DNA from: Methanomicrobiales archaeon
GTDB lineage: Archaea > Halobacteriota > Methanomicrobia > Methanomicrobiales > JACTUA01
Reading direction: 5' to 3'
NCBI GenBank assembly: GCA_030019205.1
Contig: JASEFH010000021.1
Coordinates: 1 to 45,764 of the forward strand
DNA: 45,764 bases
Part shown: positions 1 through 45,764 of the stretch, in pieces
Layout of the letters: every line of letters begins with the position of its first letter
Numbering within the stretch: position 1 is the stretch's first letter
The notes under the pieces: model-generated
Database searches by the model: none
Told to the model about the DNA's origin: nothing
Seen by the model: the letters and a program-made list of their open reading frames with translations, nothing else
Position numbers and translations under genes: made by a program

Positions 1-63
1 CTGGGGAGGCAGATGCTTCCGAATAATTTCCCAGAGATCGTCGTCGATTTCCTGGAAGGCCAT
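1..63 (-). CDS. IS5-family transposase, N-terminal 21 residues (partial)
   Basis: On the minus strand an ATG at 63 opens a frame reading MAFQEIDDDLWEIIRKHLPP. This is nearly identical to the start of the transposase ORF at 9904 (MAFREIDDDLWEIIRKHLPP), the usual N-terminal helical DNA-binding region of IS5-type DDE transposases. The frame leaves the window on the left, so nothing can be said about the catalytic part or about whether it carries the same frameshift site as the other copy. Confidence 0.8.
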   Translation of the reverse strand, partial: MAFQEIDDDLWEIIRKHLPPQ

Positions 64-111
64 GACCGGGGCTGAGGGTTCGCAAGGGACTTATAGTTTT
101 GGGATGTCCTC
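1..111 (-). mobile_element. IS5-family insertion sequence, transposase-start end (runs off the left edge)
   Basis: The first 111 bases match, with scattered differences, the right end of the complete IS at 9107-9952: the same transposase N-terminus followed by the same terminal sequence (TTTTGGGATGTCCTC, ending at 111). The copy is therefore a related but diverged member in the same orientation. It sits directly against a reading frame of an AI-2E-type permease, which stops matching at this border, so the element most likely inserted into that gene. The rest of the element lies left of the window, so its completeness cannot be judged. Confidence 0.8.
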
Positions 112-675
112 ATGGTGTTGACGACCATGCGCTGGATTTTTCTGACAGAATCGGTCAACTGATCCGGGATGGCGTCGAGAATCTGTCGGTATATGTCTTC
201 GCCTTTTAGCAGGAACAAATACAACGACAGGAAGAGGATGAACGCACCGAATAATATTCCCGGGATGTTGTTGAGTATGGCGGATATGTGCGTTACCAGT
301 ACACCGATGACCGTGTTGAGCGCATTCGATACCTGGTAACCGGAGATCACCGGATTGCTCCCCAGGGAAACCAGCCATCTGTTGATGGTCAGCAGCATGG
401 AGAAGAACACCCCGCTCCCTCTGATGAGGAGGTTCACCATGAACACGAGGACGAAGCCGATCAGAACGAATATCGCAACCGTTATCAGTGCGGCCGATCG
501 TGGGGGGGGATAGGCGCTCGCACAGCCTCCGATGGAGCGGTAGCAGCACGATCGCAAGGGTCAGACCCAGGACGATCGCGGCGACGAGCGGGAAGTAGAC
601 GATGAAAATCGTACTGAGAATGAGGAATAGGATGATGATGGTCAGCAGGTCGTATCGAAACCTTTTTTCCGCCAT
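112..675 (-). pseudogene. AI-2E family transporter (PerM/YdiK type), frameshifted and truncated by an IS
   Basis: From ATG 675 the frame gives a short hydrophilic start and two hydrophobic segments (LLTIIILFLILSTIFIVYFP, then ALVAAIVLG-like). Just after a run of eight C on the coding strand (502-509 on plus) the frame is lost. The neighbouring frame continues with AALITVAIFVLIGFVLVFMV, a soluble stretch and NIPGILFGAFILFLSLYLFL, then LLKGEDIYRQILDAIP, features of the AI-2E/PerM family. Homology stops at 111-112 where the IS terminal sequence begins, so the C-terminal pore segments are missing. The family exports small molecules or ions across the cytoplasmic membrane. With both a frameshift and an IS truncation this copy should be dead. 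The homopolymer shift could be a sequencing slip, but the IS border cannot. Confidence 0.75.
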
Positions 676-1211
676 GATCTCCGATACTGATAACTTGGAT
701 AAAGAGTTTTGGAGACCCAGCCCCCTCCCAGACCTGGACAGTCGGGTACATATCTGACAAGCCGGCAGCATGAGAGCAGAGCCGACCTGTTCGTGATGGT
801 AGTTCGATAATGTCATTACGGTGGTTCAAGATGGACCATGCCCATGAAAACAGAGGGTGAAAGCCAGCTGTACACGGGAGACTGAAGACCGTGCTCGAAC
901 AACGCACTCTCTGGTAAAGTATAGGTCACGAATCCAAATCCCGCTCGAGGCCCTTTAAAAGAGTTCGTGCGTGATTGCGGTCGGGCCGGACCCAGGGGGA
1001 GTGCTTGCAGCAGCAAGGGAGTCGCCGATCTTGGCCTTGCGGGGGACACCGCCGATTCATTCGGCGCTTCCATCCTGGCACATCCTTCCTACATGGGGGG
1101 AGGGACGGGGAAGACAGCTTGCAACATTCGGAACCTGGTCGGGGAGAGCCCCCGCCTGCGGTAACTTCCTATGAATCCCTGACCATCACCGCCGCATCGC
1201 GAGGATTTTGC
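676..1211. other. Spacer without a supported gene
   Basis: Short overlapping frames here have no recognisable domains, no convincing ribosome-binding site and unlike compositions in every frame. I see no RNA gene or repeat. It probably holds the divergent promoters of the broken permease (leftward) and the broken membrane protein (rightward), but no clear TATA box could be assigned. Confidence 0.5.
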
Positions 1212-1812
1212 ATGGGGTCGGCTGGACAGCTCGCAGGAAAGATCGGGTTCCGGTCGGGCATCCTCACGTTCGGCTTCGCCGCAGACTACAGCATCGCCCA
1301 GATCGCCGCACTCTTCGGTGTGTTCGCACCGCCCTGGGACTGGGTCTTCCTTTTCACACCCTCCCTCTTCCTGGCATCCGCCTTCCTGGTGTTGATGGTC
1401 GCCGTGCTGGGATTCGCCGCCGAGGAACACAGGATCTGGGGCTGCCTGGCCGTCGCGTTCGCGATCCTCTACGCAGCCCTGGTCAGCATGGTCTACTTCG
1501 TCGAACTCGTGGTCGTGGTGCCGCTCGTGCTCCAGGGCCGAGGAGGTCTCCCTGCTGCTGTTCGAGCCCGGCTCTTTCATGGTCGCCATGGATGCCCTCG
1601 GGTATGCCTTCATGAGCGTATCGACGCTCGTTGCCGCACCCGTATTCGTGGGCGGCGGATTGCTGCGCTGGACCCGACGGGCCCTCATCGCGAACGGGCT
1701 CCTGGCGTTCCTGTATCCCATCCTCCTAGCCATCGGCATCCTCTGGATCGCCACGCTTCTGCTGTCCGCCCTCCTCCTGACGATGGTCTTCAATACGGCC
1801 CGGGCAGGGTGA
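1212..1812 (+). pseudogene. Uncharacterised multi-TM membrane protein, frameshifted
   Basis: From ATG 1212 the frame reads MGSAGQLAGKIGFRSGILTF followed by about four hydrophobic segments, ending near VELVVVVPLVLQGR at about 1537. Translation in that frame then turns into arginine-rich nonsense. The +1 frame continues sensibly with EVSLLLFEPGSFMVAMDALG, further hydrophobic segments (FLYPILLAIGILWIATLLL) and a stop at 1810-1812. One indel around 1535-1545 would restore a product of about 200 residues with six or so membrane spans. I do not recognise the family; it resembles the many small hypothetical membrane proteins of methanogens. A translation start at 1579 for the second half alone is possible but lacks a good ribosome-binding site. 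Confidence 0.6.
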
Positions 1813-1988
1813 ACAGCATCCCACAGAGCGCCGGCATGATACACGTAGGAGACGCAGGAAATCCCATCAGCCCGCTACCTCTTCCAGCGTTATGAGCAGG
1901 AATGCTTCCCCTTTATAAATATGGGATTACCCACAGGTATAGTGAATCCATGATCCGGCATAGGCCGGACTCTGCAGGGGAGTTGTTC

Positions 1989-2462
1989 ATGAATCTCTGC
2001 ATCATCTACCATTCCTACTCCGGCATTACACGGAGAGTTGCGGAGAAGATCCAGGCGGCGTGCGGGGGTGACCTCGTCGAGGTGCGGCCAAAGGAGAAGT
2101 ATACGACGGTTTCAGCATACACGAAGGGCTGCAAGCGGGCGCGGAACGAGGAGCGGGACCCGATCACGCCCGAGGTCATCGATGTTTCAGACTACGACCG
2201 GCTCGTCATCGGCACACCCGTCTGGGCCTTCAAAGCAACGCCGCCTATCAATGCGGCGGTTGCCGCGCTCAGGAGCTGCGAGGGAAAGCGTGCGGTGCTC
2301 TTTGCAACCTGCGGCGGGATGCCGGGCGATACCCTCCCGATCCTGGCACGGGCCCTCGAAGCCCGGAGGGTGGCGGTGTCGGGAACACAGGTCCTGACCC
2401 GGAGGGATATCGGGGACCCGCAGAAGCTGGAAGGCCTGATCGCGATGGTTCAGGCCCCGTAG
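1989..2462 (+). CDS. Flavodoxin-family protein
   Basis: The 157-aa product starts NLCIIYHSYSGITRRVAEKI, the beta1-loop-alpha1 pattern of flavodoxins in which the S/T-rich loop binds the FMN phosphate. Later VSDYDRLVIGTPVWAFKATP gives the second FMN-contacting loop (GTPVWAF), and AVLFATCGGMPG the third strand and loop. It is a cytosolic electron carrier or small flavoprotein; the partner is unknown. A GGGGAG ribosome-binding sequence lies 8-9 bases before ATG 1989. An in-frame upstream start at 1902 would add 29 residues without family resemblance, so 1989 is preferred. The gene stands alone, convergent with the oxidoreductase at 2812-3393. Confidence 0.85.
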   Translation: MNLCIIYHSYSGITRRVAEKIQAACGGDLVEVRPKEKYTTVSAYTKGCKRARNEERDPITPEVIDVSDYDRLVIGTPVWAFKATPPINAAVAALRSCEGKRAVLFATCGGMPGDTLPILARALEARRVAVSGTQVLTRRDIGDPQKLEGLIAMVQAP

Positions 2463-2811
2463 ACGCAGGAAGGTCGGATGGACAGGCGTGCACCGATCCC
2501 GTATGCCTCCCGGTCGGCTGCCCCTGCTCCGTTAAAAGGTTGAATCCGAATCGAATCTAGAAGGACAGGCAATGGGCTGACAGTCCCTGTTGACGAAGTC
2601 CACAGCCTCTCGCGGCCTGCCTCCAACGTTACAACTCCGATCACGGCGCCATCCTGCGTGCGGGCGGTCTGCACGCTATCCTACCGCCTGTCACTGCCGC
2701 ACGCTCGATGACCGCCCTTCGGGCCTGGTACAGGGTATACCAATGGATAAGGGCGGGGACGACGGGGGCGCTCTCAAAGCCATTCTGGAATGGCCGCCAT
2801 GCTGGTTCTTC
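2463..2811. other. Convergent intergenic spacer, nothing recognised
   Basis: The region separates the 3' ends of the flavodoxin gene and the NADP oxidoreductase-like gene. The reading frames across it are composition shadows. No clear terminator, repeat or RNA gene was found. Confidence 0.5.
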
Positions 2812-3393
2812 CTAGCTCCGGACGAGCCGGTAGCCGATGCCCGTTCCCATGTTGAGGCCGTACCCGAGTCCGATGAGCATGATTGCCATCGGCTCCAGGT
2901 ATCGTGCGCTCTTCAGGGGGCCGACATCGACGGGATCGAACCCGATATCCCGCGCCAGTTGCACGGCGGTCCGTTTGGCCTCCGCATCGTCTCCGGCGAT
3001 GAAAGCGGTGAGCTGCTCGCCGCCCAGTCTTCCCGAACTCTGGTTCTGTGCGAACACCGTATTGAAGGCTTTTATCACCCGGGCTCCGGGGAGTCTTTTC
3101 TGCAGTTCCTCCGCGGCGGATGTCGTAAACCCGATTGCCAGCTCCATGTTTTCGTCTAATGCATTCGTGACGTCGATGAGGGGCTTCCCATCTGCGGCCG
3201 GCCCGACGGCCCTGACAACGTCATTCACCGCGGAGAAGGGCACCGCCAGGATGATCGCCTCCCCCCACTCGGCGGCTTCGCGAACGGGCTCCCGTGGGTC
3301 ACGGTGCCCGAACCGGATGTCGTGACCCGCTCTGCTCAACCCTCTGCCCAGCGCTGTTCCCACATTGCCCTTGCCGATAATTGCCAGTCTCAT
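2812..3393 (-). CDS. F420-dependent NADP oxidoreductase-like protein (NADPH_oxidored / Fno family)
   Basis: The 193-aa product begins MRLAIIGKGNVGTALGRGLS, a Rossmann fold with GxGxxG at residues 7-12 that binds NADP. It continues with IILAVPFSA and GKPLIDVTNAL, the inner strands of this fold, and VIKAFNTVFAQ, a segment characteristic of F420H2:NADP+ oxidoreductase-type proteins and the related YqkB/NPD group. Length is slightly below that of true Fno (about 220). The reaction in Fno is hydride transfer between F420H2 and NADP+; whether this paralogue uses F420 cannot be read from sequence. A TATA-like element on the minus strand at 3426-3434 puts the transcript start about 10 bases before the ATG. 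Confidence 0.82.
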   Translation of the reverse strand: MRLAIIGKGNVGTALGRGLSRAGHDIRFGHRDPREPVREAAEWGEAIILAVPFSAVNDVVRAVGPAADGKPLIDVTNALDENMELAIGFTTSAAEELQKRLPGARVIKAFNTVFAQNQSSGRLGGEQLTAFIAGDDAEAKRTAVQLARDIGFDPVDVGPLKSARYLEPMAIMLIGLGYGLNMGTGIGYRLVRS

Positions 3394-3715
3394 CCATTTT
3401 CACCCCGCTGAACCCTGCCGCCTGTCTATAAAAGCATTATGGGCACATGGAGCCTGCTGGCGGCTCCCTGCAGCCTGCGGACGCAGGCGTGACCAGGCGT
3501 CGTTGGGCCGCTCCCGCCGCGGTGCGGGGGACGAGATCCCGATTGTCATAAGGGCGAGGGCGATGGCTCGAACGCTGCATTTTGGCGGGGGCAGCACTCC
3601 GCGAGGCTGCCCTGGCCGCAGAGAGACCCCCTGGACGGCAGGGTGAGAGGCGCCGCCTTTGATGCAGAGCCAGTGGGCAACGTTAATATGCAGCCCTTTT
3701 ATAAAGGGTCCCCGT
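3394..3715. other. Divergent spacer with promoters on both strands
   Basis: The spacer lies between the leftward oxidoreductase-like gene and the rightward DUF5518 gene. It holds the minus-strand TATA-like box at 3426-3434 and, near the right edge, two A/T-rich boxes (TTAATATG at 3683-3690 and a TATAAAG around 3700). No gene is supported. Confidence 0.5.
3426..3434 (-). promoter_or_regulatory. Putative TATA box of the F420/NADP oxidoreductase-like gene
   Basis: Minus-strand CTTTTATAG lies about 37 bases before ATG 3393. This predicts a start of transcription roughly 10 bases before the gene. Assigned by spacing and A/T content only. Confidence 0.4.
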
Positions 3716-4096
3716 ATGGCAAAGACGGATCCGAGAATGTCCTGGGTCGGGGTAGTGGCAGGATTCGCCGTGATGTTCGTCATCAACAGCATCGTAGCAA
3801 CCGTCACGAGCACCATCATCTCCCTATTCAGCACGATCATCGGGGGCTTCGTGGCGGGATGGATCGCCGGAGGCGGCGCATCAAACGGTGGAAAGGCGGG
3901 GCTGCTGGCAGGAGTCCTGAATGCAGTCGTTGTGGCGATCTTGATTGCCGCCTTCGGGCTTGTACCCTCGCCGGAGGACCTGAGCTTCCTTGCCGTTCTC
4001 GGCTCGACGCTCCTGGTGATCATCGCGCTCTTCCCCCTGTGGGGGCTTCTGGGCTATCTCGGGGGCTTGATTGCCGGAAAGGTGAAGGGCTCGTAG
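3716..4096 (+). CDS. DUF5518-type small membrane protein
   Basis: The 126-aa product has three or four hydrophobic, glycine-rich segments: WVGVVAGFAVMFVINSIVAT, IIGGFVAGWIAGGGASNGGK, AGLLAGVLNAVVVAILIAAF, and a C-terminal LLVIIALFPLWGLLGYLGG. The G-G-F-V-A-G-[WY]-I-A-x-G-G pattern followed by G-G-x-A-G-L-L is the DUF5518 signature and recurs in the paralogue at 24964. ATG 3716 was chosen because the MA- start aligns with the paralogue; TTAATATG at 3683-3690 would make the mRNA nearly leaderless. An upstream ATG at 3659 adds residues with no family match. The role is unknown, possibly general envelope function. Confidence 0.8.
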   Translation: MAKTDPRMSWVGVVAGFAVMFVINSIVATVTSTIISLFSTIIGGFVAGWIAGGGASNGGKAGLLAGVLNAVVVAILIAAFGLVPSPEDLSFLAVLGSTLLVIIALFPLWGLLGYLGGLIAGKVKGS

Positions 4097-4523
4097 TCCC
4101 GGCTGTCAGGTGTCCGGCCGTACGGAGGCCGATCCCTTTTCTTACCACGGGGTGTGGCGGCACCCTCCGCCAGGATCGCCCGCGTGTCACGCCGACGACT
4201 ATCGCCGGGACGGGATCGTCTCCCGAATGCCTCGGTCCATCAGCAAGTGCCCAACCTGATGATGATCGGATCCCCACCCGGATCGCATGTAACCCGACAC
4301 TGCCGCGGATGTCTTTCAAGCGTTTCGGTACCGAAAGCATCCGATATTCCGGGGGTTTCAAAATCTTTCCTGACATGCTGCCGGTGCGTTAATCCCCCGT
4401 GAAAATGAGATACTCCATACAGCAGGGCATGGAAAGCTATATAAAGAATCCATGAGATGCGAGTGCGCAGCATGGAGCCTTCGAGACGGCTTTGTGCGAT
4501 GCGATGGGAGAGGTGAAAAACAC
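4097..4523. other. Spacer before the PRC-barrel gene
   Basis: No gene is supported here. The right part carries TATATAAAG at 4438-4446, the likely promoter of the PRC-barrel gene; the remainder shows only shadow frames. Confidence 0.5.
4438..4446 (+). promoter_or_regulatory. TATA box of the PRC-barrel gene
   Basis: TATATAAAG is an almost ideal archaeal TATA box. It predicts transcription from about 4468 and a leader of about 55 bases before ATG 4524. Confidence 0.55.
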
Positions 4524-4946
4524 ATGGCGCAAGGAGGTGCGGAAGCAGCACCCAGTCCCCCACCCGCACGAGTACAGGTGTTCATTCTGGATAGCCTGGT
4601 CAAGGATGCCGTCGTCAGGAATACCGCCGGCGACGACCTCGGGCACATCCGGGATCTGCTGCTCGATCTGGCCGAAGCCCGGATCGTCGCGGCTGTCCTG
4701 ACTACAGCGCGGTACCTCGGGCTTGGCGGGAAATACTACGTGATCCCCTGGGATGCCTTCGAGAAGAGGTCGGCAGACAACGTCTACATCCTGGATATCC
4801 CCAAGGAAAAGTTAGCTCGTGCCCCGACATTCGACATCAACTGGACCGAGAACATCACGCCGGATTACCTGAACATGATCTTCGGCTACTATGGATACCG
4901 GCCGTACTGGGAGGAGAGCCGGGTGAACCTGCTACCATCCACATGA
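4524..4946 (+). CDS. PRC-barrel domain protein
   Basis: The 140-aa product has a Pro/Ala-rich N-terminus, then FILDSLVKDAVVRNTAGDDL with GHIRDLLLDLAEARIVAAVL, the strand-turn-strand pattern of the PRC barrel, and KYYVIPWDAFEKRSADNVYI completing it. The C-terminal 40 residues are aromatic-rich (MIFGYYGYRPYWEE). PRC-barrel proteins bind RNA or partner proteins in processing, photosynthesis and envelope functions; no specific role can be deduced. A GAGAGGTG ribosome-binding site lies 9 bases before ATG 4524. An upstream in-frame start at 4452 is close to the promoter and less likely. Confidence 0.85.
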   Translation: MAQGGAEAAPSPPPARVQVFILDSLVKDAVVRNTAGDDLGHIRDLLLDLAEARIVAAVLTTARYLGLGGKYYVIPWDAFEKRSADNVYILDIPKEKLARAPTFDINWTENITPDYLNMIFGYYGYRPYWEESRVNLLPST

Positions 4947-5030
4947 TCTGGGGTAAAAAGGGCGGCGAGGCGGGTATATGACCTATAACCAGCCCATCTA
5001 TCGAGACGGCGGACAGGATAAGGAGAATTA

Positions 5031-5048
5031 AGAGCCTCCTTCGGCTCT
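5031..5048. terminator. Small stem-loop after the PRC-barrel gene
   Basis: AGAGCC and GGCTCT pair around a six-base loop. There is no T-run after it, and archaeal termination usually depends on T-runs, so it may instead be an RNA structure of no fixed role. Confidence 0.25.
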
Positions 5049-5707
5049 CATCGCGTCATCATAAAGAGCCTATATGCAAAAACAACGGTGTCGGGAGCTG
5101 ACGCACCGCGTAAGAAAGATCTCGCCGTCAGAATCCCAATGACCGGCACCCAGCCCAATAGAGAGAGATCAAGCGAACAACCGGAGACGTTAATACGAGA
5201 AACGCAGCTGGATCTGGTGAAGATTTCATCAGGCTCTTTTTTTATGGAGCACTCCACGTCGAGGACTCTAACCCGCCCGGTTCTGTGAGATGCCGTCCTC
5301 CTATCGAGCTGTTGACGAATCGGTTAATCCCCCTGAACTATCGGAGTCCCGCGAGAATATGCCTGCTGCCCTCGACTTTCATTCCTGCAGGAATCCTCCA
5401 GATCCCGCGGGGGGTCGTGAATCCCATTCGATGGGGAGGATCCTTATGACAGCCGAACGGGGAAAATACCCTGTATTGTACTCGTCGGTGTCATCTTCAT
5501 TGGTGCGAATTGACTCATTCTCCGGCCGCCCGAGCATACGAGACCCGTCCATGTTGTCCGGGTGACGAGCAGAGGCTACCAATCCCTGTGCCGCACACTT
5601 CCAGGGACGGCATAACGGATCCCGTTACCTCTCTGGCGCTCTTGCCGCCACCCCCCGGCCGTCCGTTTTTCCCGTACGAAGGATACGACCCCTGGCAGAC
5701 AGTAAAA

Positions 5708-5716
5708 TTAATATAC
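5708..5716 (+). promoter_or_regulatory. TATA box of the MFS transporter gene
   Basis: TTAATATAC preceded by an A-rich stretch lies 43-51 bases before ATG 5759. It predicts a leader of about 20 bases that includes the AAGGAG ribosome-binding site. Confidence 0.5.
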
Positions 5717-5758
5717 AGGATATCCTTTGCGCTTACTCGATTCAAGGAGCGGTATAAA

Positions 5759-7246
5759 ATGGATAGCACCTCCGATCAGCCCCCTTCGACATCAATAGCA
5801 GGCCCCCAGAACGTGATCCTGCCGCTTGCGCTGGCCCAGTTCATCTGCAGTTACGCTGCCTCGAATATGAACGTGGCCATAAACGACATCTCCATCGATC
5901 TGGGGACGACGGTAAGCGGTGTCCAGACGACCATCGCCGTCTTTACACTCACGATGGCGGCCCTGATGATCCCGGGCAGCAAGCTGACAGATATCCTGGG
6001 TCGTACGTACCTGTTCCGGCGGGGGCTCATGGTCTACGGAGTGGGAGCCCTGATAGCGGCAGCGGCGCCGGGGCTCGGGATTTTAATCCTGGGCTATTCG
6101 CTCCTGGAGGGCATCGGGACCGCGCTGCTGATCCCGCCCGTCTATATCCTTGCAACGGTCTTTACCCCCGACCTCACCTCGCGCGCCCGTGCGTTTGGCG
6201 CCATCAGTGCGGCGGGCGGGATCGGGGCGGCAGCCGGTCCGCTGGTCGGGGGGGTGATCGTCAGCGTGTTCAGCTGGCGTGCAGCGTTTGTCGTGCAGGC
6301 TCTGGTCGTCGCCATAGTCATCCTTCAGAGCCGCCGGATCGTGGATCCGGGAGTGCAGGGCCCCAAGCCCAAATTCGATATCGTCGGAACCATTCTTTCG
6401 GCGGCAGGACTCTTCTTTGTGGTCGTCGGCATCCTGCAGGCCTCGACGTACGGCTTTTTCCGGGCCACGCAGGATTTCGTCATCGGCAGTACGGTCGTGA
6501 TCCCGCAAGGCGGCATCTCGCCGGTATGGTTGTTCGTTTCTATCGGAGCAATTCTGTTGATCGGATTCTTCTGGCATATCCGCTCGAGGGAACGGGCAGG
6601 CAAGGAGCCTCTGCTGCACACCAGGATGTTCCAGAACCGCGCCTCCAACCTCGGTCTGGTTACGCAGAACATGCAGTGGCTGGTCCTGCTGGGCCTCTCC
6701 TTCGTGGTGTCCGTCTACGTGCAGACGGTGCGGGGCTTCAGCGCGATCGAGACCGGTCTGGTCCTTACGCCGGCCACGATCGGCATTCTGTTGTCCTCGA
6801 TGGCTGCAGGCAGGCTGGCGAAGAGGCGTCCCCAGGCGGTACTGATCCGGGCGGGTTTTATCATAACGGTAGTCGGCGTGCTCCTCCTGCTGGCGCTGGT
6901 ACGGGAGACATCCAACGTCTTTACCTTCGTGCCGGGCCTCTTTCTGGTCGGCATAGGCGTCGGGATCATGCTGACATCCTCGGTCAACGTCGTGCAGTCC
7001 CTCTTTCCCGAGAAGGATCAGGGGGAGATCTCGGGCCTGTCGCGCAGCGTCTCGAACCTGGGCTCCTCGCTCGGGGTGGCGATTGCCGGCACCGTCATCG
7101 TATCCACCCTGGTCACGGGAAATCTGGGCTACGCCCTGGCCCTGGTCGTTCTGGTGTTCTTTGCGGTGGTCGGGCTTATTGCCGCATTCCTGCTGCCCGC
7201 CAATCCCGTGCCGGAAGCCCCGGAGCCCGGGCCCATCCCTGCCTGA
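5759..7246 (+). CDS. MFS drug exporter, DHA2 (EmrB/QacA, 14-TM) type
   Basis: The 495-aa integral membrane protein carries the DHA2 hallmarks. It has PLALAQFICSYAASNMNVAI with NDISIDLGTTVSGVQTTIAV (TM1-TM2), the motif-A-like GSKLTDILGRTYLFRRGLMV, the motif-C-like region AARGIGAAAGPLVGGVI, and a long central part with further helices typical of the 14-TM rather than the 12-TM group. It would export hydrophobic compounds with the proton gradient; the substrate is unknown. ATG 5759 has AAGGAG 9 bases upstream and a TATA box at 5708. The frame is open far upstream, but those residues are not family-like. It stands alone; the CDF remnant follows. Confidence 0.9.
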   Translation: MDSTSDQPPSTSIAGPQNVILPLALAQFICSYAASNMNVAINDISIDLGTTVSGVQTTIAVFTLTMAALMIPGSKLTDILGRTYLFRRGLMVYGVGALIAAAAPGLGILILGYSLLEGIGTALLIPPVYILATVFTPDLTSRARAFGAISAAGGIGAAAGPLVGGVIVSVFSWRAAFVVQALVVAIVILQSRRIVDPGVQGPKPKFDIVGTILSAAGLFFVVVGILQASTYGFFRATQDFVIGSTVVIPQGGISPVWLFVSIGAILLIGFFWHIRSRERAGKEPLLHTRMFQNRASNLGLVTQNMQWLVLLGLSFVVSVYVQTVRGFSAIETGLVLTPATIGILLSSMAAGRLAKRRPQAVLIRAGFIITVVGVLLLLALVRETSNVFTFVPGLFLVGIGVGIMLTSSVNVVQSLFPEKDQGEISGLSRSVSNLGSSLGVAIAGTVIVSTLVTGNLGYALALVVLVFFAVVGLIAAFLLPANPVPEAPEPGPIPA

Positions 7247-7539
7247 TGGGCGGTTTGCATGGCAGGAGGGGTTCTCAAGAACCCTCCGGTATTATCCTCT
7301 GGATCCATTGAACTGGGGGCTCTTCTTTCACATCGCACACATTTTGGCTGTAGGACGGATACCGTACATGAGACAGGTTTCGCGATCCCCGTGGCAGACT
7401 GGAGCGATTCCTCCCGCAGTGCCGCGACATCCCTTCCAACGGATTCCCGTCCCCGGCTCCGATGGGCCCCAACACGGCACTTTGATCTCTGGCGCCAATT
7501 TCTGGCTGCCATTGCTTCTAATCCATCAGAGATTGGATC

Positions 7540-7868
7540 TGTCCTTTCAGGCCTTTAACGGCCTGCTGCTGGGCGAGGGCGTGAACCCCGACGAGCTCGC
7601 GGACATCCGGCGGAGGGTAGAGTCGGACCTGGCGGTCGAGCGCGCCGGGGATATCCTCACGATGTACATGGGATCGCACGATCTGCTCGTGAATATGGGG
7701 GTGTGTTTCGTTGCAGGCACCACGGCAGAGCAGATGCACGAGGCGATCCGCCGCATCGAAGCCGACCTGGGCAGCGCATACCCGGAGATAAACCGCGTCT
7801 ATATCGAAGCCGAGTCTCTGCCCGTGGAGGGGAAGGAGTACTGCCCGGAGAGACCTGTAGTTCGGTAG
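7540..7868 (+). pseudogene. C-terminal remnant of a cation diffusion facilitator (CDF) transporter
   Basis: About 105 residues ending at the stop at 7866-7868 match the cytoplasmic dimerisation domain of CDF metal exporters: LLLGEGVNPDELADIRRRVE, then VERAGDILTMYMGSHDLLVN, and EINRVYIEAESLP at the end. The six membrane helices expected before it are absent. Upstream sequence in this frame is proline/arginine-rich without membrane segments and merges with the 3' part of the MFS gene region. It is most likely a gene fossil left by a deletion; no good start or ribosome-binding site for a free-standing domain is visible. Confidence 0.65.
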
Positions 7869-8243
7869 GATGTCTTTGAAAAACGGGGCGGTAATAGATG
7901 AAACATAGACCCCGACCATTTCTCCTGCGTCCAGGATATCGAAAGAAATTAGGCTCCAGGCCGAGGGTGCTTTTCCATCTTTTGGACAATTGCCTCCTCT
8001 CTATTGCGCTGATGTAGTCGCAGTCCACCCATTCGATGAGCGACCGATATTCCCCTGCCCTCGAGCCGGAACGGCTACTTCCCCGCAGCTGCGGATCCAC
8101 TCCGCAGATAGGCAAAGATATTTAATACGAATTGCTTCATGTCACCGCGTTCCAGGACTGAATCGACATGGAACGAAGATCGTCCGGTGTTTGCGTTCAT
8201 CCTGTCGTCCTGGATGACACCGGTACGAGGACAGGGAAGATCA
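7869..8243. other. Spacer before the DUF1269 gene
   Basis: No supported gene. It contains the TATA box at 8117-8128, and the roughly 95 bases between it and ATG 8244 would be a transcribed leader. Confidence 0.5.
8117..8128 (+). promoter_or_regulatory. TATA box of the DUF1269 gene
   Basis: GATATTTAATAC predicts transcription from about 8147 and an unusually long leader of about 95 bases. Confidence 0.45.
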
Positions 8244-8771
8244 ATGAGCGAACTGGTCGTAGTCGCATTCGATGATGAGAATACTGCCTTCAGGGTGAGG
8301 GATAAACTGGTGAATCTCCAGAAGGACCACCTCATCGAACTGGAGGATCTGGTGGTCGTTGTCCACCAGCAGGACGGCAAGGTGAACATCAAGCAGGCCC
8401 AGGATCTGGTCGCCGGCGGTGCGCTGAGCGGGGCCTTCTGGGGACTCCTCTTCGGGCTGATCTTCTTCGCACCGTTCCTCGGGCTGGCCATAGGGGCCGT
8501 CATGGGTGCGCTCGCCGGAAAACTTGCCGATTACGGCATCGATGACAAGTTTTTAAAGGAGGTGGGCGAGCAGGTTCCGCCCGGCAGCTCGGCCGTATTC
8601 ATGCTGATCAAGAAGGTCACTCCCGACAAGGTGCTGGCCCAGATGGGCGAGTTCAAGGGCCATGTAATCCAGACCTCGCTGACAGAGGAGCAGGAGAACA
8701 AAGTGCGGGAGGCGTTTGGCGAGAAGGCCCAGGCGGCGGCGGAGGCGGGGCAGGCAGCACCTTCGGCCTGA
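8244..8771 (+). CDS. DUF1269 domain membrane protein
   Basis: The 175-aa product starts MSELVVVAFDDENTAFRVRD, the ferredoxin-like fold seen at the start of DUF1269 proteins. A glycine-rich membrane hairpin follows (GALSGAFWGLLFGLIFFAPF, GLAIGAVMGALAGKL). The C-terminal half contains VGEQVPPGSSAVFMLIKKV and ends with an Ala/Gln-rich tail. DUF1269 proteins are widespread in bacteria and methanogens, often near stress genes, and have no established biochemical function. ATG 8244 follows AGGGAAG by seven bases. An upstream start at 8139 adds unrelated residues. Confidence 0.88.
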   Translation: MSELVVVAFDDENTAFRVRDKLVNLQKDHLIELEDLVVVVHQQDGKVNIKQAQDLVAGGALSGAFWGLLFGLIFFAPFLGLAIGAVMGALAGKLADYGIDDKFLKEVGEQVPPGSSAVFMLIKKVTPDKVLAQMGEFKGHVIQTSLTEEQENKVREAFGEKAQAAAEAGQAAPSA

Positions 8772-9106
8772 AATCGCCTTCCTTTTTCGATGCGATTCTT
8801 CGCAGGGCAACTAGCTGCATGGAGGTCTCCGCAGGAGGCTCGTATGTGGATACCCGTGTAGCTGCTCGACTCCCATAGAGCACCGGTGATACCAGAAACG
8901 TCATGATGGATGCCAGTCGCCTTCCGCACGTTCTTCCCATCCTCCAGGGCTGCCGGGAGCAGAACCGATCCCGCATTCTTCGTTGGTACAGCCCGGGACA
9001 GAATACGCGGATACACAGAGTTCTCCGCTCTGTAGCCATCCATGAACCGAAGGTTCACAGACCAAGGAGAATAAGAGTTCCCGCAATGAGGGGGTCTCAT
9101 TTTCAT
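8772..9106. other. Spacer between the DUF1269 gene and the IS
   Basis: No gene supported. The second transposase frame reads leftwards through the IS end into this region until 8901, but that part is flanking DNA and not transposase. Confidence 0.5.
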
Positions 9107-9904
9107 GAGGTCGTCCCAAAACTCTCCAGATCGTCACGGCACAGGCCAGGTGTATGAGCCCCAGGAATGACTGTTCATAGCGTTCGTACCGGGGAATCAG
9201 CTTCTTGAAGGCTTCAATCCAGCTGAAGAACCGTTCGATAGCACTCCGTTTCTTGTAAAGGTCACGATTAAACAGAACCGGTCTTCCTCTCTTTGGAGAT
9301 GTCCTATTTCTCGGATTTATTGGGATATTACTCCGGATTCTCCGTTTCCGGTTATAGCGTCGGATCTCGTGCGAATCGTAGGCGGTATCGGCGGTGATGA
9401 TCGATGGTTTTTCAGCTGTCCCGGGAATCTCGAATGCATCCATCGTTGGTTCATAGAGCTGAGAATCGTGGATATTCGCCAGAGCGATCAGACAGGCCAA
9501 AGGGAGTCCCTGTTGATCGACCAGGGCGCTGAGCATATTCCCATTTACCCTTTTATAGCCATCATATCCGATATCTCCCCCTTTTTGGCACGAATATCCT
9601 TGGTATCGGTGATACAGTGGACGAGATCGAGTTTCTGGAGATCGTAGCCGGACTGCAGCAGGTCGAGGAAAATTGCCTGATAGGCTCCCCGCTTACAGAG
9701 TTCGAGGTGATACCGGTGGACGGTCGATTTGGTCCCGTATTTCTCGGGGACATCGTTCCAGGCACACCCGGTGGTCAGGACGTAGAGGATCCCATTGATG
9801 AGTTGGCGGGGATCCCGCCGGGGCCGACCGATGTGCGGTTTCTGGGGAGGGAGATGCTTCCGGATAATTTCCCAAAGATCATCGTCGATTTCCCGAAATG
9901 CCAT
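9107..9904 (-). CDS. IS5-family DDE transposase made from two frames by -1 frameshifting
   Basis: Frame 1 runs from ATG 9904 to the stop at 9545-9547 (119 aa). It carries the N-terminal helices (DDDLWEIIRKHLPP), RRDPRQLINGILYVLTTGCA, and the first catalytic region around LDLVHCITDTKDIRAKKG. Frame 2 continues with GYDGYKRVNGNMLSALVDQQ, PSIITADTAYDSHEIRRY (second Asp) and the KKRSAIERFFSWIEAFKKLI segment holding the catalytic Glu. The two frames meet exactly at A-AAG-GGG in the coding strand (around 9576-9587), a canonical X-XXY-YYZ slippery heptamer; slipping by -1 gives AKKGGDIGYDGYKRV, the expected family sequence. Frame 2 has no stop inside the element and reads through the terminal repeat to 8901. 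Confidence 0.8.
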
Positions 9905-9952
9905 GCCCGCGGCTCAGGGTCTTCCAGGGTCTTATAATTTTGGGATGTCCTC
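9107..9952 (-). mobile_element. IS5-family insertion sequence (about 846 bp), complete
   Basis: Terminal inverted repeats are visible: GAGGTCGTCCCAAAACTCT at the left (from 9107), and the complement of TTTTGGGATGTCCTC at the right end (to 9952), which reads GAGGACATCCCAAAA. CAT lies immediately outside each end (9104-9106 and 9953-9955), a possible 3-bp target duplication. Inside is a two-frame DDE transposase on the minus strand. A related copy end lies at 1-111. The frameshift organisation recalls the IS427-type groups of the IS5 family; the exact group needs comparison with an IS catalogue. Confidence 0.85.
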
Positions 9953-10084
9953 CATGTGAGAAAATCTTTCCGGCGTATTGTGCACATATCCTGCGGATAT
10001 TTCTTCGGATACGAGGGCCTGGATCCTCCCCTCCCCGCTGCCCGTTCCGGGCCGCCCCCTCCCCTCGGAGAGGGAAGGGGAATA

Positions 10085-10129
10085 GTGCGATAGGCCTGGA
10101 TGGGTCTCTCCAGATCCGGGCTATCGCAC
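10085..10129. repeat. Imperfect 45-base inverted repeat (hairpin)
   Basis: GTGCGATAGGCC at the left pairs with GGGCTATCGCAC at the right with one mismatch. Inside, CTGGA pairs with TCCAG. It could form a long RNA or DNA hairpin; its function is unknown and no T-run follows. Confidence 0.55.
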
Positions 10130-10223
10130 GAGAGGGGGAGAGGTCTCTCCTGCGAATATGCCAGTCGTCTCGGAGCATGCTCTCCCTTGGATGGGGATAT
10201 CGACAGAGCCGGGTTCTCGACAG

Positions 10224-10232
10224 TTATTTATG
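10224..10232 (+). promoter_or_regulatory. TATA box giving a leaderless PsiE-like transcript
   Basis: TTATTTATG is centred about 28 bases before ATG 10256, the spacing expected if transcription starts at the start codon. Confidence 0.5.
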
Positions 10233-10255
10233 CTGATCTGCAGGATAAACCCTAT

Positions 10256-10702
10256 ATGCGCCATTTCTTGGAGTGGTTCGAGCGTTTCATGTACATCTCG
10301 CTCATCGTATTCCTGATCGTGGTACTCGTCTTCACGCTCCTCGAACTGGGGTGGCTGATGGCCATAGGGCTGTTTCTGGTCTCTGCCTTCCGGCTGGAGA
10401 ACCAGGAGGTGCTCGAATTGTTCGGCTACTTCCTGCTGATCCTCATCGGCCTGGAACTGCTGCAGACGATAAAAGTATACCTGGAGAGACGGGAGTTCCA
10501 CGTCGAGATCATCATCCTCGTCGCCATCATCGCCATCGCAAGAAAGGTCATCCTCCTGGGTACGGAAACCTCTGGCGAGCTCATCGGCATCGCGCTGGTC
10601 ATCATCGCCCTCTGCGGCGGTTATTACCTCATACGCCGGGCAGGAATACCGTATCCTTTCTCGCAAGACAGCGGGGCAGTCTCATCCGAGCGGCGAGAAT
10701 AG
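10256..10702 (+). CDS. PsiE-family membrane protein
   Basis: The 148-aa product begins MRHFLEWFERFMYISLIVFL and has four hydrophobic helices. Between the second and third are ENQEVLELFGYFLLILIGLE and LLQTIKVYLERREFHVEIII, a strongly conserved pattern of the phosphate-starvation-inducible PsiE family. It ends with a short polar tail. PsiE is an inner-membrane protein of unknown biochemical role, named for phosphate-starvation control in E. coli; that regulation cannot be assumed here. ATG 10256 lies at leaderless distance from the TATA box. The last 21 bases overlap the 3' end of the convergent cardiolipin synthase gene. Confidence 0.88.
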   Translation: MRHFLEWFERFMYISLIVFLIVVLVFTLLELGWLMAIGLFLVSAFRLENQEVLELFGYFLLILIGLELLQTIKVYLERREFHVEIIILVAIIAIARKVILLGTETSGELIGIALVIIALCGGYYLIRRAGIPYPFSQDSGAVSSERRE

Positions 10703-12121
10703 CCGGGATACGGACTCCTTGATCCGGATCCAGCGGGACCGCTCTGCATACCGTGCAGCGGTCAGTTCGCTGCTCACGGCAAGATCGTCAAGAAAACGCC
10801 TCTTCAGCTCGGCCGCAACAGCCGCATCGTAGAAGAAGGCGTTCGCCTCGAAGTTCAGGCGGAAGCTGCGCACGTCCCAGTTCGCGCTCCCGACGGAGCC
10901 CGCTTTTCCGTCCACCACGATGGTCTTGGCGTGGATGAAGCCGTTGTCGTAGGTGTAGACCTTGACGCCGCTGTCGAGCAGGTCGGCGGCAAAGGAGAGG
11001 CTCGCCCAGTAGACGAAGGGATGATCGGGCTTGCAGGGGATCATCAGGCGGACATCGACGCCGGAGAGCGCTGCGATGCGCAGGGCATCCGAGATGCTCT
11101 CATCCGGGATGAAGTAGGGGGTCTGGACGTAGACGGACTCCCGGGCAGAGTTGATCAGCTTGATATAGCCCTCCTTTATCGGGTTCCAGCGTGTGTCCGG
11201 TCCGCCGGAGACGATCTGGACAGCCGTTCTGCCATTCCCCTCCAACCCGGGAAAGTAGACCGGGTCGGCGACCAGATATTCCCTGGTCGTGAAGTGCCAG
11301 TCGAGGAAGAAGCGGAGCTGCAGCAGGCTCACGGCCCGTCCCGTGATCTTCACGGCGGTGTCCCGCCAGTAGCCGAGAGGGCCTTTTCCCAGGTACTCGT
11401 CCCCGATGTTGAACCCCCCGATGAAGCCCGCTTTTCCGTCCATGACCGCGATCTTGCGGTGGTTGCGGTAGTTGAAGCGGTAGATCGAGGGGAAGAAGAC
11501 GCCGATCTGTCCGCCGGCATCTGTCAGTTCATGGAAGGCCTGCTTCGATCCTTTGCCTGCACGCGTTCCCACGGCGTCGAAGAGCAGGCGGACCGCGAGA
11601 CCCTCTCTTGCTTTTTCAGCAAGAGCGTGCACGACCTCCCGCCCGAGTTCGTCGTTGTTGACGATGAAGTACTCCAGGTGGATGTGGTGGCGTGCGTTGC
11701 GGATTGCGTCGAACAGGGCCGTAAACTTCTCTTTTCCATCCGTATAGATCTCGATCCTGTTGTCTTCTGTCACGAATGCACGGTTGTTCTGGAGAAGCGC
11801 GAAGATTGCGTCACGGTACTGTTCCGCTTCCGGGTTCGAGAACCGGAACTGCCCCTCGAGCAACTTGCGGTGCTGCTCCTCGAAGATCGATTTCAGTCGG
11901 GCGTCATCCTTCTCCTTGACGGTGAACAACCGCTGCCGGGTGTAGTTCTGTCCGAAGAAGAGGTAGAACAAAAATCCGAGGATGGGGAGAAAGAAGAGCG
12001 CCAGGAGCCAGGCCATCGCCGAAGTCGGGTTCTTCCGTTCGAAGAAGACAATACTGATGGCGGCCAGGACATTGAGTACCAGGACGATTCCCAAGATGAA
12101 CTCCAGCTCCACCATATCCAT
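10682..12121 (-). CDS. cls: Cardiolipin synthase (phospholipase D superfamily)
   Basis: The 479-aa product starts with two membrane helices (LEFILGIVLVLNVLAAISIV and AMAWLLALFFLPILGFLFYL) and has two complete PLD motifs: HRKIAVMDGKAGFIGG (His at about 221) and HAKTIVVDGKAGSVGSANWD (His at about 397), each HxK(x4)D. This is the layout of bacterial-type ClsA, which joins two phosphatidylglycerol molecules. In archaea related enzymes make archaeal cardiolipins (e.g. from archaetidylglycerol). Length is typical. MDMVELEF at 12121 is preferred; MVELEF at 12115 and an upstream start at 12202 are possible. The 3' end overlaps the PsiE-like gene by 21 bases. Confidence 0.92.
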   Translation of the reverse strand: MDMVELEFILGIVLVLNVLAAISIVFFERKNPTSAMAWLLALFFLPILGFLFYLFFGQNYTRQRLFTVKEKDDARLKSIFEEQHRKLLEGQFRFSNPEAEQYRDAIFALLQNNRAFVTEDNRIEIYTDGKEKFTALFDAIRNARHHIHLEYFIVNNDELGREVVHALAEKAREGLAVRLLFDAVGTRAGKGSKQAFHELTDAGGQIGVFFPSIYRFNYRNHRKIAVMDGKAGFIGGFNIGDEYLGKGPLGYWRDTAVKITGRAVSLLQLRFFLDWHFTTREYLVADPVYFPGLEGNGRTAVQIVSGGPDTRWNPIKEGYIKLINSARESVYVQTPYFIPDESISDALRIAALSGVDVRLMIPCKPDHPFVYWASLSFAADLLDSGVKVYTYDNGFIHAKTIVVDGKAGSVGSANWDVRSFRLNFEANAFFYDAAVAAELKRRFLDDLAVSSELTAARYAERSRWIRIKESVSRLFSPLG

Positions 12122-12488
12122 GACCCCGGTGTCATAACCGATCGCCGAATGCCCGCTGAAACATCGGCCCGTCTCTGTGGACCCTCCTATTCCTCCTGGC
12201 ATATATTATTGTATTGGTTCCGGGACTGGCACTCGAGTGCATGTATCAGTCGCCGCAATCTTTATACAGGCATCTGGAATACAGCCCTGAACCGAAAACG
12301 ATGATTCTATCTGCCCCTGCCCCAGCGGATCCCCTCGCAGGCCATGCACGGCAGATCGTAGGAAAGGAGAACGGCTATAAATCAGACATCGCACCGGACA
12401 ACAATACACCATGTTCGATGGGCCCGGCCTTCGGTCTCCAGGAGCCGATGTCACCCGACGCCTGTGCGGCGGAGGGGGTGTAGGGCTC
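12122..12488. other. Divergent promoter region between cls and the symporter-like gene
   Basis: No gene is supported. An A/T-rich patch at about 12200-12215 could be the cls promoter (minus), and CTATAAATC at 12375-12383 the rightward promoter. Confidence 0.5.
12375..12383 (+). promoter_or_regulatory. TATA box of the symporter-like gene
   Basis: CTATAAATC predicts transcription from about 12405 and a leader of about 85 bases. Confidence 0.4.
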
Positions 12489-13640
12489 ATGGTCGATATC
12501 GCATCCTTTCAGGTGTTTCTCGAGACGGTCGGCATCCTTGCCGCGCTGATCTTCGTGATCTCGAACATGCTGTCGATGGGGTTCTCCCTCACGGTGTCGC
12601 AGATCATCGCCCCTCTGCGGAACACGCGCCTGGTGGTCCTCGCGCTCGTGGCCAATTTCATCCTCGTCCCGATCCTGGCCGTGGTGCTCGTCGCTATCTT
12701 CCCGCTCCCGGAGGGCCTGGCAATCGGCCTGATCCTCGTCGGCACCGCCGCCGGCGCCCCCTTCCTCCCCCGGCTCGCCCGGGCGGCGAAGGGCGACATG
12801 GCCTTCTCTGTCGGGCTGATGGTCCTCCTGATGGGAGTCACCATACTCTACGTCCCTATCGTCCTGCCTCTGCTGATCAGAGGAGTAACTGTCAATCCCC
12901 TGGATATCGCCCAGTCTCTCGTTCTGTTGCTGCTGTTTCCGCTCGCTGTTGCGCTCGTCGTCCGGGCACGCTACGAGGAGGCGGCACTGGGCCTGCTGCC
13001 CATCGCCTCGCAGGCGGCCAACCTGTCCCTGCTCGCGCTGCTCGTGGCATTCTTCGTGGCGTACTTCGGTGAGCTCGGCGATGTCATCGGCACCACCGCG
13101 ATCCTGGCGGCTATTATCTTCCTGCTCGGCTCCTTTGTATTCGGTTACCTCCTCGGCGGTCCCGGCGGCGCCACGAGACGGGTGCTTGCCGTCGGGACCG
13201 CCCAGCGGAACCTCTCGGCCGCGATAGCAATATCAGCGCTGAATTTCACGGACCCGGACGTCCTCACCATGGTCCTCGCGGTGGCGCTGGCCGGTCTTGT
13301 GCTGCTGATGATCCTCGCGGGAGAACTGGGCAAGCTGGCCGAGATGCCGACTGGCAGAGCTCCGGAGCGTCCGTCGGCGGTACCAGGGAGTCGGCAGAAA
13401 CAATGCCCCGGTTCGGATCCTCGACGTGCATCCCCCCATCCGCACGGGAAGTCGGGGGTCCATCTCCTGCCGCCGAAGGTGCAACCTGATCCTCCACGGA
13501 GTCGCTCATGGCTGGTCCGCACATTATCTTTGGCATATTCCTCTTCTTCGCCTTGTCTCGTATCGCCGAGAAGGCGCAGAGAGATATCTGAAGGGGGCTC
13601 AAAGATTATACCATTGCCATTGTCTCATTCTGCCAGCTGA
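12489..13640 (+). CDS. Bile acid:Na+ symporter (BASS/SBF) family protein with an abnormal C-terminal run-on
   Basis: From ATG 12489 (GGAGGGGG ribosome-binding site about 10 bases before) the first 290 or so residues are nearly continuous membrane segments: LAALIFVISNMLSMGFSLTV, LVVLALVANFILVPILAVVL, LAIGLILVGTAAGAPFLPRL, and GTAQRNLSAAIAISALNFTD, which matches the conserved late BASS/SBF motif. The family imports organic anions with sodium. After about residue 290 (near 13360) the sequence becomes Pro/Arg/Ser-rich and unlike a membrane protein for about 90 residues to the stop. This tail is probably translated non-coding sequence after loss of the normal stop or a late frameshift. The transported compound is unknown. 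Confidence 0.78.
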   Translation: MVDIASFQVFLETVGILAALIFVISNMLSMGFSLTVSQIIAPLRNTRLVVLALVANFILVPILAVVLVAIFPLPEGLAIGLILVGTAAGAPFLPRLARAAKGDMAFSVGLMVLLMGVTILYVPIVLPLLIRGVTVNPLDIAQSLVLLLLFPLAVALVVRARYEEAALGLLPIASQAANLSLLALLVAFFVAYFGELGDVIGTTAILAAIIFLLGSFVFGYLLGGPGGATRRVLAVGTAQRNLSAAIAISALNFTDPDVLTMVLAVALAGLVLLMILAGELGKLAEMPTGRAPERPSAVPGSRQKQCPGSDPRRASPHPHGKSGVHLLPPKVQPDPPRSRSWLVRTLSLAYSSSSPCLVSPRRRREISEGGSKIIPLPLSHSAS

Positions 13641-13658
13641 ACGAGTTTTACAGGAACA

Positions 13659-13667
13659 TTTTTATAG
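13659..13667 (+). promoter_or_regulatory. TATA box of the first DUF6325 gene
   Basis: TTTTTATAG lies in a local A/T-rich patch about 165 bases before ATG 13827. The predicted leader of about 130 bases is long. Confidence 0.35.
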
Positions 13668-13826
13668 TTCATGGAGGATATTGCGCGACCCGTTTTCCGC
13701 GTGCAGAGTTCTGAACAGGGGGAAAGAGAGCATCAATGCCCGACAACCCGTCGGGCAGCCGGGTGCCCCGACACCACCAACGACACCCTGCCGGGCGGGC
13801 GAGATTTATGAGGAGGAATACGGAAA

Positions 13827-14378
13827 ATGGCAGAAGTGATGTACGGACCGATGCAGCTCATACTTATTGGATTTGAGAATCCCGACTTCCACGGCCAGAT
13901 TCGCCGCGAACTCGAATCCGTGATGGAGAGCGGAGCCATCCGGCTTATCGATATGCGGTTCGTGTACAAGGATAAAGACGGAAACGTCACGGGCATGGAG
14001 GCCTCGCAGCTCAGCGATGAGGAGAGAATGCGCTTTGGGGCCGCCATCGGCGGGCTCATCGGGCTGGGCGCCGGCGGCAGAGAGGGTGCACGGGCCGGCA
14101 TGGAGAGAGGAGCCGAAGCCGCCGCGCAGCGGACCTTCGGGATGACCGAGGACGATGTGCGGAGGATCGCCGACGAAATACCGAACGATACCGCCGCTGC
14201 GCTCTTCCTGATCGAGCACCTCTGGGCAAAGAACCTCAAACAGGCGCTCCGGGATGCGGGAGGATCCCTGATCGCCACCGGCATGGTCACGCCCGAGGCG
14301 CTTATGGCGATTGGAGCGGAACTCCGGATGGCCGTTGAAGCGGCGGAGAGGGGGGCGCCGGCGGCAGAGGCGCGCTGA
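13827..14378 (+). CDS. DUF6325-type protein (paralogue of 22121-22573)
   Basis: The 183-aa product reads MYGPMQLILIGFENPDFHGQ, then LESVMESGAIRLIDMRFVYK, and later NDTAAALFLIEHLWAKNLKQ. These three blocks match in order the product at 22121-22573 (GPVEYLVIEFPGNQFKGEII, VDNGSIRIIDLVFVRKDDQG, NSSAAFLLFEHLWAKRFQDA). Between the last two this copy has a glycine-rich insert (AAIGGLIGLGAGGREGARAG) that may be a short membrane hairpin. I assign the family by recall of DUF6325/DUF1269-like proteins; function unknown, probably cytosolic or membrane-associated. GAGGAGGAA lies 9-10 bases before ATG 13827. It heads a run of small same-strand genes. Confidence 0.75.
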   Translation: MAEVMYGPMQLILIGFENPDFHGQIRRELESVMESGAIRLIDMRFVYKDKDGNVTGMEASQLSDEERMRFGAAIGGLIGLGAGGREGARAGMERGAEAAAQRTFGMTEDDVRRIADEIPNDTAAALFLIEHLWAKNLKQALRDAGGSLIATGMVTPEALMAIGAELRMAVEAAERGAPAAEAR

Positions 14379-14397
14379 AGGGTTCTCAATCCTATCC

Positions 14398-14405
14398 TTT
14401 TTTAC
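14398..14405 (+). terminator. T-run after the DUF6325 gene
   Basis: A CCTTTTTTA run about 20 bases after the stop at 14378 fits the oligo-T type of archaeal terminator. Confidence 0.35.
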
Positions 14406-14652
14406 AGAGACCTGGAACGGCCCTCAACCTACAGGGCGGAGAGGACTCGTGGCAGTGTGTGCGATGAGCAACGCCAAATGCAGGTTAAATGTTTCCAGAA
14501 TCGGACAAGAAGAGTGATGGAGGGAAGACTGATCCTGGAAGAGTTATGCAACTCTGGACAGGAAAACTGAATTTTCCGGGGAAATCATTATCAAGAGGGA
14601 GGGCTGATCAGGGCATTTCAGCCCAGGTTTGCCCTGCGGCAGGAGTAGGACG

Positions 14653-15078
14653 ATGAAGTTAAAAAATGCAGATACCATGGGCCTTCTTATGGGCGGCATC
14701 CTGATTTTCGCACTGTTCTGCGCAGGTTGCGCCACCGAGACGGTCCCGGATGCAGAGGCCGAACTCTGCTCGGACCTTGTGGAGCTGAATGCATCCCTCG
14801 CGAGGCTGGAGAGCCTGAACACCTCTTCGACGATGGACGAGTTCCGATCAGCGGCTGATCAGGTCCGCGACGACATGCAGCAGGTCAGGTCGAGCGCGGC
14901 GGATGTTCAGGAGGCACGGGCAGACGAATTGATTGCAGCGCAGGAGAATCTCGATCGAGCGATACAGGACGTCCCGGGTGACGCCACCCTCGAGCAGGCC
15001 CTTGCTACGGTTCGGGATGAACTGGCCGTGGTGCGGGTCGAGAGGGACCAGTACTTCGCCGACCTGGGATGTAGCTAA
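14653..15078 (+). CDS. Small predicted lipoprotein with coiled coil, copy 1
   Basis: The 141-aa product has a charged start (MKLKNADTM), a hydrophobic stretch LLMGGILIFALFCAGC ending in a lipobox-like CAGC (Cys about 25), and then a highly charged helical remainder: LVELNASLARLESLNTSS and DEFRSAADQVRDDMQQVRSS. One Cys follows shortly after the N-terminal domain (EAELCSDL) and another is the second-last residue (GCS). It aligns along its length with the product at 15879-16301. It is probably exported and lipid-anchored outside the membrane. CAGGAGTAGG before ATG 14653 supports the start. Function unknown; coiled-coil proteins of this kind can be structural or sensory. Confidence 0.75.
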   Translation: MKLKNADTMGLLMGGILIFALFCAGCATETVPDAEAELCSDLVELNASLARLESLNTSSTMDEFRSAADQVRDDMQQVRSSAADVQEARADELIAAQENLDRAIQDVPGDATLEQALATVRDELAVVRVERDQYFADLGCS

Positions 15079-15637
15079 ATAGAACAATATCGTGCGATGC
15101 GCAGTAGAGGGGATGCAGCGGCAGATAAAAACCTGAACTTCTGGCATATCTCTTGCAAGGCTGCACCTATTCCCCTCGGGGCATCATGCAACGATTCTCG
15201 CGGCGCAGGATAGCGCTGTACTCTGCAGCGTCTACTCTCTGACACCGCATAGCCCGGAGAGTACACGTCTGATAGCACAGACGATGGGCATTTGCGTGTT
15301 TGGATCATCTGGGGATAAATAATTGCAACGGATGCAGGCACGTTGTTTTTTAAGATTGTCCAGCAGATGCCGGGATTTCGTAGCGCGTGTTCGATATGTT
15401 ACTTGTTGCATATATTGTCCACGTTCCCCGATGACTGGGGTGTTGCATCATTCGACAAGAACGACGTCAGGACCTTGAGACCTGCCCTTCACTCGTCGGT
15501 GGGATCTTCTCCCAACGCTGCTGCGTCACGAGTCGCGGAGGGCGAGGCACTTCGGTGCAACTCTTCTGTTGATCGTGCATATCGATAGTGTGACCGTGTG
15601 CTGCTATTCCCGACAGATCAACAGTTCGTTCCGTTTT

Positions 15638-15654
15638 CCCCCTTTAAAAGGGGG
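15638..15654. repeat. Near-perfect palindrome CCCCCTTTAAAAGGGGG
   Basis: Five C and five G flank a seven-base A/T core, 240 bases before the second lipoprotein gene. It could be an operator or an RNA hairpin; nothing else supports either. Confidence 0.35.
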
Positions 15655-15795
15655 ATCCTGACGGAATCCGGCTCTTTTTCAGTCAAATCCATCCAGACCC
15701 TTCAACCTCCGCACCTGGGCGGCGGTTTCCTGGCAGAAGAACATTCCGGGGAGGCAACGGCCGAATCCAGCCGGGTGTGCCAAAAATATGGCAAA

Positions 15796-15806
15796 GATAT
15801 TAATAC
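15796..15806 (+). promoter_or_regulatory. TATA box of lipoprotein copy 2
   Basis: GATATTAATAC, with transcription predicted near 15828. The C-rich/G-rich stem-loop at 15823-15845 (CCTCCCC / GGGGAGG) would then lie at the very 5' end of the transcript. Confidence 0.45.
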
Positions 15807-15878
15807 TGCGTTGCCCAGTAGCCCTCCCCTCATCTCGGGGGGAGGTGAGCGATCTCCCCAAAGGAGGGAGAACAGGTG

Positions 15879-16301
15879 ATGAAGAATACGTTAGGTTGGC
15901 TCGTTGGTTTATCTGTACTCCTCGTCCTCCTCTGTATCGGTGCCGGCTGTGTCCTGGAACCGACGACCCAGGAGGCCGAGGCCCAGCTCTGCCAGGATCT
16001 CGGCGATCTCGATGCGGCGCTCACGCGGATGGAGAGCAGCAACCAGAGCTCCACGACGGCGGAACTGAGAGCGGTGCAGGACGATGTCACCCAGGCCATG
16101 AATCAGGTGCGGGATTCCGGCATGGAGGTCGCGGAGGCACGCACCCGGGAACCGGACGCGGCGTACCAGAATCTCGAGAACGCGGTCCGGTCTATTCCGA
16201 ACGACGCAACCATAGAGGAAGGGCTAGCCTCCATCCGGGATGAGCTGGTCGCTGTCCGAAACGCATGGATCCAGCTCGAGGCAGAGGTCCAGTGCCCCTA
16301 G
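15879..16301 (+). CDS. Small predicted lipoprotein with coiled coil, copy 2
   Basis: The 140-aa paralogue of the preceding gene has MKNTLGWLVGLSVLLVLLCI followed by a GAGC lipobox, then AEAQLCQDLGDLDAALTRME and TAELRAVQDDVTQAMNQVRD. The C-terminus ends in CP, so both copies keep one cysteine after the anchor and one at the extreme C-terminus, spaced for a possible intramolecular or intermolecular disulfide. AAGGAGG lies 11 bases before ATG 15879; GTG 15876 one codon earlier is an alternative with better spacing. The LURP-one-related gene follows after about 115 bases on the same strand. Confidence 0.78.
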   Translation: MKNTLGWLVGLSVLLVLLCIGAGCVLEPTTQEAEAQLCQDLGDLDAALTRMESSNQSSTTAELRAVQDDVTQAMNQVRDSGMEVAEARTREPDAAYQNLENAVRSIPNDATIEEGLASIRDELVAVRNAWIQLEAEVQCP

Positions 16302-16415
16302 GATGGTATGGGTTCAGGGGAGATGGACGGTCCGGCATCGCATTCCGAACCTGCCTGGAAGCGACTGGAGAGAGGCTAGCCGCCTCCAGGCCACAAGCAT
16401 ACCGAGGAAGCATAC

Positions 16416-16943
16416 ATGCGACGAATGGCAGAACGCGGCCCCCGAGGCCGCGAAGGTGCAGGCGGGCACCAGTACAAGATGCGAGAGAAGCTGGTCTCTA
16501 TCGGCGATGACTTCTGGATCGAGGATAATGCCGGTAACAGGGCGTTCAAGGTGGACGGCAAAGCGCTCCGCGTACGGAACACCCTGGTTATCCAGAGCAA
16601 GGAAGGGCAGGATCTCTACAAGATCCAGGAGAAGATGCTCCGGATCAAGGATACGATGGAGATCGAGAAGGGGGCCGGCGGTACGGCTGCAACAATCAAG
16701 AAAGCCCTGATCACACCCATGCGGGACCGCTGGACGGTAAATATCCCCGGGGGCGGGGACTGGGACATCCAGGGCAACATCCTGGACCACGAGTACCGGA
16801 TCGAGAAAGGTCGGGAGAAGATCGCCGAGGTCTCCAAGAAGTGGTTCCGGGTGCGGGACACCTACGGAGTGGAGGTCGCCCCCGGGCAGGACGACGCGCT
16901 TATCCTGGCAATTACGGCAGCGATCGACCAGATGGCAAGCTGA
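16416..16943 (+). CDS. LURP-one-related (tubby-like fold) protein
   Basis: The 175-aa product begins with a short Arg/Gly-rich stretch, then YKMREKLVSIGDDFWIEDNA, GNRAFKVDGKALRVRNTLVI, DLYKIQEKMLRIKDTMEIEK and WDIQGNILDHEYRIEKGREK. This is the repeating strand pattern of LURP-one-related/DUF567 proteins, which form a tubby-like beta-barrel around a helix. The C-terminal DALILAITAAIDQM would be the barrel's central helix. The tubby-like fold can bind phospholipids in eukaryotes; the prokaryotic role is unknown. GAGGAAG 9 bases before ATG 16416 supports the start. No signal peptide, so cytosolic or membrane-peripheral. Confidence 0.85.
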   Translation: MRRMAERGPRGREGAGGHQYKMREKLVSIGDDFWIEDNAGNRAFKVDGKALRVRNTLVIQSKEGQDLYKIQEKMLRIKDTMEIEKGAGGTAATIKKALITPMRDRWTVNIPGGGDWDIQGNILDHEYRIEKGREKIAEVSKKWFRVRDTYGVEVAPGQDDALILAITAAIDQMAS

Positions 16944-17551
16944 TCGGAGGTTTGAGGATAAGCATCCCTATGCGCGGAAAAGATAGGTCAGATAAAAGGA
17001 TCGCCGCTGCGTTACTGCCCGAGCCGAAGGCCCCGAAGGGGTCCCCAACCTCTTTTCCACCTTTCTGGTTGCATCGGTGCTCATGATGCCGGAGAGCCTG
17101 GAAGGCGCCACAACGAACAAGACCGGATCCAGGCATTGTTGGGCCGAGATGATATCCAGGGAAGCACAACCGAAGACACAAGAACCTAAAGCGGAGATAC
17201 TGCTCGAGGAGGAGCAGCAGTTGGTGGCGGGAGTCTTCGCCAGCAAGGAAGCGGCCGAGGCTGCAATCCAGAAGATCGAGGGGTTTGGCCCCCTGCTCCA
17301 GAACCTTGGTCCAGCACTTCCAGCCCTCCGGTAACTTGAGCTTCGACCCGAGGTTCGGTAGAGCCTCCATTACATCTGGTTCTTGTCAATGACGATCGCA
17401 AACGACTGCATGACAACGCTCATACCGTTTTGTGCATCCATGATGGGTGTTTGTCTGCACTCACACCGGCCAGTTGGTATTTATCTTACAGATTGATAAA
17501 TGCCATTTTGTCATGACACTGAATCCGATAACGGGGTTCCAGAGGAGATAC
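16944..17551. other. Spacer with one doubtful small frame
   Basis: Apart from the weak frame at 17077-17334, no gene is visible between the LURP-one-related gene and the membrane protein gene. TTTATCTTACAG near 17478 may be part of the promoter of the following gene. Confidence 0.4.
17077..17334 (+). CDS. Doubtful short ORF, possible remnant
   Basis: The 85-aa frame has one protein-like stretch (EEEQQLVAGVFASKEAAEAA followed by IQKIEGFG) that recalls the start of stress-protein ferredoxin-like domains. It then ends abruptly with PLLQNLGPALPALR. No good ribosome-binding site precedes the start. It may be a truncated fragment of a DUF1269/YflT-like gene or chance. Confidence 0.25.
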   Translation: MLMMPESLEGATTNKTGSRHCWAEMISREAQPKTQEPKAEILLEEEQQLVAGVFASKEAAEAAIQKIEGFGPLLQNLGPALPALR

Positions 17552-18211
17552 ATGTCCTTTGGAGACATGCTCAGCGAGTGGTTGTATGGATTCATCATGG
17601 TCGCCGTTGTCAGTGGGATATTGGGCGGGTACAATCAGATCCTCTTGAACAGCCAACCCGGTTTTGGCAGGGTGTATCTCACGGTGGTCCTATTGGTACT
17701 CACCTTTGGGGTGAACATCGTTTGGGGGATCATCGATGGCAGTACCGTGATTTACGGCGGCCTGACGGATAAGGCAGACCTGGAGAAGATCATCGGTAAG
17801 CTCAAGAAGGACCGGAACAACCGGGAATTGAGGGACAGGGTTCTCGACTCGCTGGGGGACTCCTCTGTTGAGTATCTTCCGGATGAGGAGAAGGAAAAGA
17901 TCGTGGACCGCATCATCGATGAAGCTCCGGAGTCTCCGGTGAGATATCATTTGAGCAGGGACGACCGCAATACCCTGATTGCCATCGCTTCCTGTGACAT
18001 CCTCGCCGTTTTCCCGGTCATCCTCCCGTACCTGGTCCTCGGCTTCGGAAGAATTCCCCTTGTACTCTCCCGGCTTATCGCCGCTATCGCCATCGGGTAC
18101 ATTGTCTTCCTCTACGCCGAGCACACTGGCAGAAGGAAATGGCTGGCTGCAGGCATCTTCTTCCTATTAACAATCGTGATGATGCAAATCACCTACTATT
18201 ACGGCTGGTGA
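17552..18211 (+). CDS. CCC1/VIT1-like membrane protein
   Basis: The 219-aa product has two N-terminal membrane helices (LSEWLYGFIMVAVVSGILGG, VYLTVVLLVLTFGVNIVWGI) with the polar D-G motif IIDGSTVIYGGLTDKAD. A charged cytoplasmic domain follows (about residues 75-145), then three C-terminal helices ending LTIVMMQITYYYGW. The layout, two plus three helices around a soluble loop, resembles the VIT1/CCC1 iron/manganese transporter family, but similarity is judged by eye. ATG 17552 has AGAGGAGATA directly before it; starts at 17513 or 17447 lack such a site. Substrate unknown. Confidence 0.6.
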   Translation: MSFGDMLSEWLYGFIMVAVVSGILGGYNQILLNSQPGFGRVYLTVVLLVLTFGVNIVWGIIDGSTVIYGGLTDKADLEKIIGKLKKDRNNRELRDRVLDSLGDSSVEYLPDEEKEKIVDRIIDEAPESPVRYHLSRDDRNTLIAIASCDILAVFPVILPYLVLGFGRIPLVLSRLIAAIAIGYIVFLYAEHTGRRKWLAAGIFFLLTIVMMQITYYYGW

Positions 18212-18299
18212 CCGGGCCTCTGGACGGATAGGATTCCATGCACCCCGGGGTACTGTCATGGTTTGAAATGCTCATCCCAGAAATTAATAATCCCGGAGA

Positions 18300-18316
18300 G
18301 TTGGAAAAAAGAGAGG
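18300..18316 (-). terminator. Oligo-T terminator after the minus-strand gene at 18332
   Basis: On the minus strand CTCTTTTTTCC follows the stop at 18332 within about 25 bases, as expected for an archaeal oligo-T terminator. Confidence 0.45.
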
Positions 18317-18331
18317 TTCTAAACCCGATCT

Positions 18332-18799
18332 CTATGCCTGGAGACCGAGGGCACCGGCGATTTCGTCGAGGGCTGCTTTTTCCGGATCGCTGACAGCAAC
18401 ACCGTGCTCTTTGGCCGCTCCGGCCACCTTCTCCCCTATCTCCAGCAACCACCTCTTATAGGCCTCGGCCTCGTCGGGAGACACCGCAGAGAGAGCGGCG
18501 GCAGCGGATCTGCATGCCGCGATGGTCCTGTTTCTATAGCCCATCTGATCCTGCTTCAGGAGATTCTGCTGCTCCTTGATCAGCTCCTTGGCCCGGGGCT
18601 GCATGTCGGCAGAGACAAGACTGACCAGTTCGCTTCCACTCGCCGCTGCCAGTTTGGGCGGTTCCTGAAGCATCGCTTTGGTCTCGCCCCATGCACCCAG
18701 GACAGAGGGCGCTGCGGCCATCACCGTCATGGAGACCGCGTACGGCAGACTCTCGAGGTTCTTCCAATCATTCTCTCCAAATTGTTCCTTCATAGGCAT
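18332..18799 (-). CDS. Conserved-looking hypothetical protein, helical
   Basis: The 155-aa product begins MPMKEQFGENDWKNLESLPY and is rich in Ala, Glu and Lys. It contains VSMTVMAAAPSVLGAWGETK (a moderately hydrophobic helix), KELIKEQQNLLKQDQMGYRN and AAAALSAVSPDEAEAYKRWL, ending in DEIAGALGLQA. No known family is recognised; the pattern suggests a soluble all-helical protein. A minus-strand TATTAATATC box at 18821-18831 is centred about 26 bases before ATG 18799, which predicts a leaderless mRNA beginning at that codon and supports it over ATG 18793. Confidence 0.6.
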   Translation of the reverse strand: MPMKEQFGENDWKNLESLPYAVSMTVMAAAPSVLGAWGETKAMLQEPPKLAAASGSELVSLVSADMQPRAKELIKEQQNLLKQDQMGYRNRTIAACRSAAAALSAVSPDEAEAYKRWLLEIGEKVAGAAKEHGVAVSDPEKAALDEIAGALGLQA

Positions 18800-18820
18800 G
18801 GACACCCCGATACTGTAGCG

Positions 18821-18831
18821 GATATTAATAG
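18821..18831 (-). promoter_or_regulatory. TATA box giving a leaderless transcript for the hypothetical gene
   Basis: Minus-strand CTATTAATATC sits at leaderless spacing from ATG 18799. Confidence 0.45.
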
Positions 18832-19038
18832 ATTTCCCCAACGAGACGATGTGGGATTGTATCGGTTGTGGCATGGAGTTGTACGGTGGGGACTCTGTAT
18901 TTTCGAATATTTGAGGAAATATCGATAGGATGACCGCCCATCTCCCATCAGGGTATCCGGCATGGAAAATGAGAGGAGACCACTCCTCTTTTCTCGGGAA
19001 GTCCTCCCTGCCCCGTTATCGTACTTCCGGAGGCGACA

Positions 19039-21387
19039 TCAATCCCGCACGATCCAGGCCGCCACTTCCTTCTCGTGGTCGACGTAGTGTTCACCGCTCA
19101 CGTCTATTATCACTCTGTCTATTGTTCCGCCTGTGAAGTGGAACGGTGCGGAGTAGTCCGGCGACACCGGGGACCCGCTGTCCCTTCCGACACAGAGCCC
19201 GTCGCCGGTGAGACCGAAAAAGCCGGGCTGCGTCTTGATCCGTCCCTGTCCCACCTTATCCATGTCCACGTAGAGCGTGAGGGTACCCAGGGCGCTCTTC
19301 GTCTCCGTATCCTCTCCGTCCCTGGCGAATTCCGCGGTGAAGACGTGCCGCCCGGCAGGCACGGGATCGCCAGAGGAGATCTTCTGGACATCGTCACCGA
19401 GCCAGTTGTAAACGTAGTGCAGTCGTCCGTCGGCGATATACAGGCTGTGGCCTCCGCCCACCCCCCCGTGGGCGAACAGCACGCCCTGCGCATCCCGTGA
19501 ATCGATCGTCACACCGGCCGCGATGGTGTAGGAGCGCCCCCGAATGTTGACGGCGACGGACTCGGGAACTTCGGCGGTGCCCGGGTAGTAGACATAGCGG
19601 TTCCTGGGTCGGGAAGGCTGGGGCCGGGGCGTGGAGATGATCTCCAGCGCGCTGCGGTCATCGAGCGGCATGCCGTTGTAGACCCCTGCATAGTAGAACC
19701 AGAGCCCCTTGAGGAGCTCGAGCATGTCCCGGTTCTGGTCCGCCAGGTTATGCATCTGGGCCCGGTCGTCTTTCAGGTTGTAGAGCTCCCAGACGTCGTG
19801 CCCGAAGTTGCTCCAGCCGGAGAGAGGCGGGTGGACGGTGTTTGCCAGCCAGCCCTGGTGGTATATCGCCCTCTGGCCGAGCATCGCGTAGAACTGGGTA
19901 TCCCGCCCCGGCGCATCGGGATCGTCGAAGGAGGGTGTAAAGCTCTCTCCCTCGATCGGGCTCTGGGTATAGCCCTTCAGCACCTTCGGCGGTTCGATGC
20001 CCAGCAGCTCGTAGAGTGTCGGGACGATGTCCACGGCGTGGATGTACTGGTGGCGTATCTCCCCCCGGGCTTTGATGCCGCGGGGCCAGGCGATAAGGCA
20101 CATATCCGCGAGCCCCCCCTCGTAGCCGGCAAACCGCTTCCAGTACGGGAAAGGCGTGTCGAACGCCCACGCCCAGCCGCTGCAGTAGTGGTTGTACGCC
20201 CGGGGACCGCCGAGCTCGTCGATGAAGGGCAGATTCGCCTCGACCGTATCGGGCACGTTGTTGAAGAACTTGTTCTCGTTGAACGAGCCGCTCGGACCGC
20301 CCTCGGCGCTGGCCCCGTTGTCGGAGACGACAACGATGATCGTGTTGTCCAGCTGGCCGGACTCTTCGAGATAGTCGAGGATCCTCCCGATCTGGGCATC
20401 TGTGTAGGTGACAAACCCGGCGTACACCTCCGCCATGCGAATGAAGAGCTTCTTTTCGTCCTCGTTCAGCGAGTCCCAGGGAGGCACGAAGTCGAGGGCG
20501 GGCCAGGGCTGGCCATCCGGCCCGCTCGTTCCCGGCTCGCCGTGCGGATTGATGGGCGAGAGCTCGGTATTTTCGGGAAGGAGACCCATCCTCTTCTGGT
20601 TCTCCAGGATCTCCTCGCGGATCTTCTCGTAACCCGCGTCGAACCGCCCCCTGTATTTATCCGCCCACTCCTTGAAGACGTGGTGCGGGGCATGGGCGCA
20701 ACCGGGGCAGAAGTACATGAACCAGGGCTTCTCCGGGGCGATTACCTTCGAGTCGCGGATGAACTCGATCGCTTTATCGGAGATGTCCCTGGAGAAATGA
20801 TAGCCCTCGTCCGGACGGTAGGGCTGATCCATGGGGTGGTTGTCGTAGACCAGATCCGGGTACCACTGGTTGGTCTCCCCGCCCAGGAACCCGTAGAATC
20901 GCTCGAATCCCCGCCCGAGGGGCCAGCGCCCCTTCCACGCGGACATGTCGGTCTCTTCTCCCGGCGTTAAGTGCCACTTGCCGATGGCATACGTGTTCCA
21001 GCCCCTCTCGTTCAGCACCTCGGAGATGAACCCGTTCTCGAACGGGATGCGGGCGCTGAGTCCGGGAAAACCGGCGGACGCCTCCGTGATGCAGGCCATG
21101 TTGTTGCTGGTGGCGTTGCGGCCCGTGAGCAGGCTTGAACGGGTGGGCGAACAGAGCGCTGTCGTATGGAAATTGCTGTAGCGTATGCCCATATCGGCAA
21201 TCCGCTTCATGGTGGGTGTCTCGATCGGCCCGCCGAAGACGTCCATGGCGCCGTAGCCCACGTCGTCCCAGACGATCATCAATACATTGGGGGCCTCTTC
21301 CGGAGCCTGCGGCTGGATGTAGGGCTCCCAGTCGGGCATGGAATTCCGGATGTCGATATCGATTGATCCACTCCATTTTTCAGGCAT
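19039..21387 (-). CDS. Arylsulfatase, Cys-type (formylglycine-dependent)
   Basis: The 782-aa sulfatase has VLMIVWDDVGYGAMDVFGGP (Asp 41 and 42 are metal ligands), CSPTRSSLLTGR with the modifiable Cys at 79 (C-x-P-x-R), VVVSDNGASAEGGPSGSFNE for the late metal-binding Asp-Asn, and WYITS-like substrate-side segments. About 200 C-terminal residues form a beta-rich domain. The active Cys must be converted to formylglycine; the radical SAM enzyme at 23492 is the obvious candidate. The absence of a signal peptide indicates cytosolic hydrolysis of sulfate esters. Length and layout resemble large AtsA-type arylsulfatases. GGAGA before ATG 21387 and a TATA box at 21441 support the start. Confidence 0.92.
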   Translation of the reverse strand: MPEKWSGSIDIDIRNSMPDWEPYIQPQAPEEAPNVLMIVWDDVGYGAMDVFGGPIETPTMKRIADMGIRYSNFHTTALCSPTRSSLLTGRNATSNNMACITEASAGFPGLSARIPFENGFISEVLNERGWNTYAIGKWHLTPGEETDMSAWKGRWPLGRGFERFYGFLGGETNQWYPDLVYDNHPMDQPYRPDEGYHFSRDISDKAIEFIRDSKVIAPEKPWFMYFCPGCAHAPHHVFKEWADKYRGRFDAGYEKIREEILENQKRMGLLPENTELSPINPHGEPGTSGPDGQPWPALDFVPPWDSLNEDEKKLFIRMAEVYAGFVTYTDAQIGRILDYLEESGQLDNTIIVVVSDNGASAEGGPSGSFNENKFFNNVPDTVEANLPFIDELGGPRAYNHYCSGWAWAFDTPFPYWKRFAGYEGGLADMCLIAWPRGIKARGEIRHQYIHAVDIVPTLYELLGIEPPKVLKGYTQSPIEGESFTPSFDDPDAPGRDTQFYAMLGQRAIYHQGWLANTVHPPLSGWSNFGHDVWELYNLKDDRAQMHNLADQNRDMLELLKGLWFYYAGVYNGMPLDDRSALEIISTPRPQPSRPRNRYVYYPGTAEVPESVAVNIRGRSYTIAAGVTIDSRDAQGVLFAHGGVGGGHSLYIADGRLHYVYNWLGDDVQKISSGDPVPAGRHVFTAEFARDGEDTETKSALGTLTLYVDMDKVGQGRIKTQPGFFGLTGDGLCVGRDSGSPVSPDYSAPFHFTGGTIDRVIIDVSGEHYVDHEKEVAAWIVRD

Positions 21388-21800
21388 AAGAAATCTCCAT
21401 CGTTTCTGGAGCTGATAACGCGGCGTAGAAATGATTTGCAGTTTAAATATCTTCTGTTGCCAGGACCGTCATTGTTGAGATCTGATTGCAGCTATGCGCT
21501 TCGACAAGGGGATATCAGAATCATCACACTCTGCCAAAGAGCGGGCGCCTACTCGGATGGGGGGGATCTAGAACGAACCTTGAAGGCGCCAGTACTCCCG
21601 GAACGGCATCGAGTTAGGATCGATCCGTGTATGTGTACCTATTCCCCCAATCAATATGCATGGAGGGGAGGATGCAGTGCACCGGCGCGTCCGCGGGCAT
21701 CCCTCGTGGCGTGGTGGAGCCCGCCATCGGTGGGATTGCCGCCATCAAACGCTTTTTTAAGCGAACGAGTTGAGCAGCACACGGGGATGTTGCTGCAATC
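21388..21800. other. Spacer between the sulfatase and SHOCT genes
   Basis: No gene is supported in about 410 bases. It includes the sulfatase promoter at its left side. The rest shows no repeat, RNA gene or terminator that I can support. Confidence 0.5.
21441..21451 (-). promoter_or_regulatory. TATA box of the arylsulfatase gene
   Basis: Minus-strand GATATTTAAAC lies about 55-65 bases before ATG 21387. The predicted leader of about 30 bases includes GGAGA. Confidence 0.5.
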
Positions 21801-22100
21801 CTATTGGGACAGGATCTTCTGCTTCTCCTTCTGGAATTCCTCCTCCGTCAGGGCCCCCATCTGCTTCAGTTCGGCCAGCTCCTTGAGTTGAGCCATCTTC
21901 TGCTCTTGGGTGACGACCGTCTGGACGGGAGCAGGGGGCGCCTGCATCTCCTGTGGTGCCATCTGCTGCGCTTGCGTTTCCTTCTGTATCTCTCGTTGCT
22001 GTATCCGTTTATTGACCGCGTGCGACGTGGCAGTAGCCGTTCCGGCTACCACCGCTGTGCGGGCTACGGTGCCGATAAGGCCAGGTCGACCGCCTCGCAT
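21801..22100 (-). CDS. SHOCT-domain small protein
   Basis: The 99-aa product has a short glycine/alanine-rich hydrophobic N-terminus (GLIGTVARTAVVAGTATATS), a Gln/Pro-rich linker, and a C-terminal SHOCT domain: KMAQLKELAELKQMGALTEE followed by EFQKEKQKILSQ. SHOCT domains are short helical hairpins at protein ends, thought to mediate oligomerisation or anchoring. A strong GAGGAGG precedes ATG 22100. It follows the DUF6325 gene by 20 bases on the same strand, so the two are probably one transcript and may act together. Confidence 0.88.
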   Translation of the reverse strand: MRGGRPGLIGTVARTAVVAGTATATSHAVNKRIQQREIQKETQAQQMAPQEMQAPPAPVQTVVTQEQKMAQLKELAELKQMGALTEEEFQKEKQKILSQ

Positions 22101-22120
22101 GGTATGCCTCCTCTAGTTTT

Positions 22121-22573
22121 TTAGCTCGCAGTACTGCCAGCGGCTGCCTCCTGCTCCTCTCTCCATGCCAGGGCGGCATCCACCCGCTCCCTCGGGATGC
22201 GATCCCCGGCAAGCACCCTGGCCCGGGCATTGAGGAGGGCATCCTGGAATCTCTTTGCCCAGAGGTGTTCGAAGAGCAAGAATGCTGCTGAGCTGTTTCT
22301 GTCAACAACATCGGTTAATTTCTGGATGTCCTCATCGGACAGGAGGGTTCTGGTCTCCTGCGCAATCGGTGCAAACGCATCGGCTGCATCCTTACTCAGG
22401 TCATCCAGTTCCATGACGCTCACCCGACCCTGATCATCCTTTCGCACGAATACGAGGTCGATGATTCGTATAGATCCGTTGTCGACGACTTCACGCAATG
22501 CCGGGATGATCTCACCCTTGAACTGGTTTCCCGGAAACTCGATCACCAGATACTCTACAGGGCCAAGAGACAT
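22121..22573 (-). CDS. DUF6325-type protein
   Basis: The 150-aa product contains GPVEYLVIEFPGNQFKGEII, VDNGSIRIIDLVFVRKDDQG, LSDEDIQKLTDVVDRNSSAA and AFLLFEHLWAKRFQDALLNA. It aligns with the product at 13827-14378 but lacks the glycine-rich insert of that copy. The beta-alpha-beta start followed by a helical C-terminus resembles a small ferredoxin-like sensor fold. It lies 20 bases before the SHOCT gene, probably as an operon. ATG 22573 is chosen because the sequence match begins there; the frame is open further upstream without resemblance. Function unknown. Confidence 0.75.
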   Translation of the reverse strand: MSLGPVEYLVIEFPGNQFKGEIIPALREVVDNGSIRIIDLVFVRKDDQGRVSVMELDDLSKDAADAFAPIAQETRTLLSDEDIQKLTDVVDRNSSAAFLLFEHLWAKRFQDALLNARARVLAGDRIPRERVDAALAWREEQEAAAGSTAS

Positions 22574-22661
22574 AGTATCCCACCGTAGCAGGATACCCGT
22601 TCGTGTATATAATTCGATCCATGGCGGACACCTCAAGAAAAGCGCCAGCTGTACAGACGTG

Positions 22662-23258
22662 TTAGAAGGGGCTGCCGAGCTTCTCCAGCGCCCGGACAAC
22701 CGGGGAGGCTCCTTCATGGAACGTACTGCCGGTGATGGAATCCAGAACTGCATGTTCAACAGGATCCCAGAACGTATCCGAAGGAGGCGAATCACCGGCC
22801 CATACGCACTCGAATCCACCTCTCTGTAAGGTGGCCTCAAGGGGTGCGATCGCTCGCGTATCCCCGATCTCTCCCAGGGCCCAGGCCGCGATCCAGACGA
22901 AATCGTCACACGGGTTTGAAAGCGCCTGTATCAAGGGTTCTACAGCCCGTGGGTCCCTGATCCTGCCCAGGGCCCAGGCCGCGACCATATTCAACGTGAA
23001 TTCGTCTTCTCCTGCGACATAGGGGCGGGAAAAGTCAAGAGAGTGAATCAGCGGTTCGACCGCCCGGGGATCTCCAAGATAGCCAAGCCTCCATGCCGCT
23101 TTCCAGCGCACTTTGATATCTGTATCGGACAACTTTATAATCAAGCCAGGCACTGGATCCTCGCCGAGATCGGAGAACTCCTCCTCCTTGTTCCCATATC
23201 TTTCTCCAAACTCCTTTTGTGCGTCGTCCATGCACTCGGCGTAAATCCCTCTTAACAT
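22662..23258 (-). CDS. HEAT-repeat protein (PBS-lyase type)
   Basis: The 198-aa product has an N-terminal charged segment, then repeats with the D-P-R-A-V-E-P-L-I signature: IKVRWKAAWRLGYLGDPRAV, NMVAAWALGRIRDPRAVEPL and VWIAAWALGEIGDTRAIAPL. These are the phycocyanobilin-lyase-type HEAT units also common in methanogens. HEAT solenoids are protein-binding scaffolds; the partner is unknown. The last 40 residues are less regular. A start at 23231 (MDDAQKEFG) is possible. It lies 88 bases upstream of the DUF6325 gene on the same strand and may share its transcript. A second HEAT protein is at 35052. Confidence 0.88.
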   Translation of the reverse strand: MLRGIYAECMDDAQKEFGERYGNKEEEFSDLGEDPVPGLIIKLSDTDIKVRWKAAWRLGYLGDPRAVEPLIHSLDFSRPYVAGEDEFTLNMVAAWALGRIRDPRAVEPLIQALSNPCDDFVWIAAWALGEIGDTRAIAPLEATLQRGGFECVWAGDSPPSDTFWDPVEHAVLDSITGSTFHEGASPVVRALEKLGSPF

Positions 23259-23491
23259 TTAATTGTACGCGTGGGTCGATGAGCGGGCAGCCGGCGCAAT
23301 CATGCACATACGTGGGTGAAGATGCGGAACGGGCAGAAGCACAATATCCCAAACCTTTATGAATGGTGGGAGCAGTAAAGCGGGCAATCGCGGGATACGA
23401 TAAGAGATGGCACAGCGGTGCATCCCGGAGCATTCCTATTAGTTCTATCGGTTCCGATAACGCCGGTCAAAACAGAGAGAAGGATCGATCC

Positions 23492-24796
23492 ATGAACAGG
23501 CATACTGGTGCAGCGCCTCCCGCCTTCCATGTCATGGCAAAACCGACGGGGGCACAGTGCAATCTCGACTGTGCCTACTGTTTCTTCTTAAAAAAGGAGA
23601 GACTGTATCCGGATAGCAATTTCCGGATGACGGATGCGGTGATGGAGGCGTACATCCGCCAGACCATCGAGGGGCACCGCGTCCCCCGTGTGACGATCGC
23701 CTGGCAGGGGGGAGAGCCGACCCTGATGGGGCTCGATTTCTACCGGCGTTCTGTGGACGTGCAGAAAAAGTACAGAAAGCCCGGGACCCTCATCGAAAAC
23801 ACATTCCAGACAAACGGCGTCCTCCTGGATGACGCATGGTGCCAGTTCTTCCATGACAACCATTTCCTGATCGGCCTGAGCATGGACGGTCCTGCTGAAC
23901 TCCACGATATCTATCGGAGGGATAAAAGCGGCCATGGAACGTTCGAACGGGTTCTCGACGCCGCCCTTCTCCTCCAGAAGCATAAAGTGGAGTTCAATAT
24001 CCTCTGTACGGTCAACCGCAGGAACGCCGACCACCCGTTGGATGTGTACCGGTTCTTCCGCGATGAACTCGGGGTGCAGTACATCCAGTTCATCCCCATC
24101 GTGGAGCGGAACAGCGAGAGGGGGTACCAGGAAGGGAATACAGTGACCGATCGGTCCGTCCGCCCCGACCAATGGGGACGGTTCCTGATCGGGATCTTCG
24201 ACGAATGGATCCGGCGGGACGTAGGAAGAATGTTTGTCCTGAACTTCGACGGGGCGCTCGCGGGCTGGCTCGGGATGGCGGGGACGGTCTGCATCTTTGG
24301 GCCCACCTGCGGTCTCGGGGTGGCGCTCGAGCACAACGGGGACCTGTACTCGTGTGACCACTTTGTCGAGCCCCGATACTACCTGGGGAATATTCTCCAA
24401 ACGCCCCTGACAGAGCTCGTGGCCTCGGAGAAGCAGCGAGCGTTCGGGAGGGCCAAGAGAGATACGCTTCCCCTGTACTGCCGGGAGTGCGAGTTCATGG
24501 CCATCTGCAACGGGGAGTGCCCAAAGAACCGCTTCCTGGAGACCCCCAAGGGCGAGCCGGGGCTGAATTACCTCTGCGAAGGCTACCGGGCGTTCTTCAC
24601 TCACGCCGACCGGCCCATGCGGATCATGGCAGACCTGCTGCGGCGGGGAAGGTTCGCCGACGAGGTGCTGCAGATTCTTGCAGCAGAGGAGAGATCACGT
24701 AAATCCGGATCGGTCAGGGTAGGCCGGAATGACCCCTGCCCCTGCGGGAGCGGACTGAAGTTCAAGAAGTGCTGCGGACAGGCCCCTGGGCGGTGA
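23492..24796 (+). CDS. Anaerobic sulfatase-maturating radical SAM enzyme with C-terminal SEC-C motif
   Basis: The 434-aa product has CNLDCAYC (Cys 23, 27, 30; CxxxCxxC for the SAM-binding cluster), [16 protein letters not shown] (the G-G-E motif), and a SPASM-type C-terminal cysteine set: [20 protein letters not shown] and [19 protein letters not shown]. This is the layout of anSME, which oxidises the sulfatase Cys or Ser to formylglycine without oxygen. The last 20 residues ([16 protein letters not shown]) form a SEC-C zinc motif, an extra domain also attached to some anSMEs. The likely target is the arylsulfatase at 19039-21387 (CSPTR). ATG 23492 follows GAGAGAAGGA and is preferred to the upstream start at 23363. 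Confidence 0.92.
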
Positions 24797-24920
24797 GGGA
24801 TCGTGTCTGGCGTCGCCACCGATATTCCTCAAGGGATGTCTCTGCCCCGGTATATGCATAAGCTGACTCGGGATCCCGTTTCTTTTACGGATGAGCTGTA
24901 CCAGATCGCCATCAGGAGTT

Positions 24921-24930
24921 TTTATATAGT
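24921..24930 (+). promoter_or_regulatory. TATA box of the second DUF5518 gene
   Basis: TTTATATAGT predicts transcription from about 24950, only about 14 bases before ATG 24964. Confidence 0.5.
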
Positions 24931-24963
24931 CCTTTGTCATATTCGGACGCTGGTGGAGCCTTA

Positions 24964-25314
24964 ATGGCCGAATATTCGCATGATAACTTCTGGGTTGCCG
25001 TTATCGCCGGATGGATCCTGATGCTTATCATCGACCTTTTCATTCCTGTTGTAGGGCCGTTTGTAGGAGGATTTGCCGCCGGCTACATCGCACGGGGTGG
25101 CCCGTGGAATGGCGGAGTTGCAGGTCTGCTCTCGGGTATCCTTGGGGGTGTCATCGTCGCGATCCTCGTCCTCGTCGGGGCCACGCTATTTCTGGGAGTG
25201 CTGGGGTTCCTCGGGGGGTTCTTCTTCGGGACGTTATTGATCGTATTTCTCTTCATCTTCCACGGGATCCTCGCGTTCATCGGCGGCGCGATAGCAGGGG
25301 CGTTGAGGATGTAA
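24964..25314 (+). CDS. DUF5518-type small membrane protein (second copy)
   Basis: The 116-aa product reads WVAVIAGWILMLIIDLFIPV, VGGFAAGYIARGGPWNGGVA, GLLSGILGGVIVAILVLVGA, and a third hydrophobic part of Phe/Gly/Leu. It aligns with the copy at 3716-4096 from the first residues, including MA- at the start, which fixes ATG 24964. Three to four membrane spans with glycine-zipper-like faces. Function unknown. It stands alone between the radical SAM gene and the ion channel gene. Confidence 0.82.
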   Translation: MAEYSHDNFWVAVIAGWILMLIIDLFIPVVGPFVGGFAAGYIARGGPWNGGVAGLLSGILGGVIVAILVLVGATLFLGVLGFLGGFFFGTLLIVFLFIFHGILAFIGGAIAGALRM

Positions 25315-25434
25315 GGGCTCCAGAATCTAGGAGAGTGCCGAGTGGGCGATGCAGGCGCATCCCGAGCAGTACGGTGTGCACGGGACTGCAGAAAAGCTGG
25401 TGTGTTCACGATGAAGGGGAGGGTGCGTGTTCGA

Positions 25435-27312
25435 ATGAGCAATCGGCGAGGCAGTCACTCCAGCGGAGCCATCGCCTTCCTTATCGTGTCATCCGTTCTC
25501 CTGATCGGGTGTGCATGCGGGCAGGCCCAGGAGGCTGGAACAGTCCAGGTGCTGACCGGATATCTGGCGCCGGAACAGGGGTTGTTCTACGACCTGCCCG
25601 ATCTCCAGGAGGGGCAGACCTTGTATGTCTACGCCGAGGGGACGGGCGGCAACCTGGACCCCTTCATCGCCCTCTCGGATCCGAACCTCACTCCCTTCCA
25701 GGCCCGGAATGCCTTCGTTGCCGAGGTGAACCGATCGATCGCCGAGGGGCGCGATCCGCTCCTCGCCCTTCCGGAGGTTGCAGACCGGTTCTTCCTCGCC
25801 TGGGATGACGACAGCGGTGAGGGCTATGCTGCCGCCCTGGAGTACCGCATACCCGAGAGCGGGGATTACCGGCTGGTCATCGCCAGCACACCAACCAGAG
25901 AGACCTTCGGTGAGTACCGGCTCCTGGTCGGCCTGGATGCCCCGCAGGTGCTCACCGGGGAAGCGGAACAAGGCGGTGCACCCATCGCGGTCCTGAATAC
26001 CACCCTCACCCCGCCCCGTCTGGCCATCACAGAGGCGAGCGGCTCACTGACGGAGATCCGCACATCGACCTTCTACACCCTCTACCCGGTGGAGGGCGGC
26101 GACACCTTCTATGCCTCCATCGAGGCAACCTCGGGCAACCTGATCCCCGTGATGGTCCTGCGGGATTTCGGCGGCAAACCCCTCTCCGCCGGCATTCCGG
26201 AGGGCGGGTCGAGAAGCGCTGCCCTGCAGTACACCTTTGAAGATGCCAGCAGCAACAACCGCCTGGAGATCTTCGGCCGATCTGTCAACGGGACGAATAC
26301 GACTGGCGATTACCGGCTCCTGGCAGGGCTCAATGCCCCTGAGGTCCTGACGGGTTCGGCGAATGAGACCGCCCTGCCGCTGCTCCAGCAGCCCATCGAG
26401 GTGAAGGTCGGGGTGGAGCTGGACCAGATCACCACGGTGGACCAGCAGGCCGAGCACTTCGGCGTTGTGGCGAACATCTGGATGGAGTGGACAGACCCAA
26501 ACCTTGCCTTCAGCCCCGATGCGTGCCACTGCAATTTCAAGCTCTACCGCAGCATCGAAAGTTTCGTCGCAGCGGAAGGAGAGCGGTGGCCGGAGTTCAC
26601 CCTCTTCAACCAGCAGGAGCGGCGCTGGACCCAGAACCAGCTCATTCTGGTGGAGCCGGACGGCACGGCCACCTACTTCGAGCGCTTCTGGGTGATCCTG
26701 CAGGCACCGGACTTCAACTTCCGGCAATACCCGTTCGATGAACAGGACTTCTTCATTCGGATCGACTCTCTCTATCCCGAGGGTTTCTATGTGTTCGCCC
26801 CCTGGCCGGAGAAGACCGCCATCGGCGGGCAGCTCGGGGAGGAGGAGTGGTACATCACCAGTTCCGATGCCAACGTGACGAGCATCCAGCTGACGAACAT
26901 CAACTCCCGGTACTCCTTCCACTTCAAGATGGCGCGGCATCTCACCTTCTACATCCTCCGCATCCTCGTCCCCATCCTTATCATCATTCTCCTGACCTAC
27001 GTCACGTTCCTCCTCAAGGACTACGGAAAACGGGCCGATGTCGCCGCTGCGAACCTTCTGCTCTTCATCGCGTTCAACTTCACCATCGCCGGCGATCTCC
27101 CCCGTCTGGGATACCTGACCTTCCTCGATACGATTCTGATCACGACATTTGTGATCACCGCCCTCACCGTCGGGTATAACCTCTACCTCCGCTGGCTGGC
27201 GACAGAAAAGGAGAAGGAGATCGCGGAGAGGATCGATCGGGCGGCAATCTGGGGGTATCCGCTTGCCTATATCACCGTAATTGCTGTAATTGCTCTCGCT
27301 TTCTATTTATGA
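25435..27312 (+). CDS. Pentameric ligand-gated ion channel (Cys-loop receptor superfamily) with duplicated N-terminal module
   Basis: The 625-aa product has a signal-like helix (GAIAFLIVSSVLLIGCACGQ). Two similar beta-rich modules follow (about 39-180 and 200-315), each closing with GEYRLLVGLDAPQVLTG or GDYRLLAGLNAPEVLTG. The ligand-binding domain (about 320-502) starts IEVKVGVELDQITTVDQQAE and carries FNFRQYPFDEQDFFIRI, the conserved F-x-x-x-P-F-D-x-Q region without Cys-loop cysteines. M1 (503-527) has the conserved Pro (ILRILVPILIIILL); M2 (about 534-552) is followed by AGDLPRLGYLTFLD; M3 and M4 (607-625) complete the pore. Family members are homopentameric channels gated by an extracellular ligand. 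GGGGAGGG precedes ATG 25435; 25411 is an alternative start. Ligand and ion selectivity are unknown. Confidence 0.88.
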   Translation: MSNRRGSHSSGAIAFLIVSSVLLIGCACGQAQEAGTVQVLTGYLAPEQGLFYDLPDLQEGQTLYVYAEGTGGNLDPFIALSDPNLTPFQARNAFVAEVNRSIAEGRDPLLALPEVADRFFLAWDDDSGEGYAAALEYRIPESGDYRLVIASTPTRETFGEYRLLVGLDAPQVLTGEAEQGGAPIAVLNTTLTPPRLAITEASGSLTEIRTSTFYTLYPVEGGDTFYASIEATSGNLIPVMVLRDFGGKPLSAGIPEGGSRSAALQYTFEDASSNNRLEIFGRSVNGTNTTGDYRLLAGLNAPEVLTGSANETALPLLQQPIEVKVGVELDQITTVDQQAEHFGVVANIWMEWTDPNLAFSPDACHCNFKLYRSIESFVAAEGERWPEFTLFNQQERRWTQNQLILVEPDGTATYFERFWVILQAPDFNFRQYPFDEQDFFIRIDSLYPEGFYVFAPWPEKTAIGGQLGEEEWYITSSDANVTSIQLTNINSRYSFHFKMARHLTFYILRILVPILIIILLTYVTFLLKDYGKRADVAAANLLLFIAFNFTIAGDLPRLGYLTFLDTILITTFVITALTVGYNLYLRWLATEKEKEIAERIDRAAIWGYPLAYITVIAVIALAFYL

Positions 27313-27493
27313 GGCGGATAGCCATCACGTAAGAATCAGGGGGAAGATAGACCGGATACCTCACGCCCTCGATAGCGATGTAACCGTTCTCCCGGCGATG
27401 TTATTTATTCATTTACAGCAGTTACGGTGACAGCAGCCACGTATTTCGAGGAAGGGCTGGAGGGGATACTTCAGGATCGAATGGGAGGGATAG

Positions 27494-28220
27494 ATGAGAG
27501 AGATCGCTGTCAGGAGACTGGAGTCCGATGGAATGTCCAACCTGGAACTGGAATTTAAAACCATCAGCTCCTCGATGCCTCGGATCCCCGTCCCTTGCCC
27601 GGGAGGGAACTCACAGAAATAGCGGAGGAGCCGATCGCCGGCTACGTCGACGAATTCCTCGTAAAAAGGCCAGTAGAGTTGACCATCTCCCTGGCAAAGG
27701 ATTCCATCCCCGCGGATGCGCTTGCCCGCATTTCCGATACAATTCGACGCCACTTCACATTCCGGTTGAACGATCTGGACCACGAGAAGAGATTGTCCCG
27801 GCGGGAGGGAAGGATCAGTTTTACTATTGCGGTATTCAATGCAGTCATCGCGGTCATCTTTGTTCTGTTCTTCGCTCCGTTCCTTGAAGATACCGTCTTT
27901 ATCCTCCTCGGAGGCCCGGTCACCCAAAAATGGTGACCATCTGGGATACCTACGAGTATTTCGTCTATGATTATCGACACCTGACGAGCAAACAGAAGAT
28001 CTACAGGAAGATCACTGGCATGGACATCCAGGTCAGAGGGCGGATCACAGAACGGGGAGTCCCCCTGCGCCGGCTGCGCAACCAGGAGGGTTTGGCGGTG
28101 GAAACAGGATTCTGTTCTCCGGATGCTTTGTTCGCTCTTGAGAGAGAGGGTAACTGCTCACCTGCCTCTCCTGAGGCAATCCCAGGATATTCGCCCTTTG
28201 TTTCGTATATTGAACGGTGA
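27494..28220 (+). pseudogene. Unknown gene(s) broken across three frames
   Basis: Protein-like sequence changes frame twice. From ATG 27494 it reads MREIAVRRLESDGMSNLELE. Near 27590 it moves to a second frame with GRELTEIAEEPIAGYVDEFL, KDSIPADALARISDTIRRHF and a membrane helix IAVFNAVIAVIFVLFFAPFL, ending at 27936. A third frame begins with ATG 27930 and reads MVTIWDTYEYFVYDYRHLTS. Either this is one gene with two indels, or an overlapping pair (the ATG at 27930 overlaps the preceding TGA) behind one broken start. I do not recognise the family. The last about 50 residues before 28220 look like run-on. Confidence 0.45.
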
Positions 28221-28245
28221 AGCCGGAGCACCTCCCGGCGGACCA

Positions 28246-28776
28246 TCAGAAGATCGCCTGGATAAATCCCAGGGCCACGAGCATGAGGAAGACGACGACC
28301 AGGATCCAGCCCACCGTGATGAAGAAGATGCACTGCAGCTTATTCCAGCGGAGGAGCCATCCGACCGCCACGCTCGAATAAAGCCCGACAATGGGCATTG
28401 CGGGAAGGATAATGAGCGTTGCCGCCCCATATTTGGCGAGATAGGGGTATTTCTTTATCCCTTCTTCGGTCTTCTTCGTGAAGCGTTTCACCCGCTCGGA
28501 CTCTTCGAAGGTCTCCAGGATCTCGTAGATGGCGAGGACCGCCCCGAGCTCCACGAAAGTCATGACCACCAGGACAAACCACGGGTCCAGGCCGAGCCCC
28601 AGCCCGACAAAGACCCCGTTCGCCTGGAGGACAAGCGTAGAGGTGATGAGCGTGAGTATCCTGCCTGCCGGGACGTCCAGGATAAGCCCGAGCAGCACGG
28701 GTATCGCCGTGGAGAGGGCAAGCCCATACAGGATCGCTCTCATCGCTTGCCGGACTGCATTGAGTATGTCAGCCAT
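28246..28776 (-). CDS. Small multidrug export protein (Sm_multidrug_ex family)
   Basis: The 176-aa product has at least four membrane helices. The most conserved part is YPYLAKYGAATLIILPAMPI followed by VGLYSSVAVGWLL, the recognisable core of the small multi-drug export family (PF06695 as I recall). Upstream helices read AILYGLALSTAIPVLLGLIL and LVLQANGVFVGLGLGLDPWF. The substrate is unproven for most members. ATG 28776 was chosen by family resemblance (MADILNAVRQAMRAILYG); starts further upstream add a long proline-rich stretch. Confidence 0.8.
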   Translation of the reverse strand: MADILNAVRQAMRAILYGLALSTAIPVLLGLILDVPAGRILTLITSTLVLQANGVFVGLGLGLDPWFVLVVMTFVELGAVLAIYEILETFEESERVKRFTKKTEEGIKKYPYLAKYGAATLIILPAMPIVGLYSSVAVGWLLRWNKLQCIFFITVGWILVVVFLMLVALGFIQAIF

Positions 28777-29018
28777 GATCCCGCTCGCACAGCTCAGGGA
28801 TTGAATATGCCTGGAATCCCAGGGAGTTTGTTCTCCATTAAAATACTTTGCATCAGTCTCCATATATGGGAGGAACAACGCATCTGGCGCATCCGGGAGT
28901 TTCGGCATACGGGGAAGAATGATGATCGCTGTCCCCGGGTAAACGGAAATATGCGACCGGATCCGGATCGGATGGATCATTAGCTGGCTTTCTCTAAAAA
29001 GGAGCCCGCTGAGCGAAG

Positions 29019-29030
29019 TTATTTATATAT
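29019..29030 (+). promoter_or_regulatory. TATA box of the HdeD-like gene
   Basis: TTATTTATATAT; predicted transcription start about 29050, ten bases before ATG 29061. This argues against using the earlier ATG at 29037. Confidence 0.5.
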
Positions 29031-29060
29031 GAGCATATGATCCCCGTCCTCGGTGTCAAC

Positions 29061-29615
29061 ATGACGGACGAATTGGCAGGGGCCGGGCCCGCAACATCGG
29101 CCATGGCCAGAATAGAGATGTTTCCCTGGTGGCTCGTGCTTCTCGAGGGGATCGTTGCACTCATCCTTGGTTTTGTTCTGCTCTTCTGGCCGGGGACAAC
29201 GCTCCTCCTGCTTGTGACCTTCCTCGGCATATACTGGTTTGTCACGGGCATTTTTGCGCTCATCAGCGTCTTTATCGATCGAACGAGATGGGGCTGGAAG
29301 CTCCTTACAGGAGTTCTAGGCATCATCGCCGGAATTATCGTGCTCGCCTATCCGATCTATAGCGCCATCCTCATTCCAGCGTTACTGACCATCCTCATCG
29401 GCGTCTGGGGCCTGATCATCGGGTTCGTAATGGTGTTCCAGGCCTTCGGGGGGGCTGGATGGGGGGCGGGCATCCTGGGGGTTCTCAGTATCATCTTCGG
29501 GCTTGTGATCCTCGCCAATCCCCTGGTCTCGACCGCCGTGCTCATTATCATGGTCGCCATCTTCGCGATAATCGGAGGGATTTCAGCGATCTTTCTGGCG
29601 TTCCGGTTGCGGTAA
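29061..29615 (+). CDS. HdeD-family (DUF308) membrane protein
   Basis: The 184-aa product has six hydrophobic segments in three pairs, with the typical PWWLVLLEGIVALILGFVLL, FLGIYWFVTGIFALISVF, GWKLLTGVLGIIAGIIVLAY and GILGVLSIIFGLVILANPLV. These are the tandem DUF308 repeats of HdeD. In E. coli HdeD helps survival in acid at high density; the role in archaea is unknown. The TATA box places the transcript start between the ATGs at 29037 and 29061, so 29061 (MTDELAGAG) is the likely start. A perfect inverted repeat follows the stop. Confidence 0.88.
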   Translation: MTDELAGAGPATSAMARIEMFPWWLVLLEGIVALILGFVLLFWPGTTLLLLVTFLGIYWFVTGIFALISVFIDRTRWGWKLLTGVLGIIAGIIVLAYPIYSAILIPALLTILIGVWGLIIGFVMVFQAFGGAGWGAGILGVLSIIFGLVILANPLVSTAVLIIMVAIFAIIGGISAIFLAFRLR

Positions 29616-29630
29616 AGAAGGCGTATTTCC

Positions 29631-29651
29631 GCCTGCAGGACTCCTGCAGGC
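29631..29651. terminator. Perfect inverted repeat after the HdeD-like gene
   Basis: GCCTGCAGGA and TCCTGCAGGC are exact complements separated by one base, 15 bases after the stop at 29615. An oligo-T run of eight (29731-29738) lies further on and may be the actual termination site. Confidence 0.4.
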
Positions 29652-29943
29652 ATCTCAACTCCGGGTTCCCGACGACCTGCCCGTATCCTCATCGGGATTC
29701 TCGGGGTGGGCTACCCTCCACCTGTCCGTCTTTTTTTTGTTTCCTCAAACCGGAAGCAAATGCTGCTTTATCAAGGAAAATATCGAAAATCAGTCTCATG
29801 AATACAAGAGAGTGCCTCACGATATACATCATGAGTTGGGATGCGTTGGGATCTAGAGAGAATTCAATACAACACAATAAAGACACAAAATGCGTGTAGC
29901 ACATATCAAAGTGAAATGCAATCCTGAACCAATGCCCCGAAAA

Positions 29944-29951
29944 GTATATCC
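29944..29951 (+). promoter_or_regulatory. TATA box giving a leaderless glucosidase transcript
   Basis: GTATATCC is centred 27-28 bases before ATG 29975, and no ribosome-binding sequence precedes that ATG. Confidence 0.45.
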
Positions 29952-29974
29952 ATTCCCTTTGGCACTCACCCCGC

Positions 29975-32764
29975 ATGTCATCCGCAAATAACGCGCCTGC
30001 AACGGAGGAAGGACGGCGGCTCCTCGAGGTCTATCAGCAGAACGCGCCCTGGCGCCGCTGGGGTCCGTACCTGAGCGAACGGCAATGGGGAACGGTGCGG
30101 GAGGATTATAGCGAAGATGGAAACTCCTGGGCTTATTTCCCCCACGATCATGCCCGATCCCGGGCCTACCTCTGGGGAGAGGACGGGATCGCGGGCCTCT
30201 CGGACGACTCCCAGCAGCTCTGCTTTGCCCTGGCACTCTGGAACGGCGCCGATCCTTTCCTCAAAGAGCGGCTCTTCGGCCTTACGAATGCCGAGGGAAA
30301 CCACGGCGAGGACGTGAAGGAGTACTATTACTACCTGGACAATACGCCGACCCATGCCTACATGAAATACCTCTACAAGTATCCCCAGGCGGCATTCCCG
30401 TACGACGATCTGCTGGAGACGAACAGGAACCGCTCACGGGAAGAACCGGAGTACGAGCTGATCGATACCGGTATCTTCGATAACGATCGCTACTTCGATG
30501 TCTTCGTGGAGTATGCGAAAGAGTCTCCCGAGGATATCCTGATCCAGATCACCGTGTACAACCGGGGGCCGGAAGAGGCCGTCCTGCACCTGCTGCCGAC
30601 GCTGTGGTTCCGCAACACCTGGTGGCTCGAGAAGGGCACGAAAAGACCGCTCCTGAAACAGATCGAAGGGCCCCCTGGCACCAGCGTCATCCAGGCCAGC
30701 CATCCGGCACTCGGCGACCGCTACCTCCACTGCGAGGGTGCTCCCGACCTGCTCTTCACCGAGAACGAGACCAACACGGAACGCATCTTCGGCACTCCGA
30801 ACGCCAGCCCTTACGTGAAGGACGGCATCAACGAGTATGTTGTTTCCCATCGAATTTCGGCGGTGAATCCGGCGCGGACGGGAACGAAGGCCGCGGCCTA
30901 CATCCCGCTGACCCTTGCAGGCGGGGAGAACCGGGTGGTGCGGCTGCGGCTGAACGAACGTCCCCCTTCCACGGCAGCCGAGGGTGAATCTCTCTTCGGG
31001 AGCCGGTTCGAGGAGATCCTGAGCGCCCGGAAGGAGGATGCGGATGCGTTCTACGACAACCTGACCCCTCCATCGGTCAGCCCGGATGCGGCCGGCGTGA
31101 TGCGCCAGGCCCTCGCCGGCATGCTCTGGACCAAACAGTACTACTTCTACGACCTGGACCGCTGGCTCCGCCAGCATGGCTCCAATATGGCCATGGGCAG
31201 CAAACGGCCTGTCCGCAACAACGAGTGGTTCCACATGTACAATGCCGACATCATCTCGATGCCGGACAAGTGGGAGTATCCCTGGTATGCCGCCTGGGAC
31301 CTCGCCTTCCATCTGGCCGCCTTTACGATGATCGACCCGGGCTTTGCCAAGCAGCAGCTGGAGCTGATCCTGCACGAACGTTACCTCCACCCGAACGGCC
31401 AGATTCCCGCCTACGAGTGGAACTTCAGCGATGTCAACCCCCCTGTGCACGCCTGGGCCGCCCTGTTCATCTACCGCGTCGAGGAGGAACTATTCGGCAC
31501 GGGAGATGTCCGGTTCCTCGAGAGCGTCTTCCAGAAGCTCCTGATGAACTTCACCTGGTGGGTGAACAGGAAAGATCGTTACGGCCAGAACGTATTCGAA
31601 GGAGGGTTTTTAGGGCTGGACAATATCGGGGTCTTCGATCGCAGCGCCACCATCCCATCGGGAGGCTACCTGGAACAGTCCGACGGTACCGCATGGATGG
31701 CGCTCTACTGCCAGAACATGCTTGAGATCGCATCGACTCTTGCCGTTCACAATTCGGTCTACGAGGAACTCGCCATCAAGTTCTACGAGCACTTCCTCTG
31801 GATTGCATCGGCCATGAACCGCATGGGCGAGAACCAGGAGGGGATGTGGGACGAGTGGGACGGGTTCTTCTACGACCTCCTGCACCTGCCGGACGGAAGC
31901 GCCACCCGCCTCAAAGTGCGGACCCTGGTGGGTCTCCTCCCCCTATGCGCCAGTACCGTCTTCGAGCCGGATGTGCTCCGCGGAATGCCCGCCTTCCTGG
32001 AGCGCGCAAAGCGGTTCAATCAGAGCCATCCGCTGCTCACCGCCAACATCACGTCGCCGGCCCGGGCCGGGTTCCAGAATCGCCGCCTTCTCTCCCTGGT
32101 AAACGAGGAGAGGCTGCGCCGGATCCTCGCGCGCATGCTGGACGAGAGTGAGTTCCTCAGCGACTTCGGGATCCGCTCTATCTCCCGGGCCCATGCCGAG
32201 AACCCGTACACCTTCATCCTGGACGGCCAGGAGTTCGATGTCACCTACCTGCCGGCGGAATCCAACACGAATATGTTTGGCGGGAACTCGAACTGGCGGG
32301 GACCCATCTGGTTCCCGATGAACCTCCTGATCATCCGGAGCCTGCTCAGCCTGTATGCATTCTACGGAGACAGTTTCACCATCGAATGCCCCACAGGCTC
32401 TGGGCGGTGGATGAACCTCTATGAGGTGGGCGAAGAGATCAAGCGCCGGCTCGAACGCATCTTCCTCAGGGACGAGACCGGGCGACGCCCGGTCTTCGGA
32501 TCTGTATCCAAGTTCCAGGAGGACCCGCACTGGCGGGATTACATCCTGTTCTACGAGTACTTCCACGGCGACAACGGTGCCGGCCTGGGCGCGAGCCACC
32601 AGACGGGCTGGACCGGTATCATCGCGCGGCTCACGCAGTTATTTGCGTATATGACTCCGGAAATGCTCCTGACACCGGAAGGCAGGCAGCTCGGGTATAT
32701 GAAAAGGGCGGGTGCTACTCCAGCGGCTGCGGAGGCGCCGCCGACGGCTACGACTGCTCGATGA
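29975..32764 (+). CDS. GH63/MGH1-like glucosidase
   Basis: The 929-aa cytosolic enzyme has an N-terminal beta-rich domain with RRWGPYLSERQWGTVREDYS and EDGNSWAYFPHDHARSRAYL, the opening of a large glucosidase group in bacteria and archaea. A C-terminal (alpha/alpha)6 domain follows. Candidate catalytic residues are Asp about 442 in YPWYAAWDLAFHLAAF and Glu about 481 in IPAYEWNFSDVNPPVHAW. Later NTNMFGGNSNWRGPIWFPMN and ASHQTGWTGIIARL are also conserved blocks. The family acts on alpha-glucosides, trehalose-like or mannosylglycerate-type compatible solutes; the substrate is unknown here. Length is normal. The aquaporin remnant converges on its 3' end. Confidence 0.88.
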   Translation: MSSANNAPATEEGRRLLEVYQQNAPWRRWGPYLSERQWGTVREDYSEDGNSWAYFPHDHARSRAYLWGEDGIAGLSDDSQQLCFALALWNGADPFLKERLFGLTNAEGNHGEDVKEYYYYLDNTPTHAYMKYLYKYPQAAFPYDDLLETNRNRSREEPEYELIDTGIFDNDRYFDVFVEYAKESPEDILIQITVYNRGPEEAVLHLLPTLWFRNTWWLEKGTKRPLLKQIEGPPGTSVIQASHPALGDRYLHCEGAPDLLFTENETNTERIFGTPNASPYVKDGINEYVVSHRISAVNPARTGTKAAAYIPLTLAGGENRVVRLRLNERPPSTAAEGESLFGSRFEEILSARKEDADAFYDNLTPPSVSPDAAGVMRQALAGMLWTKQYYFYDLDRWLRQHGSNMAMGSKRPVRNNEWFHMYNADIISMPDKWEYPWYAAWDLAFHLAAFTMIDPGFAKQQLELILHERYLHPNGQIPAYEWNFSDVNPPVHAWAALFIYRVEEELFGTGDVRFLESVFQKLLMNFTWWVNRKDRYGQNVFEGGFLGLDNIGVFDRSATIPSGGYLEQSDGTAWMALYCQNMLEIASTLAVHNSVYEELAIKFYEHFLWIASAMNRMGENQEGMWDEWDGFFYDLLHLPDGSATRLKVRTLVGLLPLCASTVFEPDVLRGMPAFLERAKRFNQSHPLLTANITSPARAGFQNRRLLSLVNEERLRRILARMLDESEFLSDFGIRSISRAHAENPYTFILDGQEFDVTYLPAESNTNMFGGNSNWRGPIWFPMNLLIIRSLLSLYAFYGDSFTIECPTGSGRWMNLYEVGEEIKRRLERIFLRDETGRRPVFGSVSKFQEDPHWRDYILFYEYFHGDNGAGLGASHQTGWTGIIARLTQLFAYMTPEMLLTPEGRQLGYMKRAGATPAAAEAPPTATTAR

Positions 32765-32783
32765 AGCATCCAAACCCCCCCAC

Positions 32784-32800
32784 CATTTTTCATTAAAAAA
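32784..32800. terminator. Bidirectional oligo-T/oligo-A terminator between glucosidase and aquaporin
   Basis: T5 (32786-32790) on plus and A6 (32795-32800, T6 on minus) lie between the convergent 3' ends and could terminate both transcripts. Confidence 0.4.
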
Positions 32801-33588
32801 GTTCGAGAAGATCTCAGAGCGAGTCTCTGGAGTTCGGTTTTTGCAGCCTTCGCCACAGCGACCGGGCGGGTAACTCCCGTCACCAGGATGTACCGCCAGA
32901 GGACAGCGGCCAGGACGGCGCCGATGAGGGGTGCGACCCAGAAGAGCCAGAGCTGCATCAGCGCCTCGCCGCCGACAAAGACCGCCGGTCCCAGGCTCCG
33001 CGCCGGGTTGACAGAAGCGTTGGTCACCGCGATCATGACGATACGCACCATCGACAGCGCCAGACCAATCGGCAGAGCGGCAAATCTCCTCAGTTCCTCG
33101 ATGCCTGTCACCGCCATGATTACGAAGACGAACAGGAGCGTCATCACCACCTCGACCATGAACCCGGATGCAAGGGAGTAGCCTCCCGGCGACAGCGCAC
33201 CGTATCCGTTCTGACCGAGCCCGTCCACGGCGAGCGAGTAGGAGGGGTTTCCCACCGCGATGGAAAGAATCACTCCGGCAGCGATGATGGCCCCGATGCA
33301 CAACGATATAGATGATCGCCTCCCACGCCGGCATCTTGCCCGCCATCAGCACTCCCACCGTGACAGCGGGATATGGCACCCGGAAACGTCGCCGATGGCA
33401 TAGACCATCGCAAGAAGAGCCAGTCCGAAAGCCAATGCCACGCCGAGATTCCCGACCACCGCCCCGCCAAGCACCGCACTTCCGATCCCGATCAGCACTG
33501 CTGCAGAGGTTCCGAACATTTTTTCAGCAGCGTATTTTTCCAATCCATTCCAACCATATATCTTCATCTCCGCGATACCTGGAGGCAT
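32801..33588 (-). pseudogene. Aquaporin/glyceroporin (MIP family), frameshifted
   Basis: Frame from ATG 33588: KMFGTSAAVLIGIGSAVLGG, ALAFGLALLAMVYAIGDVSG, then GCHI. The first NPA box should follow but a deletion breaks it, and the next frame resumes with PAVTVGVLMAGKMPAWEAII. A second indel near 33300-33310 returns to the first frame: CIGAIIAAGVILSIAVGN, FMVEVVMTLLFVFVIMAVTG, then ASVNPARSLGPAVFVG with the intact second NPA box, and LWLFWVAPLIGAVLAAVLWR. So Asn of the first NPA is gone and a stretch of about 25 residues is out of frame. Read-through continues past the expected end into the glucosidase gene, so the normal stop is lost too. MIP channels conduct water or glycerol. Confidence 0.8.
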
Positions 33589-34083
33589 CCGGAATTCTCG
33601 CCGCGAAGGGGGATTCCCCCGAATGAGGGAAGTGCATACGCATGTGCTGGAGAGTTGCTACTGGAACGCTCAGCACACGGAACTATCGCGTGCGGTTTTT
33701 TAAATGGATGCCACAGCGTGTGGAAGGTCACAGGGTCGGATACATATTGAGCGCTCCGGTTACGCCGTTAACCCCCTGCGCAAGCGGAAGAGATCGCATA
33801 CAAATGGATTATGGTTCAACGGAATTGCAGAATCGAGAGCGGGCGTACAGTCCCCGATCGTGACATCCGCCAGGATCGATGGCAGGGGCGGAATGGTGCA
33901 TTGCATACCGGTTCAGGGGGGCTGCAGGACTCCTTTTGGGCAGTGCGGGATGCACTGGTCGCACCCCCCCCACTTCGCCGCGTCGATACTCTTTGCAGCA
34001 TCCCCCTACTATTGTGCACCCGCATCGGTCCGCTCGCCTGGCGGGACGACAGGCCATCGAACTACACCAGGAGGGTATAACTG
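33589..34083. other. Spacer without a supported gene
   Basis: About 495 bases between the aquaporin remnant and the DUF1579-like remnant. Frames here are arginine/proline-rich shadows. An A/T-rich TTTTTTAAATGG at about 33694 could be a promoter element. Confidence 0.45.
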
Positions 34084-34552
34084 ATGGGGGTACCGAAGGA
34101 GTATGCGTAGCTGCGGGAGAGGTGGATCGGGGACTGGCGCTTCCGGGTGACCCGTCAGATGCCCGACGGATTCTCGCCGGTGGGAGACGGGGCCATGCAG
34201 GTCCGCGAGCTTCCTGGGGGGATCCGCCCTGGAGGCGCTGTACCGCCTCGGCTTTGCGGGAAGAGAGCCGTATGAGGAGTACGAGCTCTGGGGATACGAT
34301 CATAGGGAGCGGAAGATCCACGTCTGCTGCGTGAACTCGCGGTACGCCGTGATCGCGTTCAGCGGAGAGTGGAAGGACAAAGCGGCCATGATGCTGATGG
34401 GCGAGGATACAGAGGAGAGGAGCCGCGTCCGCCAGGAGTTCACTTTCACCTGGCGATCGCGGGACGAGGTCCGGGCCCGCCAGGTGACCACGGTGGACGG
34501 GAACGAGGAGGCGGTCTCCGAGTTCGTCATGACCAGACGTTCTGGGTCATGA
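34084..34552 (+). pseudogene. DUF1579-like (lipocalin-type) protein, with an early stop and a frameshift
   Basis: From ATG 34084 the frame reaches a TAG after eight codons. Downstream protein-like sequence follows in the same frame (GDWRFRVTRQMPDGFSPVGD) and then moves to another frame with YRLGFAGREPYEEYELWGYD, KIHVCCVNSRYAVIAFSGEW, RQEFTFTWRSRDEVRARQVT and a stop at 34550-34552. The tone of the sequence, W-G-Y-D followed by strands ending in F-T-F-T-W, resembles DUF1579 proteins such as the intact one at 44404-44949, and it may be a decayed paralogue. The resemblance is by eye and moderate. Confidence 0.5.
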
Positions 34553-34554
34553 CA

Positions 34555-35051
34555 TCCCGTGATCCGGCACTGACCCGTCCCTGCCGGGAGGAGGGCCTCA
34601 CCCTTTCCTCCGGGTCGCGGCCGGTCCTCCTTCGGCACCCTCGCGAGCACATCCCCGCCCGATTCGTCGCCATTGCCCACCTGTGCCGCCGCCGGACCTG
34701 CCGGGCATGCGCGATGCGGCATCGAGCATATCCAGAATGCCGTATAAAAATTACGGTTTCCGTCCGCACGCTGCCGACATTGCGTTCTCCTTCCGGCAGC
34801 ACTCCCGACTTCGTTGTGCAGCACCTTTGCGCCTCGGTATCTCCATCCCGCCCGAAATGCTCCAGCCCCCCCTTGCCCGGCAACCCCCTGCAGCAAGGGG
34901 ATCGACGCCGCAGATTCGTTCATCGCATTTCTCCCGACAGCAATCGCTGCGACACTTCGGTCAGCATCGGGTCGGGGCTCGGCAGTGATAAAAAGAGATA
35001 ATTCGGATGCGGTGACGGGAGAGAACCAATTCGCAACAGTTATACGCGGTC
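34555..35051. other. Spacer before the second HEAT-repeat gene
   Basis: No gene is supported. CCGTA-TAAAAAT-TACGG (34740-34756) is a perfect inverted repeat enclosing a TATA-like core. GATAAAAAG near 34986 is a candidate promoter of the HEAT gene. Confidence 0.45.
34740..34756. repeat. Inverted repeat around a TATA-like core
   Basis: CCGTA and TACGG enclose TAAAAAT. A dyad over a possible TATA box could be a repressor site, but no gene starts close to it. Confidence 0.3.
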
Positions 35052-35612
35052 ATGGCGGATCCTCCCCCTGAGGAACGCATCGTGGCTGAAGAGGGGATGG
35101 AGGAACGAGGATCCAGCGAGGAGGAGGTCTGCGGCATACCGAGCGAGGTGCCCTTCCTCATCGGATGTCTCAAGAGCGAGCGGCTGAATATCCGGTGGAG
35201 TGCGGCAGAATCGCTGGGGGAGCTCCGGGATCCGCGCGCCGTGGAGCCCCTCATCGAAGCGCTGGGAGATCCCTACGTGGACGTGCAGTGGAAGGCAGCC
35301 CAGGCGCTGGGGAGGATCGGAGATCCCCGGGCGGTCGAGCCCCTGATCGCAGCCCTGCGGGGAGGAGAGCACTGGCTGCGGCGGGGTGCCGCCTGGTCTC
35401 TCGGGAGGATCCGGGATTCGAGGGCGGTCGAGCCCCTGATCGCAGCCCTTCAAGATCCCAGAGGAGATGTGCGGAAGGTCGCGGCGGAAGCCCTGGGGAG
35501 GATCGGGGATCCCCGGGCCAGGGACGCGCTCACAATGGCGCTCGAGGATCCGGATCAAAACGTCCGGAAAGAGGCGCAGAAAGCCATTGAACGCCTTGAG
35601 AAGAAGCAGTAA
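35052..35612 (+). CDS. HEAT-repeat protein (PBS-lyase type), second copy
   Basis: The 186-aa product has an acidic N-terminal 30 residues followed by about five regular units with G-[DE]-[LI]-x-D-x-R-A-V-E-P-L-I: SAAESLGELRDPRAVEPLIE, KAAQALGRIGDPRAVEPLIA, GAAWSLGRIRDSRAVEPLIA and VAAEALGRIGDPRARDALTM. It is more regular than the HEAT protein at 22662-23258. Probably a protein-binding scaffold; partner unknown. No strong ribosome-binding site precedes ATG 35052, and a start at 35097 is possible. It is followed after about 265 bases by the histidine kinase gene on the same strand. Confidence 0.88.
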   Translation: MADPPPEERIVAEEGMEERGSSEEEVCGIPSEVPFLIGCLKSERLNIRWSAAESLGELRDPRAVEPLIEALGDPYVDVQWKAAQALGRIGDPRAVEPLIAALRGGEHWLRRGAAWSLGRIRDSRAVEPLIAALQDPRGDVRKVAAEALGRIGDPRARDALTMALEDPDQNVRKEAQKAIERLEKKQ

Positions 35613-35877
35613 AGGCAATACAATCGCTTGAGAGCCTGCCAGCGGCAGGGGCATGATCGCGTCGTGGCGTTGTCTTTACTCCCGGAGCGTAGAGATGTTC
35701 CGATCCCTGCGGGACGTTCCACCGTGCAGCCACCGACAGGACGTCCGGATGCCCCCCGGCGGTGCGGCGCGAATGGATCCCGGCAGGGGATCGATCCATG
35801 GCTCTTGGATTCGTGGGAGGGGGAACTTTATCATCCCTCGTGCGCATTTTTCTGGTACTGCTACTCAGGATCCCCGC

Positions 35878-38343
35878 ATGCCGGCACCCCCAGGAACACC
35901 CGAGCGGCAACGAGCCTCCAGGCATGAGATCCCCGCAGATGGGGAGCAGTTCGTTCGAGAGAGGGCGCAGCAGCTCCAGAACGAGAACGCCGCGCTGCGA
36001 CGCGAGCTGGAAGCCCTGCGGGAGAGCAGGGAGCGATACAGATCCCTGGTAGAACAGTCCCCGGACGCCGTTTTCGTCCACGATCTCGAGGGGCAGCTCC
36101 TCTATGCGAACCCGACAGCCCTCCGCCTCACGGGCGTGCAGGACATCCGCGAACTGGAAGGCCGCTCCGCGTTCGCCGCGCTGCCCGCGGAAGGGGTGGG
36201 TGTCGCCCGCGCGGGCATCCAGGCGCTGATGCGGGGAGAGTCCCTTCCGCCCATTGCAATGCCCGTCCAGTTGCCCGACGGCAGCCGTATCTTCGTCGAA
36301 GCGATGGCAGCCATGATCGAGTATGGAGGGCGTGCGGCGGTTCAGGTGGTGCTGCGGGACGTCACCGAGCGCAAGAAGGCGGAGGAGGACCTGCGCGAGT
36401 CCGAAGCGCGTCTGCGGCTTGCCACAGAATCCGCCGGCATGTTCGGATGGGAGATAGACCTGGCCGCGCAGACATTCGCATGGTCCGAGAATGCGGAGCG
36501 CGTGATCGATACCCCCCTGCCGACAAAAGTGGCCGATATCTGGACACTGGTTCACCCCGATGACCGTGCCGCTCTGCAGGAGGTGCTGGAGCGGATGATT
36601 GAAAGCGGCGGCGAGTTCAGGGTCGAGTACCGGATTCTCACCCCTCCATCGGACAGGGAGATCTGGCTTCTCTCGGCCGGCGTGGCGATTGCGGGTGCTA
36701 ATGGCAGGCCCGCGCGCCTGGTCGGCATATCGCAGAATATCACCGAGCGCAAGAAGGCGGAGGAGGACCTGCAGGAGCGCGAGGAGCAGCTACGGAACCT
36801 GATCGAGAGTTCCGGCGACGGTATCGTTCTCACCGACGAGACGGGGCGGATCACCACCTGGAACCGGGGCATGGAGGCGATCACCACCCTTGCCGCCAGC
36901 GATATCCTGGGGAGGCCGGCCTGGGAGATCCAGGCAGAGATCGTGGATGCGGACTGGGCGGGGCCGGATTATCGGAAGCGGTATCGGGCGGTATGGGACA
37001 GGGTGCTGAAGGAGGGGGCCTATCCGCACTACAACCGCCTCCTGGACGTGCAGATCCGCACCCCGAACGGAGAGGTGCGGTATCTCCAGCAGAGCCTCTT
37101 CACCATTCCCACCCGCCGGGGATACCGCGTCGGGTGCATCATGCGCGACGTCACCGAGAGGAGGCGGGAAGAGCGGGAAAAAGAGATGCTGCTCCAGCGC
37201 ATCGAGGCAGAGCGTTCGATTCTGCGATCCGTGCTCGAACAGATGCCGGAAGCGGTGATGATCGCCGAAGCCCCGTCCGGCAGGATTATCCTGGACAACA
37301 AGCAGCTGCTGCAGATATGCCGCTTGCCCGTTGACCTGGATATCGACGTTGCAAAGGCGCCCTCCTGGAGCGCCTACGGCTACCATCCCGACGGCAGACC
37401 CTACGGCATCGAGGAGTGGCCGCTCTTCCGCGCCCTGCACCGAGGTGAGGTGATCGTCGACGAGGAGATCAGGGTGCGGCGCGGTGATGAAACCTGGGGC
37501 TGCATCAGCGTCCGTGCAGCGCCAATCCGCGATGCAGGCGGTGCCATCCAGGGCGCTGTCGTTCTCGCGGCCGATATCACCAGGAGAAAGAGAGCCGAAG
37601 AACTGCTGGAAGAGCGCTCCCGGGATCTCCAGCGATCGAACGAGGATCTGGAGCGGTTCGCCTATGCCGTCTCCCACGACCTGCTGGAGCCGGTGCGCAT
37701 GATCACCAGTTACGCCCAGCTCCTCGCCCGCCGCTACAGAGGGAAGCTGGATGCGGATGCCGACGAGTTCGTCGGGTTCATCGAGCAGGGCGGGCGGCGG
37801 ATGCACGACCTGATCACCGACCTGCTGGCATACTCCCGGGTATCGACCCGCCAGCAGCCCCTGGTGCCCACGGATACAGAAACCGTCCTCGCCGAAGTGC
37901 AACAGAACCTCCAGTTCACCCTCCAGGAGGCAGGAGCCGAGGTGACGCACGATCCCCTCCCCGCGGTGCTGGCCGACCCGACCCAGCTCCGCCAGGTCTT
38001 CCAGAACCTGATCGCGAACGCCGTCAAGTTCCGGAGGGAGGGCGTGCCGCCGCGGGTCCACGTTGCGGCAGAGAGGGATGGCGGCATGGTGCGGTTCAGC
38101 GTCGCCGACAACGGCATCGGGATCGACCCCCAGTACTTCGACCAGATCTTCGTCGTCTTCCGGCGGCTGCACGCCCAGATGGAGTACGAGGGGACCGGCA
38201 TCGGGCTCGCCATCGTCAAACGCATCGTGGAGCGGCACGGCGGGCGGATCTGGGTCGAGTCCGAGCCGGGGAGGGGATCTACGTTCTTCTTCACGCTGCC
38301 CGCGGTGCAGGAAGCGGGCCCGGGGGATAGAGAGCCCGGATGA
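35878..38343 (+). CDS. Multi-PAS sensor histidine kinase
   Basis: The 821-aa soluble kinase has a short coiled coil (ERAQQLQNENAALRRELEAL) and four PAS domains: about 50-170 (RYRSLVEQSPDAVFVHDLEG), 178-300 (LRLATESAGMFGWEIDLAAQ), 304-425 (LRNLIESSGDGIVLTDETGR) and 445-565 (VLEQMPEAVMIAEAPSGRII). The HisKA box follows with the phosphorylated His near 600 (AYAVSHDLLEPVRM), then the HATPase domain with NLIANAVKFRRE, VADNGIGIDPQYFD and YEGTGIGLAIVKRIVERHGG. No membrane segment, so it senses an internal signal, perhaps redox or light. ATG 35878 is chosen because upstream residues are not kinase-like. The stop overlaps the ATG of the response regulator remnant (ATGA). Confidence 0.9.
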   Translation: MPAPPGTPERQRASRHEIPADGEQFVRERAQQLQNENAALRRELEALRESRERYRSLVEQSPDAVFVHDLEGQLLYANPTALRLTGVQDIRELEGRSAFAALPAEGVGVARAGIQALMRGESLPPIAMPVQLPDGSRIFVEAMAAMIEYGGRAAVQVVLRDVTERKKAEEDLRESEARLRLATESAGMFGWEIDLAAQTFAWSENAERVIDTPLPTKVADIWTLVHPDDRAALQEVLERMIESGGEFRVEYRILTPPSDREIWLLSAGVAIAGANGRPARLVGISQNITERKKAEEDLQEREEQLRNLIESSGDGIVLTDETGRITTWNRGMEAITTLAASDILGRPAWEIQAEIVDADWAGPDYRKRYRAVWDRVLKEGAYPHYNRLLDVQIRTPNGEVRYLQQSLFTIPTRRGYRVGCIMRDVTERRREEREKEMLLQRIEAERSILRSVLEQMPEAVMIAEAPSGRIILDNKQLLQICRLPVDLDIDVAKAPSWSAYGYHPDGRPYGIEEWPLFRALHRGEVIVDEEIRVRRGDETWGCISVRAAPIRDAGGAIQGAVVLAADITRRKRAEELLEERSRDLQRSNEDLERFAYAVSHDLLEPVRMITSYAQLLARRYRGKLDADADEFVGFIEQGGRRMHDLITDLLAYSRVSTRQQPLVPTDTETVLAEVQQNLQFTLQEAGAEVTHDPLPAVLADPTQLRQVFQNLIANAVKFRREGVPPRVHVAAERDGGMVRFSVADNGIGIDPQYFDQIFVVFRRLHAQMEYEGTGIGLAIVKRIVERHGGRIWVESEPGRGSTFFFTLPAVQEAGPGDREPG

Positions 38344-38747
38344 GACCGATCGCGATCCTCCTGGTAGAGGATAACCCGGCGGATATCAAACTGACCGAGG
38401 AGGCGCACCGCGAAGTAGCGGTGCCGGGCCAGCTCACGGTCGTGCAGGACGGCGTAGAAGCGATGGCGTTCCTTCAACGGGAGGGCCGTAGGTTTCGGCC
38501 CCGACGCCCGACCGGGATCTGAACCCCGCCCCGCATGAGCGGAATCGAGTTCCTGGACGCGATCTTTTCCGACAGCCGCCTCCAGCAGATCCCGATCGTG
38601 GTGCTGACGGGATCGGTGGATCGGGAGGAGCGGGCAGAGCCTGCGAGGCGGCCGATCCTCCGGCATATCATCGAACCCCCGGATATCGACGAGTACTTCA
38701 CGGCGATCCAGTCGGTCCTGACAGATCTCTCGATACTCCGGAGGTAA
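38340..38747 (+). pseudogene. Response regulator receiver domain (Rcp1-like), broken
   Basis: From ATG 38340 it begins RPIAILLVEDNPADIKLTEE with the acidic pocket (E-D-N), the standard start of stand-alone receivers paired with phytochrome-like kinases. After FLQREGRRF the sequence loses the expected L-I-L-L-D-L-N-L-P block; the frame ends at TGA 38520-38522. The family sequence resumes at 38535 (MSGIEFLDAIFSDSRLQQIP) with the T/S switch region IVVLTGSVD, then EPPDIDEYFTAIQ where Lys of the usual K-P is replaced by Glu. A deletion between two GATCTGA-like repeats would explain the loss of the phosphorylation-site segment. It overlaps the kinase stop by four bases, so kinase and partner were once coupled. 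Confidence 0.7.
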
Positions 38748-39140
38748 AGGGCCGGAGATGGGCGAATTTCATCGCCGGCTTGCGCTGGGCATGCTCGCAG
38801 CTGACCCACGGGGATGGGACGGCCACGCGGGGAGTCGCTTCTATCGGGACCGCTGTGGCCGAGGCGATGACGGGGGCATGGTCGACCTGCATCTCACTCC
38901 GGCACCGGCCCTGCATTCCGTCGGGGGTGGAAAGGAGACTATGGATCCTCCCCGCACGGCGGGGCCACGGCTCCCATGCGGCATGGCAATGCGATTGGAG
39001 GCATATAGAACCCAATAAGCCTTTCTTTCACTTATTAAATGCCTTTAATGGAGTTTTTATCCAAACGAAACATTTCAATACCTATATCGATCGAATGGAC
39101 AATTTAATTGCAGCCGTACTCCCTCGATGGAGACTCCGCC
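38748..39140. other. Spacer with an A/T-rich stretch before the helicase gene
   Basis: The left part is GC-rich without a supported gene. About 39010-39110 is strikingly A/T-rich compared with both sides. It contains CTATATC at 39082-39088, a candidate TATA box for the helicase gene. Confidence 0.5.
39082..39088 (+). promoter_or_regulatory. Candidate TATA box of the helicase-nuclease gene
   Basis: CTATATC in the A/T-rich patch; transcription predicted near 39112 and a leader of about 29 bases. Confidence 0.4.
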
Positions 39141-42100
39141 ATGGCGATACCCGAAGCCCAGATCGATGCCATCCGCCGGCGGCTGCTGGACCTCACCCAG
39201 CGCAACCGCCTCCTGAACTACCGCCCCTCGAAGGCGCGCACCATACCCGTGGTAGACGAGAATCCCCGGGAGGTGTACGACATCCTGGTGCTGCGGGAGA
39301 AGGCGATGCGGTTCCACCCGCGGGAGAGAGGGGAGCCAGCCGCCGATGCAGCGGCTGCCGGGACCGGGAAGGGCGCGGGGGAAGCCTCTACCGCCCCGGC
39401 GGAGGACGAGGAGCCCTGGCAGGCGATCGCAGAGGGGGATACGCCGCCGCACCAGACCGACACGCTTCTCGAGACGCCGCTCTCCGCCGACATCCTTCGG
39501 GAGCGGCTCTTCACCGTTCACAACCAGGCGAGAACAGCCCTCGAAGAGCAGGGCTACAGTATCCTCTACCTCGCCCTGGGATTCCTGGAGTACACCGATA
39601 CCGCCGGCACCGTCCGCTCCGCCCGGGCTCCCGTGCTGCTCGTCCCCGTCGAGCTGGAGCGCATCCGCGCGGGCGGGACGTATACGCTCCGCTGGACGGG
39701 GGAGGAGATCCTCATGAACCTCTCCCTGGCAGAGCGGCTCAGGGAGCTGGATGTGCTCCTGCCCGAGTTCGAGATGCCGGAGGAGAAGGCAGGCATCGAC
39801 GCCTACCTGACCGCCGTGCGGGACGCGATCGTGCACAAACCCTCCTGGAGGCTGCTCGCCGGGATCTGCCTGGACTTCTTCAGCTTCACCAAGTTCGTCA
39901 TGTTCCGCGACCTGGACCCGCAGACCTGGCCCGAAGGGCGGTCCCCGGCCGACCACCCCCTGCTGAACGCCGTCCTGAACCCCTCCGAAGAGTACGATGC
40001 CGCGGACGAGTTCGACGAGAAAACGGTGGACGAGCGGCTTCCGGGGCACGCGGTCTTCCACGTGGTGGACGCCGACTCGTCCCAGATCGCCGTCATCGAA
40101 GCGGTGAACCGCGGGGCGAACCTGGTGGTGGAGGGGCCGCCGGGGACGGGCAAGTCCCAGACCATCACCAACGTCATCGCCGAGAGCCTCGCCCGGGGAA
40201 AGAGCGTCCTCTTCGTGAGCGAGAAGATGGCGGCGCTGCAGGTGGTGAAGAGCCGCCTGGACCGCGCCGGCCTGGGGGAGTTCTGCCTGGAGCTGCACAG
40301 CCGCAAGACGAACAAGCGGAAGGTGCTCGAGGAGCTGCGCCGCACCCTGGAGACCGATCTTCTGCGCGAGGAGTCCTTCGAGGCCGAGATCGCGCGGCTG
40401 GAAGGACTCAAAGAGGAGTTGAACAGCTACGTGCGGGCGCTGGCCGAACCGATCGGCGGGCGGGGACTCTCGCCGTTCCAGGCCTTCTGCCTGCATGAAC
40501 GGGCGCGGCAGCAATTCGAGCGGGCAGGAAGGAGCATGGCACGGATCTCCCTGGCGGATCCGGAGCGCATGGCGCCGCCCGAATGGGACGCCGCGGTCGC
40601 CGCCCTGGAGGGGCTGCAGGGCATCCTGCCCCTCGTCCGCCCTATCCAGGAGAACCCCTGGCGGGGCTGCACCCCGGGGCTGATCCTACCCCCGGACCTG
40701 GACCGCCTGCGGGATCTGCTGGAAGAGAGCGCGGGCGAGATAGAGCGGATCCGGGAGGCGGCGGCGCTCCTGGCCGAACTGTCGGGCTGCGCCGTGCCCT
40801 CGACACCGGGGGATCTTGCACGGGCGCGCACGGCCGCCGCCCTCGTCGCCTCGGCGCCGCCGCTCGAGCGGGACGTCATTCTGCACCCGGCCTGGAGGAG
40901 CCCGCCCGATTCGGTGGAGCCGCTCATGGCGCTGGTCCGGCGGTACCGGGAGGAGCGCGATGCAGTCCTGGCACGGTTCCGCCCGGAGATCCTGGATCGG
41001 GACGTGGATGCCCTGCTGGCCGAGTACCGGGCCCAGTCGTCTGCGTTCCTGAAGACGCTGCGATCGGGCTACCGTGCGGTCCGGCGGGAGGTGGGCAGCC
41101 TCTACGCCGGTGCCGTCCCCTCAGACGACGCCCGTATTCTGGCGGACCTGGCGGCGGCATCGGAGTGCCGCCGGCTGCGGGATGCGGTGCGGCAGGCGGA
41201 GCCGCAGGGGAGGGCCTTCTTTGGCGCCCTGTGGATGGAGGAGGAGAGCGACTGTGCCAGTCTGCAGGCATTCGCCGACTGGATGGCAAAATTCCGGCTC
41301 CAGCTGGCGCAGGGCGTGCTCACGCCCCGGGCGATCGGCATCCTCTACAGCGGGGTGCCGCGGGGAGAGATAGAGGGCTGCTCCCGCCTGCTGGGCCAGG
41401 CGGAGGAGCGGCTCGCCGCCGCGCTGGATGCCCTCTTCGGTACGCTGGGAACGGACGCGGAGCGCAGTCTCGGGACGCCCTGCGAGCGGGCGGCGTTCGC
41501 GGACCTCGAGTCCCGGATCCGTTCGTGGATATCCCGCCTTGACGACCTGCCGCGCTGGTCGCAGTACGTCGCATTCCGGGAGGAGGCCCTGGCCACTCCC
41601 GCCGCACCCCTCGTGGGGGCGGTCGAGGAGGATGGCATCGAGCCCGACGATCTGGTCCCGACGTTCGAAGGCAGCTACGCCGAAGGGCTGCTGAAGGCGG
41701 CATTCACCGAGAGGCCGCTCCTCGCGCAGTTCGTCGGGGAGCGGCACGAGAACCGCATCCGGCGGTTCGCGGCGTCGGATCAGGAGAGCCTCCACTGGAA
41801 CCAGTGCCGCGCCATGCTCCGCCTCTACCGCAGCCGCCCCCGGATCTGCGGCGGGGCCTCGAAGGAATCCGAGGCGGGGATCCTGCTGCGGGAGTTCAAC
41901 CGCAAACGGGGGCACATGCCCATCCGCCGTCTGATGAGCCGGGCCGGAGGGCTCATCCAGAAGATCAAACCCTGTTTCATGATGAGCCCGCTCTCGATCG
42001 CCCAGTTCCTGGACCCGCGATCGGTCTGCTTCGACCTCATCGTCTTCGACGAGGCCAGCCAGGTCCGTCCCGAGGATGCCCTGGGGGCGTTCCTGCGGGG

Positions 42101-43949
42101 GCGGCAGGTCGTCGTCATGGGGGACTCGCGCCAGCTGCCGCCGACCGCCTTCTTCGACCGCCTGGTAGAAGACGAAGAGGACGACGGGGCGGACGAGATC
42201 GCCGAGAGCATCCTCAACCTCTGCCGGCGGAGTTTTCCCCGCAAGATGCTCCGCTGGCACTACCGCAGCCGCCACGAGTCGCTCATCGCCGTCTCGAACC
42301 GGGAGTTCTACGACAACCGTCTCTACGTCTACCCGTCGGCAGTGGACCGGGCGGAGCACCTGGGGCTGCACCTCGTCCATCTGCCGCAGACCGTCTACGA
42401 CCGGGGGCGGAGCTCCGCCAACCGCGGGGAAGCCCGGGCGGTAGCGGAGGCGGTGCTGGACCACTACCGCACCCGTCCGGGAAAGAGCCTCATGGTGGGC
42501 ACCTTCAACGTCCGACAGCAGACCGCGATCCGCGAAGAGGTGGAGCGGCTGCTGCGGCAGAACCCGCAGGTCGAGGACGCGATGAAGGGCATCGAGCCCT
42601 TCGACGTCAAGAACCTGGAGACGATCCAGGGCGACGAGCGCGACGTGGTCTTTATCAGCGTCGGGTTCGGCTTCGACGAGCGGGGGAAGCTCTCCCTCAA
42701 CTTCGGGCCCCTCAACCAGGCGGGCGGGGAGCGGCGCCTGAACGTGCTCATCACCCGGGCCCGCGAGAAGTGCGTGGTCTTCTCCAACTTCCGCGGGCGG
42801 GACCTCGCTCTGGACGAGAACGCACCCACAGGGCTGCAGGTCCTGAAGCAGTTCCTGGAGTATGCCGAGACGGGCTCGCTGGCCCCGTACGGGGATACCG
42901 GGGCGGATGGAGAGACCCCCCTGGAGACGTCCGTGTACGAGTTCCTGTTCGAGAACGGCCACACCCTGCGGAAACAGGTGGGCTGCGCCGGCTTCCGCGT
43001 GGACCTGGCGGTCGTCGATCCCGACTCCCCCGGGACCTACCTCCTCGGGATCGTGTGCGACGGCGCACGCTACCACACGTCCCGGGTGGCCCGCGACCGC
43101 GACCGCCTGCGGCAGCAGATCCTGGAGGGGCTGGGCTGGCGGATCCACCGCGTCTGGTCCCCCGACTGGTACCGCAACCGGAAGGAGTGCGAGAGGAGAT
43201 TGCTGGAGGCGATCGAGGCGGCGAAGCAACAGAAAGAGCACCCGCCCGAGCGATCCCCGGAACCGGCCGCCCTGCCCCCGCCCGCCATGACGATGAGGAG
43301 CGGCATGCCGGAAACCGGAACGATGGAGGAGAGCGTCCCCCCCTATACGATCTGCGACGATCCGGGGCTGAGCCCTTCGGAAGATATCGTGTCCATTCCC
43401 GAGGGCGATCTGGTCCGGGCGGTCGGGAGGATCGCGGAGGTGGAGGGGCCGGTGCACGTGGAGACCGCGATCCAGCGCATCCGCACCGCCTGCGGCACGA
43501 AAAGGCTCGGGAAGAAGGCCCGGGATGCGGTGCTGGCGGCGATAGCGCGAGCGGAGGCGGAGGGCGCCGTGCGGCTGCGGGGAGAGTTCCTCTGGCCGCC
43601 AACCGGCCCGAATGCGCTGCTGCGGCGGCGGGACGCCGCCACGGGGATCAAACTCTACCAGATCTGCGACGAGGAGATTCGGGCGGGGATCGAACTGGTG
43701 CTGCAGCATCAGTTCGCCACGGCGGAGGAGGACCTGATCGCCCGCACGGCGAAGCTGCTCGGCATCCGCTCGGTCCGGAACGGCGTCGCGGAGCGGATGG
43801 AGGCGGTGATCGGGTCGATGGTCAAGGAGGGTGTGCTGGAGAAGGGGCAAAACGGCACGATCCAGCGTGCAGCCCCCGAACCGCCGGCGCCGCCTGCCGC
43901 GGAGAACACCCCCGATCGCCGCGATAGCGATGACGGGATCAGGCCGTGA
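39141..43949 (+). CDS. DUF4011 / superfamily 1 helicase / PD-(D/E)xK-like nuclease protein (Hhe-type defence candidate)
   Basis: The 1602-aa product opens with the DUF4011 signature (IRRRLLDLTQRNRLLNYRPS). The ATPase core has Walker A GPPGTGKSQT (332-341) and Walker B IVFDEASQ (Asp about 970), with VVVMGDSRQLPPTAFF, WHYRSRHESLIAVSNREFYD and LNVLITRAREKCVVFSNFRG for the remaining SF1 (Upf1-like) motifs. From about 1255 a Vsr/MTES_1575-type nuclease fold follows (VGCAGFRVDLAVVD with Asp about 1288, then LLGIVCDGARYHTS). About 1410-1470 is a DUF3320-like winged helix. This order is that of the single-gene anti-phage system I recall as Hhe (DUF4011-helicase-Vsr). It is probably cytosolic and acts on invading DNA. 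ATG 39141 is chosen by family start. It is intact and very GC-rich, and lies 1.2 kb from the CRISPR array. Confidence 0.87.
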   Translation: MAIPEAQIDAIRRRLLDLTQRNRLLNYRPSKARTIPVVDENPREVYDILVLREKAMRFHPRERGEPAADAAAAGTGKGAGEASTAPAEDEEPWQAIAEGDTPPHQTDTLLETPLSADILRERLFTVHNQARTALEEQGYSILYLALGFLEYTDTAGTVRSARAPVLLVPVELERIRAGGTYTLRWTGEEILMNLSLAERLRELDVLLPEFEMPEEKAGIDAYLTAVRDAIVHKPSWRLLAGICLDFFSFTKFVMFRDLDPQTWPEGRSPADHPLLNAVLNPSEEYDAADEFDEKTVDERLPGHAVFHVVDADSSQIAVIEAVNRGANLVVEGPPGTGKSQTITNVIAESLARGKSVLFVSEKMAALQVVKSRLDRAGLGEFCLELHSRKTNKRKVLEELRRTLETDLLREESFEAEIARLEGLKEELNSYVRALAEPIGGRGLSPFQAFCLHERARQQFERAGRSMARISLADPERMAPPEWDAAVAALEGLQGILPLVRPIQENPWRGCTPGLILPPDLDRLRDLLEESAGEIERIREAAALLAELSGCAVPSTPGDLARARTAAALVASAPPLERDVILHPAWRSPPDSVEPLMALVRRYREERDAVLARFRPEILDRDVDALLAEYRAQSSAFLKTLRSGYRAVRREVGSLYAGAVPSDDARILADLAAASECRRLRDAVRQAEPQGRAFFGALWMEEESDCASLQAFADWMAKFRLQLAQGVLTPRAIGILYSGVPRGEIEGCSRLLGQAEERLAAALDALFGTLGTDAERSLGTPCERAAFADLESRIRSWISRLDDLPRWSQYVAFREEALATPAAPLVGAVEEDGIEPDDLVPTFEGSYAEGLLKAAFTERPLLAQFVGERHENRIRRFAASDQESLHWNQCRAMLRLYRSRPRICGGASKESEAGILLREFNRKRGHMPIRRLMSRAGGLIQKIKPCFMMSPLSIAQFLDPRSVCFDLIVFDEASQVRPEDALGAFLRGRQVVVMGDSRQLPPTAFFDRLVEDEEDDGADEIAESILNLCRRSFPRKMLRWHYRSRHESLIAVSNREFYDNRLYVYPSAVDRAEHLGLHLVHLPQTVYDRGRSSANRGEARAVAEAVLDHYRTRPGKSLMVGTFNVRQQTAIREEVERLLRQNPQVEDAMKGIEPFDVKNLETIQGDERDVVFISVGFGFDERGKLSLNFGPLNQAGGERRLNVLITRAREKCVVFSNFRGRDLALDENAPTGLQVLKQFLEYAETGSLAPYGDTGADGETPLETSVYEFLFENGHTLRKQVGCAGFRVDLAVVDPDSPGTYLLGIVCDGARYHTSRVARDRDRLRQQILEGLGWRIHRVWSPDWYRNRKECERRLLEAIEAAKQQKEHPPERSPEPAALPPPAMTMRSGMPETGTMEESVPPYTICDDPGLSPSEDIVSIPEGDLVRAVGRIAEVEGPVHVETAIQRIRTACGTKRLGKKARDAVLAAIARAEAEGAVRLRGEFLWPPTGPNALLRRRDAATGIKLYQICDEEIRAGIELVLQHQFATAEEDLIARTAKLLGIRSVRNGVAERMEAVIGSMVKEGVLEKGQNGTIQRAAPEPPAPPAAENTPDRRDSDDGIRP

Positions 43950-44390
43950 GCGGACCGCCTTCCTCGATCACCCTGGATACGGACGGTGTACTCCGCGATC
44001 GGAATCTTCCTGCCCGAGCGTTCCAGGGCTCGTCGCAGGACGTAGTTCACCCCGTGGCAGCAGGGCACCTCCATGTGCAGCACCGTGATCGAACGGATGG
44101 TATGGAGGATGAAGATGTCCGCCAGTCTCTCGACGTAATCCTCGATGTCCTCGTCCAGTTTCGGGCAGAAGACGATCGCGATCCGCCCCCGCAGGAAGTC
44201 GCGGTGGAAGTCCGCGTAGGCGGAGGGTACGCAGTCCGCGGCGACGGGGAGATCCGCGTCTCGATGCAGGGGGCGGCCGGGTTCGGTAGCCGCAGCTGCA
44301 CGGGCCACTGCCGCAGTTCCGATGCTGCGGGCCGCCGGGCCCGGGCACTCCGCCGCGGGAGCCGGACGATGCCGGGAGCCGCCCGCATGC
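43950..44390 (-). pseudogene. 4Fe-4S ferredoxin-type protein, C-terminal remnant with a frameshift
   Basis: On the minus strand, one frame from about 44390 gives SELRQWPVQLRLPNPAAPC. The frame at 44308 continues with RDADLPVAADCVPSAYADFH, RDFLRGRIAIVFCPKLDEDI, LADIFILHTIRSITVLHMEV and PCCHGVNYVLRRALERSGRK, ending EYTVRIQG. This is the C-terminal domain of a methanogen protein family whose N-terminus carries two 4Fe-4S clusters. The N-terminal cluster part and the start are missing, the frame shifts near 44300, and the normal stop is absent: translation would run on into the helicase gene. Function of intact members is probably electron transfer. Confidence 0.65.
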
Positions 44391-44403
44391 CGCGGGGAGC
44401 CCG

Positions 44404-44949
44404 TCAGGCGCTCTCTTTCTCCTTCGGGGTGATGATATACTCCTCGATGAGCTGATACGGCTTGTGGTCTACCGACATCTCGTTCTTCCAGTGCACGGAG
44501 TGCGGGTCAGAGGCATCCCAGGTGAACCGCAGCTTCACGGGCGAGTCTCCCATCGACTCCATGATCAGGGCATCCCCCTCGATTCTGCCATGGAACATGA
44601 ACGAAGCGCCGTTGCTGTCGACGCCCACCGCCCGATACTCGCGGGCGCGCGGATCCCACCCGGCGACCCAGTGCGCCTTCCAGGTCAGAATTTTCTTCCC
44701 CCCCACGAACTGGTCCTGTTCGAAATGGCAGGAGAGCCAGAGGCCGTCGATGATCCACGCGCAGGTCGCACGCCCGCTCGCTGCCATCTCCGGCGATCCC
44801 GCCCCCATCCCGCCGGCCTTCACGGTCCCCGTCCAGGTGCCATCCCCGTGGAACCGCTCCAGCGCCCGGGTCTCGGGAGTGGGTTCGAGTATCGCCGGGG
44901 CCCAGGGCGCACTGGTCCCGCGTTCCGTATCGTCTGAACTATCGGTCAT
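44404..44949 (-). CDS. DUF1579 family protein
   Basis: The 181-aa product has a polar N-terminus (MTDSSDDTERGTSAPWAP), then LERFHGDGTWTGTVKAGGMG, GRATCAWIIDGLWLSCHFEQ, KILTWKAHWVAGWDPRAREY and GDSPVKLRFTWDASDPHSVH. This is the strand pattern of DUF1579 (lipocalin-like barrel) with the conserved G-x-W-x-G and G-W-D-P. No signal peptide. Family function is unknown; related folds bind small hydrophobic ligands. ATG 44949 is preferred to 44961. It lies directly beside the 4Fe-4S remnant and has the same strand; the CRISPR array begins about 190 bases upstream of it. Confidence 0.85.
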   Translation of the reverse strand: MTDSSDDTERGTSAPWAPAILEPTPETRALERFHGDGTWTGTVKAGGMGAGSPEMAASGRATCAWIIDGLWLSCHFEQDQFVGGKKILTWKAHWVAGWDPRAREYRAVGVDSNGASFMFHGRIEGDALIMESMGDSPVKLRFTWDASDPHSVHWKNEMSVDHKPYQLIEEYIITPKEKESA

Positions 44950-45136
44950 ACGGCAGAGCATGAGTGAGGGATGGCGTATTAACAGTTGCCGACGATGGGT
45001 GCGGTCTCACGAATCCGGCCGGCACGGCAGAGATAGTCTATCGCATGAATCCGACTCCCCGGGATATCTTCGGGGAGCGGCGATAACAGCCTCCGGGGAT
45101 CATTTGTCTGATAAGACCTGCAGATGTTCAGGTTCT

Positions 45137-45764
45137 CTTTTTACTCATGCACCCATGGAGGGTGCGACCAGCGGTAGACGTATCCATCGCTCGTCCCCGC
45201 ATAATTTCAACCCACGCACCCGTGAAGGGTGCGACGGGCAACCCTCATCGGGACGAACCTTATTGGGGCATTTCAACCCACGCACCCGTGAAGGGTGCGA
45301 CAACCCTGCCTGGATGTTGAGCTTCTCCGCCATGTAATTTCAACCCACGCACCCGTGAAGGGTGCGACAAGAGGAAGGCGGAATATAAGCCGAAACCGAA
45401 AACATTTCAACCCACGCACCCGTGAAGGGTGCGACTGCCGTACGTCGCGAGACTCAGCTGGGACGCTAAAGAATTTCAACCCACGCACCCGTGAAGGGTG
45501 CGACGTGGTACTGTCCCGAGTGCGGGATGCAGGTGAAGTATTTCAACCCACGCACCCGTGAAGGGTGCGACTCCCAGAGAGGACACTGCGCAGTCGCATC
45601 ATACTTATTTCAACCCACGCACCCGTGAAGGGTGCGACGGCCGTCAGGAACGCGCCGGTCACAAGCACCACATCTATTTCAACCCACGCACCCGTGAAGG
45701 GTGCGACTTTCTTCGTTCCCGCCGGGCTGCGCCTCCTGCTCCCATTTCAACCCACGCACCCGTG
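45137..45764 (-). CRISPR. CRISPR array, type I-C-like repeats, 10 repeats and 9 spacers, running off the window
   Basis: The 32-base repeat (plus-strand reading starts ATTTCAACCC and ends GGGTGCGAC) occurs at 45204, 45270, 45337, 45404, 45473, 45540, 45607 and 45676, and partly at 45744. A degenerate copy with about seven changes is at 45137-45168. Spacers are 34-37 bases: 45169-45203, 45236-45269, 45302-45336, 45369-45403, 45436-45472, 45505-45539, 45572-45606, 45639-45675 and 45708-45743. On the minus strand the repeat begins GTCGCACCC and ends GTTGAAAT with a GCACCC/GGGTGC stem, the form of type I-C repeats. The array is therefore read leftward, the degenerate copy being the old trailer end. 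No cas gene lies in the window. Confidence 0.97.

Follow-up and report, generated by a model that had tools for sequence, protein, structure and literature searches.

DeCLIC is the only characterized channel that carries two lobes, NTD1 and NTD2, ahead of the canonical extracellular domain (ECD) of the pentameric ligand-gated ion channels (pLGICs) (PMC12664993). Its inhibition by calcium, its calcium sites, and its cation currents have been published (PMC12664993, PMC9897478), and depletion of calcium activates it (PMC12664993). The bacterial channel sTeLIC (PDB 6fl9) has no such lobes, and its PDB entry gives alkaline pH as the gating signal. The occurrence of pLGICs in archaea is likewise known (PMC549065, PMC4795631). 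Those of Methanosarcina likewise carry added N-terminal sensor domains, but these are MCP-N and Cache domains rather than jelly-roll lobes (PMC549065), and ten further archaeal genera have been reported (PMC4795631). The statement in a preliminary description of the present locus that pLGICs are rarely reported in archaea needs to be corrected accordingly.

The window considered here, meaning the whole 45,764-nucleotide stretch of Methanomicrobiales DNA that was analyzed, contains an intact open reading frame on the forward strand at positions 25435 to 27312, with 625 codons followed by a stop and with no internal stop or frameshift; translation could alternatively start at an in-frame ATG at 25411. 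Base composition is of the coding type. The product matches the Pfam family Neur_chan_LBD (PF02931) at residues 317 to 488 with 46.1 bits (cut-off 26), and its best match among all PDB sequences is DeCLIC (phmmer, 6v4a, E = 2.3e-135), to which it aligns end to end (residues 19 to 624 versus 21 to 636 of 6v4a) at about 39% identity. These two results bear out the earlier reading of the protein as an archaeal Cys-loop receptor homologue, and the motifs on which that reading had been based are all in place: the M1 proline (P513, which is invariant), the F-x-x-x-P-F-D-x-Q region (FRQYPFDEQ, residues 429 to 437), and LPRLGYLT (residues 555 to 562). The narrower models LGIC_1 (NCBIfam NF033918, 91.3 bits) and TIGR00860 (85.3 bits) score under their curated cut-offs of 500 and 280, respectively, and the protein is thus related to these models yet lies outside them. 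DeCLIC had been mentioned as one of a few bacterial channels bearing large N-terminal additions; it does bear one, but it is in fact a full-length homologue of the window protein, with the same order and size of parts (signal peptide, NTD1, NTD2, ECD, and four transmembrane helices; PDB 6v4a, 6v4s, 7q3g, 9ev8). The presence of a DeCLIC-type pLGIC in an archaeon of the Methanomicrobiales is therefore supported (Table 1), and it extends a known channel type to an archaeal group rather than adding a new architecture. Contamination of the window was judged unlikely because the GC contents of gene (0.61) and window (0.60) agree and because orthologues occur in single-contig genomes. A lipoprotein anchor was also considered, given a lipobox-like LIGC in the signal peptide, and was rejected because relatives lack it: they have a hydrophobic stretch ahead of NTD1 but no conserved cysteine.

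Table 1. Features of the channel gene and its upstream neighbor (window positions; residue numbers are those of the window protein)
Feature	Position	Strand	Basis and remarks
DUF5518 membrane protein, upstream of channel	24934..25314	+	Pfam DUF5518, 43.3 bits; paralogue at L002
N-terminal signal peptide (residues 1-31)	25435..25527	+	sequence; exports N-terminal half
NTD1 lobe (residues 35-182)	25537..25980	+	jelly-roll with two inserted helices, ends in GEYRLLVGLDAPQVLTG; AF2, Foldseek
Span with equivalents of DeCLIC Sites 1 and 2 (D75, P76, D125, D126, G128, G130, Y131)	25657..25827	+	alignment
NTD2 lobe (residues 183-315)	25981..26379	+	second jelly-roll, ends in GDYRLLAGLNAPEVLTG; HHalign, profile match
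Canonical extracellular domain, ECD (residues 316-500)	26380..26934	+	Pfam Neur_chan_LBD
E340 (DeCLIC E347), calcium Site 3, beta1-beta2 loop	26452..26454	+	alignment
P425-F427 (DeCLIC P434 and F436), Site 3 carbonyl ligands	26707..26715	+	alignment; invariant
Loop F QLGEEE, residues 466-471 (DeCLIC Q476-E481), Sites 3 and 4	26830..26847	+	alignment
Transmembrane domain M1-M4 (residues 501-625)	26935..27309	+	AF2 helices 503-526, 530-554, 560-590, 594-624
M2 pore helix K532-D554 (2' D535, 9' L542, 16' F549)	27028..27096	+	alignment to DeCLIC

Two similar beta-rich modules had been noticed in the N-terminal half, and profile comparison confirms that they are homologous. Profiles of NTD1 and NTD2 built from 16 relatives align to each other with an HHalign probability of 99.3% (E = 1.4e-20), and the motif repeated near their ends reads GEYRLLVGLDAPQVLTG at residues 159 to 175 and GDYRLLAGLNAPEVLTG at residues 291 to 307. 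The NTD1 profile matches DeCLIC with E = 2.5e-36, and that of NTD2 matches DeCLIC residues 185 to 324 with E = 6e-30. Because the duplication is common to DeCLIC, it must be old, and because the NTD1 and NTD2 lobes of DeCLIC are the two modules seen here, this architecture was already known and solved.

Structure prediction agrees with this picture. In an AlphaFold2 (AF2) monomer built on a 20-sequence alignment (mean pLDDT 76, pTM 0.56), NTD1 with two inserted helices is followed by NTD2, the ECD, and four long helices, so that the ECD and four membrane helices expected of a pLGIC are both there. The best 20 Foldseek matches of the full model are all DeCLIC chains, most of them aligned over the full length (E = 6.7e-55 for the full-length match); the overall TM-score is only about 0.5 (rmsd about 12 Å) because the placement of domains relative to one another in the monomer model is unreliable. 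Modeled alone, NTD1 reached a pLDDT of 88.6 and a pTM of 0.83, and its best Foldseek match was the crystal structure of the DeCLIC NTD (6v4b, E = 8.6e-17, TM-score 0.80).

After DeCLIC, the NTD1 model matched PliG lysozyme inhibitors and Tk-SP, GOLD, collagen-binding, and PPC domains, the same group of folds as was described for DeCLIC by its authors (PMC12664993). The PPC, collagenase collagen-binding, and Tk-SP domains (Foldseek E about 1e-4 to 1e-6) are found in secreted proteases, not in channels, and lie below the Pfam cut-off by sequence. Membership of NTD1 in PPC (PF04151) was rejected at 16.4 bits, under the gathering cut-off of 25.9, and the PPC model weakly matches 3 of 16 NTD1 members at E ≤ 1. 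Such resemblances to lysozyme-inhibitor, collagen-binding, and PPC folds could be taken to mean that the two lobes work as adhesin-like or wall-binding domains, tethering the channel to the S-layer or a partner protein instead of sensing calcium. We regard this as very improbable, since some of these jelly-rolls have a calcium site overlapping that of NTD1, Tk-SP and collagenase domains are calcium binders too (one of them uses the same site; PMC12664993), no match to a Pfam family reaches its cut-off, and NTD2 is poorly conserved. A further N-terminal domain that seemed to be present in one relative (L014, 877 codons) was dismissed as a reading beyond the gene rather than protein.

The calcium ligands of DeCLIC Sites 1 to 4 were taken from PMC12664993 and transferred by alignment, and every named ligand is present in the window protein. 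The NTD1 correspondences (window = DeCLIC) are D75 = D76, P76 = P77, D125 = D123, D126 = D124, G128 = G126, G130 = G128, and Y131 = Y129, and they include all of the Site 1 ligands (D75, P76, D125, D126, and Y131). In the ECD, the ligands of Sites 3 and 4 (E340, P425, F427, and Q466 to E471) are likewise complete. E340 is invariant in DeCLIC and in 22 aligned NTD-bearing sequences, a set that includes the window protein; P425 and F427 belong to a QAPDF stretch and not to the Pro-loop PFD; and loop F QLGEEE is near-invariant among NTD-bearing relatives. All five acidic side-chain ligands (D75, D125, D126, E340, and E470) are invariant in 22/22 sequences (P = 1.3e-4 when tested among all D/E positions). 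Just 13 of the 148 NTD1 columns are invariant, and D75, P76, D125, and D126 are all among them (chance P = 3.7e-5); some variation, confined to a few of the 22 sequences, is seen at G128, G130, Y131, and Q466. The earlier suggestion that the modules could bind a ligand gating the channel can be narrowed down: NTD1 keeps calcium Site 1, and NTD2 lacks such acids. There, GNLDP of NTD1 has become GNLIP and the WDDD strand is missing, so Site 1 is not expected in this lobe.

The pore also follows DeCLIC closely, with D535 = E547 at the 2' position, L542 = L554 at 9', and F549 = F561 at 16'. The 9' Leu and 16' Phe gate residues are those of DeCLIC, and the 2' position is acidic in both, being D here, E in DeCLIC, and D or E without exception in the relatives; the acidic ring suggests cation selectivity. 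A difference lies in the vestibule, where the constriction residue N405 of DeCLIC is replaced by arginine (R396) and which would therefore differ in the window protein.

Taken together, these data make it probable that the gene encodes a DeCLIC-type homopentameric cation channel that is closed by extracellular Ca2+ and opens when Ca2+ falls. By homology, five subunits would form a cation pore in the archaeal cell membrane, with the two jelly-roll lobes and the ECD of each facing outward and a ring of Asp at 2' selecting cations. Extracellular Ca2+ would occupy NTD1 as well as the interface between ECD subunits, where E340 would act together with loop F, and with Ca2+ in place the gates formed by 9' Leu and 16' Phe would stay closed; a fall in Ca2+, and possibly also in pH, would loosen the lobes and open the pore to cations. 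Both the inhibition by calcium and the direction of gating are inferred from DeCLIC, and at about 39% identity ligand specificity can change. It is conceivable, though in our judgment unlikely, that a different stimulus (protons, alkaline pH, an amine, or a cell-surface sugar) is the main one to gate the channel and that the calcium sites are structural, stabilizing the lobes and the subunit interface without sensing calcium. The ECD/TMD half is close to proton-gated GLIC and to sTeLIC (6fl9, E = 1e-78), with 42 to 43% identity to the latter in structural alignment, and sTeLIC shares the loop-F QLGEEEW and a near-identical M2 even though it lacks an NTD. Furthermore, structures of DeCLIC in the open state are listed for pH 5, even in the presence of 10 mM Ca2+. 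Against this weigh the activation of DeCLIC itself by calcium depletion (PMC12664993) and the rank of the Site 1 acids among the most conserved NTD positions.

The survey of homologues that the preliminary description had proposed found the NTD form in 27 of 232 Methanomicrobiales genomes, patchily distributed and including two in which contig ends or a frameshift interrupt the gene. Another 25 of the 232 have only short, distant pLGICs; the two forms were sorted by length and alignment coverage. The short ones examined (about 350 aa; family f5, e.g., L016 and L017) share the Pro-loop channel core and belong to the same superfamily, but they have neither the NTD nor the LGEEEW motif and are 20 to 28% identical to the window protein in the aligned part. 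Among 393 genomes across the phylum, the NTD form occurs in only three outside the Methanomicrobiales (G136, G214, and G298). In the family of the window's own genome, that genome is the only one of 11 sampled to have it, and most of the others are incomplete. Other genomes, several of which are single-contig, have full-length relatives at 49 to 70% identity; named relatives come from Methanoculleus, Methanofollis, other Methanomicrobiales MAGs, and one Chloroflexota MAG. No plasmid-borne relatives of the channel were found. In one case (L026/L050) the orthologue lies in two frames, broken between NTD2 and the ECD by a frameshift or an assembly error.

A tree that used only two NTD-bearing bacterial sequences groups the G136 and G214 proteins with that of the Chloroflexota MAG (support 98/93), which hints at lateral transfer. 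A single archaeal clade fits worse and is weakly rejected (AU P = 0.02, a test chosen after the first tree had been seen). The G136 and G214 channels (L034 and L033) sit on MAG contigs of 8 to 11 kb, for which transfer and contamination are both possible.

Unlike DeCLIC, the window protein belongs to an archaeal host without an outer membrane, and its outer part has six N-glycosylation sequons (about 2.4 expected, P = 0.03) versus two in DeCLIC. Most Methanoculleus-type orthologues have 6 to 10 and the Chloroflexota protein none, counts that are weak evidence for an exposed archaeal surface protein. We tentatively suggest, as an unlikely extension of the calcium-gating reading, that the archaeal branch senses calcium between the membrane and the S-layer of Methanomicrobiales and signals when external divalents or a calcium-dependent cell surface are lost, and that the gene was exchanged between archaea and bacteria. 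The literature within reach of our search, which did not extend to subscription papers such as the original DeCLIC paper, contained no genuine pairing of DeCLIC with archaea and no mention of Methanoculleus with ligand-gated ion channels. An archaeal clade with complete calcium sites thus appears to be unreported in the searchable literature. The retention of the calcium ligands by about 30 archaeal orthologues through deep divergence is comparative evidence for a functional site in the NTD, and these proteins, some from single-contig genomes, are new material for structural work and electrophysiology from cells without an outer membrane.

The same genome also carries a ruined second channel copy on contig C5 (G000:C5:17975-18217 and surroundings; L002, 765 to 1960). 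A DUF5518 gene is followed there by pieces of NTD1 and a piece of M4, with frameshifts, a stop, and an internal deletion of about 400 codons that removes the middle of the channel. This DUF5518 gene is 73% identical in DNA to window positions 24985 to 25301, and because it adjoins the decayed channel copy, the DUF5518 gene and the channel were probably copied together, after which one channel decayed. The wreck, together with the patchy occurrence of the gene, raises the question of whether the window copy is itself a nonconducting or decaying remnant without a role. We give this very little credence, as that copy has no stop or frameshift, is coding-type in composition, and retains all gate and ligand residues, while orthologues are intact in many genomes, single-contig ones included.

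No DUF5518 gene was found beside other channel orthologues. A search for an operon partner across the relatives' loci found no conserved neighbor. An upstream AI-2E-like transporter was set aside because it is common to close relatives only, and a sulfatase because it lies within about 7 kb at six loci besides the window (two of these sulfatases being fragments) and elsewhere in other genomes. The window's own large sulfatase (19039-21387, reverse strand) is the only one found in its genome, and close to it lies a radical SAM/SPASM protein with a C-terminal SEC-C motif that resembles anaerobic sulfatase maturases (23363-24796, forward strand). Downstream, also on the forward strand, are a 929-aa GH63/MGH1-like glycoside hydrolase (29975-32764), with a relative also close to the channel at L005 and L048, and a 1613-aa DUF4011/helicase/MTES_1575 nuclease/DUF3320 protein (39108-43949) that matches the PADLOC candidate defense family PDC-S37 (E = 0) and is also Hhe-like.

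Follow-up and report, generated by a model that had tools for sequence, protein, structure and literature searches.

The stretch of DNA analysed here (the window, 45,764 nucleotides) contains a gene whose product, as far as its sequence tells, is probably a DNA helicase-nuclease of the defence type, gained by horizontal transfer, acting as a single-gene system and belonging to the PDC-S37 / ProA-like family. The family is a known candidate for defence, and in this putative member the nuclease site is altered. The wider pattern is a more interesting result than the window copy itself, since the family leads two lives, scattered among defence genes on the one hand and fixed as a core gene in two methanogen genera on the other. 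Genes for defence are commonly regarded as transient passengers, and the fixed copies hint that one of them has been put to lasting cellular use. The family is a natural test of immunity genes turning into cell-maintenance genes, because the scattered copies keep an intact site among defence genes while two genera hold a fixed core copy, one of them without the site. For annotation pipelines, the same pattern means that a "phage-defence" match can be a core gene.

Domain organization of the helicase-nuclease

The gene is present in one copy in the genome and is an uninterrupted frame from its ATG to its stop codon (Table 1), preceded by a GGAG seen by eye at positions 39129-39132. The initial annotation had proposed the order DUF4011, helicase and Vsr/MTES_1575-like nuclease. 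This order was borne out by Pfam and by the fold model, which add a DUF3320 winged-helix part behind the nuclease, with the SF1 helicase split in pieces (residues 313-373, 963-1003 and 1032-1216) and DUF3320 at residues 1418-1460. Both Walker motifs, likewise noted before, are present, and Walker A and motif II (DEAS, residues 970-973) are unchanged compared to the relatives. Among helicases of solved structure, those closest in sequence are SMUBP-2, Sen1 and Upf1. An AlphaFold2 model of residues 1-325, covering DUF4011 (pLDDT 76.7), matched no PDB chain with a Z of at least 2 and gave no Foldseek match at E <= 0.001, although such an absence of structural matches is no demonstration of a new fold.

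Table 1. Positions of the helicase-nuclease gene, its parts and its neighbours in the window.
Feature	Position	Strand	Remarks
DUF4011 - SF1 helicase - Vsr-type nuclease - winged-helix protein (P0001)	39141..43949	+	1602 aa
DUF4011 domain, residues 14-200	39180..39740	+	Pfam PF13195, E 5.2e-41
Walker A GPPGTGKS, residues 332-339	40134..40157	+	Lys kept in 59/59 rows with a letter there (60 aligned)
Helicase motif II (Walker B) VFDEAS, residues 968-973	42042..42059	+	D970 and E971 in 60/60 aligned rows
Second helicase lobe (AAA_12), residues 1032-1216	42234..42788	+	Pfam
MTES_1575 Vsr-type nuclease domain, residues 1262-1358	42924..43214	+	PF18741, E 5.5e-34; fold matches
Codon 1305 (Val)	43053..43055	+	Glu in 89/112 other homologous domains
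Two winged-helix domains, residues 1421-1485 and 1510-1576 (model residues 197-261 and 286-352), overlapping DUF3320	43401..43868	+	AlphaFold2 model
Response-regulator remnant, two frames	38340..38747	+	Neither piece with a Pfam match
C-terminal remnant of a 4Fe-4S-type protein (named by eye)	43971..44308	-	No Fe-S Pfam match
Type I-C CRISPR array, distal part	45204..45764	-	Eight complete perfect repeats; degenerate repeat at 45137-45168

Assignment to a defence family

Comparison with defence annotation models, a check that the initial annotation had suggested, confirmed the kinship to anti-phage helicase-nucleases and contradicted the name Hhe given to the gene. The best PADLOC model was PDC-S37 (1737.6 bits; protein residues 6-1573 on model positions 8-1543 of 1550), an assignment that denotes the best model with a full-length match, against 708.2 bits for the PADLOC Hhe model. 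The best NCBIfam model was the anti-phage ProA (NF058533), with 1409.4 bits, below its cut-off of 1500, and the match spans model positions 357-1902 of 1903, the first 356 being unmatched; the NCBIfam Hhe model (NF042953) reached 988.3 bits, far from its cut-off of 2000. Hhe was thus ruled out by two curated models, as the protein fails the NCBIfam cut-off and PADLOC ranks PDC-S37 higher, and judged from these profile scores the protein is PDC-S37 / ProA-like. The same ranking was obtained for five relatives (from ANME-2, Methanosarcina, Methanocorpusculum, Poribacteria and Methanomicrobiales), which scored 1275-1432 bits for ProA, all below the cut-off, and 1547-1832 bits for PDC-S37. The literature search returned no paper under the name PDC-S37, no source publication for the anti-phage ProA among the papers listed and none joining DUF4011 with a helicase and Vsr.

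Fold and active site of the nuclease domain

The absence of a nuclease fold in the C-terminal part had been named as a finding that would speak against the initial annotation, and such a fold is present in the predicted structure. Residues 1225-1602 were modelled with AlphaFold2 (30 rows; pLDDT 81.2 on average, pTM 0.53), and the model runs from a helix through three strands and further helices to one strand, behind which come two winged helices. It was matched by VIA-align 2 to I-Bth0305I (3r3p, Z 13.0), NGO0050 (Z 11.8) and Vsr (1cw0, Z 11.6), the last over 104 aligned residues (model residues 30-140, Vsr residues 17-143). Foldseek alone gave no match for this model at E <= 0.001, and searching the PDB chains with a sequence profile of the C-terminal part returned matches too weak for use.

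The nuclease had also been described as complete, which holds for the Vsr-type fold and for four residues of the motif (Glu1262, Asp1288, Asp1307 and His1312) but not for the motif Glu, replaced by Val1305. Our motif census covered 114 distinct domains, two of them (L001 and L170) being the window itself, which leaves 112. Glu was found at the 1305 position in all nine plasmid domains, 17/17 from viral contigs, 21/22 from Methanosarcina and 42/44 from other genomes, and in none of the 20 from Methanocorpusculum; the viral figure refers to the domains counted out of 26 loci, the others being too short or weak, on IMG/VR contigs that may include host DNA. All 20 Methanocorpusculum domains have Leu at the Glu position and Trp at the position of the motif His. 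The full Glu/Asp/Glu/Asp/His set is kept in every plasmid and viral domain (9/9 and 17/17) and in 13/22 Methanosarcina domains, the motif His being Tyr in nine of the 22; one Methanosarcina copy (L123, genome G420) has Ala at the Glu position. A rule by which core copies lose their nuclease is unsupported, given that Methanosarcina, where the gene is also core, mostly keeps the Glu. Apart from residue 1305, the window nuclease domain resembles its relatives, with a median identity of 70% to 16 Glu-bearing ones compared to 72% among these, and the identities of the window domains to the relatives stay inside or close to the spread that the relatives show with one another.

Selection was estimated for 13 Methanocorpusculum genes (78 pairs), and the median dN/dS, based on 16-24 usable pairs per domain with synonymous sites near saturation, was 0.059 for the nuclease, 0.044 for the second helicase part and 0.076-0.112 elsewhere. 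These low values point to strong purifying selection, and therefore the Glu-less nuclease domain of Methanocorpusculum is still kept.

Because the motif Glu is Val1305, cutting by the window copy has probably been weakened, altered or lost. The substitution does not prove inactivity, since Vsr, a small stand-alone repair enzyme, is not known to carry an acidic residue at the equivalent of 1305, its catalytic residues and the correspondence of positions being taken as background and not computed. That the window nuclease is still active, with this position dispensable as in Vsr, is compatible with the acquired-defence explanation and quite possible, though not probable: the four retained residues, the fold match to Vsr and the purifying selection on the Glu-less Methanocorpusculum domain agree with it, whereas the complete motif in 26/26 plasmid and viral-contig domains counted, and the additional loss of His throughout Methanocorpusculum, as expected of a dead site, argue for the opposite.

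Distribution and gene neighbourhoods of the relatives

Of 100 relatives searched, 19 gave some match and 13 had true homologues (strong and over most of the protein), 12 in the genus Methanocorpusculum (g18) and one in genome G086. Homologues were found in none of the ten relatives from the window's family, three of which are at least 90% complete and seven at most 88%, the window's genus having no other member in the comparison set, and in none of seven genomes of g11, the sister genus of Methanocorpusculum. Among the sequences compared, none exceeds about 50% full-length identity, and the window copy looks horizontally acquired. In a sample of the phylum, 152/390 genomes gave a match, many with weak helicase similarity only.

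In Methanocorpusculum and Methanosarcina the gene belongs to the core and keeps a fixed position. In the former it occurs in all 12 genomes at least 90% complete (23/25 overall), with the same three downstream genes (transporter-like, by eye) at 14/14 loci and a common upstream gene (c4) at eight of the 14. In the latter it occurs in 22/23 genomes and directly follows a TatC-/EamA-like gene (by eye) at 17/20 loci, with a single frame between them at one more. The Methanosarcina homologues (L110-L131) are mostly 1800-2000 aa long, the extra residues of those examined lying by the nuclease/winged-helix part, and two Methanosarcina genomes additionally carry a 1600-aa form. Conservation in the same place in all relatives had been named as evidence for a housekeeping role, and it was observed within these two genera while the ten family relatives lack the gene.

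A quick IQ-TREE phylogeny of 51 rows was built from the DUF4011 and helicase columns only, leaving out fragments and near duplicates (L032, L078, L048, L050, L028, L029, L042, L041, L047, L027, L012, L023 and L003). The window copy forms a long branch that neighbours Methanosarcina, Methanocorpusculum and two further rows, and parsimony on this tree gives three changes away from Glu. Independent losses of Glu in the window copy and in Methanocorpusculum are not claimed, because the AU test did not reject a clade of the two (p-AU 0.298).

The surroundings of the scattered copies include BREX, Wadjet, Gabija and restriction genes. At 14 loci picked for having flanks, the 59 proteins within 5 kb matched 105 PADLOC families at 1e-10, including BrxL, PglZ, JetA, JetB, GajB, MTase_II, REase_II and a CARF regulator (one protein each), compared to seven families for 58 proteins flanking core loci (9 of the 14 listed core loci, 58 of 97 proteins), mostly mad3, mad8 and AriA, which appear to be generic ATPase matches. 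A total of 333 plasmid records matched, 240 of them from Klebsiella, and ten cover at least 80% of the query; the two Klebsiella matches listed are annotated as Hhe. A Salinibacter plasmid homologue is located near cas1e/cas2e, and a Paraburkholderia homologue near a DUF4297 anti-phage-associated gene. One phage record matched, in addition to the 26 viral-contig loci.

These distributions bear on the view that the gene encodes a core genome-maintenance helicase, involved in repair or in fork or R-loop handling, and that the defence annotation is a by-product of common domains. We consider this rather unlikely. The high prevalence and the fixed positions in Methanocorpusculum and Methanosarcina would fit it, as would the low dN/dS in every Methanocorpusculum domain (0.04-0.11) and the likeness to SMUBP-2, Sen1 and Upf1, and a passage in one report describes a DUF4011 gene as core in every P. 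aeruginosa isolate (PMC10250203). However, the gene is missing from the sister genus and from the window's family relatives, scattered copies have defence genes around them, others are carried by plasmids and viral contigs, and even a gene fixed for long may still serve immunity.

Surroundings of the window gene

The gene had been placed in a defence island 1.2 kb from a CRISPR array, and the distance holds, as 1255 bases separate the end of the gene from the first perfect repeat, which places the gene at the distal side of the array. The array has eight perfect 32-nt repeats (0 expected by chance), and its repeat occurs 24 times in the genome, eight at the end of the window and 16 where contig C2 begins, the latter being followed by cas1c, cas4, cas7/Csd2, cas8c/Csd1, cas5c and cas3, a type I-C system. 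The window contig (C21) ends inside the array, which very probably continues into the start of C2, beside the cas genes, a join that we infer. A PADLOC scan of nine other window proteins gave one HEAT-repeat match and one radical-SAM match (viperin model), both probably generic, and no convincing defence gene besides the CRISPR system. The island is supported by the array with its cas genes on C2 and not by these nine proteins, and as a reading of the window surroundings it is weak.

Several other features of the window deserve mention. The protein matching the viperin model (3.3e-13) is a radical SAM/SPASM protein with a SEC-C motif at 23363-24796 (+). A DUF1579 protein at 44404-44961 (-) adjoins the array, has a second copy at C2:39424-39951 and has homologues in two family relatives; for the neighbour of the helicase-nuclease gene, the contigs that hold the homologues of two family relatives are short (9,018 and 6,241 bases) and show no common surroundings by eye. 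A 656-aa protein at 25342-27312 (+) shows, in an archaeon, a match to a neurotransmitter-gated ion channel ligand-binding domain (Neur_chan_LBD, E 5.8e-12), and a 782-aa sulfatase with an SGSH_C part lies at 19042-21387 (-). No Rfam match and no tRNA were found in the window. Aquaporin (MIP) similarity extends across two frames at 32554-33588 (-), probably a frameshifted gene.

The observation that neighbouring genes are broken was substantiated by longer homologues: the response-regulator piece is a 63-codon frame, compared to paralogue frames of 145-273 aa in the same genome, and the 4Fe-4S-type piece matches 112 aa of relatives' frames that are mostly 277-294 aa. Together with the split aquaporin gene and the lost catalytic residue, these truncations could be taken as signs of a decaying region in which the helicase-nuclease gene itself is dying, at an early stage of pseudogenisation. 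Such a fate is improbable for a gene with 1602 codons free of stops, all helicase motifs intact and domain identities within or near the range among its relatives.

Proposed function and origin

From the observed domains, predicted fold, motif state, distribution and relatives' gene neighbourhoods we infer a DNA substrate, an order of steps, an activity against viruses and an effect of Val1305. The two C-terminal winged helices and DUF4011 would grip DNA that is foreign or undergoing replication, the SF1 motor would travel along or unwind it using ATP, and the Vsr-type domain would cut once the complex is held up or comes to a free end; in the window copy, the motor and the fold are kept and this last step would probably be impaired or changed.

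The acquired-defence explanation is favoured by the full-length best match to PDC-S37 and the near-cut-off match to ProA, with the same ranking in five relatives of other lineages, and acquisition by horizontal transfer by the sporadic occurrence (0/10 family relatives) and the distant nearest sequence. The plasmid homologues, the defence genes beside scattered copies as opposed to few at core loci, and the Salinibacter and Paraburkholderia neighbours also argue for it, as do the unchanged helicase motifs and a nuclease domain that, residue 1305 aside, is as conserved as in relatives with the Glu. On the other side, no convincing defence gene besides CRISPR was seen in the window neighbourhood, the fixed core copies of two genera fit housekeeping as well, the ProA cut-off is unmet, the AU test allows grouping with Methanocorpusculum, and the family relatives are few (ten, seven of them at most 88% complete) with the genus otherwise unrepresented.

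For the fixed copies, a tentative and somewhat doubtful possibility is that a mobile defence gene was domesticated in Methanocorpusculum, becoming obligatory and fixed in position throughout the genus and losing Glu and His while its nuclease domain stayed under purifying selection; it may now handle DNA as a motor whose pseudo-nuclease binds and does not cut. The window copy, which shows the first change alone, may stand midway on such a path or on a branch beside it. This pattern of nuclease loss rests on one genus, as Methanosarcina, also core, mostly keeps the Glu.

Comparison with known systems

Among the described families, PDC-S37 is the closest, since the window protein matches this PADLOC phage-defence candidate over its full length and has its order of DUF4011, SF1 helicase, MTES_1575 and DUF3320 winged helix. 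It differs in having Val1305 and no convincing defence neighbour except the CRISPR system, and PDC-S37 is itself a candidate only. The Glu/Asp/Glu/Asp/His motif, of which the window keeps four of five residues, is no stated criterion of the PDC-S37 model and is not universal in the family. ProA is matched near the cut-off, without the first part of its model, and Hhe shares the DUF4011, SF1 helicase and nuclease regions, with far lower scores. Vsr endonuclease appears to share the predicted nuclease fold, although this likeness is no evidence of a common function and the window domain is fused to a helicase. Finally, as outlined in a passage of PMC3710099, MTES_1575-type giant proteins with the order HEPN, transglutaminase, SF1 helicase, Vsr REase and wHTH have in common with the window protein the SF1 helicase, the Vsr-type nuclease and the winged helices overlapping DUF3320, and differ in carrying HEPN and transglutaminase domains, neither of which Pfam reports in the window protein.
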